A DNA stretch of 43,080 bases, taken from a virus. This document shows positions 1 through 43,080 of this stretch, one piece after another (the stretch's first letter is position 1; the number at the start of each line of letters is the position of its first letter). The stretch spans positions 1 to 43,080 of the IMG/VR virus record IMGVR_UViG_3300019886_000011; one strand, written 5' to 3'. A model generated the notes under the pieces. The model was not told the origin of the DNA. It saw nothing but the letters and a program-made list of their open reading frames with translations, and ran no database searches. Made by a program: the position numbers and the translations under genes.

Positions 1-579
1 GTAGGCGGCGTAGGCGGAGGCGGCGGCGTAGGCGGAGGCGGCGTAGGCGGCGTAGGCGGAGGCGGCGGATCTTGCCTTTAGCCATTCCCCCTGGTCAGGC
101 TTCGCCGCCCCATCAATCCAGCGCTGATAAAGCGCGGCAACGTCTCTAATCGCTTTCTTGGAGGGAGCGCCCCTGGCGTGCCGCAAAACACCCGCAGCGG
201 GGTCTACGAGCAGCCAATGGGCCAGCTTTGGCCAGACTGACTCCAGATCGCGACCAACGGGCATTGCATTAGCGAGCCTGGTCGGCCAAAGCTTAGCCTC
301 CTCCGCGGCCAAACCCTCGAAGATCGAGTCCTCCAACCGAGTCAACCAAAGCGGGACACCAAGCCGCTCAGAAAGCGCCTCATGGTCTTGATATGCGGTG
401 CGCGTCTTGCCGTCAATCTCGTCCAGTGATCGGAGCGCGCAGCCAACAGCGCAACCCTTCCACTCACCGTCCACCAAACCACCGTACAGACCCTGTAATA
501 AGCGATCCTCCACACGATGCCTTTCCACGTGCGCAACGAAGCGGACCTTGAGAGCGGGGTCATTCTGATAGCTCAACAT
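1..579 (-). CDS. Ala/Ser/Tyr-repeat phage protein, N-terminal part (gene crosses contig ends)
   Basis: The gene starts at ATG 579-577, preceded by AGAAG, and stays open to base 1. Its other part is 42716-43080; after removing the overlap the product is 271 residues. The first ~165 residues form a folded domain with landmarks GCAVGCAL, LGVPLWLTRLEDSIFEGL, WP and WLLVDP. I recognise this as a widespread phage protein whose C-terminus is a run of AASAYAA-type repeats; it is sometimes annotated Imm-5-like. Function unknown. It is the fifth gene of a leftward chain that starts at 1469 and continues into the Cys-rich gene at 42552. Confidence 0.85.
   Translation of the reverse strand, partial: MLSYQNDPALKVRFVAHVERHRVEDRLLQGLYGGLVDGEWKGCAVGCALRSLDEIDGKTRTAYQDHEALSERLGVPLWLTRLEDSIFEGLAAEEAKLWPTRLANAMPVGRDLESVWPKLAHWLLVDPAAGVLRHARGAPSKKAIRDVAALYQRWIDGAAKPDQGEWLKARSAASAYAAYAASAYAAASAYAAY
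3..128. repeat. Direct terminal repeat, left copy
   Basis: These 126 bases are identical to 42955-43080; the base before differs (t at 2, g at 42954). The left half is GCC/TCC-type triplet repeat, the right half is unique coding sequence. The unique half rules out chance similarity, so the contig closes on itself. Whether this is an assembly overlap of a circular molecule or a real terminal redundancy cannot be decided from sequence alone. Confidence 0.9.
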
Positions 580-599
580 TGTTTAATACTTCTGGCGGC

Positions 600-788
600 T
601 TATCCGCCGTAGTAGTCTTGGTTCAAGCGGTCGAATTGGGCTTCCTGCTCTTGTTCGTGGCAGTAGGCGCAAAGGTAGCAGTCAGAGCCGAGCCCTGGGC
701 AGTGCTCCAGCTCGCCCGGTAGGCACATGTTGTCGCAATGGGAGCAAGGGCTGTAAGGGATAGCGCTGGGGCCGTGTTCTACGCACAC
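600..788 (-). CDS. Small Cys-rich (zinc-ribbon-like) protein
   Basis: A 62-residue product from GTG 788, which overlaps the end of the upstream gene (stop at 779). Visible Cys pairs are CSHC, CLPG, C..C and CAYC near the middle and C-terminus, then an acidic Q/E-rich tail ending DYYGG. This suggests a metal-binding mini-protein; no family recognised. The frame stays open upstream to 947, so a longer start is possible, but that part would overlap the well-supported 779-985 gene completely. Confidence 0.5.
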   Translation of the reverse strand: MCVEHGPSAIPYSPCSHCDNMCLPGELEHCPGLGSDCYLCAYCHEQEQEAQFDRLNQDYYGG

Positions 789-985
789 GGCGGCCCCCAA
801 ACTAGAGCATTCATGCGCTCTGCGCCCTTCGGGTTCGCTAGGCATCGGCCAGAGCCGAGCCGGTGCGGATAGTGGTATGAGCCACAATTGCACGTGACAT
901 TGCGAGGCGCATCGGTCCGGCGACAGAGCGGGCGAGCGCGGCGGCACGAGGCCTTACCGCAGTAGCAGCGCGCCGGGTGGCTCAC
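779..985 (-). CDS. Small phage protein with CGSYHYPHRLGSGRC motif
   Basis: A 68-residue product starting at GTG 985, overlapping the previous stop as GTGA. N-terminal CYCGKASC and central CNCG...PHRLGSGRC carry six or more cysteines and two histidines. The 'CG-Y-PHR-GSGRC' signature is common in small phage proteins of unknown function and probably binds zinc. Third gene of the leftward operon from 1469. Confidence 0.75.
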   Translation of the reverse strand: MSHPARCYCGKASCRRARPLCRRTDAPRNVTCNCGSYHYPHRLGSGRCLANPKGAERMNALVWGPPCA

Positions 986-1170
986 TTGACCCTCGCTAAG
1001 CTGGCTTCCGCCAGTGCCAGGATTGACCCAATGACCTCGACAGGGCTCGCCAGCTCGAGAGCGCTACCAGGCTTCGCCCCAACGACGCAGCGGATAGCGT
1101 CCAGCGCCTCTAGGCACGTGTCTAGTCGCCTGGTGAGGGCTAGGGATTGCTCGCAGTTGCAGGGGATCAC
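982..1170 (-). CDS. Small hypothetical protein
   Basis: A 62-residue product from GTG 1170, overlapping the upstream stop (GTGA at 1167-1170) and itself ending in GTGA with the next gene. N-terminal CNC then a predicted helical body (TRRLDTCLEALDAIRCV). No family recognised; the tight coupling on both sides is the main support. Confidence 0.65.
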   Translation of the reverse strand: MIPCNCEQSLALTRRLDTCLEALDAIRCVVGAKPGSALELASPVEVIGSILALAEASLARVK

Positions 1171-1469
1171 GTCGACACCTTGACGGCTACCTCGTACACC
1201 CGCAGAGCGATGTCAGCCCGCATCAGTGCGTCCAGCGAGCCCGTGACCATGAGCCACTGAACCTCGCACTCCTCAGCTGCGCCCTCGAATGAGGCGTCCG
1301 GGAACTCGTCACCACGAGCTACCGCCGAATCGTACTCACTGGCAGCGTACTGCTCACAGTAGCGAGCCTCGGCACCAGTGACGGACGGCATCGCCGCCTT
1401 GCAGGACGACGTAACGGCAGACACCCCGAACAGCACCCCGACAGACAAGCAAAACAACATGGTTTTCAT
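1167..1469 (-). CDS. Secreted small protein, possible lipoprotein
   Basis: A 100-residue product from ATG 1469, with AAAGGAAAG just upstream. Residues 1-22 are a typical export signal: basic start MKTM, hydrophobic LFCLSVGVLFGVSAV, then TSSCK. The Cys could be a lipid-attachment site, although the residues before it do not match a strict lipobox. The mature part is acidic with a Cys pair (RYCEQYAASEYD, AAEECEV). First gene of the leftward operon driven from the promoter at 1518-1545. Function unknown. Confidence 0.75.
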   Translation of the reverse strand: MKTMLFCLSVGVLFGVSAVTSSCKAAMPSVTGAEARYCEQYAASEYDSAVARGDEFPDASFEGAAEECEVQWLMVTGSLDALMRADIALRVYEVAVKVST

Positions 1470-1517
1470 TGGGCTTTCCTTTCGCCTTCGGTCCGAATGA
1501 GCGGCGCCGACAAGTAC

Positions 1518-1545
1518 AATCTAGCGTATCCGTGGACAGTGTCAA
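1518..1545 (-). promoter_or_regulatory. Leftward promoter with overlapping operator (site 1)
   Basis: On the minus strand TTGACA (1545-1540), a 16-bp spacer and TAGATT (1523-1518). The palindrome-like core TTGACACTGTCCA (1545-1533) overlaps the -35. It fires toward the gene at 1469. One of nine related sites. Confidence 0.75.
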
Positions 1546-1548
1546 CGA

Positions 1549-1719
1549 CTATCTTTCGTCCCCGTCGCTTTCGTGGGCCGCGTCGCACTCGAGGAGTCGC
1601 GCCAAGGCAATCGCCTCGCGCCACTTGCTGGGACGGGCAGACACGACCTTTCCCGACAGGTCATTGACAACCCACAGACCGTGGCCTCCTAGCGCTCGCT
1701 GCACTAGGTAGCGTTTCAC
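1549..1719 (-). CDS. Small hypothetical protein (56 aa)
   Basis: Starts at GTG 1719 overlapping the previous stop (GTGA) and ends with TAG at 1551-1549, just before operator site 1. The product begins VKRYLVQRALGGHGLWVVND and has a KWREAIALARLLEC helix and an acidic tail. It looks like a small alpha/beta protein of unknown function. Second gene of the short operon started at 2128. Confidence 0.65.
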   Translation of the reverse strand: MKRYLVQRALGGHGLWVVNDLSGKVVSARPSKWREAIALARLLECDAAHESDGDER

Positions 1720-1940
1720 GGCGCAAGCTCCAGGCCCAAGCCCGCCAAGCCCTCTCTCGGAGCCACCACGCGCACGCGCTTCGCCCGTCGCAGCCGAGTC
1801 ACGCTCGCATAGGTGAATTTATGATGTCCGTGCGCATAGTCGCGACCAATGCGCCGATGTATCTCGGCAGCCGTGATGCCTGGTTCGCGCTCAATGAGAG
1901 CCAAAATACGCGCCTGTTTTGCCGTGGTCCTGGTGGTCAT
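1716..1940 (-). CDS. Winged-helix-like DNA-binding protein
   Basis: A 74-residue product from ATG 1940. Residues ~4-70 read as a small winged-helix domain: KQARILALIEREPGITAAEIHRRIG (two helices), then a SVTRLRRAKRVRVV recognition helix and wing. Suggests a transcription regulator. The frame is open to a GTG at 2015 that overlaps the stop of a 16-codon ORF (2062-2012) as GTGA, so a 99-residue form is possible; its extra N-terminus looks unstructured. The promoter at 2101-2128 leaves a leader of roughly 150 nt. Confidence 0.65.
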   Translation of the reverse strand: MTTRTTAKQARILALIEREPGITAAEIHRRIGRDYAHGHHKFTYASVTRLRRAKRVRVVAPREGLAGLGLELAP

Positions 1941-2100
1941 ACCGCCAAAGGCCCCTGACCTTGCGGTGAGGAGCCTGGGGGAGCGATTCGCCGCTCTTGC
2001 TACGCCACGATTCACCGGCTGTCGCTAGCCCAGTCACACTCTACCGGGCCGAGTACCCTCATCTATCCGAGGTGTCGTCCGCATCGCTGCTGACCCACTC

Positions 2101-2128
2101 AATCTAACGCATCCGTGGACAGTGTCAA
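2101..2128 (-). promoter_or_regulatory. Leftward promoter with overlapping operator (site 2)
   Basis: TTGACA (2128-2123), 16 bp, TAGATT (2106-2101) on the minus strand, with core TTGACACTGTCCA. From the operator through the -10 it is nearly identical to site 1, differing by a couple of bases in the spacer. Confidence 0.75.
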
Positions 2129-2131
2129 CGA

Positions 2132-2344
2132 CTAGCGAGGCGCCTTCGGTCGATTGTCAGACGCATGTTCAGTGGTGCCGCGGTCGCACGAACAAAAGCC
2201 AAGCCACGCCACGCCTCCCTCGCCACCATGCCCCGTAATGGCCCCACGACAGATGTCGAACACATGCCGGTGCCCGCACACTAGACACACCTCAGCCGAC
2301 GACTCATCGAGCCCAGAACAGGCGCCACTTGACCCAATCCCCAT
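2132..2344 (-). CDS. Small Cys/His-rich hypothetical protein
   Basis: ATG 2344, preceded by AGGAACGGGGG, gives 70 residues; an upstream in-frame ATG at 2395 lacks a ribosome site. CLVCGHRH, DIC and CSC are spaced like a zinc-binding fold. It lies directly downstream of the promoter at 2439-2466. Another minus frame (stop 2281) is also open here, so the choice of frame is not certain. Confidence 0.45.
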   Translation of the reverse strand: MGIGSSGACSGLDESSAEVCLVCGHRHVFDICRGAITGHGGEGGVAWLGFCSCDRGTTEHASDNRPKAPR

Positions 2345-2438
2345 ACCAACCCCCGTTCCTGGTAGAGCGCCAAGCCAGCTGGGAAAGGAGACCATGAGGC
2401 AACGTATGCCGTACGCACCGACTGGCCTGGCACCCTCG

Positions 2439-2466
2439 AGACTACACTACCCGTTGACACTGTCAA
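2439..2466 (-). promoter_or_regulatory. Leftward promoter with perfect palindromic operator (site 3)
   Basis: TTGACACTGTCAA at 2454-2466 is a perfect 13-base palindrome. On the minus strand TTGACA (2466-2461), 16 bp, TAGTCT (2444-2439). The plus strand has no matching -10. Confidence 0.7.
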
Positions 2467-2533
2467 GGACGAAGGGGTTCCCAGGTCTTTAGCAGGGCTT
2501 CTCAGCTAAGACGCGCGCGTAGCACGGCCAATG

Positions 2534-2589
2534 CGAGAGGGTGGGTCAATATGACCTGCCGCCGGGTCAATATGACCTGCCCCCTCTCG
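2534..2589. repeat. Tandem 13-bp palindromes inside a larger inverted repeat
   Basis: GGTCAATATGACC occurs at 2544-2556 and 2565-2577, a centre-to-centre distance of 21 bp (two helical turns). The pair is enclosed by CGAGAGGG (2534-2541) and CCCTCTCG (2582-2589). The geometry suggests cooperative binding of a dimeric regulator, or an origin iteron pair. Confidence 0.7.
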
Positions 2590-2881
2590 AGTGCGCTTTC
2601 GGCTCTGAATGGGTGCACTTGGCGCCTGACTTAAGGGGCGCCTTACCCCGCCCGCCCTCACGGAAACCCCGCATTCTCTGTCCACGAGTTGCCTTAGTTG
2701 CCAATCGTCACCGGCTGGACACCGCCAAATCCGGGAGGCACGGACCAGACATCGCATACTTACGCGAGCTGACACTGAACTAATGGCAACTGAGCATGTC
2801 CACGTGACGAACGTCCACTGCCCATCTGTTCAGTGCTCTCGCTCTCGCTCTGCGCGAAGCGGGCTTGGCGACGGTACCCCC

Positions 2882-2911
2882 GGGGGGAGGGGAGGGGCAG
2901 GGGGCGTGGGG
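2882..2911 (+). other. G-quadruplex-type G runs
   Basis: Five runs of four or more G on the plus strand, separated by 1-3 bases, lie 50-80 bp before the start of the ribbon-helix-helix gene. Such sequence can fold into a G-quadruplex; a role here is inference. Confidence 0.6.
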
Positions 2912-2929
2912 CACCCCAGCTAGCAATTT

Positions 2930-2957
2930 TTCCCAGCAATCCTAAACCTGCTATACG
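2930..2957 (+). promoter_or_regulatory. Weak promoter for the ribbon-helix-helix gene
   Basis: TATACG at 2952-2957 has TGC before it (extended -10). GCTAGCAATT (2919-2928) lies at the same distance from the -10 (23 bp) as the identical element at the strong promoter 3145-3172. The -35 position holds ttccca, a poor match, and there is no operator. Confidence 0.5.
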
Positions 2958-2963
2958 TAATAC

Positions 2964-3128
2964 ATGAAAGGCAGACCAAAGCTTCCGGACGGTAGGACAG
3001 CGGCCGTGTGCGTCAGGCTGACACGCGGCGAACTAGCGGCGCTACGAGCGATGGCGAAGGACCAGGGGATACCGGTTGGCGAGGTCATGCGCCGCGCGGT
3101 ATTCGGAAAGCCGGCCATAGAGTGGTGA
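2964..3128 (+). CDS. Ribbon-helix-helix (CopG/Arc-like) DNA-binding protein
   Basis: A 54-residue product with a basic N-terminus MKGRPKLPDG, a strand AAVCVRLT, helix RGELAALRAMAKDQG, then PVGEVMRRAVFG. This is the classical ribbon-helix-helix pattern, which binds short palindromes as a dimer. The ATG begins 6 nt after the presumed -10, so the mRNA may be leaderless. It sits between the tandem palindromes and the first rightward operator-promoter, so it is the leading candidate regulator of this region (inference). Confidence 0.75.
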   Translation: MKGRPKLPDGRTAAVCVRLTRGELAALRAMAKDQGIPVGEVMRRAVFGKPAIEW

Positions 3129-3144
3129 CCCTCGCTAGCAATTG

Positions 3145-3172
3145 TTGACACTGTCCACGCGCCGTGTATAAT
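3145..3172 (+). promoter_or_regulatory. Rightward promoter with overlapping operator (site 4)
   Basis: TTGACA (3145-3150), 16 bp, TATAAT (3167-3172): consensus sigma-70-type boxes. Core TTGACACTGTCCA is 3145-3157. The start codon follows the -10 after only six bases. Confidence 0.9.
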
Positions 3173-3178
3173 CAGGGG

Positions 3179-3376
3179 ATGATAAAGATAGATAAATCGA
3201 TTCCAGCGCCGCAAAGGGGTACCCGGCTGACATCGGCGATACGAAGCATGGAGGTGGGGGACAGTTTCGAGCTGCCTAAGGAGATAGTTTTGGCGAGCGC
3301 CAGAGCTACAGGGTGCAGGCTGCTTCCAAAGGGGTCACTCACGTGGCGGGGCCGCCGGGTTTGGAGGATTAAGTGA
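3179..3376 (+). CDS. Small phage regulatory-like protein (MEVGDSF family)
   Basis: 65 residues from ATG 3179, six bases after TATAAT, so translation is probably leaderless; the same bases include AGGGG but directly against the ATG. The pattern IPAPQRGTRLTSAIRSMEVGDSFELP...ASARATGCRL...VWRI is familiar from small phage proteins of unknown function. First gene of the rightward operon 3179-4021. Confidence 0.8.
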   Translation: MIKIDKSIPAPQRGTRLTSAIRSMEVGDSFELPKEIVLASARATGCRLLPKGSLTWRGRRVWRIK

Positions 3377-3609
3377 GCAGACTCGACGCAATGGTGGTTC
3401 GCGAGAAGGACGGCAAGAACTATTGGACGAAGATAGGGGCTGCCTTCGAGGGTAGGGATGGTAAGTGGGTGGTGAGGCTGGATGCGAACCCTATCGACGG
3501 GGTGATTCACCTGATGCCTCCACGTGACCGAGGGGAGCGCTCGGCGCCGACTTCCTCACCCAGTGAGGACAATGACCATGGTCTTGGCGACGACAGGCCT
3601 CCGTTCTGA
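3373..3609 (+). CDS. Conserved small phage protein (KDGK-W-IG-A type)
   Basis: 78 residues from GTG 3373, overlapping the previous stop. Residues 9-50 read EKDGKNYWTKIGAAFE...GKWVVRLDANPIDGVIHL, a compact beta-rich domain frequent in phage early regions. The tail is disordered and acidic. Function unknown. Coupled to the next gene by ATGA. Confidence 0.75.
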   Translation: MSRLDAMVVREKDGKNYWTKIGAAFEGRDGKWVVRLDANPIDGVIHLMPPRDRGERSAPTSSPSEDNDHGLGDDRPPF

Positions 3610-3776
3610 TGGCTCATGACCTAGCGGAGGAGCGCTACCTCAAGCGTAGGGCGGCTCTGATGGAGTACCTGATGAGCGCCTTGTCGGTGGGGGACTGGCA
3701 TGCGGTAAGTGATGCGGCGAACGACCTGCGGGTGCTCGAGGCGGCTAGTGAAGCGGCAAAGGAGGCGGTGAAGTGA
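3609..3776 (+). CDS. Small helical hypothetical protein (55 aa)
   Basis: ATG 3609 overlaps the previous stop (ATGA) and the TGA at 3774-3776 overlaps the next GTG. The product is almost entirely helical: LAEERYLKRRAALMEYLMSAL, then DAANDLRVLEAASEAAKEAVK. No family recognised. Confidence 0.7.
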   Translation: MAHDLAEERYLKRRAALMEYLMSALSVGDWHAVSDAANDLRVLEAASEAAKEAVK

Positions 3777-4021
3777 AGGCGTTGGTAATTTGGTTGATTA
3801 TCTTCACCTACAGCTGCTCCGCCCCGGACTTCTCGGTACACGGGCTAGAGGGGTGCAATGGGTCCTACGTGTACCCGCCGAGCGAGTGTGGGGAGACCGT
3901 ACGGTGGCAGGTGACGTGCTCGCTGCCGCTTGGCAAGCCGTCCAATGAGCCGAACTGCGTGGCGCCTGGAGGTGGAGACGTATCGAAGGTTTGGTGTTGT
4001 GACGCTCTTTACGCGCCTTGA
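3773..4021 (+). CDS. Secreted Cys-rich small protein, possible lipoprotein
   Basis: 82 residues from GTG 3773. Residues 1-15 are an export signal (KALVIWLIIFTYS) followed by CSAPD. The mature part has seven further Cys residues in motifs ECG, VTCSLP, NCVAP and WCCDAL, suggesting disulfide bonds outside the cytoplasm. Last gene of the operon. Function unknown; expression on entry or in lysogeny could alter the host surface (inference). Confidence 0.7.
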   Translation: MKALVIWLIIFTYSCSAPDFSVHGLEGCNGSYVYPPSECGETVRWQVTCSLPLGKPSNEPNCVAPGGGDVSKVWCCDALYAP

Positions 4022-4045
4022 CACTGTCCACGGAACCGATATATT
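4018..4045 (+). promoter_or_regulatory. Rightward promoter with overlapping operator (site 5)
   Basis: TTGACA (4018-4023), 16 bp, TATATT (4040-4045); core TTGACACTGTCCA. The -35 overlaps the stop codon of the preceding gene. A GTG start follows six bases after the -10. Confidence 0.85.
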
Positions 4046-4051
4046 GCAGGG

Positions 4052-4246
4052 GTGAACGTGCAACCACGTAGAATTCGCCGCGGTGACTGGCCGCTAATCC
4101 CGGAGGAGAAGGGCGCTTTCGCACGGGCGAAGCGTTCTGTAGTCCCAGGAGAACCGGTGTCCATCTGGCGCATGGAGCTACCGAACACGTCCTATGCAGC
4201 GCCCCAGGCGGCATTCTGGTGGGTGAGCAACGAACGTCGCGCATGA
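4052..4246 (+). CDS. Small hypothetical protein
   Basis: 64 residues from GTG 4052 (MNVQPRRIRRGDWPLIPEEKG...). The start is six bases after TATATT, so the message is probably leaderless. Basic N-terminus, aromatic C-terminus (AAFWWVSNERRA). No family recognised. Stop overlaps the next ATG (ATGA). Confidence 0.65.
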   Translation: MNVQPRRIRRGDWPLIPEEKGAFARAKRSVVPGEPVSIWRMELPNTSYAAPQAAFWWVSNERRA

Positions 4247-4527
4247 ACAAGAGCGACTTCGACCTACACGAGCCAACAGCGGACGAATTCGAGCTGCTTC
4301 AGACCATTGCTGCTCTGACTGGCGAGCTTTCCCGCCCTCCGACGCTGTCGGAGGTATCCGAGGTGTATGGGTGGGCCACTCGTCAGGCGGCAGGAAACAG
4401 AGTGAAGAGGCTAAGGGACAAGGGGTTCATCGAGGAGCAGCCGACTCGGACTTGGCCGGGCGTCGTTCTGTCGCACAACGGGAAGCTGGCAGTAGAGACG
4501 GGCATGGGCGCGGGGCTGAAGGAATGA
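4243..4527 (+). CDS. Winged-helix DNA-binding protein, LexA N-domain-like
   Basis: 94 residues from ATG 4243. Residues ~10-80 match the layout of the LexA DNA-binding domain: EFELLQTIAALTGELSRPPT, SEVSEVYGWATRQA, GNRVKRLRDKGFIEEQ, then a wing with TWPGVVLSHNG. There is no peptidase domain. Likely a phage transcription regulator. Second gene of the operon from 4018. Confidence 0.7.
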   Translation: MNKSDFDLHEPTADEFELLQTIAALTGELSRPPTLSEVSEVYGWATRQAAGNRVKRLRDKGFIEEQPTRTWPGVVLSHNGKLAVETGMGAGLKE

Positions 4528-4772
4528 GGCCTTGGGGGCCCAGGCGCCACATCCTGAAGTACGGCTCGTTTTCAGCCGTTCCAGTTCCAGGCCAATACAC
4601 CGACATCGTAGACTACCTGGACGACAGCTACCAGCCGGCCAAGAACTATCGTAATAAGGGCGGGGGCGCCGGGATAAAGCCCCTGTTCTTCAGGCGCGCC
4701 AGCGCTTCAACCGGAACTCCCCCAGCTCCCGAAACCAAACCTCCATCACCCGCCGGCACTCGACGTAAGTAA
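4524..4772 (+). CDS. Small basic hypothetical protein
   Basis: 82 residues from ATG 4524, coupled to the previous stop (ATGA). Residues 10-45 (HILKYGSFSAVPVPGQYTDIVDYLDDSYQPAKNYR) look folded; the rest is a Pro/Thr/Lys-rich tail. The last 83 bases overlap the convergent gene 4690-4917, so the tail reads through sequence that is coding on the other strand. Confidence 0.55.
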   Translation: MRPWGPRRHILKYGSFSAVPVPGQYTDIVDYLDDSYQPAKNYRNKGGGAGIKPLFFRRASASTGTPPAPETKPPSPAGTRRK

Positions 4773-4917
4773 GCCGCCGGGGTCGCTTGCCTGGCCGCCT
4801 GTAGTCGACCCCAGCCGCCTCACAAAGCTTCTTCCACCTTCTAGCTCTCGGGCTCCCAATGAAGATGCGGAGCGTCTCTGCGTTGACCGTGGACTCCCGG
4901 CGCCTAGCGGGCGGCAG
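4690..4917 (-). CDS. Small basic hypothetical protein with CTG start
   Basis: Minus-strand frame ending at 4690. From the conserved part (NAETLRIFIGSPRARRWKKLCEAAGVDYRRPGKRPRRLTYVECRRVMEVWF) back to the upstream stop there is no ATG, GTG or TTG, but a perfect AGGAGG (4929-4924) sits six bases before CTG 4917. That gives 75 residues, strongly basic and helical. Possibly nucleic-acid binding; no family recognised. The frame itself extends upstream to 5208 but would overlap the 4928-5164 gene. Confidence 0.6.
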   Translation of the reverse strand: MPPARRRESTVNAETLRIFIGSPRARRWKKLCEAAGVDYRRPGKRPRRLTYVECRRVMEVWFRELGEFRLKRWRA

Positions 4918-4927
4918 GGCGAGCCTC

Positions 4928-5164
4928 CTACCCGTCAGCGCCAGTATCAGGGTCTGATTCGGCGATGCCCGGGCGCAGCGCGCCGAACTTGCGCTGGTAC
5001 CTCTCGATGTCCGTTCGCAGATTCGCCACCGTGAGACGAAGGCAGTCGAGCACGCAGTCAGAACAGCAGCAGGCTGCACCGCGGCTGCCGCATCGAGCCT
5101 GACCGGCGACGCATCCATGCGCCGAATACGGCACCGCCACCGGGCGTTGGCAGTTCGGGCACAT
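4928..5164 (-). CDS. Cys-rich zinc-ribbon-like protein with helical C-terminus
   Basis: 78 residues from ATG 5164, chosen because AGGAA lies seven bases upstream; ATG 5185 has no ribosome site. CPNC, HGC, RCG, CCCSDC and DC give at least nine Cys in the first half, then a helix LRLTVANLRTDIERYQRKFG. Probably metal-binding. Its stop overlaps the AGGAGG of the next gene, implying coupling. Confidence 0.65.
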   Translation of the reverse strand: MCPNCQRPVAVPYSAHGCVAGQARCGSRGAACCCSDCVLDCLRLTVANLRTDIERYQRKFGALRPGIAESDPDTGADG

Positions 5165-5191
5165 TGTTGCTTCCTGTTCAGGCATGGAAAG

Positions 5192-5250
5192 CGGCGGGTA
5201 GCTGGCACAATGCTGGGTTGGGGTGGCCCTTGCGCACTTGCTACCCGCCG
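5192..5250. repeat. 11-bp inverted repeat with long loop
   Basis: CGGCGGGTAGC (5192-5202) pairs perfectly with GCTACCCGCCG (5240-5250). It lies in the leader of the minus-strand gene at 5164 and abuts operator site 6. Could form an RNA hairpin controlling read-through from the upstream genes. Confidence 0.6.
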
Positions 5251-5263
5251 TTGACAGTGTACA
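5251..5263. promoter_or_regulatory. Operator-like site 6 (no -10)
   Basis: TTGACAGTGTACA, an imperfect copy of the palindrome. Neither strand has a -10 box at 16-17 bp, so this copy looks like an operator without a promoter, between two genes of a leftward operon. Confidence 0.55.
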
Positions 5264-5269
5264 CGAAAC

Positions 5270-5464
5270 TCAATCCTCTGCCAGCTTTCGCATCGCCTCG
5301 CGCCAGCGAAGTGTCACCGTATAGTGCTTTGCCCGGGCGTCGCAGGACGAGTCACACTCGGCGCAGCCTGGCCGCCGTCCTGCCCCGCATTCGTCCCCAG
5401 ACGAGCAGCTACAGGACTTTGAGGGTAAGAGGCCGCAAGCCATGCAATGGAAGTCGTAGCTCAA
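5270..5464 (-). CDS. Small Cys-rich protein (TTG start)
   Basis: 64 residues starting at TTG 5464, which overlaps the stop of the upstream gene (TTGA). CMAC, SCSC, DEC, GCAEC and SSC give about nine Cys in residues 7-42, followed by a basic helix. Suggests a metal-binding mini-protein; no family recognised. Confidence 0.6.
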   Translation of the reverse strand: MSYDFHCMACGLLPSKSCSCSSGDECGAGRRPGCAECDSSCDARAKHYTVTLRWREAMRKLAED

Positions 5465-5631
5465 CGTGGAGCCTCCAGAGGGGGCCCGCCGAGCGCCTCT
5501 CGCAAGTCCCTGTCCAGCTGAGCGTTCTCCTCGTGGACGATTCGGTTCGACTCGGGAAGCTCACGGTTCTCCGCTCGTGCCGCGAGCAGCGCTAGCCAAC
5601 AGGCACGGCAGCATGCACGTTCCGTCTCCAC
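5461..5631 (-). CDS. Small hypothetical protein with CC--C motif (56 aa)
   Basis: GTG 5631 to TGA 5461. The product begins VETERACCRACWLALLAARAENRELPE and is otherwise a charged helix. Supported by the TTGA overlap with the next gene and by the operator directly upstream of the start (5633-5645). No clear ribosome site. Confidence 0.5.
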   Translation of the reverse strand: METERACCRACWLALLAARAENRELPESNRIVHEENAQLDRDLREALGGPPLEAPR

Positions 5632-5632
5632 G

Positions 5633-5645
5633 TGGACAGTGTAAC
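5633..5645. promoter_or_regulatory. Operator-like site 7
   Basis: TGGACAGTGTAAC, an imperfect copy two bases upstream of the minus-strand GTG at 5631. I see no correctly spaced -10 on either strand. Confidence 0.45.
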
Positions 5646-5994
5646 ATACCTCGCGCGATCGGGCTGAACGTTCTCGACGCTCCCGCGTGCTCCTCTGGGT
5701 CGCACCAGTCGCTTCGACCCCGATGGGCCGAACAGAGAGGGCGGGCTGTCGGCACCCATTCCATTTTTAGCCTCTCCTCTCCGTTCTGGGCTCTCCGCTC
5801 TCCTGTTCCTGACGGAACAACGATCGGAGACACGCATCCAACCTCGCCGGTTGGATCAGAGCGCGCGCCCGCGCGCGTAGCACGACCCATACCAAACCAA
5901 GTAACACGGGAAAAACCACTGAACAGCGGGCCGCAGTTGACAGATTTGCCCCATCTATAGTACTCGCGCGGGGGAGGAGTGACGCACCGCGACA

Positions 5995-6010
5995 ACGAAA
6001 CATGTTTCGT
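5995..6010. repeat. 16-bp perfect palindrome
   Basis: ACGAAACATGTTTCGT is fully self-complementary. Related aacatg copies follow at 6026-6031 and 6046-6051. Candidate protein-binding site upstream of the packaging module. Confidence 0.65.
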
Positions 6011-6062
6011 CACAATCGAGCATAAAACATGCTGAGAAGTAGAAAAACATGGCTTGAAAAGC

Positions 6063-6076
6063 TGGAACCGGTTCCA
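6063..6076. repeat. 14-bp perfect palindrome
   Basis: TGGAACCGGTTCCA is fully self-complementary, 52 bp after the end of the previous palindrome. Confidence 0.6.
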
Positions 6077-6166
6077 TGAAAAGTGTGGCAAATAAATCGA
6101 CCACGCCGGTTTTACCGAGACGCTTTTGTGTTCAGTTGTGGGACATGTAGGCACTGAACAATCTGC

Positions 6167-6179
6167 TGGACACTGTCAA
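6167..6179. promoter_or_regulatory. Operator-like site 8 before the late genes
   Basis: TGGACACTGTCAA, a close copy of the palindrome just before the first rightward late gene. No -10 at the usual spacing, so this may be a stand-alone operator. Confidence 0.55.
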
Positions 6180-6208
6180 CGGGATTGGGCAAAGTGGCGG
6201 GGTGGCAA

Positions 6209-6775
6209 ATGTACCTGGTCGGGCGGCTACCTGGTTTGAACGACATCCTGGCTGGGTCTGCCTCAGCGAGCAGGGGTTGGTCGAGCTACAACGCTCTGAA
6301 GCAAAAGTGGACCGGGGACATCGGCTTGGTCGCTCGTACTAGCGGGTTGGCGCCGTTGGGCTCGGGCTACTTTTCGTATCTTTTCGTGGAACCCACCTCG
6401 CGGCGCGATCCATCGAACGTGGTGAGCGGCGGGGTTAAAATAATCGAGGACGCCCTGCAAAAGGCTGGGCTGCTTCCTGGAGACGACTGGCGTTACGTGC
6501 TCGGCTTCATCGGACACTGGACGCTAAACAAGGGACGCGCGGGGTGCCTGGTTTGCTGGTCACCCGACGAGATGCTGACAAAACCGGCTATGCTGGCCTT
6601 GCTGGCCTTGCTGGAGAAAGAACAGACGAATGACGGAAGAGAAAAAGAAGCGAGTCGTGGTTCGGGTAGCAACAGACCCGGAGCTTTTGGTGATGGGGCG
6701 AATCGAGCGCATCCTGCGGGCGGTACCGGACTCGGACGCTCGAAACCGCATCGTCAACTACGTCGCCGGGCGTGA
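6209..6775 (+). CDS. RusA-like Holliday junction resolvase
   Basis: Residues ~1-140 fit the RusA family: LPGLND near the start, YNALKQKW, then the acidic motifs RRDPSNVVSGGVKIIEDAL and AGLLPGDDWRYV, whose Asp residues bind the metal in RusA. RusA-type enzymes cut branched DNA, useful before packaging. ATG 6209 has GGGGTGG upstream; TTG 6185 is an alternative. The last ~48 codons overlap the next gene out of frame and look like junk, so the domain ends near 6630. Confidence 0.7.
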   Translation: MYLVGRLPGLNDILAGSASASRGWSSYNALKQKWTGDIGLVARTSGLAPLGSGYFSYLFVEPTSRRDPSNVVSGGVKIIEDALQKAGLLPGDDWRYVLGFIGHWTLNKGRAGCLVCWSPDEMLTKPAMLALLALLEKEQTNDGREKEASRGSGSNRPGAFGDGANRAHPAGGTGLGRSKPHRQLRRRA

Positions 6776-6845
6776 CTGGTCAGACCGACCCATCCCGTAC
6801 GTGGTGACCGAGGCTGGCCAGGCGGCCGCAGTTGGGGCAAAGTAG
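6630..6845 (+). CDS. Small basic hypothetical protein
   Basis: 71 residues from ATG 6630. Lys/Arg-rich start (EEKKKRVVVRVA), then a helix-turn-helix-sized stretch MGRIERILRAVPDSDARNRIVNYVAGRDW. Such short proteins near terminase genes can be DNA-binding; no family recognised. The gene starts inside the 3' end of the RusA frame. Confidence 0.6.
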   Translation: MTEEKKKRVVVRVATDPELLVMGRIERILRAVPDSDARNRIVNYVAGRDWSDRPIPYVVTEAGQAAAVGAK

Positions 6846-6852
6846 CGGCTGA

Positions 6853-7338
6853 ATGCCAGCTCGGCGCAAAACCACGGCACCCGTTCTGCCTCCCGCTGAG
6901 GTGGTTCACGAGTCAACCGTGGTGGAGCGCCCGAAGAAAGACGCGACGACGCGCAAGTTGGAGCAGAACGAGGCCCTGGCTGGCATCAAGAACAAGGTTT
7001 TCGGCGATTCACTTCGGGTCGTCGAAGACTACCTCCGAGCACGAGACGTGAACCCAAGGTGCGCCGCCGATCCCACCCAGGACCCGGCCTTTTGGAAGAT
7101 GGCGCTCGAGTTCCAGGGTGACGAGGAAGAAACCCACAAGGTCTATCGACTAGCTTCCGCTGGCTGGCTGCCGGCGGCGGACGCTCCGGGGTTCGTGAAG
7201 GTGGCGGCGAACATGGCGATTGGAATCATGAAGGCGAACGCGGCAGAGAAGGGTGGCAGCCATGTGCTCAACGTGGGGCGGATACTTATTGACGCCTCCG
7301 CCATCCCTCAGTTCGCAGAAGTGGAAGTGGAGTCGTGA
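6853..7338 (+). CDS. Putative terminase small subunit (by position)
   Basis: 161 residues from ATG 6853. Basic, disordered N-terminus; helical core from ~45 (IKNKVFGDSLRVVEDYLRARDV), then WKMALEFQGDEEETHKVYRLASAGWLPA. The helical content and the place upstream of the large terminase suggest the DNA-recognition subunit of the packaging motor, but I see no diagnostic motif. Stop overlaps the next GTG. Confidence 0.4.
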   Translation: MPARRKTTAPVLPPAEVVHESTVVERPKKDATTRKLEQNEALAGIKNKVFGDSLRVVEDYLRARDVNPRCAADPTQDPAFWKMALEFQGDEEETHKVYRLASAGWLPAADAPGFVKVAANMAIGIMKANAAEKGGSHVLNVGRILIDASAIPQFAEVEVES

Positions 7339-7733
7339 CCGAGGCCGTGACATGGGACCCCGACCCAAGCGCTCGCCAGTGGCACCGCCACAAGGAGACG
7401 AGCGACCGGGGCTGGCTGGTGCGGCGCGAGGGCAAGCCGGCAATCCGCTACGACCGCGGAGCCCACGACCAGTACGTCTTCAACGTGGGAGAGTGGGAGC
7501 CACTGGCTGAGGGGCTTCCGGTCCTGAACGCGGCGCACATTGCGCAGGTCTGCTTCGAGGCCGACAAGAAGCTCTGCTGGGCTCTGGGACACATCGACCT
7601 CGCCGGGCGGCAATGGGCTGACTTGCACGAGAAGACGCGCGCCAAGTGGATTACTGACGGGCCGTTGAGCAAGTCCCCAGCGTACGCGCAGCGCAAGAAG
7701 CTGTACGACGCAATCCAGGAGTGCCTCCGGTGA
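7335..7733 (+). CDS. Hypothetical protein of the packaging module
   Basis: 132 residues from GTG 7335 (GTGA overlap). Trp-rich (WDPDPSARQWHRHKETSDRGWLVRREG) with HIDLAGRQWADLHEKTRAKWITDGPL toward the end. No family recognised. Translation is coupled on both sides. Confidence 0.65.
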   Translation: MTEAVTWDPDPSARQWHRHKETSDRGWLVRREGKPAIRYDRGAHDQYVFNVGEWEPLAEGLPVLNAAHIAQVCFEADKKLCWALGHIDLAGRQWADLHEKTRAKWITDGPLSKSPAYAQRKKLYDAIQECLR

Positions 7734-7936
7734 GCAACCTGAAGCAGTTGACGACGCGCGCCGTCACATCGGAAACGGTGGTGGAGATGCTGAACCGCGA
7801 AGTGATCCCGTTCGTTCGCCAGCTCGCCCCGCGCTCCACCGTAACGGGCTCGCGTGCGACGATGACGGCGACCGAACTACAGATTTTAGCCATCCTATTC
7901 ACCGCTGGCATTGCCACGGACGGCACGACGCCATGA
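7730..7936 (+). CDS. Small hypothetical protein with hydrophobic C-terminus
   Basis: 68 residues from GTG 7730 (GTGA overlap). N-terminal helix TSETVVEMLNREVIPFVRQL; C-terminal ELQILAILFTAGIATDG is hydrophobic enough for a short membrane segment. Function unknown. Stop overlaps the next ATG. Confidence 0.55.
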   Translation: MSNLKQLTTRAVTSETVVEMLNREVIPFVRQLAPRSTVTGSRATMTATELQILAILFTAGIATDGTTP

Positions 7937-8007
7937 TGGACGTGGTGGCCGCGTATCTGTTTCTCGGGCTGGTGACGGTGTGGGCCGTGAAGCGGAATTC
8001 GCGATGA
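7933..8007 (+). CDS. 24-residue membrane micropeptide
   Basis: ATG 7933 overlaps the previous stop (ATGA) and its TGA overlaps the terminase ATG (ATGA). The product MMDVVAAYLFLGLVTVWAVK plus RNSR is one hydrophobic helix with a basic end. The double overlap suggests either a real micropeptide or a coupling cistron that delivers ribosomes to the terminase gene. Confidence 0.5.
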   Translation: MMDVVAAYLFLGLVTVWAVKRNSR

Positions 8008-10475
8008 GCGAAGCGGTCGTCTATAACCCTTCGGAGTGGCAGCGCCGTTTCCACAACACGACGCGCATGGGCATCAATGAGGTGCTCGGCGCTGGCGCCG
8101 CGGGTCCCGGCAAGACGTACGCGCTGCTCGGCGACATCTTCGATCAGGTGGTGGTAGAGCACGAGCGCTGCGCGAACCCGAAGCACAAGCACGCGCTCAA
8201 GTGGGGGCAGTCGACGGGCTGGGCACTGCATCTTCGAAGGACACGCCTCAACCTCGAGCAGACCATCGCGCTATCCCACAAGCTGTTCAAGGCCATCGAT
8301 CCGGGTGCGCAGTGGAACGAGCAGAAGAGCACGTGGACGTTCACGAGCGGATTCCGGTACCAGTTCGGTCACTGCAAAGACCCTAACGACTGGGAATCCT
8401 TCATGAGTTTTGAATTTTCGGCGATATATTTCGATGAACTCACGCAATTTAACGAGGAGCAGTACGACCAAATCTGCACCCGTTTGCGGTCGAGCGATCC
8501 GGTACTTTCGCTGATGCTCAAGATTCGCGCGATGTCGAACCCGCTGATGCGCCGCGAGGGGGCAGACAACTTCACCATCAACGACCCGAACTGGGTGCGT
8601 CGTCGATTCGTCGACAAGGCCCCGCAGGGCAACGTGGTATTCAAGAAGAAGCTCACCCGCAAGGATGGCACGGTCGAGTGGTACAAGACGCTCTACATGC
8701 CGGCGAAGCTGCACGACAATCCGAACAAGGACTTCGTCAAGCAGTACGAAATCAAGCTGCTCAACTCGCCGCCGCACATCCGCCAAGCGCTGCTCGAGGG
8801 TGACTGGTACGTCACGGAGGGCAGCTTCTTCGCCGAGTATTGGAACAAGACGCTCCACGTCATTCAGCCGTTCAAGTGCCCGCGTGACTGGCGCTTCTTC
8901 CGTTCGATGGACTGGGGCTTCAAGGTGTTCGGCTGCATCCACTGGTTCGCCATCGACGAAGAAGAAACGCTCTACTGCATCCGCGAGCTGAAGTTCAAAA
9001 ACAAGCTCGACGTGGAAGTGGCTGAGATGGTCAAGCAGTACGAAACCGACCTCGGGCTTTGGGACACCGGGCGCAAGTGCTCCCGCATCACAGGCGTCGC
9101 TGACACGCAGATTTTCGAGCAGCGCGGGCAGAGCGGGGTGAGCATCGGGGAGAACTTCCGGCTCAAGGGCGTGCCGTGGGAAGGGGCCAAGAAGGGTCCG
9201 GGCAGCAACCGACAGCATGCCGCGAACATCATCAAGCGACTGACTGACCACGACGACGGAACGAAGTCACCGGGGCTCGTTATTTTCGAGGGCTGCCGGT
9301 ACATCATCGCGACGCTGCCAGCCATCCAGACGAGTCTCGACGACCCAGAAGAGCCGCAGAGCGGCGGCGACGACCACGGATACGACTGTTTGCGTGGGGA
9401 TACGCTAGTAACAACTGCCCATGGGCCGGTGCCGATCAGCCAAGTGCAACATGGGGATCGTGTGATGTCCACGGACGGCAACTTCTACCCGTGCGACTAT
9501 CCGCGCATGACGCGACGCGACGCGAAGCTGCTTCGTGTGGACCTGGGGGATCGAGAGCTAATCGCTACACCAAATCATCGCATTCTGTGTGCGGACGGTG
9601 TCTGGCGCAGGGTTGACGAACTGCGTACAGGCATGTATGCGTTTAGCCCATGGAACCAATCGTCATCAGTGAAACGATCCAAGAATTTGACGGGAAGCGC
9701 TATTACTTATGCGGCTTCTATTTTCAGAGCGCTGGCGTCAGGCTTCACCGGGTTGTTTGGTCGAAGAAACACGGGAGGCCTATCCCCCGTGGGCATCACG
9801 TCCACCACGTGGATGAAAACCGATCTAACAATGCCTCAGGAAATCTGGAGCTACTTCTCGGTCGCGAGCACCAGCGGCTCCACATGGCCGGGAAAGATTT
9901 CACGTGGCTCCGTAAGGTTTCAGCTCAAGGTAGAGAGTTGGCCAAGGAGTGGCACGGCAGCCCGGAGGGGCTCGAGTGGCACCGAAAGCATGTCGCAGAT
10001 TCCATCGGGAAGTCCAGAGAACCCAGGAAAGCCATGTGTGAGGTCTGTGGTGACCCGTTTCTGGATAAGAGCCCTGGCAGCGTTGCAGTTTATTGCTCGA
10101 GGGCATGCTACGCGAAGTTCCGAAGAGACTCTGGAATTGACGACATTGAGCGCCTATGCGCTGCCTGCGGGAAGTCGTTCTTGGCAAACCGGTACCGTGG
10201 TCCCAAGACCTGTTCACGGCGATGCGGTCAGAGTTTGCGGAGTGACAGACGCCGCGCCGGCTGATGTGTATTGCTTGGGCGTCAAGGGGATGGGAGCGTT
10301 CGTCGCCGCTGGCGTGGTAGTCTCCAACTGTTTCAAGTACGGCGTAACCCGGGCAAATCGTGGTAGAGTCGGCATCCCCGAGGTCCGGAAGCTCCGGATG
10401 CCATGGGAAGAAGACGACGAAGTAGCTCAACCCGCGCGACGTGGCCGTCACGGCTACGGTCAGGAACTTTGCTGA
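8004..10475 (+). CDS. Terminase large subunit, intein-containing precursor
   Basis: 823-residue precursor from ATG 8004. N-extein (461 aa): ATPase with Walker A-like GAAGPGKT (31-38) and Walker B AIYFDE (D144/E145), then the RNase H-like nuclease with D303 in MDWGF and ADTQIF later. At DDHGYD|C (456-461) the last nuclease motif is interrupted by a 314-residue intein; the C-extein (48 aa) resumes CFKYGVTRAN. Splicing would restore DDHGYDCFKYGV, the typical end of the nuclease, in a 509-residue enzyme, a normal size for the family. The enzyme cuts and pumps DNA into the prohead. It is followed by the portal gene with a one-base overlap. Confidence 0.93.
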   Translation: MSEAVVYNPSEWQRRFHNTTRMGINEVLGAGAAGPGKTYALLGDIFDQVVVEHERCANPKHKHALKWGQSTGWALHLRRTRLNLEQTIALSHKLFKAIDPGAQWNEQKSTWTFTSGFRYQFGHCKDPNDWESFMSFEFSAIYFDELTQFNEEQYDQICTRLRSSDPVLSLMLKIRAMSNPLMRREGADNFTINDPNWVRRRFVDKAPQGNVVFKKKLTRKDGTVEWYKTLYMPAKLHDNPNKDFVKQYEIKLLNSPPHIRQALLEGDWYVTEGSFFAEYWNKTLHVIQPFKCPRDWRFFRSMDWGFKVFGCIHWFAIDEEETLYCIRELKFKNKLDVEVAEMVKQYETDLGLWDTGRKCSRITGVADTQIFEQRGQSGVSIGENFRLKGVPWEGAKKGPGSNRQHAANIIKRLTDHDDGTKSPGLVIFEGCRYIIATLPAIQTSLDDPEEPQSGGDDHGYDCLRGDTLVTTAHGPVPISQVQHGDRVMSTDGNFYPCDYPRMTRRDAKLLRVDLGDRELIATPNHRILCADGVWRRVDELRTGMYAFSPWNQSSSVKRSKNLTGSAITYAASIFRALASGFTGLFGRRNTGGLSPVGITSTTWMKTDLTMPQEIWSYFSVASTSGSTWPGKISRGSVRFQLKVESWPRSGTAARRGSSGTESMSQIPSGSPENPGKPCVRSVVTRFWIRALAALQFIARGHATRSSEETLELTTLSAYALPAGSRSWQTGTVVPRPVHGDAVRVCGVTDAAPADVYCLGVKGMGAFVAAGVVVSNCFKYGVTRANRGRVGIPEVRKLRMPWEEDDEVAQPARRGRHGYGQELC
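9387..10328 (+). other. Intein within the terminase large subunit
   Basis: Block A: Cys1-LRGDTLVTT followed by PISQVQHGDRV. Block B: LIATPNHRIL with the TxxH motif (T, H), then GVWRRVDELRTGM. Block F: DVYCLGVKGMGAFVAAG. Block G: VVVSN|C, with terminal Asn and Cys+1 of the C-extein. The residue before the Asn is Ser instead of the usual His. Only ~87 N-terminal and ~35 C-terminal residues look like splicing domain. The ~190 residues between them (from codon ~9651 to ~10222) resemble no intein endonuclease in this frame, because the endonuclease is encoded in another frame. Confidence 0.9.
9650..10264 (+). CDS. HNH homing endonuclease nested out of frame inside the intein
   Basis: 204 codons from ATG 9650 to TGA, in a frame different from the terminase/intein frame. 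N-terminal LHRVVW (H33) then HHVHHVDENRSNNASGNLELL (H52, H53, D55, N61, N65) and H74/H78: an HNH_3-type catalytic core. Two treble-clef zinc motifs follow: CEVCG...YCSRAC (C130, C133, C149, C153) and CAACG...CSRRC (C170, C173, C188, C192), probable DNA-contacting modules. The gene begins just after intein block B and its last ~13 codons overlap the real C-terminal splicing segment. No clear ribosome site. Base composition appears less GC-rich than the flanking terminase. Confidence 0.88.
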   Translation: MEPIVISETIQEFDGKRYYLCGFYFQSAGVRLHRVVWSKKHGRPIPRGHHVHHVDENRSNNASGNLELLLGREHQRLHMAGKDFTWLRKVSAQGRELAKEWHGSPEGLEWHRKHVADSIGKSREPRKAMCEVCGDPFLDKSPGSVAVYCSRACYAKFRRDSGIDDIERLCAACGKSFLANRYRGPKTCSRRCGQSLRSDRRRAG

Positions 10476-12757
10476 TGGCCACCATGGACAACGAAGACCC
10501 AGCGCTCGACGACGATGTCACGGTGGACGAAGGCGACGACCCGCAAGACACGGTCATGCTCGACGATGGGCTGCCCCCTGAAGCTCCGGACGACACCTTC
10601 GTCTACGATGAAGACTCGCTGAACCTGTGCGAGGACTTCGATGCGCACCCGGACGGCCAGGATGCCATCGAAAAGCTCGGGCGCAAAATCGTGGAGGAGT
10701 TCGACTCGGACTGGGAGAGCTGCGAAAAGTGGCGGCAGCAGAACGCCGACGACTGGCGACTGTTCTGCGGTGACCTGCCAGCCAAATCGGGGGACTTCGC
10801 GTGGTCGGCTAACGTGCACGTTCCAATCATGTCCGAGAACCTGACCCGCGTGTGGTTCCGCATGATGGGCGAGCTGTTCGACGACTGGGGCAACGTGTTC
10901 GGCGTGTCGTCGCTCGGGCCGCAGGACGATGACCAAGCTGCTCTCTTGTCGATGCACGGCAACTGGCAGATTCGAAATCAGATCAAGGACTTCCCGCGCC
11001 AGATGGCGATTGCAACACTCGCCTTCCTGAACGTGGGCGACGTGACGGTGCACTCGTTCTACGATGAGGAGACCAAGTCGAATCGGCACGAGTGCTTGAG
11101 CCCCGACCAGTTCTGTACGCCGTTCTCCAACAAGACGACGATGCCGGACTACTCGGACATCCCGCACTTGGTGAAGATTCTGGAGTACCCGCGGCACAAG
11201 ATCGAAGCCATGCGCGATGCGTGGTTCGACGTGGATTCCATCCTGAAGAAGGGTGACGAGCCGAGCTATGATGACGAGCCCGAGACGCCGCTAGCCGACA
11301 CGGTGGCGGAGACGATGGGGCAGGACAAGCCCGCCGACGACGTGGGAGCGCCGCGGAAAATACTTTGGTACGAGGGATGGGCGGAGCTGCCGAACCAGTC
11401 AAAGCAGCGCTACATCCAGGCGATCGTCGACTACCGCTCGGCCCATGTGCTGCGGCTGACCATTCACGAGGAAGCGCCGTGGCAAGAGAAGGCCAAGTAC
11501 AAGCGCCAACTGGACGAGCTGGCGAAGTTCCGCGCCGCCCAAGCGGACCACCAAGCGGCTTTGCAGAATCAAGACCTGGCCATCAGCCAAGTCGGCCAAG
11601 CAACGGCTCAGGGCAGCGTGGGTCCCGAGCAGGCCATGCAGACGCTCCAGACCATCAAGGCTCAAGAGCCTCAACCGCCGCTACCGCCGGCATGGATGCA
11701 GAATCCCGATGATCCAAGCGAAACCCCCCAGCAGCCCGACAAGGCTCCCATCTACCTCTTCACTCACGGGGTCTGCATTGAGCCCGGCGCTGGTAGTCTC
11801 GGGCTGGGGTACGGACGGATGCAAGCCGATTTCAATCGGGCGGCTAACACTATGGCGAGTCAGTCGGTCGACTCGAACACCCTTAGCAACTGCAAAACCT
11901 GGATTGCCGCGGGCGACGTAGAATGGGAGAGCGGGAGCTTCAAGTTTCAGCCGGGAGCCATCAACAAGCTGAAGGGCATGTCCCCCGAGCAAATCAAGGA
12001 CTGCCTCATCCCGTTCGCATTCGCTGATGGTAACCCGCAGCTGATGGGCATGGTGGAGAAAATCAGCGAGTGGGCGCAATCCTCCATCCAAGGCCCCGAC
12101 GTGCTCTCCGGAGAGAGCGGAAAGTCGGGCGAGACGGCGCGCGGTATCAGCGCACGCATCGAGCAGGCCACCAAGCAGCTCAGTGTCGTGGCGCGGAAGT
12201 TCGTGATGGAGGTGTTCTCACGCATCCTGAAGAACAATGCCTACCTGAACAGCATCTTCCTGCCCGAGGACGAGCTGTTCGAAATGGAAGCGAACCTCAT
12301 CCCGCAGGGGATGACGCCACCGTTCAAGGTGAGCCGCGACATGTACGCGCGGAACTACCAGATCGAAATCCGCGCCGACCTCCGCTTTGCCTCCCAGGCG
12401 CAGCGCGTGGGCGAGGCCGACGATGCCTTGGCGCTCGTGATGAAGAACCCGATGACAGCGAACAACCCGGCGCTCGTGTACGCGGCGATGGTGAAGTGCC
12501 TCGTGGCGCGCGGCCAGCGCGACCTCATCCCAATGCTCGGGCAGCGCCCCCAGATGTCGCAAATGCCATTCGGTCCACCGCCGCCACCCCCGGCGGTGCC
12601 GCAGCCCTCTCCGGTATTCGTCGAAGGTCAGGGCGGAGCGCCGCCTGGTGCCCCGCCGTCCGGAATGGTGCCCCCCGGCGGCAACCCGAGCGGCCCCCCA
12701 CCGGGCATGCCACCTAGACCTGCGCTTCACCTTGCCGGAGCCCCGCCCACCGGATGA
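10475..12757 (+). CDS. Portal protein
   Basis: 760 residues from ATG 10475; AGGAA seven bases upstream and a one-base overlap with the terminase stop support this start. The acidic N-terminus (DDDVTVDEGDD) precedes a portal-like body: helical W-rich segment, LTRVWFRMMGELFDDWGNVF, EYPRHKIEAMRDAWFD, SKQRYIQAIVDYRSAHVLRL, then GYGRMQADFNRAANTMASQSVDSNTLS and SGESGKSGETARGISARIEQATKQLS. The length and order fit the P22-type portal of podoviruses, a dodecamer at one capsid vertex. The C-terminus is a Pro/Gly-rich tail. Assigned from overall pattern and position. Confidence 0.8.
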   Translation: MATMDNEDPALDDDVTVDEGDDPQDTVMLDDGLPPEAPDDTFVYDEDSLNLCEDFDAHPDGQDAIEKLGRKIVEEFDSDWESCEKWRQQNADDWRLFCGDLPAKSGDFAWSANVHVPIMSENLTRVWFRMMGELFDDWGNVFGVSSLGPQDDDQAALLSMHGNWQIRNQIKDFPRQMAIATLAFLNVGDVTVHSFYDEETKSNRHECLSPDQFCTPFSNKTTMPDYSDIPHLVKILEYPRHKIEAMRDAWFDVDSILKKGDEPSYDDEPETPLADTVAETMGQDKPADDVGAPRKILWYEGWAELPNQSKQRYIQAIVDYRSAHVLRLTIHEEAPWQEKAKYKRQLDELAKFRAAQADHQAALQNQDLAISQVGQATAQGSVGPEQAMQTLQTIKAQEPQPPLPPAWMQNPDDPSETPQQPDKAPIYLFTHGVCIEPGAGSLGLGYGRMQADFNRAANTMASQSVDSNTLSNCKTWIAAGDVEWESGSFKFQPGAINKLKGMSPEQIKDCLIPFAFADGNPQLMGMVEKISEWAQSSIQGPDVLSGESGKSGETARGISARIEQATKQLSVVARKFVMEVFSRILKNNAYLNSIFLPEDELFEMEANLIPQGMTPPFKVSRDMYARNYQIEIRADLRFASQAQRVGEADDALALVMKNPMTANNPALVYAAMVKCLVARGQRDLIPMLGQRPQMSQMPFGPPPPPPAVPQPSPVFVEGQGGAPPGAPPSGMVPPGGNPSGPPPGMPPRPALHLAGAPPTG

Positions 12758-12960
12758 GCAAACCCTACTACGACTTCAAGAGCGGCCCTGACGGCTTCCT
12801 TCGCGACATGCAGGCGAAGACCAAGGAGCAGCTCGAAACCCTGCTGGCCGTGTGCGCCAAGAGCAGCGACCCACTAGTCACAGGGCATTACGCCAGGTGG
12901 TCGACATTGAACGAGTTCACTGAATACCTGGCGAATCCCAGGAAAGAAAAGGCAGGCTGA
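12754..12960 (+). CDS. Small hypothetical protein
   Basis: 68 residues from ATG 12754, overlapping the portal stop (ATGA). YYDFKSGPDGFLRDMQAKTKEQLETLLAVCAKSSDPLVTGHYARWSTLNEFTEYLANPRKEKAG-type sequence, mainly helical. Found between portal and GroES-like genes; may assist head assembly (inference only). Confidence 0.65.
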   Translation: MSKPYYDFKSGPDGFLRDMQAKTKEQLETLLAVCAKSSDPLVTGHYARWSTLNEFTEYLANPRKEKAG

Positions 12961-13572
12961 GTGGAAGTACAAGAACTGAACGGTGACGGGCTGCGACTCA
13001 AAGAGCGCGACAAGGAGCTGGCAGAGCGCAAGAAGCGCCTAATCCGCTCCAAGATGTCGCCACCGGGCACGCTCGGGCTCGACAAGTGCCTCGAGGCAGC
13101 GCGGCAGAAGTACGGCATCCCTGACACCGCGTTCGGCATGCAGGCCTCGTTCAACACGGTCCTAGTGCTCCAGGTTGCCATGCAGGAAGGCGAGACGTAC
13201 AAGGACTCGGCCATTATCTTGGCGGAGTCAACGCGCGACCGCGAGCTGCGGAAGGCCCCCATCGGCGTCATCATCTCGGCTGGACTCGGCGCTTTGGACT
13301 CGCTCAGAAGTCACGGCGTCGACCTCGGGCACAAGGTGGTGTTCGTGCATTCGGCGCCCTACTTCATCCGCTTCGACAACATCGGCGGAGTCGACCAGCA
13401 TCTTGTGGTCCTTCAAGTCTCTCAAATCCGAGCTAGCTACAACACCGCGGAAGACTTGAAGGAACGCCGCGTGTTCATCAAAGCAAACGTCGACACCGAA
13501 GGTGTCATTACGCACGTCCTGGTCGACGAAAATCGCCAGGTGACGATGCCCCAGAAACCAGAGGTGGAGTGA
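12961..13572 (+). CDS. Hypothetical protein with a GroES-like central region
   Basis: 203 residues from GTG 12961, immediately after the previous stop. A basic helical N-terminus is followed by ~85-165: APIGVIISAGLGALDSL, GVDLGHKVVF, PYFIRF and HLVVLQVSQIRA, which resembles the order of strands in the co-chaperonin GroES (glycine turn, hydrophobic strand, final 'I' strand). This is a weak resemblance; the gene lies between portal and scaffold, where assembly helpers are common. Confidence 0.45.
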   Translation: MEVQELNGDGLRLKERDKELAERKKRLIRSKMSPPGTLGLDKCLEAARQKYGIPDTAFGMQASFNTVLVLQVAMQEGETYKDSAIILAESTRDRELRKAPIGVIISAGLGALDSLRSHGVDLGHKVVFVHSAPYFIRFDNIGGVDQHLVVLQVSQIRASYNTAEDLKERRVFIKANVDTEGVITHVLVDENRQVTMPQKPEVE

Positions 13573-14495
13573 TGGCTAAATTCGGCGAAGAAGACGAAGG
13601 CGGCGGGGGAGAGGAGGCGCTCGGCGCTAAGGGCGCAGCGCTGTTCAACAAGCGCATGGCTGCAGCCCCGCTGGAGTCCGAAGACGGCACGGTAACCGTC
13701 CAGGAGCCTGAAGAAGACGACGATCTGGACGAGACGCCCGAGGCGCCCAGTCGCAAGGAGAGACGTTCGCAGCGCGGGGCAGACCGCGTATCGGCTCGCG
13801 AGCGGGCGGCAGCGGCAGAGGCCCGGGCAGCCGTGCTCCAAGAGCAACTCGACGCCGCGCGCCGCGCGCCGGTCGCGCCCCTCGGGCAACAGCGCCAGCA
13901 GGGTAACCCGTACGAGCACATCGACGCCGAGATCCGCAAGACCTTCCAGGAAGAAAAGGCGCTGAACGCCAAGTGGGTGGCGACATCCGCCAAGGCATCG
14001 GCTGCCGAAATCCAGCGGATGGAAGATGAAGCGGCGGAGCTGGTGGTGCGGCGCCAGGGGCTCATCGTCGACCGGAAGGAAGTCGAGCGCGCGCCGCGCC
14101 GGGCCGAGGAAGCTCGAATCCACGACCAGCGAAGTCGCTTCCCAGACGTGTTCGCGGACACCCGCGCCTTCCAGTACGCGCAGGGCACCTACAACCAGGC
14201 GTTGGCTCGCGGCGAGGCAGACAGCCGGGAACTGCAAGACGCGGCCTTCCTGGAGGCTCGCCAGGTCATCCTGGGCAAGCGCCCGGCTCCGGACCAGGCA
14301 ACGCGGCAGCGCGCGAGCGGCGTCAGCTCGGGTGTGCGGCCGACGGCAGTGGTGGACCGGCCCAAAATCAGCATGCCGAAGGGCAGCGACTACGATCGCA
14401 TCGCGCGCGCGGCGTTCCCGAAGCTCGACCCCGCCGAGGCTCGTCAGAGGTGGGCCAACACGGTTGGGAAGAAGCTCATCGCGAAGCAGGGCTAA
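13572..14495 (+). CDS. Putative scaffolding protein
   Basis: 307 residues from ATG 13572 with AGGTGGAG upstream. Highly charged and Ala/Arg/Glu-rich; residues ~65-105 and ~130-190 are likely coiled coil (RERAAAAEARAAVLQEQLDAARR; SAAEIQRMEDEAAELVVRR). C-terminal basic patch FPKLDPAEARQRWANTVGKKL. The position between portal and capsid genes, low complexity and coiled coil fit an internal scaffold, but there is no sequence motif proof. Confidence 0.6.
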   Translation: MAKFGEEDEGGGGEEALGAKGAALFNKRMAAAPLESEDGTVTVQEPEEDDDLDETPEAPSRKERRSQRGADRVSARERAAAAEARAAVLQEQLDAARRAPVAPLGQQRQQGNPYEHIDAEIRKTFQEEKALNAKWVATSAKASAAEIQRMEDEAAELVVRRQGLIVDRKEVERAPRRAEEARIHDQRSRFPDVFADTRAFQYAQGTYNQALARGEADSRELQDAAFLEARQVILGKRPAPDQATRQRASGVSSGVRPTAVVDRPKISMPKGSDYDRIARAAFPKLDPAEARQRWANTVGKKLIAKQG

Positions 14496-14548
14496 ATTTC
14501 CTGTTGACGGGAAATCGGCGTCGTGTATCCTGATGGTACCGACGCCGA
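14496..14548 (+). promoter_or_regulatory. Promoter bracketed by two inverted repeats
   Basis: TTGACG (14504-14509), 16 bp, TATCCT (14526-14531). The -35 lies in the loop of ATTTCC...GGAAAT (14496-14501/14510-14515). The -10 lies in the loop of a 9-bp perfect repeat TCGGCGTCG/CGACGCCGA (14515-14523/14540-14548). The operator of the early promoters is absent. Probably serves the capsid genes from 14659. Confidence 0.6.
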
Positions 14549-14658
14549 GCTAGCCAGCGACGCGCCGACGCGGCTCCTACGCACCTCACGTAGCAGTCTG
14601 GACTCGAGGAGACCATCACCGGTCAGGGCAATCACGGTGAAGAGTCCAGGAGTTCAGT

Positions 14659-15108
14659 TTGGCCGCAGCAGCGAAAAAGCGAAGAATCGACCCGGAGCCT
14701 GAGTCCATCGACCCCGATGAAGACCTCGGCCAAGTCCTGAACAAGGACCCGGAGAAGGACTACGTCTGGGCCTACAAGGTAGGCGGCGCGATCGGCAACT
14801 ACGAAAACCGCGGATACGAAATCGAGACGGTGCGGACTGATGGCCCCCGATCGATGTCCCAGACGAAACTCAAGACGCTCGACGCTCCGGTGGAGTGGAA
14901 CGACAACGTCCTGATGAGCCGACCCAAGGCGGTCAGCGAAGAAGCCTACGCGCGCAGTCAGCGCAAGGCCGACAAGATGGAAGCCTCCATCATTTCCCAG
15001 GACGGTCCAGCGGACCCGTCCCGCGGTATTCACAGCTTCCGGCGCGGGCGTACCGCGGTGGGGCTCGAAAACACAACCTCACCGGCCATGCCCGACGAAT
15101 CGGTCTAG
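14659..15108 (+). CDS. Hypothetical head-region protein (TTG start)
   Basis: 149 residues. TTG 14659 is chosen because CCAGGAG lies six bases upstream. Basic N-terminus AAAAKKRRIDPEPE, then VWAYKVGGAIGNYENRGYEIETVR and NVLMSRPKAVSEEAYARSQRKADKM. No family recognised; first gene after the 14.5-kb promoter and before the decoration-like protein. Confidence 0.65.
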   Translation: MAAAAKKRRIDPEPESIDPDEDLGQVLNKDPEKDYVWAYKVGGAIGNYENRGYEIETVRTDGPRSMSQTKLKTLDAPVEWNDNVLMSRPKAVSEEAYARSQRKADKMEASIISQDGPADPSRGIHSFRRGRTAVGLENTTSPAMPDESV

Positions 15109-15117
15109 GAATCCACC

Positions 15118-15792
15118 ATGTCTGACAACACCCATTTTTACGGCTTCCGCTGGGCATACAACGCGAACGGCAAGGACATGCCGAAGCCCGAGCTGATGGA
15201 TGTCGGCTCTGGCGTGAACTTCACGGTTTCCGGCAACGCCACCAACCTCAACCTGAACGTGGGCGACCCTGTTGCGCTGCTCTCCACTGGGTTTATCACC
15301 CTGGCGGGCGGCAACGAAAACGGCCAAACCTCGCAAGCGGCGTGGGGTGTGGTGGTTGGCATGGGCCCGGTCGGGTTCTTCAACGGCACTCGAATGGTCC
15401 GTCAGAGCTTCCTCCAGTCCGGCTGCACCTACACGGCGGGCAACGTGGACCGAATCTCCCAAGTGCTAGTGGTGCCGTTCTCGGCTGGTATGTGGGAAAT
15501 CGACGTGGACGACAATACCACGGCGACGACCCAGGCGGGTTACCAGGCCTTCGTCGGTGAGAACTGCGACCACCAGCTCGTGCCGAACGCGCAGGGCTTC
15601 GTGAACGCGCAGCTTGCGGCGAACCCGGTGCTGAACATCGCGAGCCACGCGGCGGCTACGACCACGCTGAGCATGCGCATCCGCGGCATCAGTAAGAATT
15701 TCGCGAACCAAGACTTCTCCGGCAAGTTCGTCAAGCTCATCGTGAGCGTGAACAAGGGCCAGGAGAACTACTTCACGAGCGCTGGTATCTGA
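15118..15792 (+). CDS. Putative capsid decoration / head protein
   Basis: 224 residues from ATG 15118. Beta-rich with many small residues: GSGVNFTVSGNATNLNLNVGDPVALLSTGFITLAGG, AAWGVVVGMGPV. Cement or decoration proteins that bind the capsid surface show similar composition and lie just before the major capsid gene. Assignment from position and composition only. Confidence 0.5.
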   Translation: MSDNTHFYGFRWAYNANGKDMPKPELMDVGSGVNFTVSGNATNLNLNVGDPVALLSTGFITLAGGNENGQTSQAAWGVVVGMGPVGFFNGTRMVRQSFLQSGCTYTAGNVDRISQVLVVPFSAGMWEIDVDDNTTATTQAGYQAFVGENCDHQLVPNAQGFVNAQLAANPVLNIASHAAATTTLSMRIRGISKNFANQDFSGKFVKLIVSVNKGQENYFTSAGI

Positions 15793-15980
15793 TGCCGAAG
15801 AGCGTCAAGCCGCCCCCAGAGGTATTGGCCGACCCGTTTCACGTGGAGCCGTCGGCCACCTTAGAAACTATTCCCGGCACAGCCGAGGAAGCACAGGCCC
15901 CGGATACGATTCCCGCGCCTGGTCATCCCGACCCCCAACCCGAGTATGTGCCGAGCGCCCGTCGCGCTCCGCAGGAGTAG
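15792..15980 (+). CDS. Small Pro/Glu-rich hypothetical protein
   Basis: 62 residues from ATG 15792, overlapping the previous stop by one base. Nearly all Pro, Glu, Ala (PPPEVLADPFHVEPS, PAPGHPDPQPEYVPS), thus disordered. Only its place in the coupled gene chain supports it. Confidence 0.5.
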   Translation: MPKSVKPPPEVLADPFHVEPSATLETIPGTAEEAQAPDTIPAPGHPDPQPEYVPSARRAPQE

Positions 15981-15983
15981 CCC

Positions 15984-16889
15984 ATGGCCGTCGTTTTTAC
16001 AGCCAACGTCGTCGACACGCTGAAGCTCACGCTCAACGAAATCTGCGACGACAGCCTCACGAATTTCAAAGAGAAGTCCATCTTCGGTGACTGGCTCGAT
16101 GTCGGCAACATGGACGACAACTTCGTGGACGACCTGGAGACCGCGGGTCCCGGGATCGCCGCGGAGAAGCCGGAAGGCGCCGAAATCATCAAGGGCACTA
16201 TCCGCGAGGGCACGCTCACCCGGTACATGTCCCGGACCTTCGGGCTCGGCCTTATCATCACGGAAGAGGCGATCGAGGACTGCAAGTACAAGGAGGTGTT
16301 CCGTGCTGGAGCGCGCCTTGGTCGCGCGGTCTACAAGAGCATCGACATCGACACCACGAACATGCTGGCTCGTGCGACGAACACGGCCTACACGTTCGGC
16401 GATGGTCAACCGCTCGCGAGCGCGACCCACACGCTGCCGAACGGCGGCACCTTCAGCAACTTGCTGACCCCCATCAGCCCGAGCCGTATCGCGATGGCGA
16501 CGGCACGGACCCAGATGCAGATTGCGGCGGGCCACGACGGATTGCCGGAAGGCTACGAGCCCAAGGCCATCGTTTGCCCTTACGGCCAGTGGTACATCTG
16601 GAAGGGGCTCATCGAATCGGAGAAGGCTCCGGACCCGGGCTCATTCAACGAGATCAACGTGGTCAAGGAGATGAACCTGAAGCTGGTCCCGAACCGGTAC
16701 TGGTCGAACACCACGACCAACTGGGCGGTCATCAGCGACGCGGACAACGGGATGAAGTTCCTGTGGCGCCGCAAGCCGACGAACAAGACCTGGGTCGACA
16801 ACGCTCAAGGCTTGATGAACTACGGCATGACTGCGCGCTGGTCGCGCGGCATGACCGACCCACGCGGTGTGTTTTTTAACAACGCTTGA
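15984..16889 (+). CDS. Major capsid protein (HK97-fold candidate)
   Basis: 301 residues from ATG 15984. TANVVDTLKLTLNEICDDSLTNFKEKSIFGDWLDVGNMDD begins an N-arm; TRYMSRTFGLGLIITEEAIEDCKYKEVFRAGARLGRAVYKSIDIDTTNMLARATN is a spine-helix-like region; THTLPNGGTFSNLLTPISPSRIAMATARTQMQ, EPKAIVCPYGQWY and NTTTNWAVISDADNGMKFLWRRKP follow. The overall pattern and length resemble Mu gpT-like and podovirus capsid proteins. Forms the icosahedral shell around the scaffold. Confidence 0.8.
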   Translation: MAVVFTANVVDTLKLTLNEICDDSLTNFKEKSIFGDWLDVGNMDDNFVDDLETAGPGIAAEKPEGAEIIKGTIREGTLTRYMSRTFGLGLIITEEAIEDCKYKEVFRAGARLGRAVYKSIDIDTTNMLARATNTAYTFGDGQPLASATHTLPNGGTFSNLLTPISPSRIAMATARTQMQIAAGHDGLPEGYEPKAIVCPYGQWYIWKGLIESEKAPDPGSFNEINVVKEMNLKLVPNRYWSNTTTNWAVISDADNGMKFLWRRKPTNKTWVDNAQGLMNYGMTARWSRGMTDPRGVFFNNA

Positions 16890-16898
16890 GGAGGCACC

Positions 16899-17849
16899 AT
16901 GCCCGCACCGTCCCTTTTAGACGCAACGCTGATTGCAACCAACCAGGGTTTGCGAACCCAATACGGCGTCATCCTTCCTCCGGGTGCTCGCGTGGCGGCC
17001 TATGTGCGCTCCACGGGTGCCCAGTCGGGTGATGACTCATTCCTGACCACGAACCTCGTGCCCACGCTGGCAGCCGGCCTGGCGCGCGCGCGGGCTGGTT
17101 TGGGAGACTTCGTGGTATGCCTGCCTGGTCACGTGGAGACGGTCGATGCGGCGCAGTCTACTGCGTTCGCAGCGGCGCTCGTCGCGGGCACCAAGATCCT
17201 CGGCGTAGGGAAGGGGAGCAATCTCCCGACCTTCACCTGGTCTGCCACGGCGTCTATCTGGACGATCGCGGTGAACGATGTTCAGATCACCGGGCTTCGC
17301 CTGCTGCTCGACGGTATCACGGCGGTCGTGAACGCCATCAACATCACGGGCACGGACGTGTCGCTGGCCGGCTGTGACATCGAGGTCTCTACGACTGCGA
17401 AGGCGCCAACCACGGGCATCACGGTCGCGGCTACCGCGTTGCGTGGCTACATCGGGTTCAACGCCTTCCGGGGCCTCGCGGCATCGGTGGCGACGAATCT
17501 GATCGTAGTGGCTGGCGCAAGCAGTGACGTGGCGATCGAGGACAACAAGTTCATGTGTCCCGTGACGGCAGCTACTGGGCACATCAGCGTGACCGGCGCA
17601 GCCATCAATCTGTCCATCGCGCGCAACAACATGTACAACACGGCAGCGGCGAGCACGGTCTGCGTGTCGTTTGCAGCGGCGGCTTCGGATGGCATCTTGG
17701 AGGGCAACCGTTTTGCGGTGCTGAACAACGGCACGGCTTCGGCGCAGGGCGTCACGTTCGGCGCCGGCTGCCTCGTTAAGGCGTTCCAAAACTTCTGCTC
17801 GGACGAGCCGCAAAAGAGCGGTCTGCTGTCGCCGGTAGCCGCGACCTGA
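16899..17849 (+). CDS. Beta-helix-like virion protein
   Basis: 316 residues from ATG 16899 with GAGGAGG upstream. Ala/Gly/Thr/Val-rich, with repeated rungs (VNDVQITGLRLLLDGITAVVNAINITGTDVSLAGCDIEV; DVAIEDNKFMCPV; ILEGNRFAVLNNG) typical of a right-handed beta-helix. Shares an 'LPGH-ET' block with the protein at 19314 (MPGHAETL), so the two are probably paralogues. Possibly a capsid or tail appendage. A strong terminator follows. Confidence 0.65.
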   Translation: MPAPSLLDATLIATNQGLRTQYGVILPPGARVAAYVRSTGAQSGDDSFLTTNLVPTLAAGLARARAGLGDFVVCLPGHVETVDAAQSTAFAAALVAGTKILGVGKGSNLPTFTWSATASIWTIAVNDVQITGLRLLLDGITAVVNAINITGTDVSLAGCDIEVSTTAKAPTTGITVAATALRGYIGFNAFRGLAASVATNLIVVAGASSDVAIEDNKFMCPVTAATGHISVTGAAINLSIARNNMYNTAAASTVCVSFAAAASDGILEGNRFAVLNNGTASAQGVTFGAGCLVKAFQNFCSDEPQKSGLLSPVAAT

Positions 17850-17855
17850 TACGTG

Positions 17856-17889
17856 GGGCTCCGGGCTGGGCCTGGCGCCCTTTCTTTTT
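17856..17889 (+). terminator. Rho-independent terminator
   Basis: GGGC-T-CCGGG pairs with CCTGG-C-GCCC (nine pairs including one G-U, one mismatch) around a CTGGG loop, then TTTCTTTTT. Located between the beta-helix gene and the gene at 17902; separates abundant head proteins from tail genes. Confidence 0.8.
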
Positions 17890-17901
17890 CCTGGAGCCTC
17901 C

Positions 17902-18204
17902 ATGCGTACCATCAGCTACAAGCGTTCCCACAGAAGCCCCCCCGGTGACTGTATCCGCGCATGTAGCTATTGTGGAGTCCCATGGTACCGCTCACAGCTG
18001 ACACGCGACGCCTCGGGTAACCTCGCCTGTCCAGACGAGCTGCCTGGGCGTGACGTGGTGACGTTGAACGAGGGCAACCTGGCGTGGTACTCGAGCCGGC
18101 GGCAGCTGGGCGACTCGGGGATGCCGGCGGACGGCACGGTGCCAGCGAAGTCGACCGAGGTAGCGCCGCCAGTGGTGCCCAATAAGCCAGCGCGGCAGCC
18201 CTGA
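17902..18204 (+). CDS. Zinc-ribbon protein
   Basis: 100 residues from ATG 17902. CSYCGVPWYRSQLTRD..GNLACPDE is a zinc ribbon with one CxxC and a later Cys plus nearby acidic residues, a pattern frequent in small phage head-region proteins. The C-terminal third is Pro/Ala-rich. Stop overlaps the next ATG by one base. Confidence 0.7.
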   Translation: MRTISYKRSHRSPPGDCIRACSYCGVPWYRSQLTRDASGNLACPDELPGRDVVTLNEGNLAWYSSRRQLGDSGMPADGTVPAKSTEVAPPVVPNKPARQP

Positions 18205-18284
18205 TGGCGGAAGCTCAAGTAGAGTCGCCGACCGACCTGTACGTCCCAACCATGCTTATCCGGTTGGCTCCCAAAGACGAATAA
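18204..18284 (+). CDS. 26-residue micropeptide
   Basis: ATG 18204 shares its first base with the previous TGA, and its TAA shares its last base with the next ATG (18284). Product begins MAEAQVESPTDLYVPTMLIR. The double overlap argues for translation; function unknown. Confidence 0.5.
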   Translation: MAEAQVESPTDLYVPTMLIRLAPKDE

Positions 18285-18580
18285 TGCGCCTAGCAAATCT
18301 ACACCCATCGCTGCATTGGTCCCCGACTGGGATCGGGTACACGCATCAACTCGTGTTCGATTGCCCACGCTGCGGACCGCCATACCAGATCAGTGTGAAT
18401 TGTCGTCTCGACGGCTTCCACAATCAGCCAGGAATCTGGGGGCTTACGGTGCCGAGTGAGATTAGTGGCGATGGCTGGAATGGTGTGACTGTCACACCAT
18501 CGATTCAGAATGCAACGCACGGTAAGAAAAAGATTTGCGGCCACCACTGCTCCGTCGTCGACGGCGAGGTGACACCGTGA
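18284..18580 (+). CDS. DUF6527-like protein
   Basis: 98 residues from ATG 18284. YTHQLVFDCPRCGPPYQISVNC, WNGVTVTPSIQN and CGHHCSVVDGEV match, in order, the landmarks I associate with DUF6527 proteins: Cys pair, W-x-x-x-TxTPSI, and a C-terminal C-H-x-x--DG. Probably metal-binding. Function unknown. The stop overlaps the next GTG. Confidence 0.65.
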   Translation: MRLANLHPSLHWSPTGIGYTHQLVFDCPRCGPPYQISVNCRLDGFHNQPGIWGLTVPSEISGDGWNGVTVTPSIQNATHGKKKICGHHCSVVDGEVTP

Positions 18581-19317
18581 TTTTGGGAGCCAACCGGATA
18601 AGCATGGTCCCAACCGTGGACGACATCTGCGCGCGCGCGTACCGCCGAGCTGGCCTGCTCAACGAAGCTCAGGCGCCGACGACCGTTCAGAAGAACAACG
18701 GGCGCCTGCTGCTCATGGACTTGGTCGACAAGCTGAGCGCAGAAGGCGTGTACATGCGCCAGGTGCAGTACGGCTACGTCGCGCTCGTGACGGGCGAGAA
18801 CGCCTACACCCTGACGGCCGATGTCATCGACATCGTGGGCAACGGAGCGTACATCGACCCGACCCAATCCCAAGTGCAATTCCAAGCCAGCTCGGAAACG
18901 CCGGTCATCATGAAGGACCGGGATACGTGGCAGGGGCTTACGTCCAAGTCGGCGCAGGCGCGACCAACGCTCGGCTACTTCGCGCGCGAGGCCGCGCAGC
19001 CCACGCTCTACATCTGGCCTACACCGAGCGCGACCGAGAACACGGGGCTCATCCGCTTCCAATTCCAGAAGGAGCGTGCGGACCTGACCCTGGGCACGAA
19101 CACGATGCCCTTCGAGCGCTACTGGTCGGCATACTTCGTGTGGTCCTTGGCGGCGGTGCTCGCCGTCGACAACTCGCTACCGCTTGACCGGGTGCAGCTG
19201 CTCTCCGGTGAGGCAGCGGCAAACCTGGCCATCTGTAAGGGCTACTCCAAGCAGAACGTGAGCCTGGTCGTCAGAATGAACCACACCACCGGGTGGGAAT
19301 CGCGGAGGCGCTGGTGA
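18577..19317 (+). CDS. Tail adaptor / head-completion protein (P22 gp4- or T7 gp11-like)
   Basis: 246 residues from GTG 18577 (GTGA overlap); ATG 18604 is an alternative. TVDDICARAYRRAGLLNEAQAPTT and GRLLLMDLVDKLSAEGVYMRQV form the helical N-part; VALVTGENAYTLTADVIDIVGNGAYI, KDRDTWQGLTSK, PTLGYFAREAAQPTLYIWPTPS and PFERYWSAYFVWSLAAVLAVD follow. This is the pattern of ring-forming adaptors that join the portal to the tail hub. Confidence 0.7.
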   Translation: MILGANRISMVPTVDDICARAYRRAGLLNEAQAPTTVQKNNGRLLLMDLVDKLSAEGVYMRQVQYGYVALVTGENAYTLTADVIDIVGNGAYIDPTQSQVQFQASSETPVIMKDRDTWQGLTSKSAQARPTLGYFAREAAQPTLYIWPTPSATENTGLIRFQFQKERADLTLGTNTMPFERYWSAYFVWSLAAVLAVDNSLPLDRVQLLSGEAAANLAICKGYSKQNVSLVVRMNHTTGWESRRRW

Positions 19318-20129
19318 CTATCGTCTATCAAAACGGCATCGGAGATACGCTTGGCAGCGTCTTGTCGACGTGCCGCCCGCTCTACTCCACGGGCAACGTC
19401 TGGTACGTCAACTCGAACGGCGGAGTGGACGCGGCAAGTCCGGCTGGCCAGAACCGAGAGAAGCCACTCGCGACCTTGGTGCAGGCCGTCACGAACGCGA
19501 CCGACTTCGACATCATCGATCTCATGCCGGGCCACGCGGAAACGCTTGCCGCGCAGCTCACCATTAGCAAGGTTTTGACTATCGTCGGCGGTGGCCGTTC
19601 TGGTGGTCTGCCAACGGTCAAGATCGGGCTCGCGCCGGAGGCGGGCACGGCGATTGCGGTAGACACGTCGTTCGTGGAACTGATCAATGTTTGGATGCTC
19701 GCGAACCCCGGGGTGAACACGAACCCGCGCATTGATGTGGGCGCCGAGGGGTTCAACATGGCCGATTGCTACGTGGAATGCGGGCCAAACGACCATGCAT
19801 CGGCGGTGCGTTTCAGCGCAGGCTCGGACAGCTCGAGGATTGCGAACACGACTTTCATTTCGACCGCGACCAGCGTTGCCGCGCAGCCCACGAGCGCGGT
19901 TGAGATTGCGGCCACGCTCACGCGCCTCACGCTCGACGGCTTGGTGCTCTCCGCCGGTACGGCTGGGTTCTCAAACTACCGAGCCTTCGATGGCGCTGGC
20001 TTCAGCATTGCGGCGATCCGCGGGCTAAGCGTGAGCCTGCTGCTCGGCGCAGACATGAAACTGCACCCGGATACGACCGGCTACGTAAACGTACAAACCT
20101 GCACCGGCGGCTCGCGCCTTGATTGGTAG
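19314..20129 (+). CDS. Beta-helix-like virion protein, paralogue of 16899-17849
   Basis: 271 residues from GTG 19314 (GTGA overlap, GGAGG five bases upstream). NVWYVNSNGGVDAASPAGQNREKPLATLVQAVTNATDFDIIDLMPGHAETL resembles the start of many beta-helix virion proteins; later rungs include VDTSFVELINVWMLAN and FNMADCYVEC. Shares the MPGHAET block and repeat style with the protein at 16899. Likely a surface appendage. Confidence 0.65.
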   Translation: MTIVYQNGIGDTLGSVLSTCRPLYSTGNVWYVNSNGGVDAASPAGQNREKPLATLVQAVTNATDFDIIDLMPGHAETLAAQLTISKVLTIVGGGRSGGLPTVKIGLAPEAGTAIAVDTSFVELINVWMLANPGVNTNPRIDVGAEGFNMADCYVECGPNDHASAVRFSAGSDSSRIANTTFISTATSVAAQPTSAVEIAATLTRLTLDGLVLSAGTAGFSNYRAFDGAGFSIAAIRGLSVSLLLGADMKLHPDTTGYVNVQTCTGGSRLDW

Positions 20130-20132
20130 CCT

Positions 20133-21812
20133 ATGCACCTGATTCAAAGCCTAGCCAGTGGCATCGTGGGCGGCGCGAACGGCAGCGTCACGCTCGTTCG
20201 CCGCGGAACGTCGACGCCCGTCCAGTACTTCACTGACTTCGAGGCGACGCAGGCTATCCAAAGCACGCTCGATGGCATCCCGCTCGACGCAAACGGCGGA
20301 CTAGTCGCGTACGTGAACGAGCTGGTCGACGTGACCGTTCTAGACGTGAACGGCGTGCAGCTGCGCGAATTTGTCGCGGGTGACAACGCGAACGCCGTAG
20401 AGGTCATCAGCCCGAGCTTCACCGGGACGGACTACGTAACCGGCGTCACGGGTACGGACAAGCCGACCACGCTGCAAGCGATTCTAGACCTGTGGCTGAC
20501 TAGCGCAGGGGAGCCGGACTTCAACGTTGCGGTGAGCGGCGTATCCACTTCGCTAAAGCTGGCCGTGGCGGGGCTGAGCGGGCTCTTCTTCAATGTGAAG
20601 AGCTACGGCGCCATCGGTGATGGTGTGGCGGACGACGGCGCGGCTATCCAGGCCGCATGTAACGCAGCTGCGGCGACAGACAATGTAGGCGGGATCGTGT
20701 TCTTCCCGCCCGGGACTTACCGCGGTACAACTACCGTTCAAGTTGCCCCGGGCGTAAGCCTTATGGGTTGCGGTGGTACGTCGACTAAGGTTCGGGTGGA
20801 TAACCCGGCGCTAGGAAGCCTGTTTCTTTTCAACGGCGCAGACAGCGGCTCTCGTTCTGTTCAGGGACTTTGGTTCGGAGCGCTGAGCAATTTCACGCCA
20901 CCACTGGTAATTGTCAGCTCAGCGGGCCCATGCGTAGATTTCGTGGGATGCGTATTCGGCGGCGATCCCTTCACCAATGGTCAGCTGCTTAGCGTGAGCG
21001 CGACCGGGCAAGGGTCAAGGACGACCGTTACGCGGTGTACCTTCTACCAAGGAGCCAACGCTTCCTGCATCGTCCAAACGAACAGTGGGCGCATTGCAGT
21101 CAGAGATAGTGACCTGGTGATTACATTTGCTGGCTCGTATAGTAACCAGGTAATTGGTGGGACGGACGGCGTAGCGGTGCACGATTGCCGTTTCAACTGC
21201 GATGCAGTTACTGCTGGCACGCCCGTGTATATCGGGTTCGCCCCAAACACGTGGCAAGGTTGCGTGTTTACCGGCAACTACTTCAAAGGCAGCGCAGCGG
21301 TGACGCCTATCGCGCTGTTCAACGGGCTAGCGTCGCCAAAGTTCGATTGCTACGAAGCCGGCAATGTGTTCGGAGACTCATCGGCAAGTGCCATCACGCC
21401 CTACGCCTACACCACGGACGGATTCGAGACACTGGGCCTTTGGAACGGGTCCGCGAACCACAACTCTCGCTATGGCCGCACGCAGCAAGTGTCCGGAACC
21501 AACGGCTCAGCGTTAGTTTTCGATCCGAAGTCCTACGGGATGGGCGTCATCAAGGTGACGGCAGGCCCAGGCTCGCTCACGTTCGCTGGTAACAAGGGGC
21601 AACTTGGCGACCGCTACGTTCTGGTCGTGGTCAACTCTTCCGGTGGCAACATCATCTGTGCCCCGGACGTGAACTTCGTGCTGGACGCAACCCTGGGACC
21701 GAGCTTCACGGTAGCGACCGGCACGCGACAGGTTTACGAGTTCGTGTGCGTACCGAATAATACGACGAGCACCACGGTATTTGCCCAAATCAGCAAGCCA
21801 GCGCAGACCTAA
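20133..21812 (+). CDS. Tailspike with pectate-lyase-type beta-helix
   Basis: 559 residues from ATG 20133. Residues 1-~150 form an attachment domain. From ~152 the pectate-lyase-3 signature appears: FFNVKSYGAIGDGVADDGAAIQAACNAA and GGIVFFPPGTYRG, followed by many beta-helix rungs and a C-terminal cap (~460-559). In phages such proteins are trimeric spikes that bind and often cut surface polysaccharide. Enzymatic activity cannot be read from the sequence. Confidence 0.8.
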   Translation: MHLIQSLASGIVGGANGSVTLVRRGTSTPVQYFTDFEATQAIQSTLDGIPLDANGGLVAYVNELVDVTVLDVNGVQLREFVAGDNANAVEVISPSFTGTDYVTGVTGTDKPTTLQAILDLWLTSAGEPDFNVAVSGVSTSLKLAVAGLSGLFFNVKSYGAIGDGVADDGAAIQAACNAAAATDNVGGIVFFPPGTYRGTTTVQVAPGVSLMGCGGTSTKVRVDNPALGSLFLFNGADSGSRSVQGLWFGALSNFTPPLVIVSSAGPCVDFVGCVFGGDPFTNGQLLSVSATGQGSRTTVTRCTFYQGANASCIVQTNSGRIAVRDSDLVITFAGSYSNQVIGGTDGVAVHDCRFNCDAVTAGTPVYIGFAPNTWQGCVFTGNYFKGSAAVTPIALFNGLASPKFDCYEAGNVFGDSSASAITPYAYTTDGFETLGLWNGSANHNSRYGRTQQVSGTNGSALVFDPKSYGMGVIKVTAGPGSLTFAGNKGQLGDRYVLVVVNSSGGNIICAPDVNFVLDATLGPSFTVATGTRQVYEFVCVPNNTTSTTVFAQISKPAQT

Positions 21813-23284
21813 TGCCCCAAGCGCCTATCAGCTTCGCCAATCAGCAGGCCACCGGCCAGGAGGTCCTCGGTGGAGCGCCGGGCGTAGCCATGAATGTGGT
21901 AGTCGACGCGACGGGTGCCGTGCGTCGCCGCCCTGGCATCGTAGCGGTTCCGAACGTGTTCTCTGGAGTCGTGGACGCCACGGGCATCTCGGGCCTTTAC
22001 GGGACGATTGGAGGGGCTCTGTACGCGGTCGGCTCGACCCCGCAGTTCCGGCAGATTTACAAAGTGGGGCCGACTGGCGCCGTGGCGCTCGGGCTTCCAA
22101 CGAGCGACTCGACGCTGGCTGGCACGCTCCGCCCGGTGTTCGCTGAAACCCAGCTGCTGCTCGTCATCGCGGGTGGCGACAAGATGGAGAAAATCGTCCT
22201 GTCCTTGAGCGCGTCCAGCCGGCTCGGTGGCGACCCGCCCTTCGCTTCGCATGTCGCGGCGAATAGCTCGCGTCTACTCGGCAACCTTGCGGCGGTCAGC
22301 GCCAACAACACGTTCGACCTTTCGGTGGTGCGATTCAGCGACATCGCCAGCGGCAACGCGAGCTTCGCCGGCATGGAGGAATGGACCGAAGGGCTCGGAA
22401 CGGCTGGCCACTTCAGCTGCGAAGCCGACCCCGACCCGTGCTTGGCCATCTACGAGAATACGAATGAGGTGTTTTGCTTCGGGAACACGTCGCTCCAAAT
22501 CTTCGACCCCGACCCCACCGCAGTCTACGCTCCGGCGACCACCCGCGAGCTGGGCTGCGCGGCCCCATACAGCATCATCAAGCTGAACCAGCAGTTCGCG
22601 TGGCTAGACAACCTTCGACGCATCGTGATGTCGGACGGGCGCTCTGAGCAGGTACTGAGCGACCCCATCAAGAAGACGCTCGACGACATGACTACGGTGA
22701 GCGGCTGCTACGGCTTCCGCTTCATCCAGGGTCCAGTAGACGCCATGGTGTGGGTGTTCCCCACGGACGGGCGCACGTTCGCCTTCCAGCAGAACTCTGG
22801 CTGGGCCGAATGGAGCGGCTGGAGTGACTCCAAGAACAACTGGGCCCCGTTCCCAGTGACCGCCGCCCACCTTACCCCGTCGACCCACGATGTGATGGTG
22901 GGGACTAACCTCGGCCAGGTCGGCAAACTTTCGCTCGACGCTCAGACCGATTTTGGCTCACGAATCAACGCCCGCGTGGAAACCGGGTACCTCAATCGAA
23001 GCTCGGATATGCGCAAGAAGTGCAACTGCGTCTACCTGTCGCTACGGCGGGGGCAGAGCTTCGGGACGGTTGGTCCGCAGGCTTACCTGAGCTGGCGGGA
23101 CCAGCCGGGGGCGTATGGCTCGCCCATCCCCATCGATTTGGGAAAGCTTGGCGATACGGAAATTGTGGTACCATTGCGGTCATTGGGCGTGTACAGGCGC
23201 CGGCAGTGGAAGTTTGAGTTTTCGGGTGCTGAGGCCCTGGAGCTTGTGAGCGCGACGGAAGACTTCGACGTTTGCGATACGTGA
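21812..23284 (+). CDS. P22 gp10-like tail hub / packaged-DNA stabilisation protein
   Basis: 490 residues from ATG 21812 (one-base overlap). N-terminal NVVVDATGAVRRRPGI, then repeated strands GISGLYGTIGGALYAVG, LLLVIAGGDKMEKIV, SLQIFDPDP, AWLDNLRRIVMSDGRS, MVWVFPTDGRTFAFQQNSGWAEWSGW and MVGTNLGQVGKLS. This is the beta-propeller-like pattern of P22 gp10-type hubs, which close the portal and carry the spikes. Confidence 0.72.
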   Translation: MPQAPISFANQQATGQEVLGGAPGVAMNVVVDATGAVRRRPGIVAVPNVFSGVVDATGISGLYGTIGGALYAVGSTPQFRQIYKVGPTGAVALGLPTSDSTLAGTLRPVFAETQLLLVIAGGDKMEKIVLSLSASSRLGGDPPFASHVAANSSRLLGNLAAVSANNTFDLSVVRFSDIASGNASFAGMEEWTEGLGTAGHFSCEADPDPCLAIYENTNEVFCFGNTSLQIFDPDPTAVYAPATTRELGCAAPYSIIKLNQQFAWLDNLRRIVMSDGRSEQVLSDPIKKTLDDMTTVSGCYGFRFIQGPVDAMVWVFPTDGRTFAFQQNSGWAEWSGWSDSKNNWAPFPVTAAHLTPSTHDVMVGTNLGQVGKLSLDAQTDFGSRINARVETGYLNRSSDMRKKCNCVYLSLRRGQSFGTVGPQAYLSWRDQPGAYGSPIPIDLGKLGDTEIVVPLRSLGVYRRRQWKFEFSGAEALELVSATEDFDVCDT

Positions 23285-23291
23285 GGACCCC

Positions 23292-23954
23292 ATGAGTGTT
23301 TGGAGTTGGCTAGGCCTAACAAGCGACCCCGCGCAGGATGCCGCGAACAAGGCTGCTGACCAGAAGGTCAAGCAGGGCAAATCTGCGGCGATTGCACTGG
23401 AGAACTACCGACAGAACTCGCGAGACCAGTATCACCAGCTGCTTACGCGGGAGATGGCGCCCTACCAGGCATACAGTAACCGACTTGCGGCCCTCACGGG
23501 CACAGGCATGTCAACCGCCGGACTGTCAGCGAGCGAGAACCCGCTGTCACTGCAAGACACCGGGGTGGGTGCCCCGGAAGGCTCTAACTATGCTGGTTGG
23601 ACGGACAAGAGCGGGCCGAACGGGCAAACCGTCGTTCATCAGGGGATCGGGTCGTACCTGAACCACACGAACGTCCCGGAGACAGACGGCATGGCTCCGC
23701 CGCCGGACCAGCGCGACGCTCAGGAGAAGCTAATGGGATTTCTGAATGGTCAGGACCCGAGTGGGAATTATTCCGCAAACGGAACTCCATTTCGGCAGCA
23801 ATCTGCCGTGGTGAATGCGGACCCTTATCATGTGGCGCAATCCCAGGACCCGACGCTAAATCCGACCTATGACCCGCGCTCTGCTGGGCTTACTCCAGGC
23901 GGCGGCGGATATTCGCCCGGGGCTGGAATCAGCTTCCATCCGAGGGGGCGCTGA
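23292..23954 (+). CDS. Putative injected or tail protein
   Basis: 220 residues from ATG 23292. Helical N-terminus (DPAQDAANKAADQKVKQGKSAAIALENYRQNSRDQYHQLL), then Gly/Ser/Pro/Asn-rich and disordered. First of a five-gene block with similar composition that ends in the 1195-residue protein, the position of the ejection proteins in P22-like phages. Confidence 0.5.
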   Translation: MSVWSWLGLTSDPAQDAANKAADQKVKQGKSAAIALENYRQNSRDQYHQLLTREMAPYQAYSNRLAALTGTGMSTAGLSASENPLSLQDTGVGAPEGSNYAGWTDKSGPNGQTVVHQGIGSYLNHTNVPETDGMAPPPDQRDAQEKLMGFLNGQDPSGNYSANGTPFRQQSAVVNADPYHVAQSQDPTLNPTYDPRSAGLTPGGGGYSPGAGISFHPRGR

Positions 23955-24877
23955 TGGCTTCTCAGCTCTATGACCCCAACTCCCAGACGTACAGCCCCGG
24001 CGGGACCAGCTTCGGGACGGCCCCGCCGTACAACCCGAGCGCGGGCGCTGTCGGTGGTGGGGCGGGTGGTATCAACACAAATTCGACCTCCATACCGCTT
24101 ACCATGACCGGATCATCCACGGCGCCAGCCTTTTCAAACAGCCCGGCTCCACCTACGGACGCAGGCTTGCAGCCCGGGCAAGGTACGCCTGGCGATGTTG
24201 GATACAACGTCAACGTGCCAGGCGCGGGCGAGAACGTATCGGCTTCGTATCTGGCCCTCTACGGTCAGAACGGCACCCCGACCGCGAGCAATAACGCGCA
24301 GCAAGCGTACACGGATTTCCGCAACTCTACGCCTGCGAATATGGACCCGTACTACGACAACGCCCAGCGGAACTCGGCGAACGATATCAACAAGCAGATG
24401 GCTGCGCGAGGCCAGTACGGCAGTTCGAATGCGGTGGGCGTGCTCAGCAACGCTTCGACGAACCTGCGCGCTCAGGAGGCCAAGGACAATGCGCAGTATG
24501 GTATTTCCCGGTATGGGCTCGAGGGGCAACTGGCAAGCGGATCGGATGCGTCGTCGGTGAATCAAAGTCAGAACGAGGAAAATTGGATGAAGGGTCTCAC
24601 GGACCTGGGCTTCGCCAATGAGAAAGAGGGCGCTGCTCGCGCGCAGCTCGGGCTCGACTGGACCAAGGGCGCAGCGGATACGGCTTCCGGCATCGAAGGC
24701 AGCGTGGGCGCGAGCGAGATCGCGGCGGACAAGGACCTCCTCATCAAGCAACTCACGGCCAGCGGCATGTCGTATGCTGACGCTGCCGCTGCGGCAGACA
24801 ACCGCGTGGCCGCCGGCAATGCACAGGACGCGCGCGCGACAGCCACGGTGACATCAGCCCTGGCGTACATGGTGTAA
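23954..24877 (+). CDS. Putative injected virion protein (P22 gp7-like position)
   Basis: 307 residues from ATG 23954. Disordered Gly/Ser/Thr-rich first third, then helical DPYYDNAQRNSANDINKQMAARGQYGSSNAVGVLSNASTNLRAQEAKDNAQYG and an Ala-rich C-terminal half. This pattern resembles internal ejection proteins. The assignment is by composition and place. Confidence 0.5.
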   Translation: MASQLYDPNSQTYSPGGTSFGTAPPYNPSAGAVGGGAGGINTNSTSIPLTMTGSSTAPAFSNSPAPPTDAGLQPGQGTPGDVGYNVNVPGAGENVSASYLALYGQNGTPTASNNAQQAYTDFRNSTPANMDPYYDNAQRNSANDINKQMAARGQYGSSNAVGVLSNASTNLRAQEAKDNAQYGISRYGLEGQLASGSDASSVNQSQNEENWMKGLTDLGFANEKEGAARAQLGLDWTKGAADTASGIEGSVGASEIAADKDLLIKQLTASGMSYADAAAAADNRVAAGNAQDARATATVTSALAYMV

Positions 24878-24878
24878 A

Positions 24879-25712
24879 ATGGCCGAATACAATCCGCCGC
24901 CGCTCGCCTATCGCCCACGGGATGCCTCGGGGGAAGCCGCGGAATTGCAAAATTCGCTACTGGCCCCGCTGCGCTTCCGTAACGAGCGCAAGCAGCGAGA
25001 CCAAGAGAACACCTATCGCAACGCGACGCTGGCGCGCGAAACCGAGCGAGACAGGAACGCGAACGAGCGCGACCGCATCAGCCAAGAGCAGCGCGCGCGC
25101 CAGATGCTCTCCGAAGACAAGCGAGCCGGCCAGCGCGAAAGCCTGTACGCAACGCGAGAAGCGCGGCGCCAAGAAGAGGCTATGTTCAACCGGAACCGGC
25201 TGCTCCAGCAAGAGCACGAGGCGCTCATCAAAGAGCTACACGACTCGCTCAACGACCCCGGGCAGGACCCAATCGCCAAGCAGAACCGCATCAAGGCAGC
25301 CCAGGAAGCGCTCCATCGAGCCGGCTACGCCACGGCCGAAGACGAGGATACGCCGGACGGTCCCACGCTTCCGTCACCCGTGGCGCCCGCTCCGGAGGCA
25401 CCGTACGACTCCACGCTTGGCGATGAATTCCTGCCAGCCGAGCAAGACGGCCCAGGGGTGTCCATGGGCAGGGGCGGCACGGCGAAGCCGGTGCCGAAGC
25501 TTCCGGCGAAGAAGAAGCTGACCCCTCGGGAGACCGCTTCGCTCAGTACGCAGCTCGACAACGTGGACCCGACGCAGGGGATGTCCAAGCTCCCGCCTAC
25601 CCCGTTCCTGCCTGGGCAAAACCCCGTCGCGCCGCGCCCGCAATCGTTCCAGGTGGCCCAGTCGAACGCGATGCTCTCCCCCGACGACCCTCTCAACAAC
25701 CCGCCCCAATGA
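24879..25712 (+). CDS. Putative injected virion protein, coiled coil
   Basis: 277 residues from ATG 24879. Residues ~30-115 are an extremely charged coiled coil (RFRNERKQRDQENTYRNATLARETERDRN...; RQEEAMFNRNRLLQQEHEALIKELHDSL). The C-terminal half is Pro-rich and disordered. Stop overlaps the next ATG. Suggests an internal virion protein that must unfold for ejection (inference). Confidence 0.5.
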   Translation: MAEYNPPPLAYRPRDASGEAAELQNSLLAPLRFRNERKQRDQENTYRNATLARETERDRNANERDRISQEQRARQMLSEDKRAGQRESLYATREARRQEEAMFNRNRLLQQEHEALIKELHDSLNDPGQDPIAKQNRIKAAQEALHRAGYATAEDEDTPDGPTLPSPVAPAPEAPYDSTLGDEFLPAEQDGPGVSMGRGGTAKPVPKLPAKKKLTPRETASLSTQLDNVDPTQGMSKLPPTPFLPGQNPVAPRPQSFQVAQSNAMLSPDDPLNNPPQ

Positions 25713-26893
25713 CCGACAACGGACCCGTGATGCCCTGGCTTCCTGGTCACTCCCCAGTGGCAGGGGTTCCGTACGCGCCGCTCACGCTGCCGGGGATCAA
25801 TGATGGCACCCAGGCGCCACCTCCCGCGCCCTACGGTATGCTCGCGGGCCAGCGCCATGTGCTGCCCGACCAAATAAACTTAGACCCGCAGCCGGTCAAG
25901 CCTGAGGCCATCAACCTGGACGAGCCGAGCGAGCCGAATGCGCCTCCCGGTGCCGCGCCGGATGCTCCAGGGCCCGGCGTGCTCCCGCAGACGCACAAGC
26001 TCCGCGCTATCCGGGTGATGAACGACAAGGGCGAGGTGGTCGCCAATATGCCAGTGAACGACGAAGCCACGGGCAACGACTATTACAAGCGCCACATCCA
26101 AGCGATCGGCGACTCCCTGATGAGCCAAGCGATGAACCCCGCCGACAAGGCGGCGGCTGCTACGGCGACGCAGTTCGGTATGTCGCTTATCGGCTTGATG
26201 CCGTTCAAGGACATCCAGAAGGCAATCATCAGCCACTACGAGGCGGATGAGCGTAACGTTATCGCGCGAGAGACGCAGGCAGCCAAGACGGCGCGCGCGG
26301 CGGCGATGAAAGGCGGCCCTGCTCCGGGTGGACCAACGAAGGGTGAGAAGGCTGGGGAACTCATCGACAAGGACGTGGAGACGCTCGCCGATAGCAAGCT
26401 CAAGGACACAGAGTCACAGTCGAAGCTTTCGGCGCTAAACGCATACGAGCAGACCATCGACCAGCTCGAAGCGCAGATGGCCGGCAATGACGCGATGTCG
26501 CAGCGTGCGGCCATTGCCGAGTACATGAAGACGCTCACCGGCAAGCAGTCTACGGATGTGGAGCGGCGCCAAATCCTCGGGGCCAACGGCGCCATCGACC
26601 GCATCATGAACGACTTGAACCTTTGGAATCCGAGCGACGCCTCGCTGACAAAAGCGTTTCGCCAGGCGTTCATTCGCAACGTGGGCATCATGCGACAGAA
26701 CGTGCAGGCGGCGCGGGCTAAGATTGCCGCGCAGGCCGGCGCTGCTCTCGAGCACAGTCCGTTCATCAAGAAGCATGGCGATGCGGCGGAGTACAAGAAG
26801 TACGGCACAGGACGGATTAGCGGCGACTACGGCGACACGCAGCCAGCCGCTCCAGCTCCGGTCGCTCCACACTTGCAGAAGTACCTGAAATGA
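25709..26893 (+). CDS. Putative injected virion protein
   Basis: 394 residues from ATG 25709 (ATGA overlap). Pro-rich N-terminus, then a helical body from ~100: GNDYYKRHIQAIGDSLMSQAMNPADKAAAATATQFGMSLIGLMPF, a coiled stretch SKLSALNAYEQTIDQLEAQM, and RRQILGANGAIDRIMNDLNLWNPSDASLTKAFRQAF. No enzymatic motif seen. Stop overlaps the next ATG. Confidence 0.5.
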   Translation: MTDNGPVMPWLPGHSPVAGVPYAPLTLPGINDGTQAPPPAPYGMLAGQRHVLPDQINLDPQPVKPEAINLDEPSEPNAPPGAAPDAPGPGVLPQTHKLRAIRVMNDKGEVVANMPVNDEATGNDYYKRHIQAIGDSLMSQAMNPADKAAAATATQFGMSLIGLMPFKDIQKAIISHYEADERNVIARETQAAKTARAAAMKGGPAPGGPTKGEKAGELIDKDVETLADSKLKDTESQSKLSALNAYEQTIDQLEAQMAGNDAMSQRAAIAEYMKTLTGKQSTDVERRQILGANGAIDRIMNDLNLWNPSDASLTKAFRQAFIRNVGIMRQNVQAARAKIAAQAGAALEHSPFIKKHGDAAEYKKYGTGRISGDYGDTQPAAPAPVAPHLQKYLK

Positions 26894-29800
26894 TTTCCGA
26901 CGCGGACTACAAGGAGCTGAAGGGCCAGGAAGCCAACCTCAACGACAAGGGGAAGGCGGCGGTACGCGACTACGAGATGCTCCAGGCCGCAAAGGAGCCC
27001 ATCGAAGCGCCGCGAGCCGTAAGGGAAACTGCTCCCGCGAAGGTGAACGTTCCGGAGCTACCACCGGAGCAGGCTCCTGCCGCGCCGGCTCCCGATAAGC
27101 TTCAAGCGTTTTCGGATGCGGTCAACGCTGGCGCCGACGATTCGATGGACGCCTCGCTACCGAACGCCTCCAAACTCAAGGCGCTCAATACGCCCCCCGA
27201 GTACGTGGCCAAGAGCCGGATGAACGGGCTGAAGCATATCGCGGCGGCGGTCGGTCAAACGGCGCAGGATGTGGCCACGCTCGGGCCCGTACTCGGGGCA
27301 ATTCATTCGCGTTCGCCGCTCGATGCAAACATGTACTACGAGCCGAGCGAAGAAGAGTTTGCGCGGGACCAAGCGCCGGTAATCCGAGCCAGCGGTTTGA
27401 CGCCCGGGACCGATGACTACCAGACGGCGTTCGATGTCTGGAAGGACAAGAAGTGGCATCAGGCCTACAAGCAGGCGGAAGCTGAGGACCGCCCGCTGAC
27501 TCGCGTGGCGCACGTCGCCGACAACGGTAGTGCATGGGACAAGCTCAAGAACTACGTCGAGCAAGCCCCGGACATCGCGCAGTCGTTCGCTAAGGGCGCC
27601 GCAGACTTTCTGACTCTTCACCAGGCTTCCGCGCTGCCGAACTACGTTGAAGACAAGCTGGCGGGAAACCACGCGCGGCGCGATGAAAGCGCATCCCAGG
27701 ACGAGCGCAACCCGCTCGCCACTGGCGCGGGTGAGATTGCGGGTAGCGCGCTGCCCATAGGCCCCGTTGCGGAGGCTACGGGCTTCGTCGGCAAGAAGCT
27801 GCTCGGCGCTGCGCCAGGGGCGTTGCGTGGGCTCGGCCGCTCTGTTGCGGGTGGCGTGGCTGGCGCAGTCACTGACCTTGCGGGCCGTGCTGCGGCCACT
27901 GGCGAGCAAGACGACAGCATGGGGAGCGCCAAAGACCGGTTTATGAGTGGGCTCTTGCCGACCATTGGTGTCGCTGGTGGCGGCTCTATTCTCGGGCACC
28001 TTGCGGCCGGTGGGGGGAACTGGCTTCAAAAGTCGAACGTCCAGGCGCATCCGGAGATTGCCGACCTGTTCCGCGGTGGCGGAGAGACGGCAACGCTTCG
28101 TGGTGTGGTGCCTGGCGAGGAGGTCGCGGCGAACCTGGAGGCGGCGCGCCCCCCGGCTTACGGCGAGAACAAGCCCTACCCCGAGGCGAACGCAACCGAG
28201 GTGCAAGCTCGGAAGCTCCGTGAGCCGCTGGCTGCGGAGAACGCAACGGCGCGCGGTGAGTTGCCTCAGCGCTTCGCGGCAGAGAAGGATGCGGCGTTCG
28301 CGGCAGATCCGAACCTTCAGAAGCCGGTGCCGGTACGGCGTACCGCGCAGGGCGCTGTGGATTGGCTCCTGGGTGAGCTTCAACCGAAGGCGGCTGACGC
28401 CTACTTCCCGCTGAAGAAGGTGCTGCCGGAGGACGTGGGTCCCGCGGCGAACGTGTCTGCGGCCAGGGAGCTGCTGCCTCAGCTTGTGAGCGGTCACGTC
28501 GTGACGGCGGCGGACGCGAGCGGGATGGCGGAGCGCAACATCGGTAGGTCGCTGACCATCGAGGAAGCGCAGAAGATCGGGCTCGACGTGCCGGGCATGC
28601 TGAAGAAGCAGGGGCTCAGCACTACGATCAAGACGGAGTCTCCGCCGGCTACTGCGCTCGACGCTGAAGGCGTACCTAACAACGCGCCAGCAATCCCGAA
28701 TGAGCCCCTGAACGTCGCACAGGTACTGCCAAAGTACTCGAAAGAGCAATTGGCTACGGCTGGCGGGGTGGGGGAGGCGACACCCGAGCAAGCGGCGGCG
28801 ATTCAGCGTTACACCTTCGGTAAGCGAAGCGACGGCGACAACGATCTCATCAACGAGTACCTGTCAAAGGCGCCCATTTCGCCTCTCCCGCATGTGTACC
28901 GTGGTCTCACGCTGACCCCCGATCAGGCCGCGGAGATGCTATCTCAGGACACGTTTACGACGGGCAGCACGCCCACGTCGGTATCGTCAAGCCCTATCGT
29001 GGCACGCTCCTTCGTTGCTCGGAACTTGGAGCCTGGGGACGTGGGTGTGACGCTCAAGCTGGAGCACGCTTCGGCGCGCAATATCCAGCCGTTTGCGCAT
29101 GACCAGGTGAAGGTCGAGGGCGAACTGATGCTGCCCGAGAAGCGGTCGTTCGAAATCATCAGCAAGCATAAGGACCCGACCAACCCGGGGAACTGGATTG
29201 TTGTCGCGAAAGAGGTGCCGAGCGCTACCGATGCTGGGATGTCGACCACTGAGGAGGTATTTGGGCGGCCCGCCGACAAGCTCGCCCCGGGCGCAGCCGA
29301 CCGACTCAAGCCCCGCGAAGGACGAGCGTTCAAGACACCCACGGGCCCACTCGGTTCGGAGTGGTTCGACCAGGCGAAAGCCGCTGAAACCGTTGCTCTT
29401 CACAGCGGGGACTACGCGGTATCCGATCCGTTCGGTGGCTGGAAAAACACGGTGCCATCCGGGCGAGGCCCGCTCGACACCCCGACGACTCCGGGCACCC
29501 CGGATGCTCCGCCTTCTGTTCCGTCGATTCGGCCCACGGGCGCCCCCTCCGCGCTCCGCGCCGCCGATCCCCCGTCGCTCGCTTCCGCGCCCTGGCAAGG
29601 CCCGCTCCGCCAGCAAGAGACCATCAACGGCATCCCCATCGGCGAGTACCGCGTAGTCATCAAGCCGAACGAGTACAACGCCCAGCAATGGGAGAAAATC
29701 ATCGGCAACATCGACGACCGGGCAGGCGAAGGTGCACGGGCTAGAGGAAAAGTCGACCCCAACTGGGAAAAGCTCCAAGCCGCCGCGCGCGCCGACCGCG

Positions 29801-30477
29801 ACCAATTCGGCAAGCCCTGGACTGACCTGATTGCTCGCCACCACGAAATCAGCACCCAAATGGAGCAGCGCTCCGGGCACGCTGGCCTCAAGGAGCGCAA
29901 GCCCTACAGCGAAATGTCCCCCGAGGGGCATGCCACGCTGAACGGCCAGCTCCAGGGCTATCCGAATACGGACGAGGCTCGCGTCGCGATGCGCTCGATC
30001 GCTTCCGACGCCGACGCTCGAGCCAAGGCAATGGCCGATCTAGCCGGCCAGGCGCCACCTCCAAGCGTCCTTCACGAGCTGGACATCCTCGGTGCCCAGC
30101 ACGCCTACAAGCGCCTCAGTGGGGAAGCCATGCCCAAGCTTGCGGGCACCGCCGGCTTTGGGGGCGTCACGGAGCACATCCGGGGATTTGGGCCAGCCAT
30201 GCGCCTCCGTTCGGATGCGGTAGCCCGAGCCATTTCCCGGGGCCCTACGGGCGAGCCCACCATCAGTCCCCGTCTCGCTGACTTCCTTCGCAACGCTTCA
30301 CCAAGCCCCCGACCACTCACGGGAATGATGAGCATGGGCGGCGGCGCGCTGGGAATGAAGGCGGGCGTGGGGTACAATACCGCGCGAGACGAGCTGACCA
30401 CGAGCCAAAAGCAGCTACTCCAAAGACTCATAGAAACCGCGGCTGGAATGAACCAAGCGACCCAAGAGGCACCATGA
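26890..30477 (+). CDS. Large putative injected protein with ADP-ribosyltransferase-like domain
   Basis: 1195 residues from ATG 26890. N-terminal ~400 residues are helical with a Gly/Ala-rich stretch (~280-380) that may insert in or cross membrane. Residues ~650-780 match an arginine-type ADP-ribosyltransferase: VYRGL (R671), FTTGSTPTSVSSSPIVARSF (STS-like T696-S701), VTLKLEHASARNI, then VEGELMLP with an E-x-E pair (E743, E745). Further regions are Pro-rich linkers and a helical C-terminal domain. Last and largest gene of the injected-protein block. ADP-ribosylation of a host protein on entry would parallel T4 Alt (inference). Confidence 0.65.
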   Translation: MISDADYKELKGQEANLNDKGKAAVRDYEMLQAAKEPIEAPRAVRETAPAKVNVPELPPEQAPAAPAPDKLQAFSDAVNAGADDSMDASLPNASKLKALNTPPEYVAKSRMNGLKHIAAAVGQTAQDVATLGPVLGAIHSRSPLDANMYYEPSEEEFARDQAPVIRASGLTPGTDDYQTAFDVWKDKKWHQAYKQAEAEDRPLTRVAHVADNGSAWDKLKNYVEQAPDIAQSFAKGAADFLTLHQASALPNYVEDKLAGNHARRDESASQDERNPLATGAGEIAGSALPIGPVAEATGFVGKKLLGAAPGALRGLGRSVAGGVAGAVTDLAGRAAATGEQDDSMGSAKDRFMSGLLPTIGVAGGGSILGHLAAGGGNWLQKSNVQAHPEIADLFRGGGETATLRGVVPGEEVAANLEAARPPAYGENKPYPEANATEVQARKLREPLAAENATARGELPQRFAAEKDAAFAADPNLQKPVPVRRTAQGAVDWLLGELQPKAADAYFPLKKVLPEDVGPAANVSAARELLPQLVSGHVVTAADASGMAERNIGRSLTIEEAQKIGLDVPGMLKKQGLSTTIKTESPPATALDAEGVPNNAPAIPNEPLNVAQVLPKYSKEQLATAGGVGEATPEQAAAIQRYTFGKRSDGDNDLINEYLSKAPISPLPHVYRGLTLTPDQAAEMLSQDTFTTGSTPTSVSSSPIVARSFVARNLEPGDVGVTLKLEHASARNIQPFAHDQVKVEGELMLPEKRSFEIISKHKDPTNPGNWIVVAKEVPSATDAGMSTTEEVFGRPADKLAPGAADRLKPREGRAFKTPTGPLGSEWFDQAKAAETVALHSGDYAVSDPFGGWKNTVPSGRGPLDTPTTPGTPDAPPSVPSIRPTGAPSALRAADPPSLASAPWQGPLRQQETINGIPIGEYRVVIKPNEYNAQQWEKIIGNIDDRAGEGARARGKVDPNWEKLQAAARADRDQFGKPWTDLIARHHEISTQMEQRSGHAGLKERKPYSEMSPEGHATLNGQLQGYPNTDEARVAMRSIASDADARAKAMADLAGQAPPPSVLHELDILGAQHAYKRLSGEAMPKLAGTAGFGGVTEHIRGFGPAMRLRSDAVARAISRGPTGEPTISPRLADFLRNASPSPRPLTGMMSMGGGALGMKAGVGYNTARDELTTSQKQLLQRLIETAAGMNQATQEAP

Positions 30478-30887
30478 GCGAAACGGCACGGCTGAAATAC
30501 ACTGGCAGCGCACTTCCTGGAAACGCGGAGGTGGTCTCACTGTTCGATTCCGTGGTGGCATTCCCGGGCGCGAGTTATCTGCCGATGTTGCACATGAAAC
30601 GTCTGCAACTGGACATCCTTCACGACCAGGCAGGCACGCTGAAGTGGTACAAGACCCAGAACAGGGGACAGTCATCGGTACTCGGCGCCGGCTCGTCGGC
30701 AACGACTGTGTGGCTCCAAATCGGAACACTGGCAGTGGCTGCACCCGCTGCGAACACCACGGATACTTTCGATTTCCTCGTCGAGGAATACGCTGACTTC
30801 AAGCTCGAGTGGACGAACGGAGCGACGCCGCAAACCGTGTTCAGCGTCGACGTGGCGCTCTCTGACGAGCGCAATAAGGGCACATGA
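30474..30887 (+). CDS. Small virion-like beta protein
   Basis: 137 residues from ATG 30474 (ATGA overlap). Alternating strands: AEVVSLFDSVVAFPGASYLPMLHMKRLQLDILHDQAGTLKWYKT, TTVWLQIGTLAVAAPAANTTDTFDFLVEEYADFKLEWTN. Likely a small structural protein; no family recognised. Confidence 0.6.
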   Translation: MSETARLKYTGSALPGNAEVVSLFDSVVAFPGASYLPMLHMKRLQLDILHDQAGTLKWYKTQNRGQSSVLGAGSSATTVWLQIGTLAVAAPAANTTDTFDFLVEEYADFKLEWTNGATPQTVFSVDVALSDERNKGT

Positions 30888-30973
30888 CCTCGGTCGCTCA
30901 AAACTGGCCTACGAGCCCAGCGTGGCCACCGAATATTCCTCCGGCATGGCCACCGGGAACATCGGTGCCCTAG
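30884..30973 (+). CDS. 29-residue Trp/Pro-rich micropeptide
   Basis: ATG 30884 overlaps the previous TGA (ATGA); TAG at 30971-30973 is followed directly by the next ATG. Product contains NWPTSPAWPPNIPPAWPPG, a WPP repeat. The flush arrangement with both neighbours suggests translation; it resembles the Pro/Trp linkers seen in appendage proteins. Confidence 0.45.
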   Translation: MTSVAQNWPTSPAWPPNIPPAWPPGTSVP

Positions 30974-32233
30974 ATGGGCGTCAACTTCAACTGGCCTCCT
31001 TCCGCGGCCGGAGGATCGGCAACCCCATCTCTTGCCACGCTCAGTTTGCTCGGAGGTGGCTTTACAGGGGCTAGTGTCTACGTTGCGGACCAGGGCGAAT
31101 ACTATGAGCTAGACACAGCAAACACCTTTGCCGCAAGCTCGCCGCTCATCATCGCGGCGACGGGCGGCGGCAATTGGTTCCGGCGCAGCAAGGCTTATGT
31201 TGTAGGGAACTTTTTCCTGTGGATTTGCAATACTTCCGGATTCTTCGCTGGCGATGCCTTGATCGGCGGCTTCAGCCCCGGACAGCAAGCCGCTGGCGCC
31301 ATAGCTCCTGACATCCTGCTGAACCTCGGCGCGCTAGCGACGCTCGCTGGTCCATTCATCAATGACGTAGTTCAAGATACGCTCGGAAATCTATGGGTAA
31401 CCGGGTATCATCATGCGGCTGGTACTACATCGTGGGCCTGGAAATTCGCATTATCCGATGTGCTCGCTTCTGGCTCGCCGACCCCGCGCGTAACCCTGAC
31501 TCAAGCTCTAAATTCGCCCGCGAACACGGGCGCGCAGGTGACGCTGTTCGATCGCAACAACGCCATGTGGCAAATGGTGTTTTCGTTGGCCGGTACCATC
31601 GGTGTCACGCTGAATAAGTATGGCGCGCCGAGCTATGCGCAGTCCGGATCGCCGACTGCTGACATCACAGTGCAGGGCACGAACGTTATTTTGAACGAGT
31701 ACCAGGACGGTCTATTCGACCCACAGGGTAACTTCTGGGCCTCGTGTTGGAGCGGCGGCGCGAAGGGGATTGTAATGTTCACCGCGGCGCAGCTCGCTAC
31801 GAGCGCGACCGGAGTTGTTCCGACCGTGGTTTGGACGGGCACGAACTTCACCGGCCCGATCGGCATGGCCTTCTATGGTGGCCTGCTCTGGGTCGCGAAC
31901 TACGGCGCTGGCGGAGCCGCTTCGCGTCTTCGTGCGTTCGCGTACATCGGCGCAACGTCGGGCAATCCAGCGCCGCTCATTGACATCGCCGTTACGGGTG
32001 CAAACGGCCTCGCCGCCATTGCCTTCGCGCCCGACGGATCGGGAGCGTGGGTTGTCGCGCAAGACGACGCAAAAACGGTGTTTCTCACCACGGCTCAGTT
32101 GGCTGCGTCTGGCACTGTTGCCGCTGGCAGAGCGCTCGTAGTGCGCGCCGGGGACTTCCCCGAGTGCGCGCGATTTGCTCTCAACCCCTCACGCTCCGGC
32201 CTCGGGCCGTCTGGCGTGCCGATCATTCCTTGA
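30974..32233 (+). CDS. Putative appendage protein with beta-propeller repeats
   Basis: 419 residues from ATG 30974. N-terminal ~75 residues (SLATLSLLGGGFTGASVYVADQGEYYELDTA) look like a phage fibre attachment segment. From ~120 repeats such as DTLGNLWVTGYH, DPQGNFWASCWSGG, GGLLWVANYG and APDGSGAWVVAQDD occur at ~45-residue spacing, each with a 'D.-GN-W' strand: an NHL/SMP30-like propeller. Candidate receptor-binding protein. Confidence 0.6.
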   Translation: MGVNFNWPPSAAGGSATPSLATLSLLGGGFTGASVYVADQGEYYELDTANTFAASSPLIIAATGGGNWFRRSKAYVVGNFFLWICNTSGFFAGDALIGGFSPGQQAAGAIAPDILLNLGALATLAGPFINDVVQDTLGNLWVTGYHHAAGTTSWAWKFALSDVLASGSPTPRVTLTQALNSPANTGAQVTLFDRNNAMWQMVFSLAGTIGVTLNKYGAPSYAQSGSPTADITVQGTNVILNEYQDGLFDPQGNFWASCWSGGAKGIVMFTAAQLATSATGVVPTVVWTGTNFTGPIGMAFYGGLLWVANYGAGGAASRLRAFAYIGATSGNPAPLIDIAVTGANGLAAIAFAPDGSGAWVVAQDDAKTVFLTTAQLAASGTVAAGRALVVRAGDFPECARFALNPSRSGLGPSGVPIIP

Positions 32234-32244
32234 AAGGAAACCCC

Positions 32245-32424
32245 ATGACCATTGCCCAAATTCTCACAGACATCGGAGCCGCAGCCGGCGCCATCGGCAC
32301 GATTTGCACGGGTGCTCGCGCATTTGCCATTCCTGCCCGCGAAGTACGCGGAGATGTTCGCGCGCTGGGGCGTGACATCGCAGAAGTTCAGCGTGAACCA
32401 GAGCCCAAAACGCGAAGAAGGTAA
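32245..32424 (+). CDS. Small hypothetical protein
   Basis: 59 residues from ATG 32245, with AAAGGAAA upstream. Hydrophobic N-terminus TIAQILTDIGAAAGAIGTICTGA and a basic tail. May be membrane-associated. Opens the lysis region; function unknown. Confidence 0.6.
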   Translation: MTIAQILTDIGAAAGAIGTICTGARAFAIPAREVRGDVRALGRDIAEVQREPEPKTRRR

Positions 32425-32430
32425 ACAGAT

Positions 32431-32619
32431 ATGATAGCCCTAGTTGTTGTTCTGGTCCTGGTCGGCCTAGTGCTGTGGGCGGTCGCCCAGCTCCCTCTCG
32501 ACCCAATGGTTATGAACCTGATTCGTGTCGTAGTGCTCATCGCCTGTGTGCTCTACGTGCTGAGCGCTTTCGGTCTCTGGCATGCGGGTCTACCCGCTCA
32601 CTTTCAGGGGCACTGGTGA
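32431..32619 (+). CDS. Small membrane protein with two helices (Thivi_2564-like)
   Basis: 62 residues from ATG 32431. Two hydrophobic segments, LVVVLVLVGLVLWAVAQLPL and LIRVVVLIACVLYVLSAFGL, separated by DPMVMN. The layout fits a widespread small phage membrane family (Thivi_2564-like). A holin role is possible because the endolysin gene follows with a GTGA overlap. Confidence 0.7.
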   Translation: MIALVVVLVLVGLVLWAVAQLPLDPMVMNLIRVVVLIACVLYVLSAFGLWHAGLPAHFQGHW

Positions 32620-33299
32620 GTCTGCTCCCGGACCTGAAGACGACACAGACGGCCGCGCAAGCGCGCCGCGTGTTCAATACCATACTGGTCGAACTGAAGC
32701 TGGACGTGGCGGGGTTAACGAAAGCGTGCCCCGTGTTCATGGCCCAGTCAGCGCTCGAAACGGCGCACTGGAATTCGATGCACGCTTGGAACTGGGGCAA
32801 TATTCGCCCTGGCGCCGGGTGGACCGGGGACATAGTACAGTTCCGCTGTAATGAGCAGCTCTCGCCGGGTAAGTGGACCTGGTTCAATCCGCCAGCTCCA
32901 GGTGAGCCAGGCTACGCCGACCCGCGCCACGGTTCCAGCTTTCGCGGCTTCACCGGGGCCGTGCTCGGCGCGCGTGACTACTTCGGCTTCATCCAGAAGC
33001 ACTACCCCGAGGCCTACTCGTCAGCGCTTGGCGGGGACAGCGGAATGTTCGTTCATGGTCTGAAACAACGCGGCTACTTCACTGCTGACGAAGCGCCGTA
33101 CCGCAACGCGGTGGTAAGCCTGGTGGGGGGATTCGCGAAGCTCGTCGACACGCCGCTGTACGTGCCTCCAGCTTTCTATTGGAGCAGCTTTCCGCTCATG
33201 AAGGCAGCAGCGGTCAACCTGGACATCGACACGTCCTACGCGAACCTGGACTTGTCGCATGCCGACGAATCGGGCGAGGCTTACCACGATGGCGACTGA
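32616..33299 (+). CDS. Endolysin, glucosaminidase/lysozyme-like
   Basis: 227 residues from GTG 32616 (GTGA overlap). Residues 35-65 contain CPVFMAQSALETAHWNSMHAWNWGNI, the 'Q-S-x-x-E-T' active-site region of FlgJ-type peptidoglycan hydrolases, with E48 as likely catalytic acid. FRGFTGAVLGARDYFGFIQKHYPEAY and LKQRGYFTADEAPYRNAVVSLV are typical of the rest of the fold. C-terminal ~45 residues are extra. Cuts the wall at the end of infection. Confidence 0.78.
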   Translation: MSLLPDLKTTQTAAQARRVFNTILVELKLDVAGLTKACPVFMAQSALETAHWNSMHAWNWGNIRPGAGWTGDIVQFRCNEQLSPGKWTWFNPPAPGEPGYADPRHGSSFRGFTGAVLGARDYFGFIQKHYPEAYSSALGGDSGMFVHGLKQRGYFTADEAPYRNAVVSLVGGFAKLVDTPLYVPPAFYWSSFPLMKAAAVNLDIDTSYANLDLSHADESGEAYHDGD

Positions 33300-33561
33300 C
33301 AGCGAGGAGACCCCTGCCAAGAAGCAGACGATGCTCGACCTCATCTTTTCCGAGCTGAACGAGATGAAGGTCCTGTGCCAGCGTTCGGCCGATAGCTCCT
33401 TCAGCACGAACGAGATGGTCAAGGGCATCGTGGCTCGGGTCCAGACATTGGAGCATCAGCGGGCTGCGGACCGGATGTCATGGTACTGGGCGCCCCTGTT
33501 GATCTCTTCCGTGGCCTTCTGTGGGATGATTTGGCTGGCCTTCAAATTCGGCCATGGCTAA
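33289..33561 (+). CDS. Single-helix membrane protein of the lysis cassette
   Basis: 90 residues from ATG 33289, overlapping the endolysin end. Coiled N-terminus (KKQTMLDLIFSELNEMKVLCQRSADSSFSTNEMVKGIVARVQTLEHQ), then one C-terminal membrane segment WAPLLISSVAFCGMIWLAFKF. Candidate holin or antiholin by position. Confidence 0.6.
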   Translation: MATDSEETPAKKQTMLDLIFSELNEMKVLCQRSADSSFSTNEMVKGIVARVQTLEHQRAADRMSWYWAPLLISSVAFCGMIWLAFKFGHG

Positions 33562-33916
33562 GCCTGACGGTCGGTATAGCCGCGTCAGCATCGAGACTGA
33601 CTCGGAAACCATGTCGGATGCTCAGGTGGCCAAGTCATTCCATGGTAGCAATCAAGTAGTGACGGTGCCGCTCGCCGTCGTGCTCGCGCTCATCACCGCG
33701 GGAGGTGGCGCGCTGACTGGGTACTTCACGCGGGGGCCCGGCGCACCGGTCGACTGCGCATCGAAGGACTCGGTAGCCACGCTGGACAGAAGGGTCGAGC
33801 AATTGGCAACCAGCTTCTCGGCGCTCACCGAAAAGGTCATCGCCGACAACGAACGCATGCACAATGATATGGTCGACCTGAAGCTCAAGATGGTAGAACA
33901 GAACAGGAACAAGTGA
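33554..33916 (+). CDS. Membrane protein with coiled C-terminus, possible inner spanin or holin
   Basis: 120 residues from ATG 33554. One membrane segment VVTVPLAVVLALITAGGGALTGYF, then a coiled tail ATLDRRVEQLATSFSALTEKVIADNERMHNDMVDLKLKMVEQ. The topology fits an inner-membrane spanin or an accessory lysis protein. No motif proves either. Confidence 0.5.
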   Translation: MAKPDGRYSRVSIETDSETMSDAQVAKSFHGSNQVVTVPLAVVLALITAGGGALTGYFTRGPGAPVDCASKDSVATLDRRVEQLATSFSALTEKVIADNERMHNDMVDLKLKMVEQNRNK

Positions 33917-34302
33917 ATGACCAAAGCAACGCTGACGAAGATTCTTGGCACATCCCTGTCCGTGCTCCTCGCGGGGCTGGCGACGTACTTCAAGGGCAAC
34001 CCGCTCGTGATGGCGCTACTCCCGTCAGTGTCAGCGTTCCTGCTCGGGGCTATCCACATCCAGAGGCCGGGCGACGTGAAGCTGTCGGACGTGGTAGTCC
34101 CCAGCAGCGCCGAGCTGAAGCCGTAGTCTGGAAGCGCACTTCCAAGCCCGGACACCTCTGCGAGCTTTGTGACCAGGTGAAGCCGTTCCTGGTCCAGATG
34201 AAGAAGCTGGCGGGGCCGGGGATGGTTCTAGCGTGCTCTGGATGCCTAGGAGACTTGACTGGGCGGCGTGGGGTAGACAGCGGCGATGCAACGTTCGAGT
34301 GA
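33913..34302 (+). CDS. Zinc-ribbon ORF overlapping the holin candidate
   Basis: The last ~60 codons encode a convincing zinc ribbon: HLCELCDQVKPFLVQMKKLAGPGMVLACSGCLGDLTG (CxxC...CxxC). The frame has no ATG, GTG, TTG or CTG between that part and GTG 33913, which overlaps the preceding TGA. Translated from there (129 aa), its first 70 codons overprint the holin gene. Alternatives: a rare start near 34120, or a -1 frameshift at gtCCCC near the holin end. Confidence 0.4.
   Translation: MNDQSNADEDSWHIPVRAPRGAGDVLQGQPARDGATPVSVSVPARGYPHPEAGRREAVGRGSPQQRRAEAVVWKRTSKPGHLCELCDQVKPFLVQMKKLAGPGMVLACSGCLGDLTGRRGVDSGDATFE
33917..34126 (+). CDS. Putative holin
   Basis: 69 residues from ATG 33917. Two hydrophobic stretches, ILGTSLSVLLAGLATYF and PLVMALLPSVSAFLLGAIHI, with short charged ends, typical of small class II holins. 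Lies at the end of the lysis cassette. Confidence 0.55.
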   Translation: MTKATLTKILGTSLSVLLAGLATYFKGNPLVMALLPSVSAFLLGAIHIQRPGDVKLSDVVVPSSAELKP

Positions 34303-34316
34303 TGTTATGCTAAATT

Positions 34317-34345
34317 GACCCCGCGCCGCGCAAACGGCCGGGGTC
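34317..34345 (+). terminator. Strong hairpin after the late genes
   Basis: GACCCCG (34317-34323) pairs with CGGGGTC (34339-34345); inside, GCCG pairs with CGGC around CGCAAA: 11 pairs with one bulge. No T tract follows (ttgat), so it may be a terminator of the late operon or a leader hairpin of the next gene. Confidence 0.5.
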
Positions 34346-34370
34346 TTGATCCGCAGGAAGAGAGGTTCCC

Positions 34371-34850
34371 ATGGACGAAAAAACCATCGCACGATTCTGG
34401 GCAAAAGTCGACATCACGCCGGGCTGCTGGGAGTGGCGCGCGGCAAAAAATAAGCAGGACGGATATGGTGTATTAAGCCGGGGCGATGGTAAGCTGATAT
34501 ACGCACATCGCCTGTCGTGGCTGCTGCACTCCGGACCGCTGCCAGACGGCATGTGCATCTGCCACAAGTGCGACAATCCGACCTGCGTGAACCCTGACCA
34601 CCTGTTCCTGGGCACACCAGGAGCCAACACCAGGGACATGATAGAAAAAGGGCGCTCGCGCTTGCGTACCCACGGGTTCTTTGGTGAGACTTCAGGAAAC
34701 GTTAAATTGAACGCAGAACAGGTGCTAGAAATTAGGCGCAAGGCAGCGACCGAAAAAAGGTGCATGGCAAGGCTAGCTCGAGAATTCGACGTATCCCCTT
34801 CGCAGATTCATCGGATCGTGACCCGCGAAGCGTGGCCCCATTTGCCATGA
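34371..34850 (+). CDS. Free-standing HNH homing endonuclease
   Basis: 159 residues from ATG 34371 with GAGAGG upstream. HNH_3 pattern: CWEWRAAKNKQDGYGVL, AHRLSWLLHSGPLPDG, CHKCDNPTCVNPDHLFLGTPGANTRDMIEKGR (C64, H65, C67, C72, H77). C-terminal NAEQVLEIRRKAATEKRCMARLAREFDVSPSQIHRIV is a helix-turn-helix that positions the enzyme on DNA. Located alone between convergent late and early operons, as mobile HNH genes often are. Confidence 0.88.
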   Translation: MDEKTIARFWAKVDITPGCWEWRAAKNKQDGYGVLSRGDGKLIYAHRLSWLLHSGPLPDGMCICHKCDNPTCVNPDHLFLGTPGANTRDMIEKGRSRLRTHGFFGETSGNVKLNAEQVLEIRRKAATEKRCMARLAREFDVSPSQIHRIVTREAWPHLP

Positions 34851-35194
34851 CTTTCCCATAGTTCTAGGCAGCGCTGCACTTCCTGGCCCTGCCACACGCG
34901 CCGCCCTTCCCTGGTCCAGTAATCAAAAATACCGCGAGCATCGTGGAAATCGCGGTGGCATTTGGCACACAGGGGCATTGTCTCGCGGTCCCCCGATTTC
35001 TGGCCCATTCCGCCGCCGGTAGCGTGATGCGGGTGGCTCGGCGGTCGAGCCCCGCACGAGCAGCAAGGCAGCGTGCGCACCCAGGCCAGCCAGATAGGGT
35101 CTCCCTCGCGACGCTGCTGCTTCGTCTGCCGCGCCTTCGCGATGAACTTGGACCTACGTAGCGCCGTGCGTCGCAGCAGTCGGGAGCGTTTCAC
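34808..35194 (-). CDS. HNH nuclease, Ref/DUF968-like
   Basis: 128 residues from GTG 35194 (GTGA overlap with the previous stop). Basic N-terminus, then PCCSCGARPPSHPHHATGGGMGQKSGDRETMPLCAKCHRDFHD: C..C, PHH, and LCxxCHxxxH with the 'G-GMGxKxxD' loop typical of Ref and DUF968-type phage nucleases linked to recombination. Last gene of the leftward DNA-metabolism operon; its 3' end overlaps the convergent HNH gene by 43 bases. Confidence 0.75.
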   Translation of the reverse strand: MKRSRLLRRTALRRSKFIAKARQTKQQRREGDPIWLAWVRTLPCCSCGARPPSHPHHATGGGMGQKSGDRETMPLCAKCHRDFHDARGIFDYWTREGRRVWQGQEVQRCLELWESHGKWGHASRVTIR

Positions 35195-35367
35195 AGGACA
35201 CCTCGTCCGAGCAGCTCCGCCGTGACGCGGGTGAGCAGTAGGCTCGGACCGCCGCGCGTACGCAGGTAGCGCCAGAGCCGCTGAAGGCCTGCGGTATCGG
35301 CGAAGGGCAAGTCACAGACCATCGACCGACCCTCGAAACTGGAGCAGTAGCCGACGCGCAGCGGCAT
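35191..35367 (-). CDS. Small hypothetical protein
   Basis: 58 residues from ATG 35367 (MPLRVGYCSSFEGRSMVCDLPFADTAGLQRLWRYLR...). It starts inside the 3' end of the DnaA-like gene and ends in a GTGA overlap with the next gene. No family recognised. Confidence 0.5.
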   Translation of the reverse strand: MPLRVGYCSSFEGRSMVCDLPFADTAGLQRLWRYLRTRGGPSLLLTRVTAELLGRGVL

Positions 35368-35659
35368 CGTACCACCAGTCGTGGAGCATGCGCTTTTGGG
35401 CCTTCCTGACGCCGTCCAAGATGGTCGAATGGTCGCGGCCGATGGCTTTGCCAAGCTCGGGCAGGCTGAGTCGGGTACAGCGTCGAGCAACCAGATAGAA
35501 GCACTGGCGGGCCTCCGCCAGTGCTCGTGTGCGGACGCGCCCTGCTATGTCATCGCTCGTCACCGTGAAGGCCTCGGCTACCGCGTCGCGCATGAAGGCG
35601 AGCGCCTTGACTCGTGGGGCTCCAGCTCCGGTCATTGCCTCCAGCTGCTCATCTATCAC
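35312..35659 (-). CDS. Stand-alone DnaA domain IV-like DNA-binding protein
   Basis: About 115 residues from GTG 35659 (or 107 from ATG 35635). The core FTVTSDDIAGRVRTRALAEARQCFYLVARRCTRLSLPELGKAIGRDHSTILDGVRKAQKRM matches the C-terminal DnaA-box-binding domain, including the signature GRDHSTIL. The AAA+ part of DnaA is absent. Could recognise DnaA boxes to recruit or block host initiation. Confidence 0.8.
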   Translation of the reverse strand: MIDEQLEAMTGAGAPRVKALAFMRDAVAEAFTVTSDDIAGRVRTRALAEARQCFYLVARRCTRLSLPELGKAIGRDHSTILDGVRKAQKRMLHDWWYDAAARRLLLQFRGSVDGL

Positions 35660-35960
35660 GGAGCGGCTCAAAAACAAGCTGACGCGGGTCGGGTTTGGGA
35701 CCCGTCTTCGGCTTGCGAGGTGGGGGGGCGACATATGGTCCGCGGAGCGTCCACTGCTGCGAAGAAACGGAGATGATGCCCTGGTCGCGCAGGCGGCGCA
35801 GTCGCTGCTCGAGGTCGTACTTTGTCGGCTCTACTTCCATATCGTACAGGTACTGCGGCAGCTTCATCAGGAGCGCCGTGTTCATTGTCTTGTTTCTGCA
35901 GCGGGCGAGCCTCCCGCAGACCCATTCCTCGTAGCTCGAATACTTGACCGCTTTTGCCAT
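35649..35960 (-). CDS. Hypothetical protein with helical core
   Basis: 103 residues from ATG 35960, GGAGG upstream within the helicase end. MNTALLMKLPQYLYDMEVEPTKYDLEQRLRRLRDQGIISVSSQQWTLRGPY looks like a winged-helix domain (helix, helix, wing W). C-terminal KPKTGPKPDPRQ tail is disordered. Possibly a replication-associated DNA-binding protein. Confidence 0.55.
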   Translation of the reverse strand: MAKAVKYSSYEEWVCGRLARCRNKTMNTALLMKLPQYLYDMEVEPTKYDLEQRLRRLRDQGIISVSSQQWTLRGPYVAPPPRKPKTGPKPDPRQLVFEPLRDR

Positions 35961-35961
35961 T

Positions 35962-37680
35962 TCAGGCGCCTCCTGACGCCAGCCAGCTCAATTGCTTCAC
36001 ATCCACTCGTTCAGGCTTCCAGTTGCAGGTCTGCGCCACGTAGGTCAGCGCACGCCCGGCGTTCTTGAAGCTCACGCTCTTGTCGTCGAGTCCGTAGCGC
36101 TTCAGCTGCGCCAGTTGCGCGTAGGTCGCTAGCCCTGCGTCGTGACGCTTGTTCCGCTCCATGAGTAGCTTCTTGGCTTCGCGCTCGGAGATGCTCGCGA
36201 TGGCGCCAGGCGGGACCTTCATCTTCGCTAGCGCCTCCTTCTGCTTTTCGGTGGCAGGCAGTCGCCCCCAACGCATGTCGTACCGAGTCGTGCTGCTCAG
36301 GTCGATGTCGAGCACCGCGAAGGGGTTGAAGCTTCGAACGTTCGCCGAGACCTTGGAACGCACCGCGGCGGCTACCGCTGCAAGTTCACGACGGGCCTCC
36401 TCCAGGCGCTTGCGCACATCGCCTCCAGGATTCTCCTTCGCCTTACGCTTGGCCTCTTCGACCTCCGCGTCGCTGTAGTCGCCGCCTAGTAGGTCTTCCG
36501 GCGTGATGAGTGCATGCTTCGTGGCGTTCCCGACGAAGTCTAAGACTAAAAGTGTCGATTTTTGGCTCGCTGCCACGGCTGCCCGCCGCTCTCCCGAGCC
36601 TTCGGCGCCGTGGATATGGTCTACCGTGCCCGGTAGCACCCTGGTTCCGCGCCCTACGGTCTGCGCGTAGAACATCCGCGACTTGGTGGGGCGCCCCTGG
36701 ATGATGAGCGAGGTAGCCGGGGCGTCAAAGCCTTCGATCGCGATACCCACGTTCATCAGCCGGCGGAGCTTGCCAGACCGGTAGTCAGCCGTGATTCGGT
36801 TGCGCTCGGTCGGGTCGGTTCCGCCGTGAATGAAGCCGGTGCTCTCGGGCTCCAAGGCGTTGAAACGTTCCGCCGCGTACTGGGCGGATTTGATGCCCGG
36901 GAAAAACCCGATCGCCTGCCGGTGCCGCTCCAGCTCCAGCGTCTTGCTCACGATGCCTTCCACGGCTCGCACCATGACCTCGTCCAGCTGCCCCTTGGCC
37001 AAGTCGCCAGCCACATCCTTGATGCCGTCCAGGACAATCTCACCAAGCTCGATTTGCTTGCCGGCGATAGGCACGAGGTACCCGGCTTCGATGCCCTGGA
37101 GAATATCGAAGCAGTAGGTGACCGAGTCAAACACTTTGCCCAGGGCCTTTTCGTCGGCACGGTCGGGAGTGGCTGTGACCCCGAGCACCTTCGCGCCGGT
37201 GAAGAAGTCGAGCGGTCGAACGTAGGTGTTGTCGCAAAAATGATGTGCTTCATCGCAGATAATCAGCGAAAAGTGGTCCTTTCCGTACCGGTCGAGACGG
37301 TGCTGCTGCTTGATGGTATCGATGCTCGCCATGACCAGCTGAGCTTTTCGCGACGCCGTCTCTCCCGCCTGGTCGACCTCGCACGGCACCCCGCACACCC
37401 GCTCCAGATGGGTCCGGCCCTGCTGCACGAGTTCGTTCCGATTGGCCAGCACCAGAACGTTGCCTCGCCCCTCTCGAATCCAGCGCCGAGCGAGCGAACT
37501 AAACACGAACGTTTTGCCGGTCCCCGTTGCCATCACGAGCAGCTGAGAGCGGTACTCATCGAAGCCGCCCCAAGATGCCTCACAAGCCTCTGCCTGGTAG
37601 AACCGAGCGCCAGGCCACGGGTCGGCTGAGACGGTCTCCTGAATGGCAGGGCGGGTCTGGAATAGCGATTGCTGGCTCAT
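35962..37680 (-). CDS. DEAH-box helicase, superfamily 2
   Basis: 572 residues from ATG 37680, preceded by GAGGGCGG. Walker A ATGTGKT (51-57), DEAH (143-146), motif III TATP (169-172), and QTVGRGTR (340-347) as motif VI. Organisation matches type III restriction-type/SSL2-like helicases found in phage replication modules. C-terminal ~120 residues contain a coiled region and a small domain (KYG..SFKNAG). Likely works with the DnaA-like protein and Erf in replication or recombination. Confidence 0.88.
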   Translation of the reverse strand: MSQQSLFQTRPAIQETVSADPWPGARFYQAEACEASWGGFDEYRSQLLVMATGTGKTFVFSSLARRWIREGRGNVLVLANRNELVQQGRTHLERVCGVPCEVDQAGETASRKAQLVMASIDTIKQQHRLDRYGKDHFSLIICDEAHHFCDNTYVRPLDFFTGAKVLGVTATPDRADEKALGKVFDSVTYCFDILQGIEAGYLVPIAGKQIELGEIVLDGIKDVAGDLAKGQLDEVMVRAVEGIVSKTLELERHRQAIGFFPGIKSAQYAAERFNALEPESTGFIHGGTDPTERNRITADYRSGKLRRLMNVGIAIEGFDAPATSLIIQGRPTKSRMFYAQTVGRGTRVLPGTVDHIHGAEGSGERRAAVAASQKSTLLVLDFVGNATKHALITPEDLLGGDYSDAEVEEAKRKAKENPGGDVRKRLEEARRELAAVAAAVRSKVSANVRSFNPFAVLDIDLSSTTRYDMRWGRLPATEKQKEALAKMKVPPGAIASISEREAKKLLMERNKRHDAGLATYAQLAQLKRYGLDDKSVSFKNAGRALTYVAQTCNWKPERVDVKQLSWLASGGA

Positions 37681-37686
37681 CCGCCC

Positions 37687-38010
37687 TCAGGCGTCGGCGG
37701 CGCTGGTAGCGACGGGACCGGATGCCACGATGTTGAACAGTGCCCACGTGCGAGGGAAGCGTTCAGCGAGCAGCGTGCCGACCGCCTCGGCGTAGACGCG
37801 AATCTCGTACTGAGCTGTTTTTGGCAGACGAAGCGCGGCAAACGCCAGCCAATTGCGGAGGTCCGTCGAGGCTCGCATGGTCGAGTAGCGCCCGACTGGC
37901 ACGCACAGGCGCGCAAGCTCCTTCGGTACGCCGCGAGCCATGCCGCTCTGGTAGACGCGCTCAGCATGCTCGTACACGTCCGCAAGCTCGGTTTCGGTTG
38001 GGGCGCTCAC
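37687..38010 (-). CDS. ThyX C-terminal-half protein
   Basis: 107 residues from GTG 38010 (GTGA overlap). YEHAERVYQSGMARGVPKELARLCVPVGRYSTMRASTDLRNWLAFAALRLPKTAQYEIRVYAEAV matches the second half of flavin-dependent thymidylate synthase, including G-x-x-x-E-x-AR, the Asn-bearing helix and AQ-EIR. The N-terminal half with the RHR-x-x-S motif that binds FAD is missing (family usual 200-250 aa). Either a decayed gene or a minimised protein. Confidence 0.7.
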   Translation of the reverse strand: MSAPTETELADVYEHAERVYQSGMARGVPKELARLCVPVGRYSTMRASTDLRNWLAFAALRLPKTAQYEIRVYAEAVGTLLAERFPRTWALFNIVASGPVATSAADA

Positions 38011-39065
38011 CGCTCAACACCAGCGCAACGCCGAATATCCTCCAGAGCCCTCTCCGTACTCGCGAAAAAATGCGGAGCACGCCCGGTACTCGCACGATAA
38101 ATCATGCCGCCCGCTAGAAACGGACCGAATTCCGACTCGAGCTTCTTCCCCTCGTCGCCAGCCAAAACGATCGCCCAGCCCGCGCGGCAATGCGTCGTTT
38201 CGCACGTATGCCATTGGCTCATATCGAGCGTCCCGCTGCCCGTGGTTACTGCGGTGAGAATCTTGCGATCGAGGTCTTCGACCACCGGAACAGCGGGGTT
38301 GCGCTTTAGAAATCTCTCAGCGCGCTGAGAGAGTGTTTCGGCGGACGGCGTCTCGCGTTTGTATGGTTCTGGCGGGTCTAATTTTTCTGCTCCAGGATCG
38401 AGGTACGCACCCGCGAGGTTCGCACGCGCGAACCTCGCACCTACGAGGTACGCACCCGCGAGGTTCGCACCCGCGAGGTTCGCACCTACGAGGGTCGCAT
38501 CCGCGAGGTTCGCACGCGCGAGGTCCGCATCCGCGAGGTTCGCACGCGCGAGGTTCGCACCTACGAGGTACGCACCCGCGAGGTTCGCATCCGCGAGGTT
38601 CGCACCCGCGAGGTCCGCACGCGCGAGGTTCGCACCTACGAGGTACGCACCCGCGAGGGTCGCATCCGCGAGGTACGCACCCGCGAGGTTCGCATCCGCG
38701 AGGTCCGCATCCGCGAGGTACGCATCCGCGAGGTTCGCATCCGCGAGGTTCGCACCTACGAGGGTCGCATCCGCGAGGTTCGCACCCGCGAGGTACGCAC
38801 CCGCGAGGTACGCACCCGCGAGGTTCGCACCTACGAGGGCCGCATCCGCGAGGTTCGCACGCGCGAGGTTCGCACCTACGAGGTACGCACCCGCGAGGTC
38901 CGCACGCGCCGCAACTGCCTCGATCAAAGCATCGCGCAGGTTGTCTGCGTTCACGCTGGTGTAGATGACGATTCCGGATCGGTTCTTGATGACAAACATG
39001 GTTTTCTTTCGGGGTAATTCGGGCGCCGTGGTCGGGTGTTGTCGCCAGCCGTTGGGCTTACTCAC
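38007..39065 (-). CDS. Pentapeptide-repeat protein with C-terminal phage domain
   Basis: 352 residues from GTG 39065 (GTGA overlap); ATG 38999 gives 330. MFVIKNRSGIVIYTSVNADNLRDALIEAVAA precedes about 34 pentapeptides (A-[DN]-L-A-x), a right-handed quadrilateral helix that can mimic DNA. The C-terminal ~100 residues (LDMSQWHTCETTHCRAGWAIVLAGDEG, GGMIYRASTG) form a domain often attached to phage pentapeptide arrays. The role is unknown; gyrase mimicry is known for some family members only. Confidence 0.85.
   Translation of the reverse strand: MSKPNGWRQHPTTAPELPRKKTMFVIKNRSGIVIYTSVNADNLRDALIEAVAARADLAGAYLVGANLARANLADAALVGANLAGAYLAGAYLAGANLADATLVGANLADANLADAYLADADLADANLAGAYLADATLAGAYLVGANLARADLAGANLADANLAGAYLVGANLARANLADADLARANLADATLVGANLAGANLAGAYLVGARFARANLAGAYLDPGAEKLDPPEPYKRETPSAETLSQRAERFLKRNPAVPVVEDLDRKILTAVTTGSGTLDMSQWHTCETTHCRAGWAIVLAGDEGKKLESEFGPFLAGGMIYRASTGRAPHFFASTERALEDIRRCAGVER
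38396..38906. repeat. 15-bp tandem repeat within the pentapeptide gene
   Basis: About 34 units of cgcgaggttcgcacc-type sequence with variation at fixed positions, each unit one pentapeptide. The DNA is far more uniform than protein needs alone, suggesting recent expansion or gene-conversion-like homogenisation. Confidence 0.85.
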
Positions 39066-40057
39066 TTAGTAGACCCTTTGTCCTTTACCCATCTCATCAT
39101 ATCGAAGTCCTCGCCTCGCTCGATGAACTTGGTGGCCTCGGGTAGGGCAGCGAAGAGCTTCGCCTTGTTCAGGGACTCGCGGCCACGGCACCGGTTGAAC
39201 CGCAAGACCTGCCCCTTGCGCTTGAGCGGCACGCCGCGCCGCGCGCACTCCCTGGCGTGTTCCTTCACCTTTTCGATCATTGGCTCGATGCGCTCGCAGT
39301 ACTCGAGCAGGGCGAGTAGCTTGGCAGGGTCGTCGATTGCGCCGCCTACTGCCGCCGGGCTCAGCACCGTGTCAGCCAAGGCAGCTGGCGCCGTGTACTC
39401 GGGGCAGTGCAGTCGCCCGTAGCAGTTGCGGCAGTGGTCGCCGAAGTTCGCCTCCGTGCCCACGTTGAGCGCGGCGTACATGATTCGCCCCCACAGGTCC
39501 AGCGACTCGAAGTCGTCGAGCCCATAGACCTTATCGCTCCAGCGCCATTCGGCGTACTCGATGATCCAAAGCCCGACGCAGAACGAATGGCAACCGTGCT
39601 TCTTGGCCCATGCGTAGCCGTAGGCCAAGAGCTGAAGCGAGTCGGGACCGCTCGTGGTCCAGGCACTTTTCTTCATGTCGCCCACATAGGCGACCCCGTC
39701 GTGAACCCACGCAAAGTCCAGGGTCCCGCACGTTACCACTTCACCTGACTCGGCAAACTCGCCCGTCAACGTCAAGCCAACCGGCTGTTCCTTGTCCGCT
39801 GCGGCGTAGGTCAACACGTGACCATTGACCGTCACGTCGCTCGGGCGCTTCCAAGTCTCGAGGGTCTCTAGTTCATTTGGCGTGAGCCGGGCGAGCTTCT
39901 CTTTCGCATCGGCGGCCCCAGCCTCGCGATCATGAAACGCACTCGACACCGCGGCAGCGCGGCCAGCCCCGTGCTCTTCTGAAAGCTTGCCAGCGAGCTG
40001 GCAGTATTGGACGACCGGTAGGAGGCTGATGCGATTTCCGATTTTGCTGTAGCTCAC
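39062..40057 (-). CDS. Cas4-like PD-(D/E)XK exonuclease with Fe-S cysteines
   Basis: 331 residues from GTG 40057 (GTGA overlap). Nuclease core: H42, GTLDFAWV (D114), VGDMKK (D127, K129), then LQLLAYGYAW (Q-x-x-x-Y). Cys residues C20, C209, C212 and C218 follow the Cas4/AddB arrangement of one N-terminal and three C-terminal ligands for a 4Fe-4S cluster. In phages such proteins pair with an annealing protein; here Erf is encoded two genes upstream. Likely resects double-strand ends. Confidence 0.78.
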   Translation of the reverse strand: MSYSKIGNRISLLPVVQYCQLAGKLSEEHGAGRAAAVSSAFHDREAGAADAKEKLARLTPNELETLETWKRPSDVTVNGHVLTYAAADKEQPVGLTLTGEFAESGEVVTCGTLDFAWVHDGVAYVGDMKKSAWTTSGPDSLQLLAYGYAWAKKHGCHSFCVGLWIIEYAEWRWSDKVYGLDDFESLDLWGRIMYAALNVGTEANFGDHCRNCYGRLHCPEYTAPAALADTVLSPAAVGGAIDDPAKLLALLEYCERIEPMIEKVKEHARECARRGVPLKRKGQVLRFNRCRGRESLNKAKLFAALPEATKFIERGEDFDMMRWVKDKGSTK

Positions 40058-40416
40058 GGGTTCTCCAGCCTTTCCAAGATGCGTTGCAGGCGCTCGGCAA
40101 GGTCGAGCATGGTTTCGTCCTCGTAGATGTTCTTGCCGAGCCCGAATCCTGACAGTGTCACATGTCCGCACACCTTACCGCCAACGATCAACGGCTTGTG
40201 TGGCCCCGGCAATGGGTTGGTTTCGCCGGCATCCCAGCGCTTGCATGCAGCACCGTGAGCCTCGCGCTCCGCGTCGGTTGAGCACTCGTGATCGGGACTG
40301 AACTTGCGAGGGTCCCCACCGTGGAAGTGGCCATAGCTCACCGACGAACTCTCGGCGCGGCACTCGTTCACGATTTGGCGAAGTTCATCTAGAGCCTCGG
40401 CTTCGCGTTCGCTCAT
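40054..40416 (-). CDS. Conserved phage protein with HGGDPRKFSPD motif
   Basis: 120 residues from ATG 40416 (ATGA overlap with the Erf stop). N-terminal helix, then YGHFHGGDPRKFSPDHECSTDAEREAH and GLGKNIYEDETMLDLAERLQRILERL. I have seen the HGGDPR-F-PD pattern in phage proteins of unknown function. An operator-like TGACAGTGTCA (40150-40160) lies inside it. Confidence 0.65.
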   Translation of the reverse strand: MSEREAEALDELRQIVNECRAESSSVSYGHFHGGDPRKFSPDHECSTDAEREAHGAACKRWDAGETNPLPGPHKPLIVGGKVCGHVTLSGFGLGKNIYEDETMLDLAERLQRILERLENP

Positions 40417-41123
40417 GGCTGGACCTTCAACCCTTCCAGCTTCGACACCAGGACCAAGCCGTTCAGCTCGGAGAGTCCGCCCAAAGCCCCTAGGCTATTC
40501 TTGAGACTGAAAGCTTCCAGCTCCGCCATAGTCATGCCGGCCTGCTGGGCCAGCTCTTTGACCCTGGCTTTGGTTTCGGTCGTTATCGCGCCCTGGGCGG
40601 GCCCTGGCGCTTCTTTGGGGGCTGGGCGGGCGGCAACCTGGGGCGGAGCTTGGCGCGGCGTAATAGTCGCCTTGTGCCCTCCAGCCTTGGCCCCGTCATC
40701 ATCCTCGCCGGACGGGAACACTGATAGCAAACTCACTCGCGCGTATCGCTTGGCATACGTGACGGCAGACCCGTACTCCTGCGGGCCGCTCCAGGGGAAC
40801 ATGGGAGAGGTGGACTCGATGCGGGCTGGGCCGTGCGCCAACACAGTCAACAGAGCGTTGCCCTCCTCTACCGGCAGCTGAATTAGAGCCAACTCGTATT
40901 TGGTCAGGGCCGGCTGAGTGGCCGCTATTACAACGTCCAGTCCGGCATAGTCGAAGGTGTACTGTCCTCCCGCTTTCATGGCGACTTTGGCCGTGCTGTC
41001 CTTGAGCACGGGCATAAACTCGCCCTGGGCTTTGGCCAGCGCTAGGAAAAGCGCAGCCAGCTCGGCGGGCTCTCCCACAAACTTCACATCTTCCCGAATT
41101 ACGGGAGCTTGTACTTCATCCAT
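40413..41123 (-). CDS. erf: Erf-family single-strand annealing protein
   Basis: 236 residues from ATG 41123. ERF landmarks in order: LAKAQGEFMPVLKD (28-42), YTFDYAGLDVVI (55-66), PALTKYELALIQ, the hydrophobic strand LLTVLAHGPARIEST, then PQEYGSAVTYAKRYARVSLLSVFPSGEDDDG (114-143). C-terminal ~50 residues form a separate helical domain (ETKARVKELAQQAGM...). Erf rings anneal complementary strands in phage recombination and circularisation. The frame is open upstream through the hexanucleotide repeat, but this start is clear. Confidence 0.9.
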   Translation of the reverse strand: MDEVQAPVIREDVKFVGEPAELAALFLALAKAQGEFMPVLKDSTAKVAMKAGGQYTFDYAGLDVVIAATQPALTKYELALIQLPVEEGNALLTVLAHGPARIESTSPMFPWSGPQEYGSAVTYAKRYARVSLLSVFPSGEDDDGAKAGGHKATITPRQAPPQVAARPAPKEAPGPAQGAITTETKARVKELAQQAGMTMAELEAFSLKNSLGALGGLSELNGLVLVSKLEGLKVQP

Positions 41124-41128
41124 TTCGG

Positions 41129-41332
41129 TCACGCTTTCTTTCTTTTTGAACCTGAGATCGACCCGTCCCCGGACCCGTGCCCGGACCCGTACCCGTCCCC
41201 GTACCCGGACCCGGACCCGGACCCGTACCCGTACCCGTACCCGTACCCGTCCCCGTACCCGTACCCGTCCCCGGACCCGGACCCGTACCCGGACCCGGGC
41301 CCGCACCCGGCCCGGTCCCCGATCGGGAGCAT
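41129..41332 (-). CDS. Gly-Tyr/Ser/Asp low-complexity protein
   Basis: 67 residues. ATG 41332 directly follows the TAG of the upstream gene and its TGA ends six bases before the Erf ATG, as expected for an operon gene. MLPIGDRAGCGPG leads into a GX dipeptide run (GY, GS, GD, GH) and a basic end SGSKRKKA. Encoded by the hexanucleotide repeat; other frames give RV or GT runs. A disordered, aromatic-rich composition of this kind can promote condensate formation in other proteins; a role here is speculation. Confidence 0.5.
   Translation of the reverse strand: MLPIGDRAGCGPGSGYGSGSGDGYGYGDGYGYGYGYGSGSGSGYGDGYGSGHGSGDGSISGSKRKKA
41161..41310. repeat. G-rich hexanucleotide repeat
   Basis: About 25 units of acccgt, acccgg and ccccgt type on the plus strand, i.e. 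GGGTAC/GGGTCC/GGGGAC on the minus (coding) strand. Regular GGG runs at 3-base spacing make it a strong G-quadruplex candidate in the mRNA just before the Erf gene. Confidence 0.85.
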
Positions 41333-41659
41333 CTACTTGCCCCACGATTCAGGAACGGGCAGCCGGAAAACCTCCGATGCTGCCGGGATGTTGACGCGGG
41401 TCTTAAGCAGGCGAATATCCACCCCTTTTTGCTTCGGGTTCTCCACGACAGCGGCGAATCCGATTGATTGCCACCCAAACACCCAAACCGCGGAGTCGAG
41501 GTAGATTCGGCCATTCTCCTCGGTTACGTCCCCGGCGAAAATCCAGCCTCGATCCACTACCACAACGGCGCGCGGCCCCTTGGGCAACGCCTGCACCGCA
41601 GAGCGCTTCACGTAGGTTTCACCGTCAACAACGATTTCCTGAACATCGACTTTAGTCAT
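41333..41659 (-). CDS. DUF6948-like small phage protein
   Basis: 108 residues from ATG 41659, with GAGG seven bases upstream. VDVQEIVVDGETYVKRSAVQ, then GWIFAGDVTEENGRIYLDSAVWVFGW and a C-terminal KTRVNIPAASEVFRLP. The 'V-AG-V---G--I-L--A--V-W' strand pattern resembles DUF6948 proteins. Function unknown. Confidence 0.6.
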   Translation of the reverse strand: MTKVDVQEIVVDGETYVKRSAVQALPKGPRAVVVVDRGWIFAGDVTEENGRIYLDSAVWVFGWQSIGFAAVVENPKQKGVDIRLLKTRVNIPAASEVFRLPVPESWGK

Positions 41660-41661
41660 TT

Positions 41662-41811
41662 TCACACCTCAGAGCCCATCAGGGCAGCAGACAGAATAGC
41701 GCCGTGGCGCGTGTAGGCATGGTCGGCAACCGGCCAGCCGTGGCGAAGCTGGAGGCGCTTTCGCCAGTGATTGAGAGCTACGCGTAGCGCCTCCAGCTCG
41801 CGCAAGCTCAC
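41662..41811 (-). CDS. Small hypothetical protein (49 aa)
   Basis: GTG 41811 overlaps the previous stop (GTGA); TGA at 41664-41662. Product: helical, basic, SLRELEALRVALNHWRKRL then HGWPVADHAYTRHGAILSAAL. It lies between two well-supported genes of the operon. Confidence 0.65.
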   Translation of the reverse strand: MSLRELEALRVALNHWRKRLQLRHGWPVADHAYTRHGAILSAALMGSEV

Positions 41812-42062
41812 TGAAAACCCGCCATCACGGAAACAGTCTTGTCCGTCGACGGGTCCACCACCCTGGCCACCACGTAGGAGCGGAGCACGCGGACCTTACC
41901 GCCCGGCTTCGTGGCGCCGCACACGCCCATGGTCACGCCGTTGGCATCCTTGAATTCGTTGAAGTTCAGGCACGCGACGGGCTTAGCTTCCTTCGCTTCG
42001 CCCGCGGCGAACGCGGTGCCAGCCGTCAGAATCAGAGCTGCAATCGTAAGTACTTTTCGCAT
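41808..42062 (-). CDS. Exported small protein
   Basis: 84 residues from ATG 42062 with AGGAG six bases upstream, the best ribosome site in the operon. Signal peptide MRKVLTIAALILTAGTAFA with cleavage after AFA. The mature part has two Cys (ACLNF, VCGA) and beta character (KVRVLRSYVVARVVDPS). Periplasmic role unknown. Confidence 0.75.
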   Translation of the reverse strand: MRKVLTIAALILTAGTAFAAGEAKEAKPVACLNFNEFKDANGVTMGVCGATKPGGKVRVLRSYVVARVVDPSTDKTVSVMAGFQ

Positions 42063-42090
42063 TGTGTTCTCCTGTCGGGCTTGATTGCCC

Positions 42091-42133
42091 TGGGGCGCCG
42101 GGCTGGAATCGAACCAGCGAGACCACGCGGCGC
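42091..42133 (-). ncRNA. tRNA-like acceptor/T-arm minihelix
   Basis: Minus strand: GCGCCGC (42133-42127), an 8-base linker, T-stem GCTGG, T-loop TTCGATT, CCAGC, acceptor CCGGCGC (42101-42095), a discriminator C and encoded CCA (42093-42091). The acceptor halves pair at six of seven positions. D-arm and anticodon arm are absent. Could be a tRNA-like minihelix, a decayed tRNA gene, or an attachment-site core copied from a tRNA 3' end. Confidence 0.6.
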
Positions 42134-42140
42134 GCTTGCG

Positions 42141-42515
42141 TCACTCGTCGTCGTCCACCTCCTCAGGCCACTCGATGTCGCCTAGGCGGTGCAGCACGTC
42201 AGCCTGGAGCGCCATGTACATCTGGGCTTCGACTGTCGGCGGCTTTTCGCCCATCTCATCCTCGTAGGCATCCGCGTTGTCAGTGCAGCACAAGCCCACT
42301 CGGGCCTGGTGGGTGTAGATGATGCTCTGGTGCCCATCGCAGGACTCGTGCAATGCATCGTTCAGGTCATCTTCCGTGACTTCACGGGACTTGATACGCT
42401 CCTCCAGGTCTTCGACGATGCCGCGCACGTCATCCCAGTAGTCACGCTCGATGACGCGCCACGCATCGTCGTAGCTAATCTCTGCAGTTTTGGTCGCTAG
42501 GTTGGTTCGGGCCAT
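42141..42515 (-). CDS. Conserved phage hypothetical protein
   Basis: 124 residues from ATG 42515 with AGGA nine bases upstream. YDDAWRVIERDYWDDVRGIVEDLEERI, ALHESCDGHQSIIYTHQARVGLCCTDNADAYEDEMGEKPP and an acidic tail. The 'HES-DGH--IIYT' block recurs in phage proteins of unknown function. First gene of the leftward DNA-metabolism operon, right after the operator-promoter at 42528-42555. Confidence 0.75.
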   Translation of the reverse strand: MARTNLATKTAEISYDDAWRVIERDYWDDVRGIVEDLEERIKSREVTEDDLNDALHESCDGHQSIIYTHQARVGLCCTDNADAYEDEMGEKPPTVEAQMYMALQADVLHRLGDIEWPEEVDDDE

Positions 42516-42527
42516 GTAGGTATCCTA

Positions 42528-42555
42528 TATATAGCGGGTCTATTGACAGTGTCAA
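42528..42555 (-). promoter_or_regulatory. Leftward promoter with perfect palindromic operator (site 9)
   Basis: TTGACAGTGTCAA (42543-42555) is a perfect palindrome. On the minus strand TTGACA (42555-42550), 16 bp, TATATA (42533-42528). Drives the DNA-metabolism operon from 42515 down to 34808. The operator overlaps the end of the gene at 42552. Confidence 0.85.
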
Positions 42556-42719
42556 CGGGTATTCGAGTTGGTGTGTCGCTTCGCTTGGAGCAAGTAGGCA
42601 CCCGGGCAGCGGCATTCGCGGTCGCCCTGGGCAGAGCAGCCGTACTGCTGACAGCGCTGGCAGATACCTTGGAGGGTTTCCACGAGACAGTCGCGGCAAG
42701 CGCAGGGGCGGTAGCTCAT
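42552..42719 (-). CDS. Small Cys-rich zinc-ribbon-like protein
   Basis: 55 residues from ATG 42719, overlapping the stop of the Ala-repeat gene (ATGA). MSYRPCACRDCLVETLQGICQRCQQYGC and ECRCPG give nine Cys (CxCxxC, CxxC, CxC). Probably binds one or two zinc ions. The frame is open upstream through the triplet repeat as RLRRL runs, which is the shadow of the Ala frame. Last gene of the operon starting at 1469. Confidence 0.7.
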   Translation of the reverse strand: MSYRPCACRDCLVETLQGICQRCQQYGCSAQGDRECRCPGAYLLQAKRHTNSNTR

Positions 42720-43080
42720 GCTGCGGCCAGTAGTTCGCACAGCTTTTCTGAGATGAGCTTCCAGTGGGTTTTTCTGGCGTAGGCGGCGTAGGCGTAGGCG
42801 TCGGCGGCGGAGGCGGAGGCGTCGGCGTAGGCGTAGGCGGAGGCGGCGTAGGCGGCGGAGGCGGCGTAGGCGTAGGCGTCGGCGGCGGAGGCGGCGGAGG
42901 CGGCGGAGGCGGCGGAGGCGGTGGCGGAGGCGGCTGCGTCGGCGGAGGCGGCGGAGGCGGCGTAGGCGGAGGCGGCGGCGTAGGCGGAGGCGGCGTAGGC
43001 GGCGTAGGCGGAGGCGGCGGATCTTGCCTTTAGCCATTCCCCCTGGTCAGGCTTCGCCGCCCCATCAATCCAGCGCTGAT
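42716..43080 (-). CDS. Ala/Ser/Tyr-repeat phage protein, C-terminal part
   Basis: Continuation of the gene at 1-579. Reading the minus strand in the continued frame from the overlap gives SAASADAAASATAS- and AYAYAAS-type repeats down to 42779, then RKTHWKLISEKLCELLAAA and TGA at 42718-42716. The repeat contains only Ala, Ser, Tyr, Asp and Thr, so frame is preserved through the join, which supports circular closure. Confidence 0.8.
   Translation of the reverse strand, partial: QRWIDGAAKPDQGEWLKARSAASAYAAYAASAYAAASAYAASAASADAAASATASAASAASAASAADAYAYAASAAYAASAYAYADASASAADAYAYAAYARKTHWKLISEKLCELLAAA
42779..43020. repeat. GC-rich triplet-based tandem repeat
   Basis: ggcgga/ggcgta/ggcgtc units extend to 43020 and, through the overlap, occupy 1-68. 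This encodes the Ala-rich tail on the minus strand. Low complexity makes assembly of exact copy number uncertain. Confidence 0.85.
42955..43080. repeat. Direct terminal repeat, right copy
   Basis: Identical to 3-128; see the left copy. Includes the unique stretch atcttgcctttagccattcc. Confidence 0.9.

What the first reader, a model, noticed from the sequence alone, without database searches (positions are those of the whole stretch)
28870..29215. ADP-ribosyltransferase-like domain inside a putative injected virion protein
Residues ~650-780 of the 1195-residue protein show the R / S-T-S / E-x-E order of arginine-type ADP-ribosyltransferases (R671, S697-S701, E743-G-E745) with the expected strand spacing. 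Position and composition suggest this protein is injected with the DNA. T4 Alt is an injected ADP-ribosyltransferase, but such a domain in a podovirus ejection protein would be a different architecture for immediate host takeover.
Basis: partly seen in the sequence, partly recalled or inferred. Interest (0 to 1): 0.82.

Follow-up and report, generated by a model that had tools for sequence, protein, structure and literature searches.

The report
Toxin-like enzyme inside phage injection protein
A short-tailed phage known only from metagenomes appears to carry an ADP-ribosyltransferase (an enzyme that tags proteins) inside a cysteine-free protein it probably injects with its DNA, and in its relatives the slot holding this enzyme is empty, filled by a different version, or filled by another segment.

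Summary
The 1195-aa protein (26890-30477, +) has R671, S697-V-S699 and E743-G-E745. The motif order alone could be chance (32% of shuffles match a loose version), and no Pfam, PHROG or NCBIfam model hits this protein. Relatives settle it. Fifty distinct phages carry the same protein at the same locus, and nine have this kind of domain. The joint profile finds arginine ADP-ribosyltransferases in the PDB (Vis, E=4.7e-15). A profile built without the window and its sister still finds the window domain (E=3e-5). The AlphaFold2 model (pLDDT 84.7) matches only ART-fold proteins in the top 50 PDB hits. So it is an R-S-E-type ART domain (~28705-29232).

Injection is inferred but well supported. The gene sits where P22 has gene 16. 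All 50 relatives have no cysteine in 45,484 aa; known T7/P22/N4 ejected proteins have 0.25 per 1000, other virion proteins 6.7.

The domain sits in a linker that is empty, holds a different ART, or holds another segment in relatives. ART presence changes at least 8 times on the phage tree.

Best reading: an injected mono-ADP-ribosyltransferase acting on host proteins at entry; target unknown. Precedents are T4 Alt and podovirus "polyvalent" proteins with a different ART clade. New variant of a known kind.

The parts
26890..30477 (+). 1195-aa cysteine-free putative ejection protein that carries the ART domain, at the position of P22 gene 16
28705..29232 (+). ADP-ribosyltransferase domain, residues 606-781 (stretch modelled)
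28900..28902 (+). R671 (R of R-S-E, in Y-R-G); R in 7 of 9 homologous domains, H in 2
28978..28986 (+). S697-V-S699 (S-x-S motif); S697 invariant in 9 of 9
29116..29124 (+). E743-G-E745 (E-x-E motif); E745 invariant in 9 of 9, residue 743 varies E/F/Q
26890..28629 (+). N-terminal core shared with ART-less relatives
29647..30474 (+). C-terminal module shared with ART-less relatives (residues ~920-1195)
28627..29646 (+). slot between the two cores (family-model position 620) in which ART domains or other segments lie in different phages
25709..26893 (+). 394-aa cysteine-free protein of the same operon; related proteins in at least nine relatives
24879..25712 (+). 277-aa cysteine-free protein of the same operon
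23954..24877 (+). 307-aa cysteine-free protein found at the same place in most relatives
23292..23954 (+). 220-aa cysteine-free protein of the same operon
21812..23284 (+). head closure Hc3 (P22 gp10-like), anchor used to find relatives
30474..30887 (+). 137-aa next gene; also present next to ART-less relatives, so not an ART immunity partner

Best explanation
The protein is an ejection (internal virion) protein of a P22-like short-tailed phage, and residues ~606-781 are a mono-ADP-ribosyltransferase domain of the R-S-E (arginine, E-x-E) type, inserted as a module in the linker between its N- and C-terminal cores. Shown: the domain's homology and fold, conservation of its active-site residues, and its modular gain, loss and exchange among relatives. 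Inferred: the protein is packaged in the head and ejected through the tail with the first DNA; the ART domain reaches the host cytoplasm on the ejected protein, refolds, and uses host NAD+ to ADP-ribosylate one or more host proteins before any phage gene is expressed. The change of the residue before the catalytic glutamate (E, F or Q) and the exchange of the domain between relatives suggest that the target differs between phages, as expected for a weapon against host machinery or host defence.
For: Fold and family: seven-domain profile hits Vis 4xzj (4.7e-15), Tre1, ExoT, HopU1 and CdtA; profile of five relatives without window or L002 hits Vis (9.5e-11) and finds the window domain at 3e-5 and L002 at 5e-6, nothing else outside its own members among 4992 ORFs. 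AlphaFold2 model pLDDT 84.7, pTM 0.83, R671 and E745 in strands; the top 50 PDB matches are all ART-fold proteins, best E 3.4e-10; viral matches include T4-type Alt/Mod, MuF and portal fusions. Single relatives hit known models: L027 PHROG Alt-like 4.5e-7, L017 Pfam ART 1.3e-3. Active site: S697 and E745 9/9, R671 7/9. Modularity: clean presence/absence pairs (window and L002 vs L006, L017 vs L022, L026 vs L004, L031 and L027 vs L030); L002 vs L006 flanks 70/77% DNA identity; L027 vs L031 cores 55-63% but ARTs 26%; 8 changes on the tree. Ejection: gene order TerL-portal-MCP-Hc3-...-last big gene as in P22; 0 Cys in 45,484 aa of 50 relatives, 0 in the 1774 aa of ART domains, against 0.25 per 1000 in T7/P22/N4 ejected proteins and 6.7 in other virion proteins; injected N4-like vRNAPs are likewise cysteine-free, which authors tie to passage through tail and periplasm (PMC3715699, PMC3915230, PMC2784036).
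Against: The window+L002 profile alone finds no ART in the PDB, so recognition depends on the more typical relatives. Sequence homology to a named ejection protein was not found; the only family hint is one relative matching PHROG 342 'internal virion protein' at 1.3e-5, and the core model matches no solved structure. No cultured relative with this protein exists in the collection searched, so there is no proteomics. Cysteine-free proteins are not all ejected: P22 gp26 and the N4 major head protein also have none. The injected T4 Alt has 3 Cys, so the rule does not cover every injected enzyme.
Confidence: 0.77

Rival explanations
1. The domain has the ART fold but is catalytically inactive and serves as a binding or structural module of the ejection channel.
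For: Residue 743 is F or Q and residue 671 is H in some relatives; most relatives lack the domain altogether.
Against: The window, L002 and L031 keep the full R-S-ExE set, and E745 and S697 are invariant in 9/9 domains at 15-51% identity; between window and L002 the ART (51%) is better conserved than the flanking cores (33-36%). Q-x-E is also found in active C3-type ARTs (background knowledge).
Confidence: 0.1
2. The protein is a structural virion part that is not ejected, or its ART acts in the periplasm rather than the cytoplasm.
For: No sequence or fold match of the core to a known ejection protein.
Against: Total cysteine ban shared with T7 gp15/gp16, P22 gp7/gp20/gp16 and N4 vRNAP; gene order as P22 7-20-16. 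NAD+ is a cytoplasmic substrate (background). In T7 the C-terminal part of gp16 is modelled in the cytoplasm (PMC8954989).
Confidence: 0.1
3. The enzyme is delivered, but its role is to disarm a host defence (for example by modifying a defence protein or competing in NAD signalling) rather than to reprogram transcription or translation as T4 Alt does. This is a rival about the target, not about the enzyme or its delivery.
For: Patchy presence, exchange and rapid divergence of the module fit an arms race better than takeover of a conserved target such as RNA polymerase; the corresponding last gene of Vibrio phage VvAW1 is annotated as a DarB-like antirestriction protein and is also cysteine-free.
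Against: No defence target is identified; T4 Alt and Mod, the best studied phage ARTs, act on RNA polymerase and translation proteins.
Confidence: 0.4
4. The motif is a coincidence in a low-complexity helical protein.
For: A loose R/S.S/E.E order is found in 32% of shuffled copies; no library HMM hits the window protein.
Against: Leave-out profile E=3e-5, well-scored ART model, PDB matches and conserved active site.
Confidence: 0.01

Closest known systems
Phage T4 Alt (injected ADP-ribosyltransferase of RNA polymerase, R-S-E clade)
   Same: ART of the R-S-E clade predicted to enter the cell with the DNA; relative L027 matches the Alt PHROG at 4.5e-7.
   Different: Alt is a dedicated 682-aa head protein of a contractile-tailed phage with 3 Cys; here the ART is an inserted module in a long cysteine-free protein of a P22-like phage. 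Alt itself scores only weakly with the nine-domain profile (E 4.8e-4 in a search of that one sequence; ModA 1.2e-9 and ModB 5.8e-7 in a search of those two).
Polyvalent proteins with ART domains, e.g. N4-like vRNAP of Roseovarius Plymouth podovirus 1 (PMC5512222)
   Same: Large podovirus protein predicted to be injected that carries an ART among other parts.
   Different: Those ARTs belong to the Tox-ART-HYD2 (H-Y-D) clade; this one is R-S-E, and no RNA polymerase, peptidase, helicase or methylase domain was detected in this protein.
MuF- or portal-fused Alt/VIP2-type ARTs (PMC9503650)
   Same: R-S-E ART fused to a head protein, thought to be delivered (fold matches).
   Different: No MuF or portal domain; the carrier is a late-operon ejection-like protein and the domain is internal to it.
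gp16-like podovirus ejection proteins (T7 gp16, P22 gp16; PMC8954989)
   Same: Last and longest gene of the ejection cluster, helical, cysteine-free, mosaic; T7 gp16 also carries an enzyme domain (transglycosylase).
   Different: No detectable sequence or fold homology; the enzyme domain is an ART in the middle, not a transglycosylase at the N terminus.
Vis and Tre1 arginine ADP-ribosyltransferases (PDB 4xzj, 6dre)
   Same: Closest solved structures by profile (4.7e-15, 7e-8) and fold.
   Different: Bacterial toxins or effectors, not phage virion proteins.

Membership tests
ADP-ribosyltransferase superfamily, R-S-E clade | ART fold | tested here: met
   AlphaFold2 pLDDT 84.7; PDB matches E 3.4e-10, top 50 all ART-fold
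ADP-ribosyltransferase superfamily, R-S-E clade | Sequence homology to known ARTs | tested here: met
   family profile vs PDB 4.7e-15; leave-out profile finds window at 3e-5; window alone below threshold
ADP-ribosyltransferase superfamily, R-S-E clade | R on strand 1, S-x-S, (E/Q)-x-E | tested here: met
   R671, S697-S699, E743-E745; S697 and E745 9/9
ADP-ribosyltransferase superfamily, R-S-E clade | NAD-dependent transferase activity | not testable with these tools
   needs a biochemical assay
Podovirus ejection protein (gp16 position) | Late operon position after head closure gene and smaller ejection-type genes | tested here: met
   order compared with P22, P26218, VvAW1
Podovirus ejection protein (gp16 position) | Absence of cysteine as in T7 gp15/16, P22 gp7/20/16, N4 vRNAP | tested here: met
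   0 Cys in 50 of 50 members, 45,484 aa; controls
Podovirus ejection protein (gp16 position) | Sequence or fold homology to a characterised ejection protein | tested here: not met
   one weak PHROG 342 hit in L016 at 1.3e-5. Hence described as ejection-like by position and composition, not filed as a homologue
Podovirus ejection protein (gp16 position) | Presence in virion and release on infection | not testable with these tools
   no cultured relative found
Polyvalent proteins (Iyer et al. 2017) | Large virion-associated protein combining several effector domains for early infection | tested here: inconclusive
   one effector domain found; polyvalent proteins have 2-15 domains (PMC5512222); only the ART was detected beside the cores
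T4 Alt family | Alt-like sequence over the ART | tested here: inconclusive
   relative L027 hits the Alt PHROG at 4.5e-7; the window protein itself does not
MuF-ART fusions | MuF or portal domain in the same protein | tested here: not met
   no such Pfam or PHROG hit

The most novel reading that the evidence does not exclude
This podovirus lineage uses its longest ejection protein as a delivery vehicle with an exchangeable cargo slot: a disordered linker between two conserved cores that accepts diverse ART domains (with E-x-E, Q-x-E, F-x-E and H-variant active sites) or other segments, all held cysteine-free so that they can pass through tail and periplasm. It would be a modular virion-based enzyme delivery system in small phages.
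Probability: 0.5. Interest if true: 0.75.

Novelty: new variant of a known kind. Interest (0 to 1): 0.66.

Why it matters
ARTs are reported in about 30% of myoviruses but only 3% of podoviruses (PMC9503650); here 9 of 50 related phages with P22-like late genes carry one in the same, probably injected, protein. If the enzymes work, small phages deliver host-modifying enzymes at the moment of entry, before any gene is expressed, and the natural series of empty, ART-filled and exchanged slots gives ready-made comparisons to find the targets. The complete cysteine ban (0 in 45,484 aa, ART modules included) gives a cheap sequence test for which phage proteins, and which enzyme domains, are likely to travel through a short tail.

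Tried and rejected
Chance motif: considered first, because the order alone occurs in 32% of shuffles and no library model hit; rejected on relatives and fold. Direct searches with the domain alone in viral contigs and PDB, and with the whole protein in INPHARED, gave nothing; the window+L002 profile found only L002's own contig in viral contigs and no ART in the PDB. Progress came from anchoring on the head-closure gene. Pfam PF03496 searched directly in the window and three relatives: no hit. ART immunity partner: the next gene is also present in ART-less relatives, so rejected. Homology of the 307-aa gene and of the core to ejection proteins of P26218 and VvAW1: looked similar by eye, not supported by profile comparison. 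Fold search of the ART-less core: no match. Host: a scan of genome contigs with the head-closure profile found no relative, so the host is unknown. ART relatives in cultured phages by tblastn: none for three of the domains. Composition: the ART stretch is only slightly lower in G+C (0.61-0.63) than its flanks, too little to show recent import.

Full report
WHAT WAS CLAIMED AND WHAT IS THERE. The window is one virus record of 43,080 bases. The ORF 26890-30477 (+) encodes 1195 residues. On its own the order proves nothing: 32% of shuffled copies of the protein contain a loose R/S.S/E.E arrangement, and the protein has no hit in Pfam, PHROGs or NCBIfam, in cultured phages, or, as an isolated domain, in the PDB.

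FINDING RELATIVES. The head-closure gene Hc3 (21812-23284; PHROG 578, 2.8e-24) was used as anchor. Scans of viral contigs gave 83 distinct loci, 50 of them (window included) with a recognisable homologue of the 1195-aa protein in the same place; six of the ART-less ones are cut by a contig end, so absence is unproven there. The nearest phage with the domain, L002, has the ART stretch at 51% identity while the N and C cores are 33% and 36% identical.

THE DOMAIN IS AN ADP-RIBOSYLTRANSFERASE. A strict ART pattern was found in five distinct proteins among 4992 ORFs, always in this syntenic ORF, against 0.35 expected. Two relatives hit known families alone: L027 the Alt-like RNA polymerase ADP-ribosyltransferase PHROG at 4.5e-7, L017 Pfam ART at 1.3e-3. 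A profile of seven domains hits Vis at 4.7e-15, then Tre1, ExoT, HopU1, CdtA and other ARTs. To avoid circularity, the five domains other than window and L002 were used alone: that alignment hits Vis at 9.5e-11, and a profile of the same five finds L002 at 5e-6 and the window at 3e-5 among 4992 ORFs, with nothing else outside its own members. The pair window+L002 alone does not reach the PDB ARTs, so the family is needed. The AlphaFold2 model of residues 606-781 has pLDDT 84.7 and pTM 0.83; all of its top 50 PDB matches are ART-fold proteins, best E 3.4e-10 to Vis, and its viral matches include Alt/Mod enzymes and ART fusions to head and portal proteins. Iteration raised the number of distinct ART-bearing phages to nine: window, L002, L017, L023 (=L026), L024, L027, L031, L065 and L087. 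In 12,102 ORFs the profile hits only this protein.

ACTIVE SITE. Across the nine domains (15-51% identity) S697 and E745 are invariant; R671 is R in seven and H in L024 and L087; residue 743 is E in window, L002, L031, L024 and L087, F in L017, L023 and L065, Q in L027. From established knowledge of the family, E-x-E is the arginine type, and Q-x-E occurs in C3-type enzymes that modify other residues. A change of target is therefore plausible but is inference.

A SLOT IN A CONSERVED PROTEIN. Window and L002 align with ART-less L006 over both cores, with the ART lying between; the same is seen for L017 vs L022, L026 vs L004, and L031 and L027 vs L030. L002 and L006 are 70% and 77% identical in DNA on either side of the insert. 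In the ART-less L006 model this stretch (560-618) is unstructured (pLDDT below 50) between well-folded helical cores. In a family alignment most inserts fall before one model position, 620; L049, L106, L052 and L112 carry different long segments there, and L024 carries its ART further in, near position 690. L027 and L031 have cores 55-63% identical but ARTs only 26% identical. On the Hc3 tree ART presence needs at least 8 changes for nine carriers, and similar ARTs (L023/L065 51%, L024/L087 46%) sit in separate branches of that tree. The module is therefore gained, lost and exchanged. Counts of changes cannot separate gain from loss.

IS IT INJECTED? No proteomics exist. Three lines support it. 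First, gene order: terminase, portal, capsid, head closure, then small genes and one long gene last, as in P22 10-26-14-7-20-16 and in P26218 and VvAW1, where a gene in this cluster is annotated 'DNA ejection'. Second, cysteine. The five genes 23292-30477 have no cysteine in 2393 aa, while Hc3, tailspike, portal, capsid and terminase have 3-16 each. After trimming to start codons all 50 family members have none in 45,484 aa, and the nine ART domains have none in 1774 aa. As a yardstick, the ejected proteins of T7, P22 and N4 have 2 in 7952 aa (0.25 per 1000) and other virion proteins 59 in 8832 (6.7 per 1000). Published work notes that N4-like virion RNA polymerases are cysteine-free and links this to passage through tail and periplasm (PMC3715699, PMC3915230, PMC2784036). 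T4 Alt, injected through a contractile tail, has 3, and T4 ModA and ModB, made in the cell, have 3 each. That the ART domains obey the rule suggests that they travel with the protein. Third, the core is mostly helical with Gly/Ala-rich stretches seen in the sequence. Against: no detectable homology of the core to known ejection proteins, one weak PHROG hit apart.

MECHANISM. Most likely the protein leaves the head with or before the DNA, helps to build the channel, and carries the ART into the cytoplasm, where it uses NAD+ to modify host proteins at the earliest moment. Shown: fold, conserved active site, modular history, cysteine ban. Inferred: packaging, ejection, activity, target. The pattern of exchange fits an arms race, so a defence-related target is a serious possibility. 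No immunity gene was seen to travel with the ART; the next gene occurs with and without it.

WHAT IS KNOWN. Injected or head-packaged phage ARTs are an established theme: T4 Alt, MuF fusions, polyvalent proteins (PMC5512222, PMC9503650). In podoviruses the described case is an H-Y-D clade ART on an N4-like virion RNA polymerase; ARTs occur in about 3% of podoviruses. No description of an R-S-E ART inside a P22/T7-type ejection protein was found in the papers searched, a library that lacks many subscription journals. Swapping of enzyme domains among ejection proteins is known for the peptidoglycan hydrolase (PMC8954989). The finding is therefore a new variant of a known kind, with a recurrent slot sampled across many relatives.

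Noticed in passing
23292-30477 and 50 related loci; T7, P22, N4 controls: Complete absence of cysteine in the ejection gene cluster and in all 50 relatives of the large protein; the same low cysteine content in known ejection proteins of T7, P22 and N4. Could serve as a general predictor of ejected proteins.
   Followed up: yes
7911-10475 (+): Terminase large subunit carries Hint/intein domains (Pfam Hint_2 493-529, Intein_splicing 546-806), probably an intein near its C-terminal end.
   Followed up: no
L049 8972-12277; L106 16717-20019; L052; L112: Other long segments occupy the slot used by the ART in relatives; those of L049 and L106 look like winged-helix domains by eye.
   Followed up: partly
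L024 and L087; L017, L023, L065; L027: ART variants with H in place of R671, or with F-x-E or Q-x-E instead of E-x-E, hinting at different substrates.
   Followed up: partly
38007-39065 (-): Pentapeptide-repeat protein (Pfam 1.5e-36), possibly a DNA mimic.
   Followed up: no
34371-34850 (+); 35962-37680 (-); 40413-41345 (-): HNH endonuclease, DEAD/SF2-type helicase and ERF-type recombinase.
   Followed up: no
L035 18962-29884 (Vibrio phage VvAW1): The last gene of the ejection cluster is a 3640-aa protein annotated DarB-like antirestriction, also without cysteine: another effector at the equivalent place.
   Followed up: partly
L028 14433-16676: A gene upstream of the large protein's place in this relative has a lytic tail protein / transglycosylase-like domain (PHROG 2013, 4.7e-11).
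   Followed up: no
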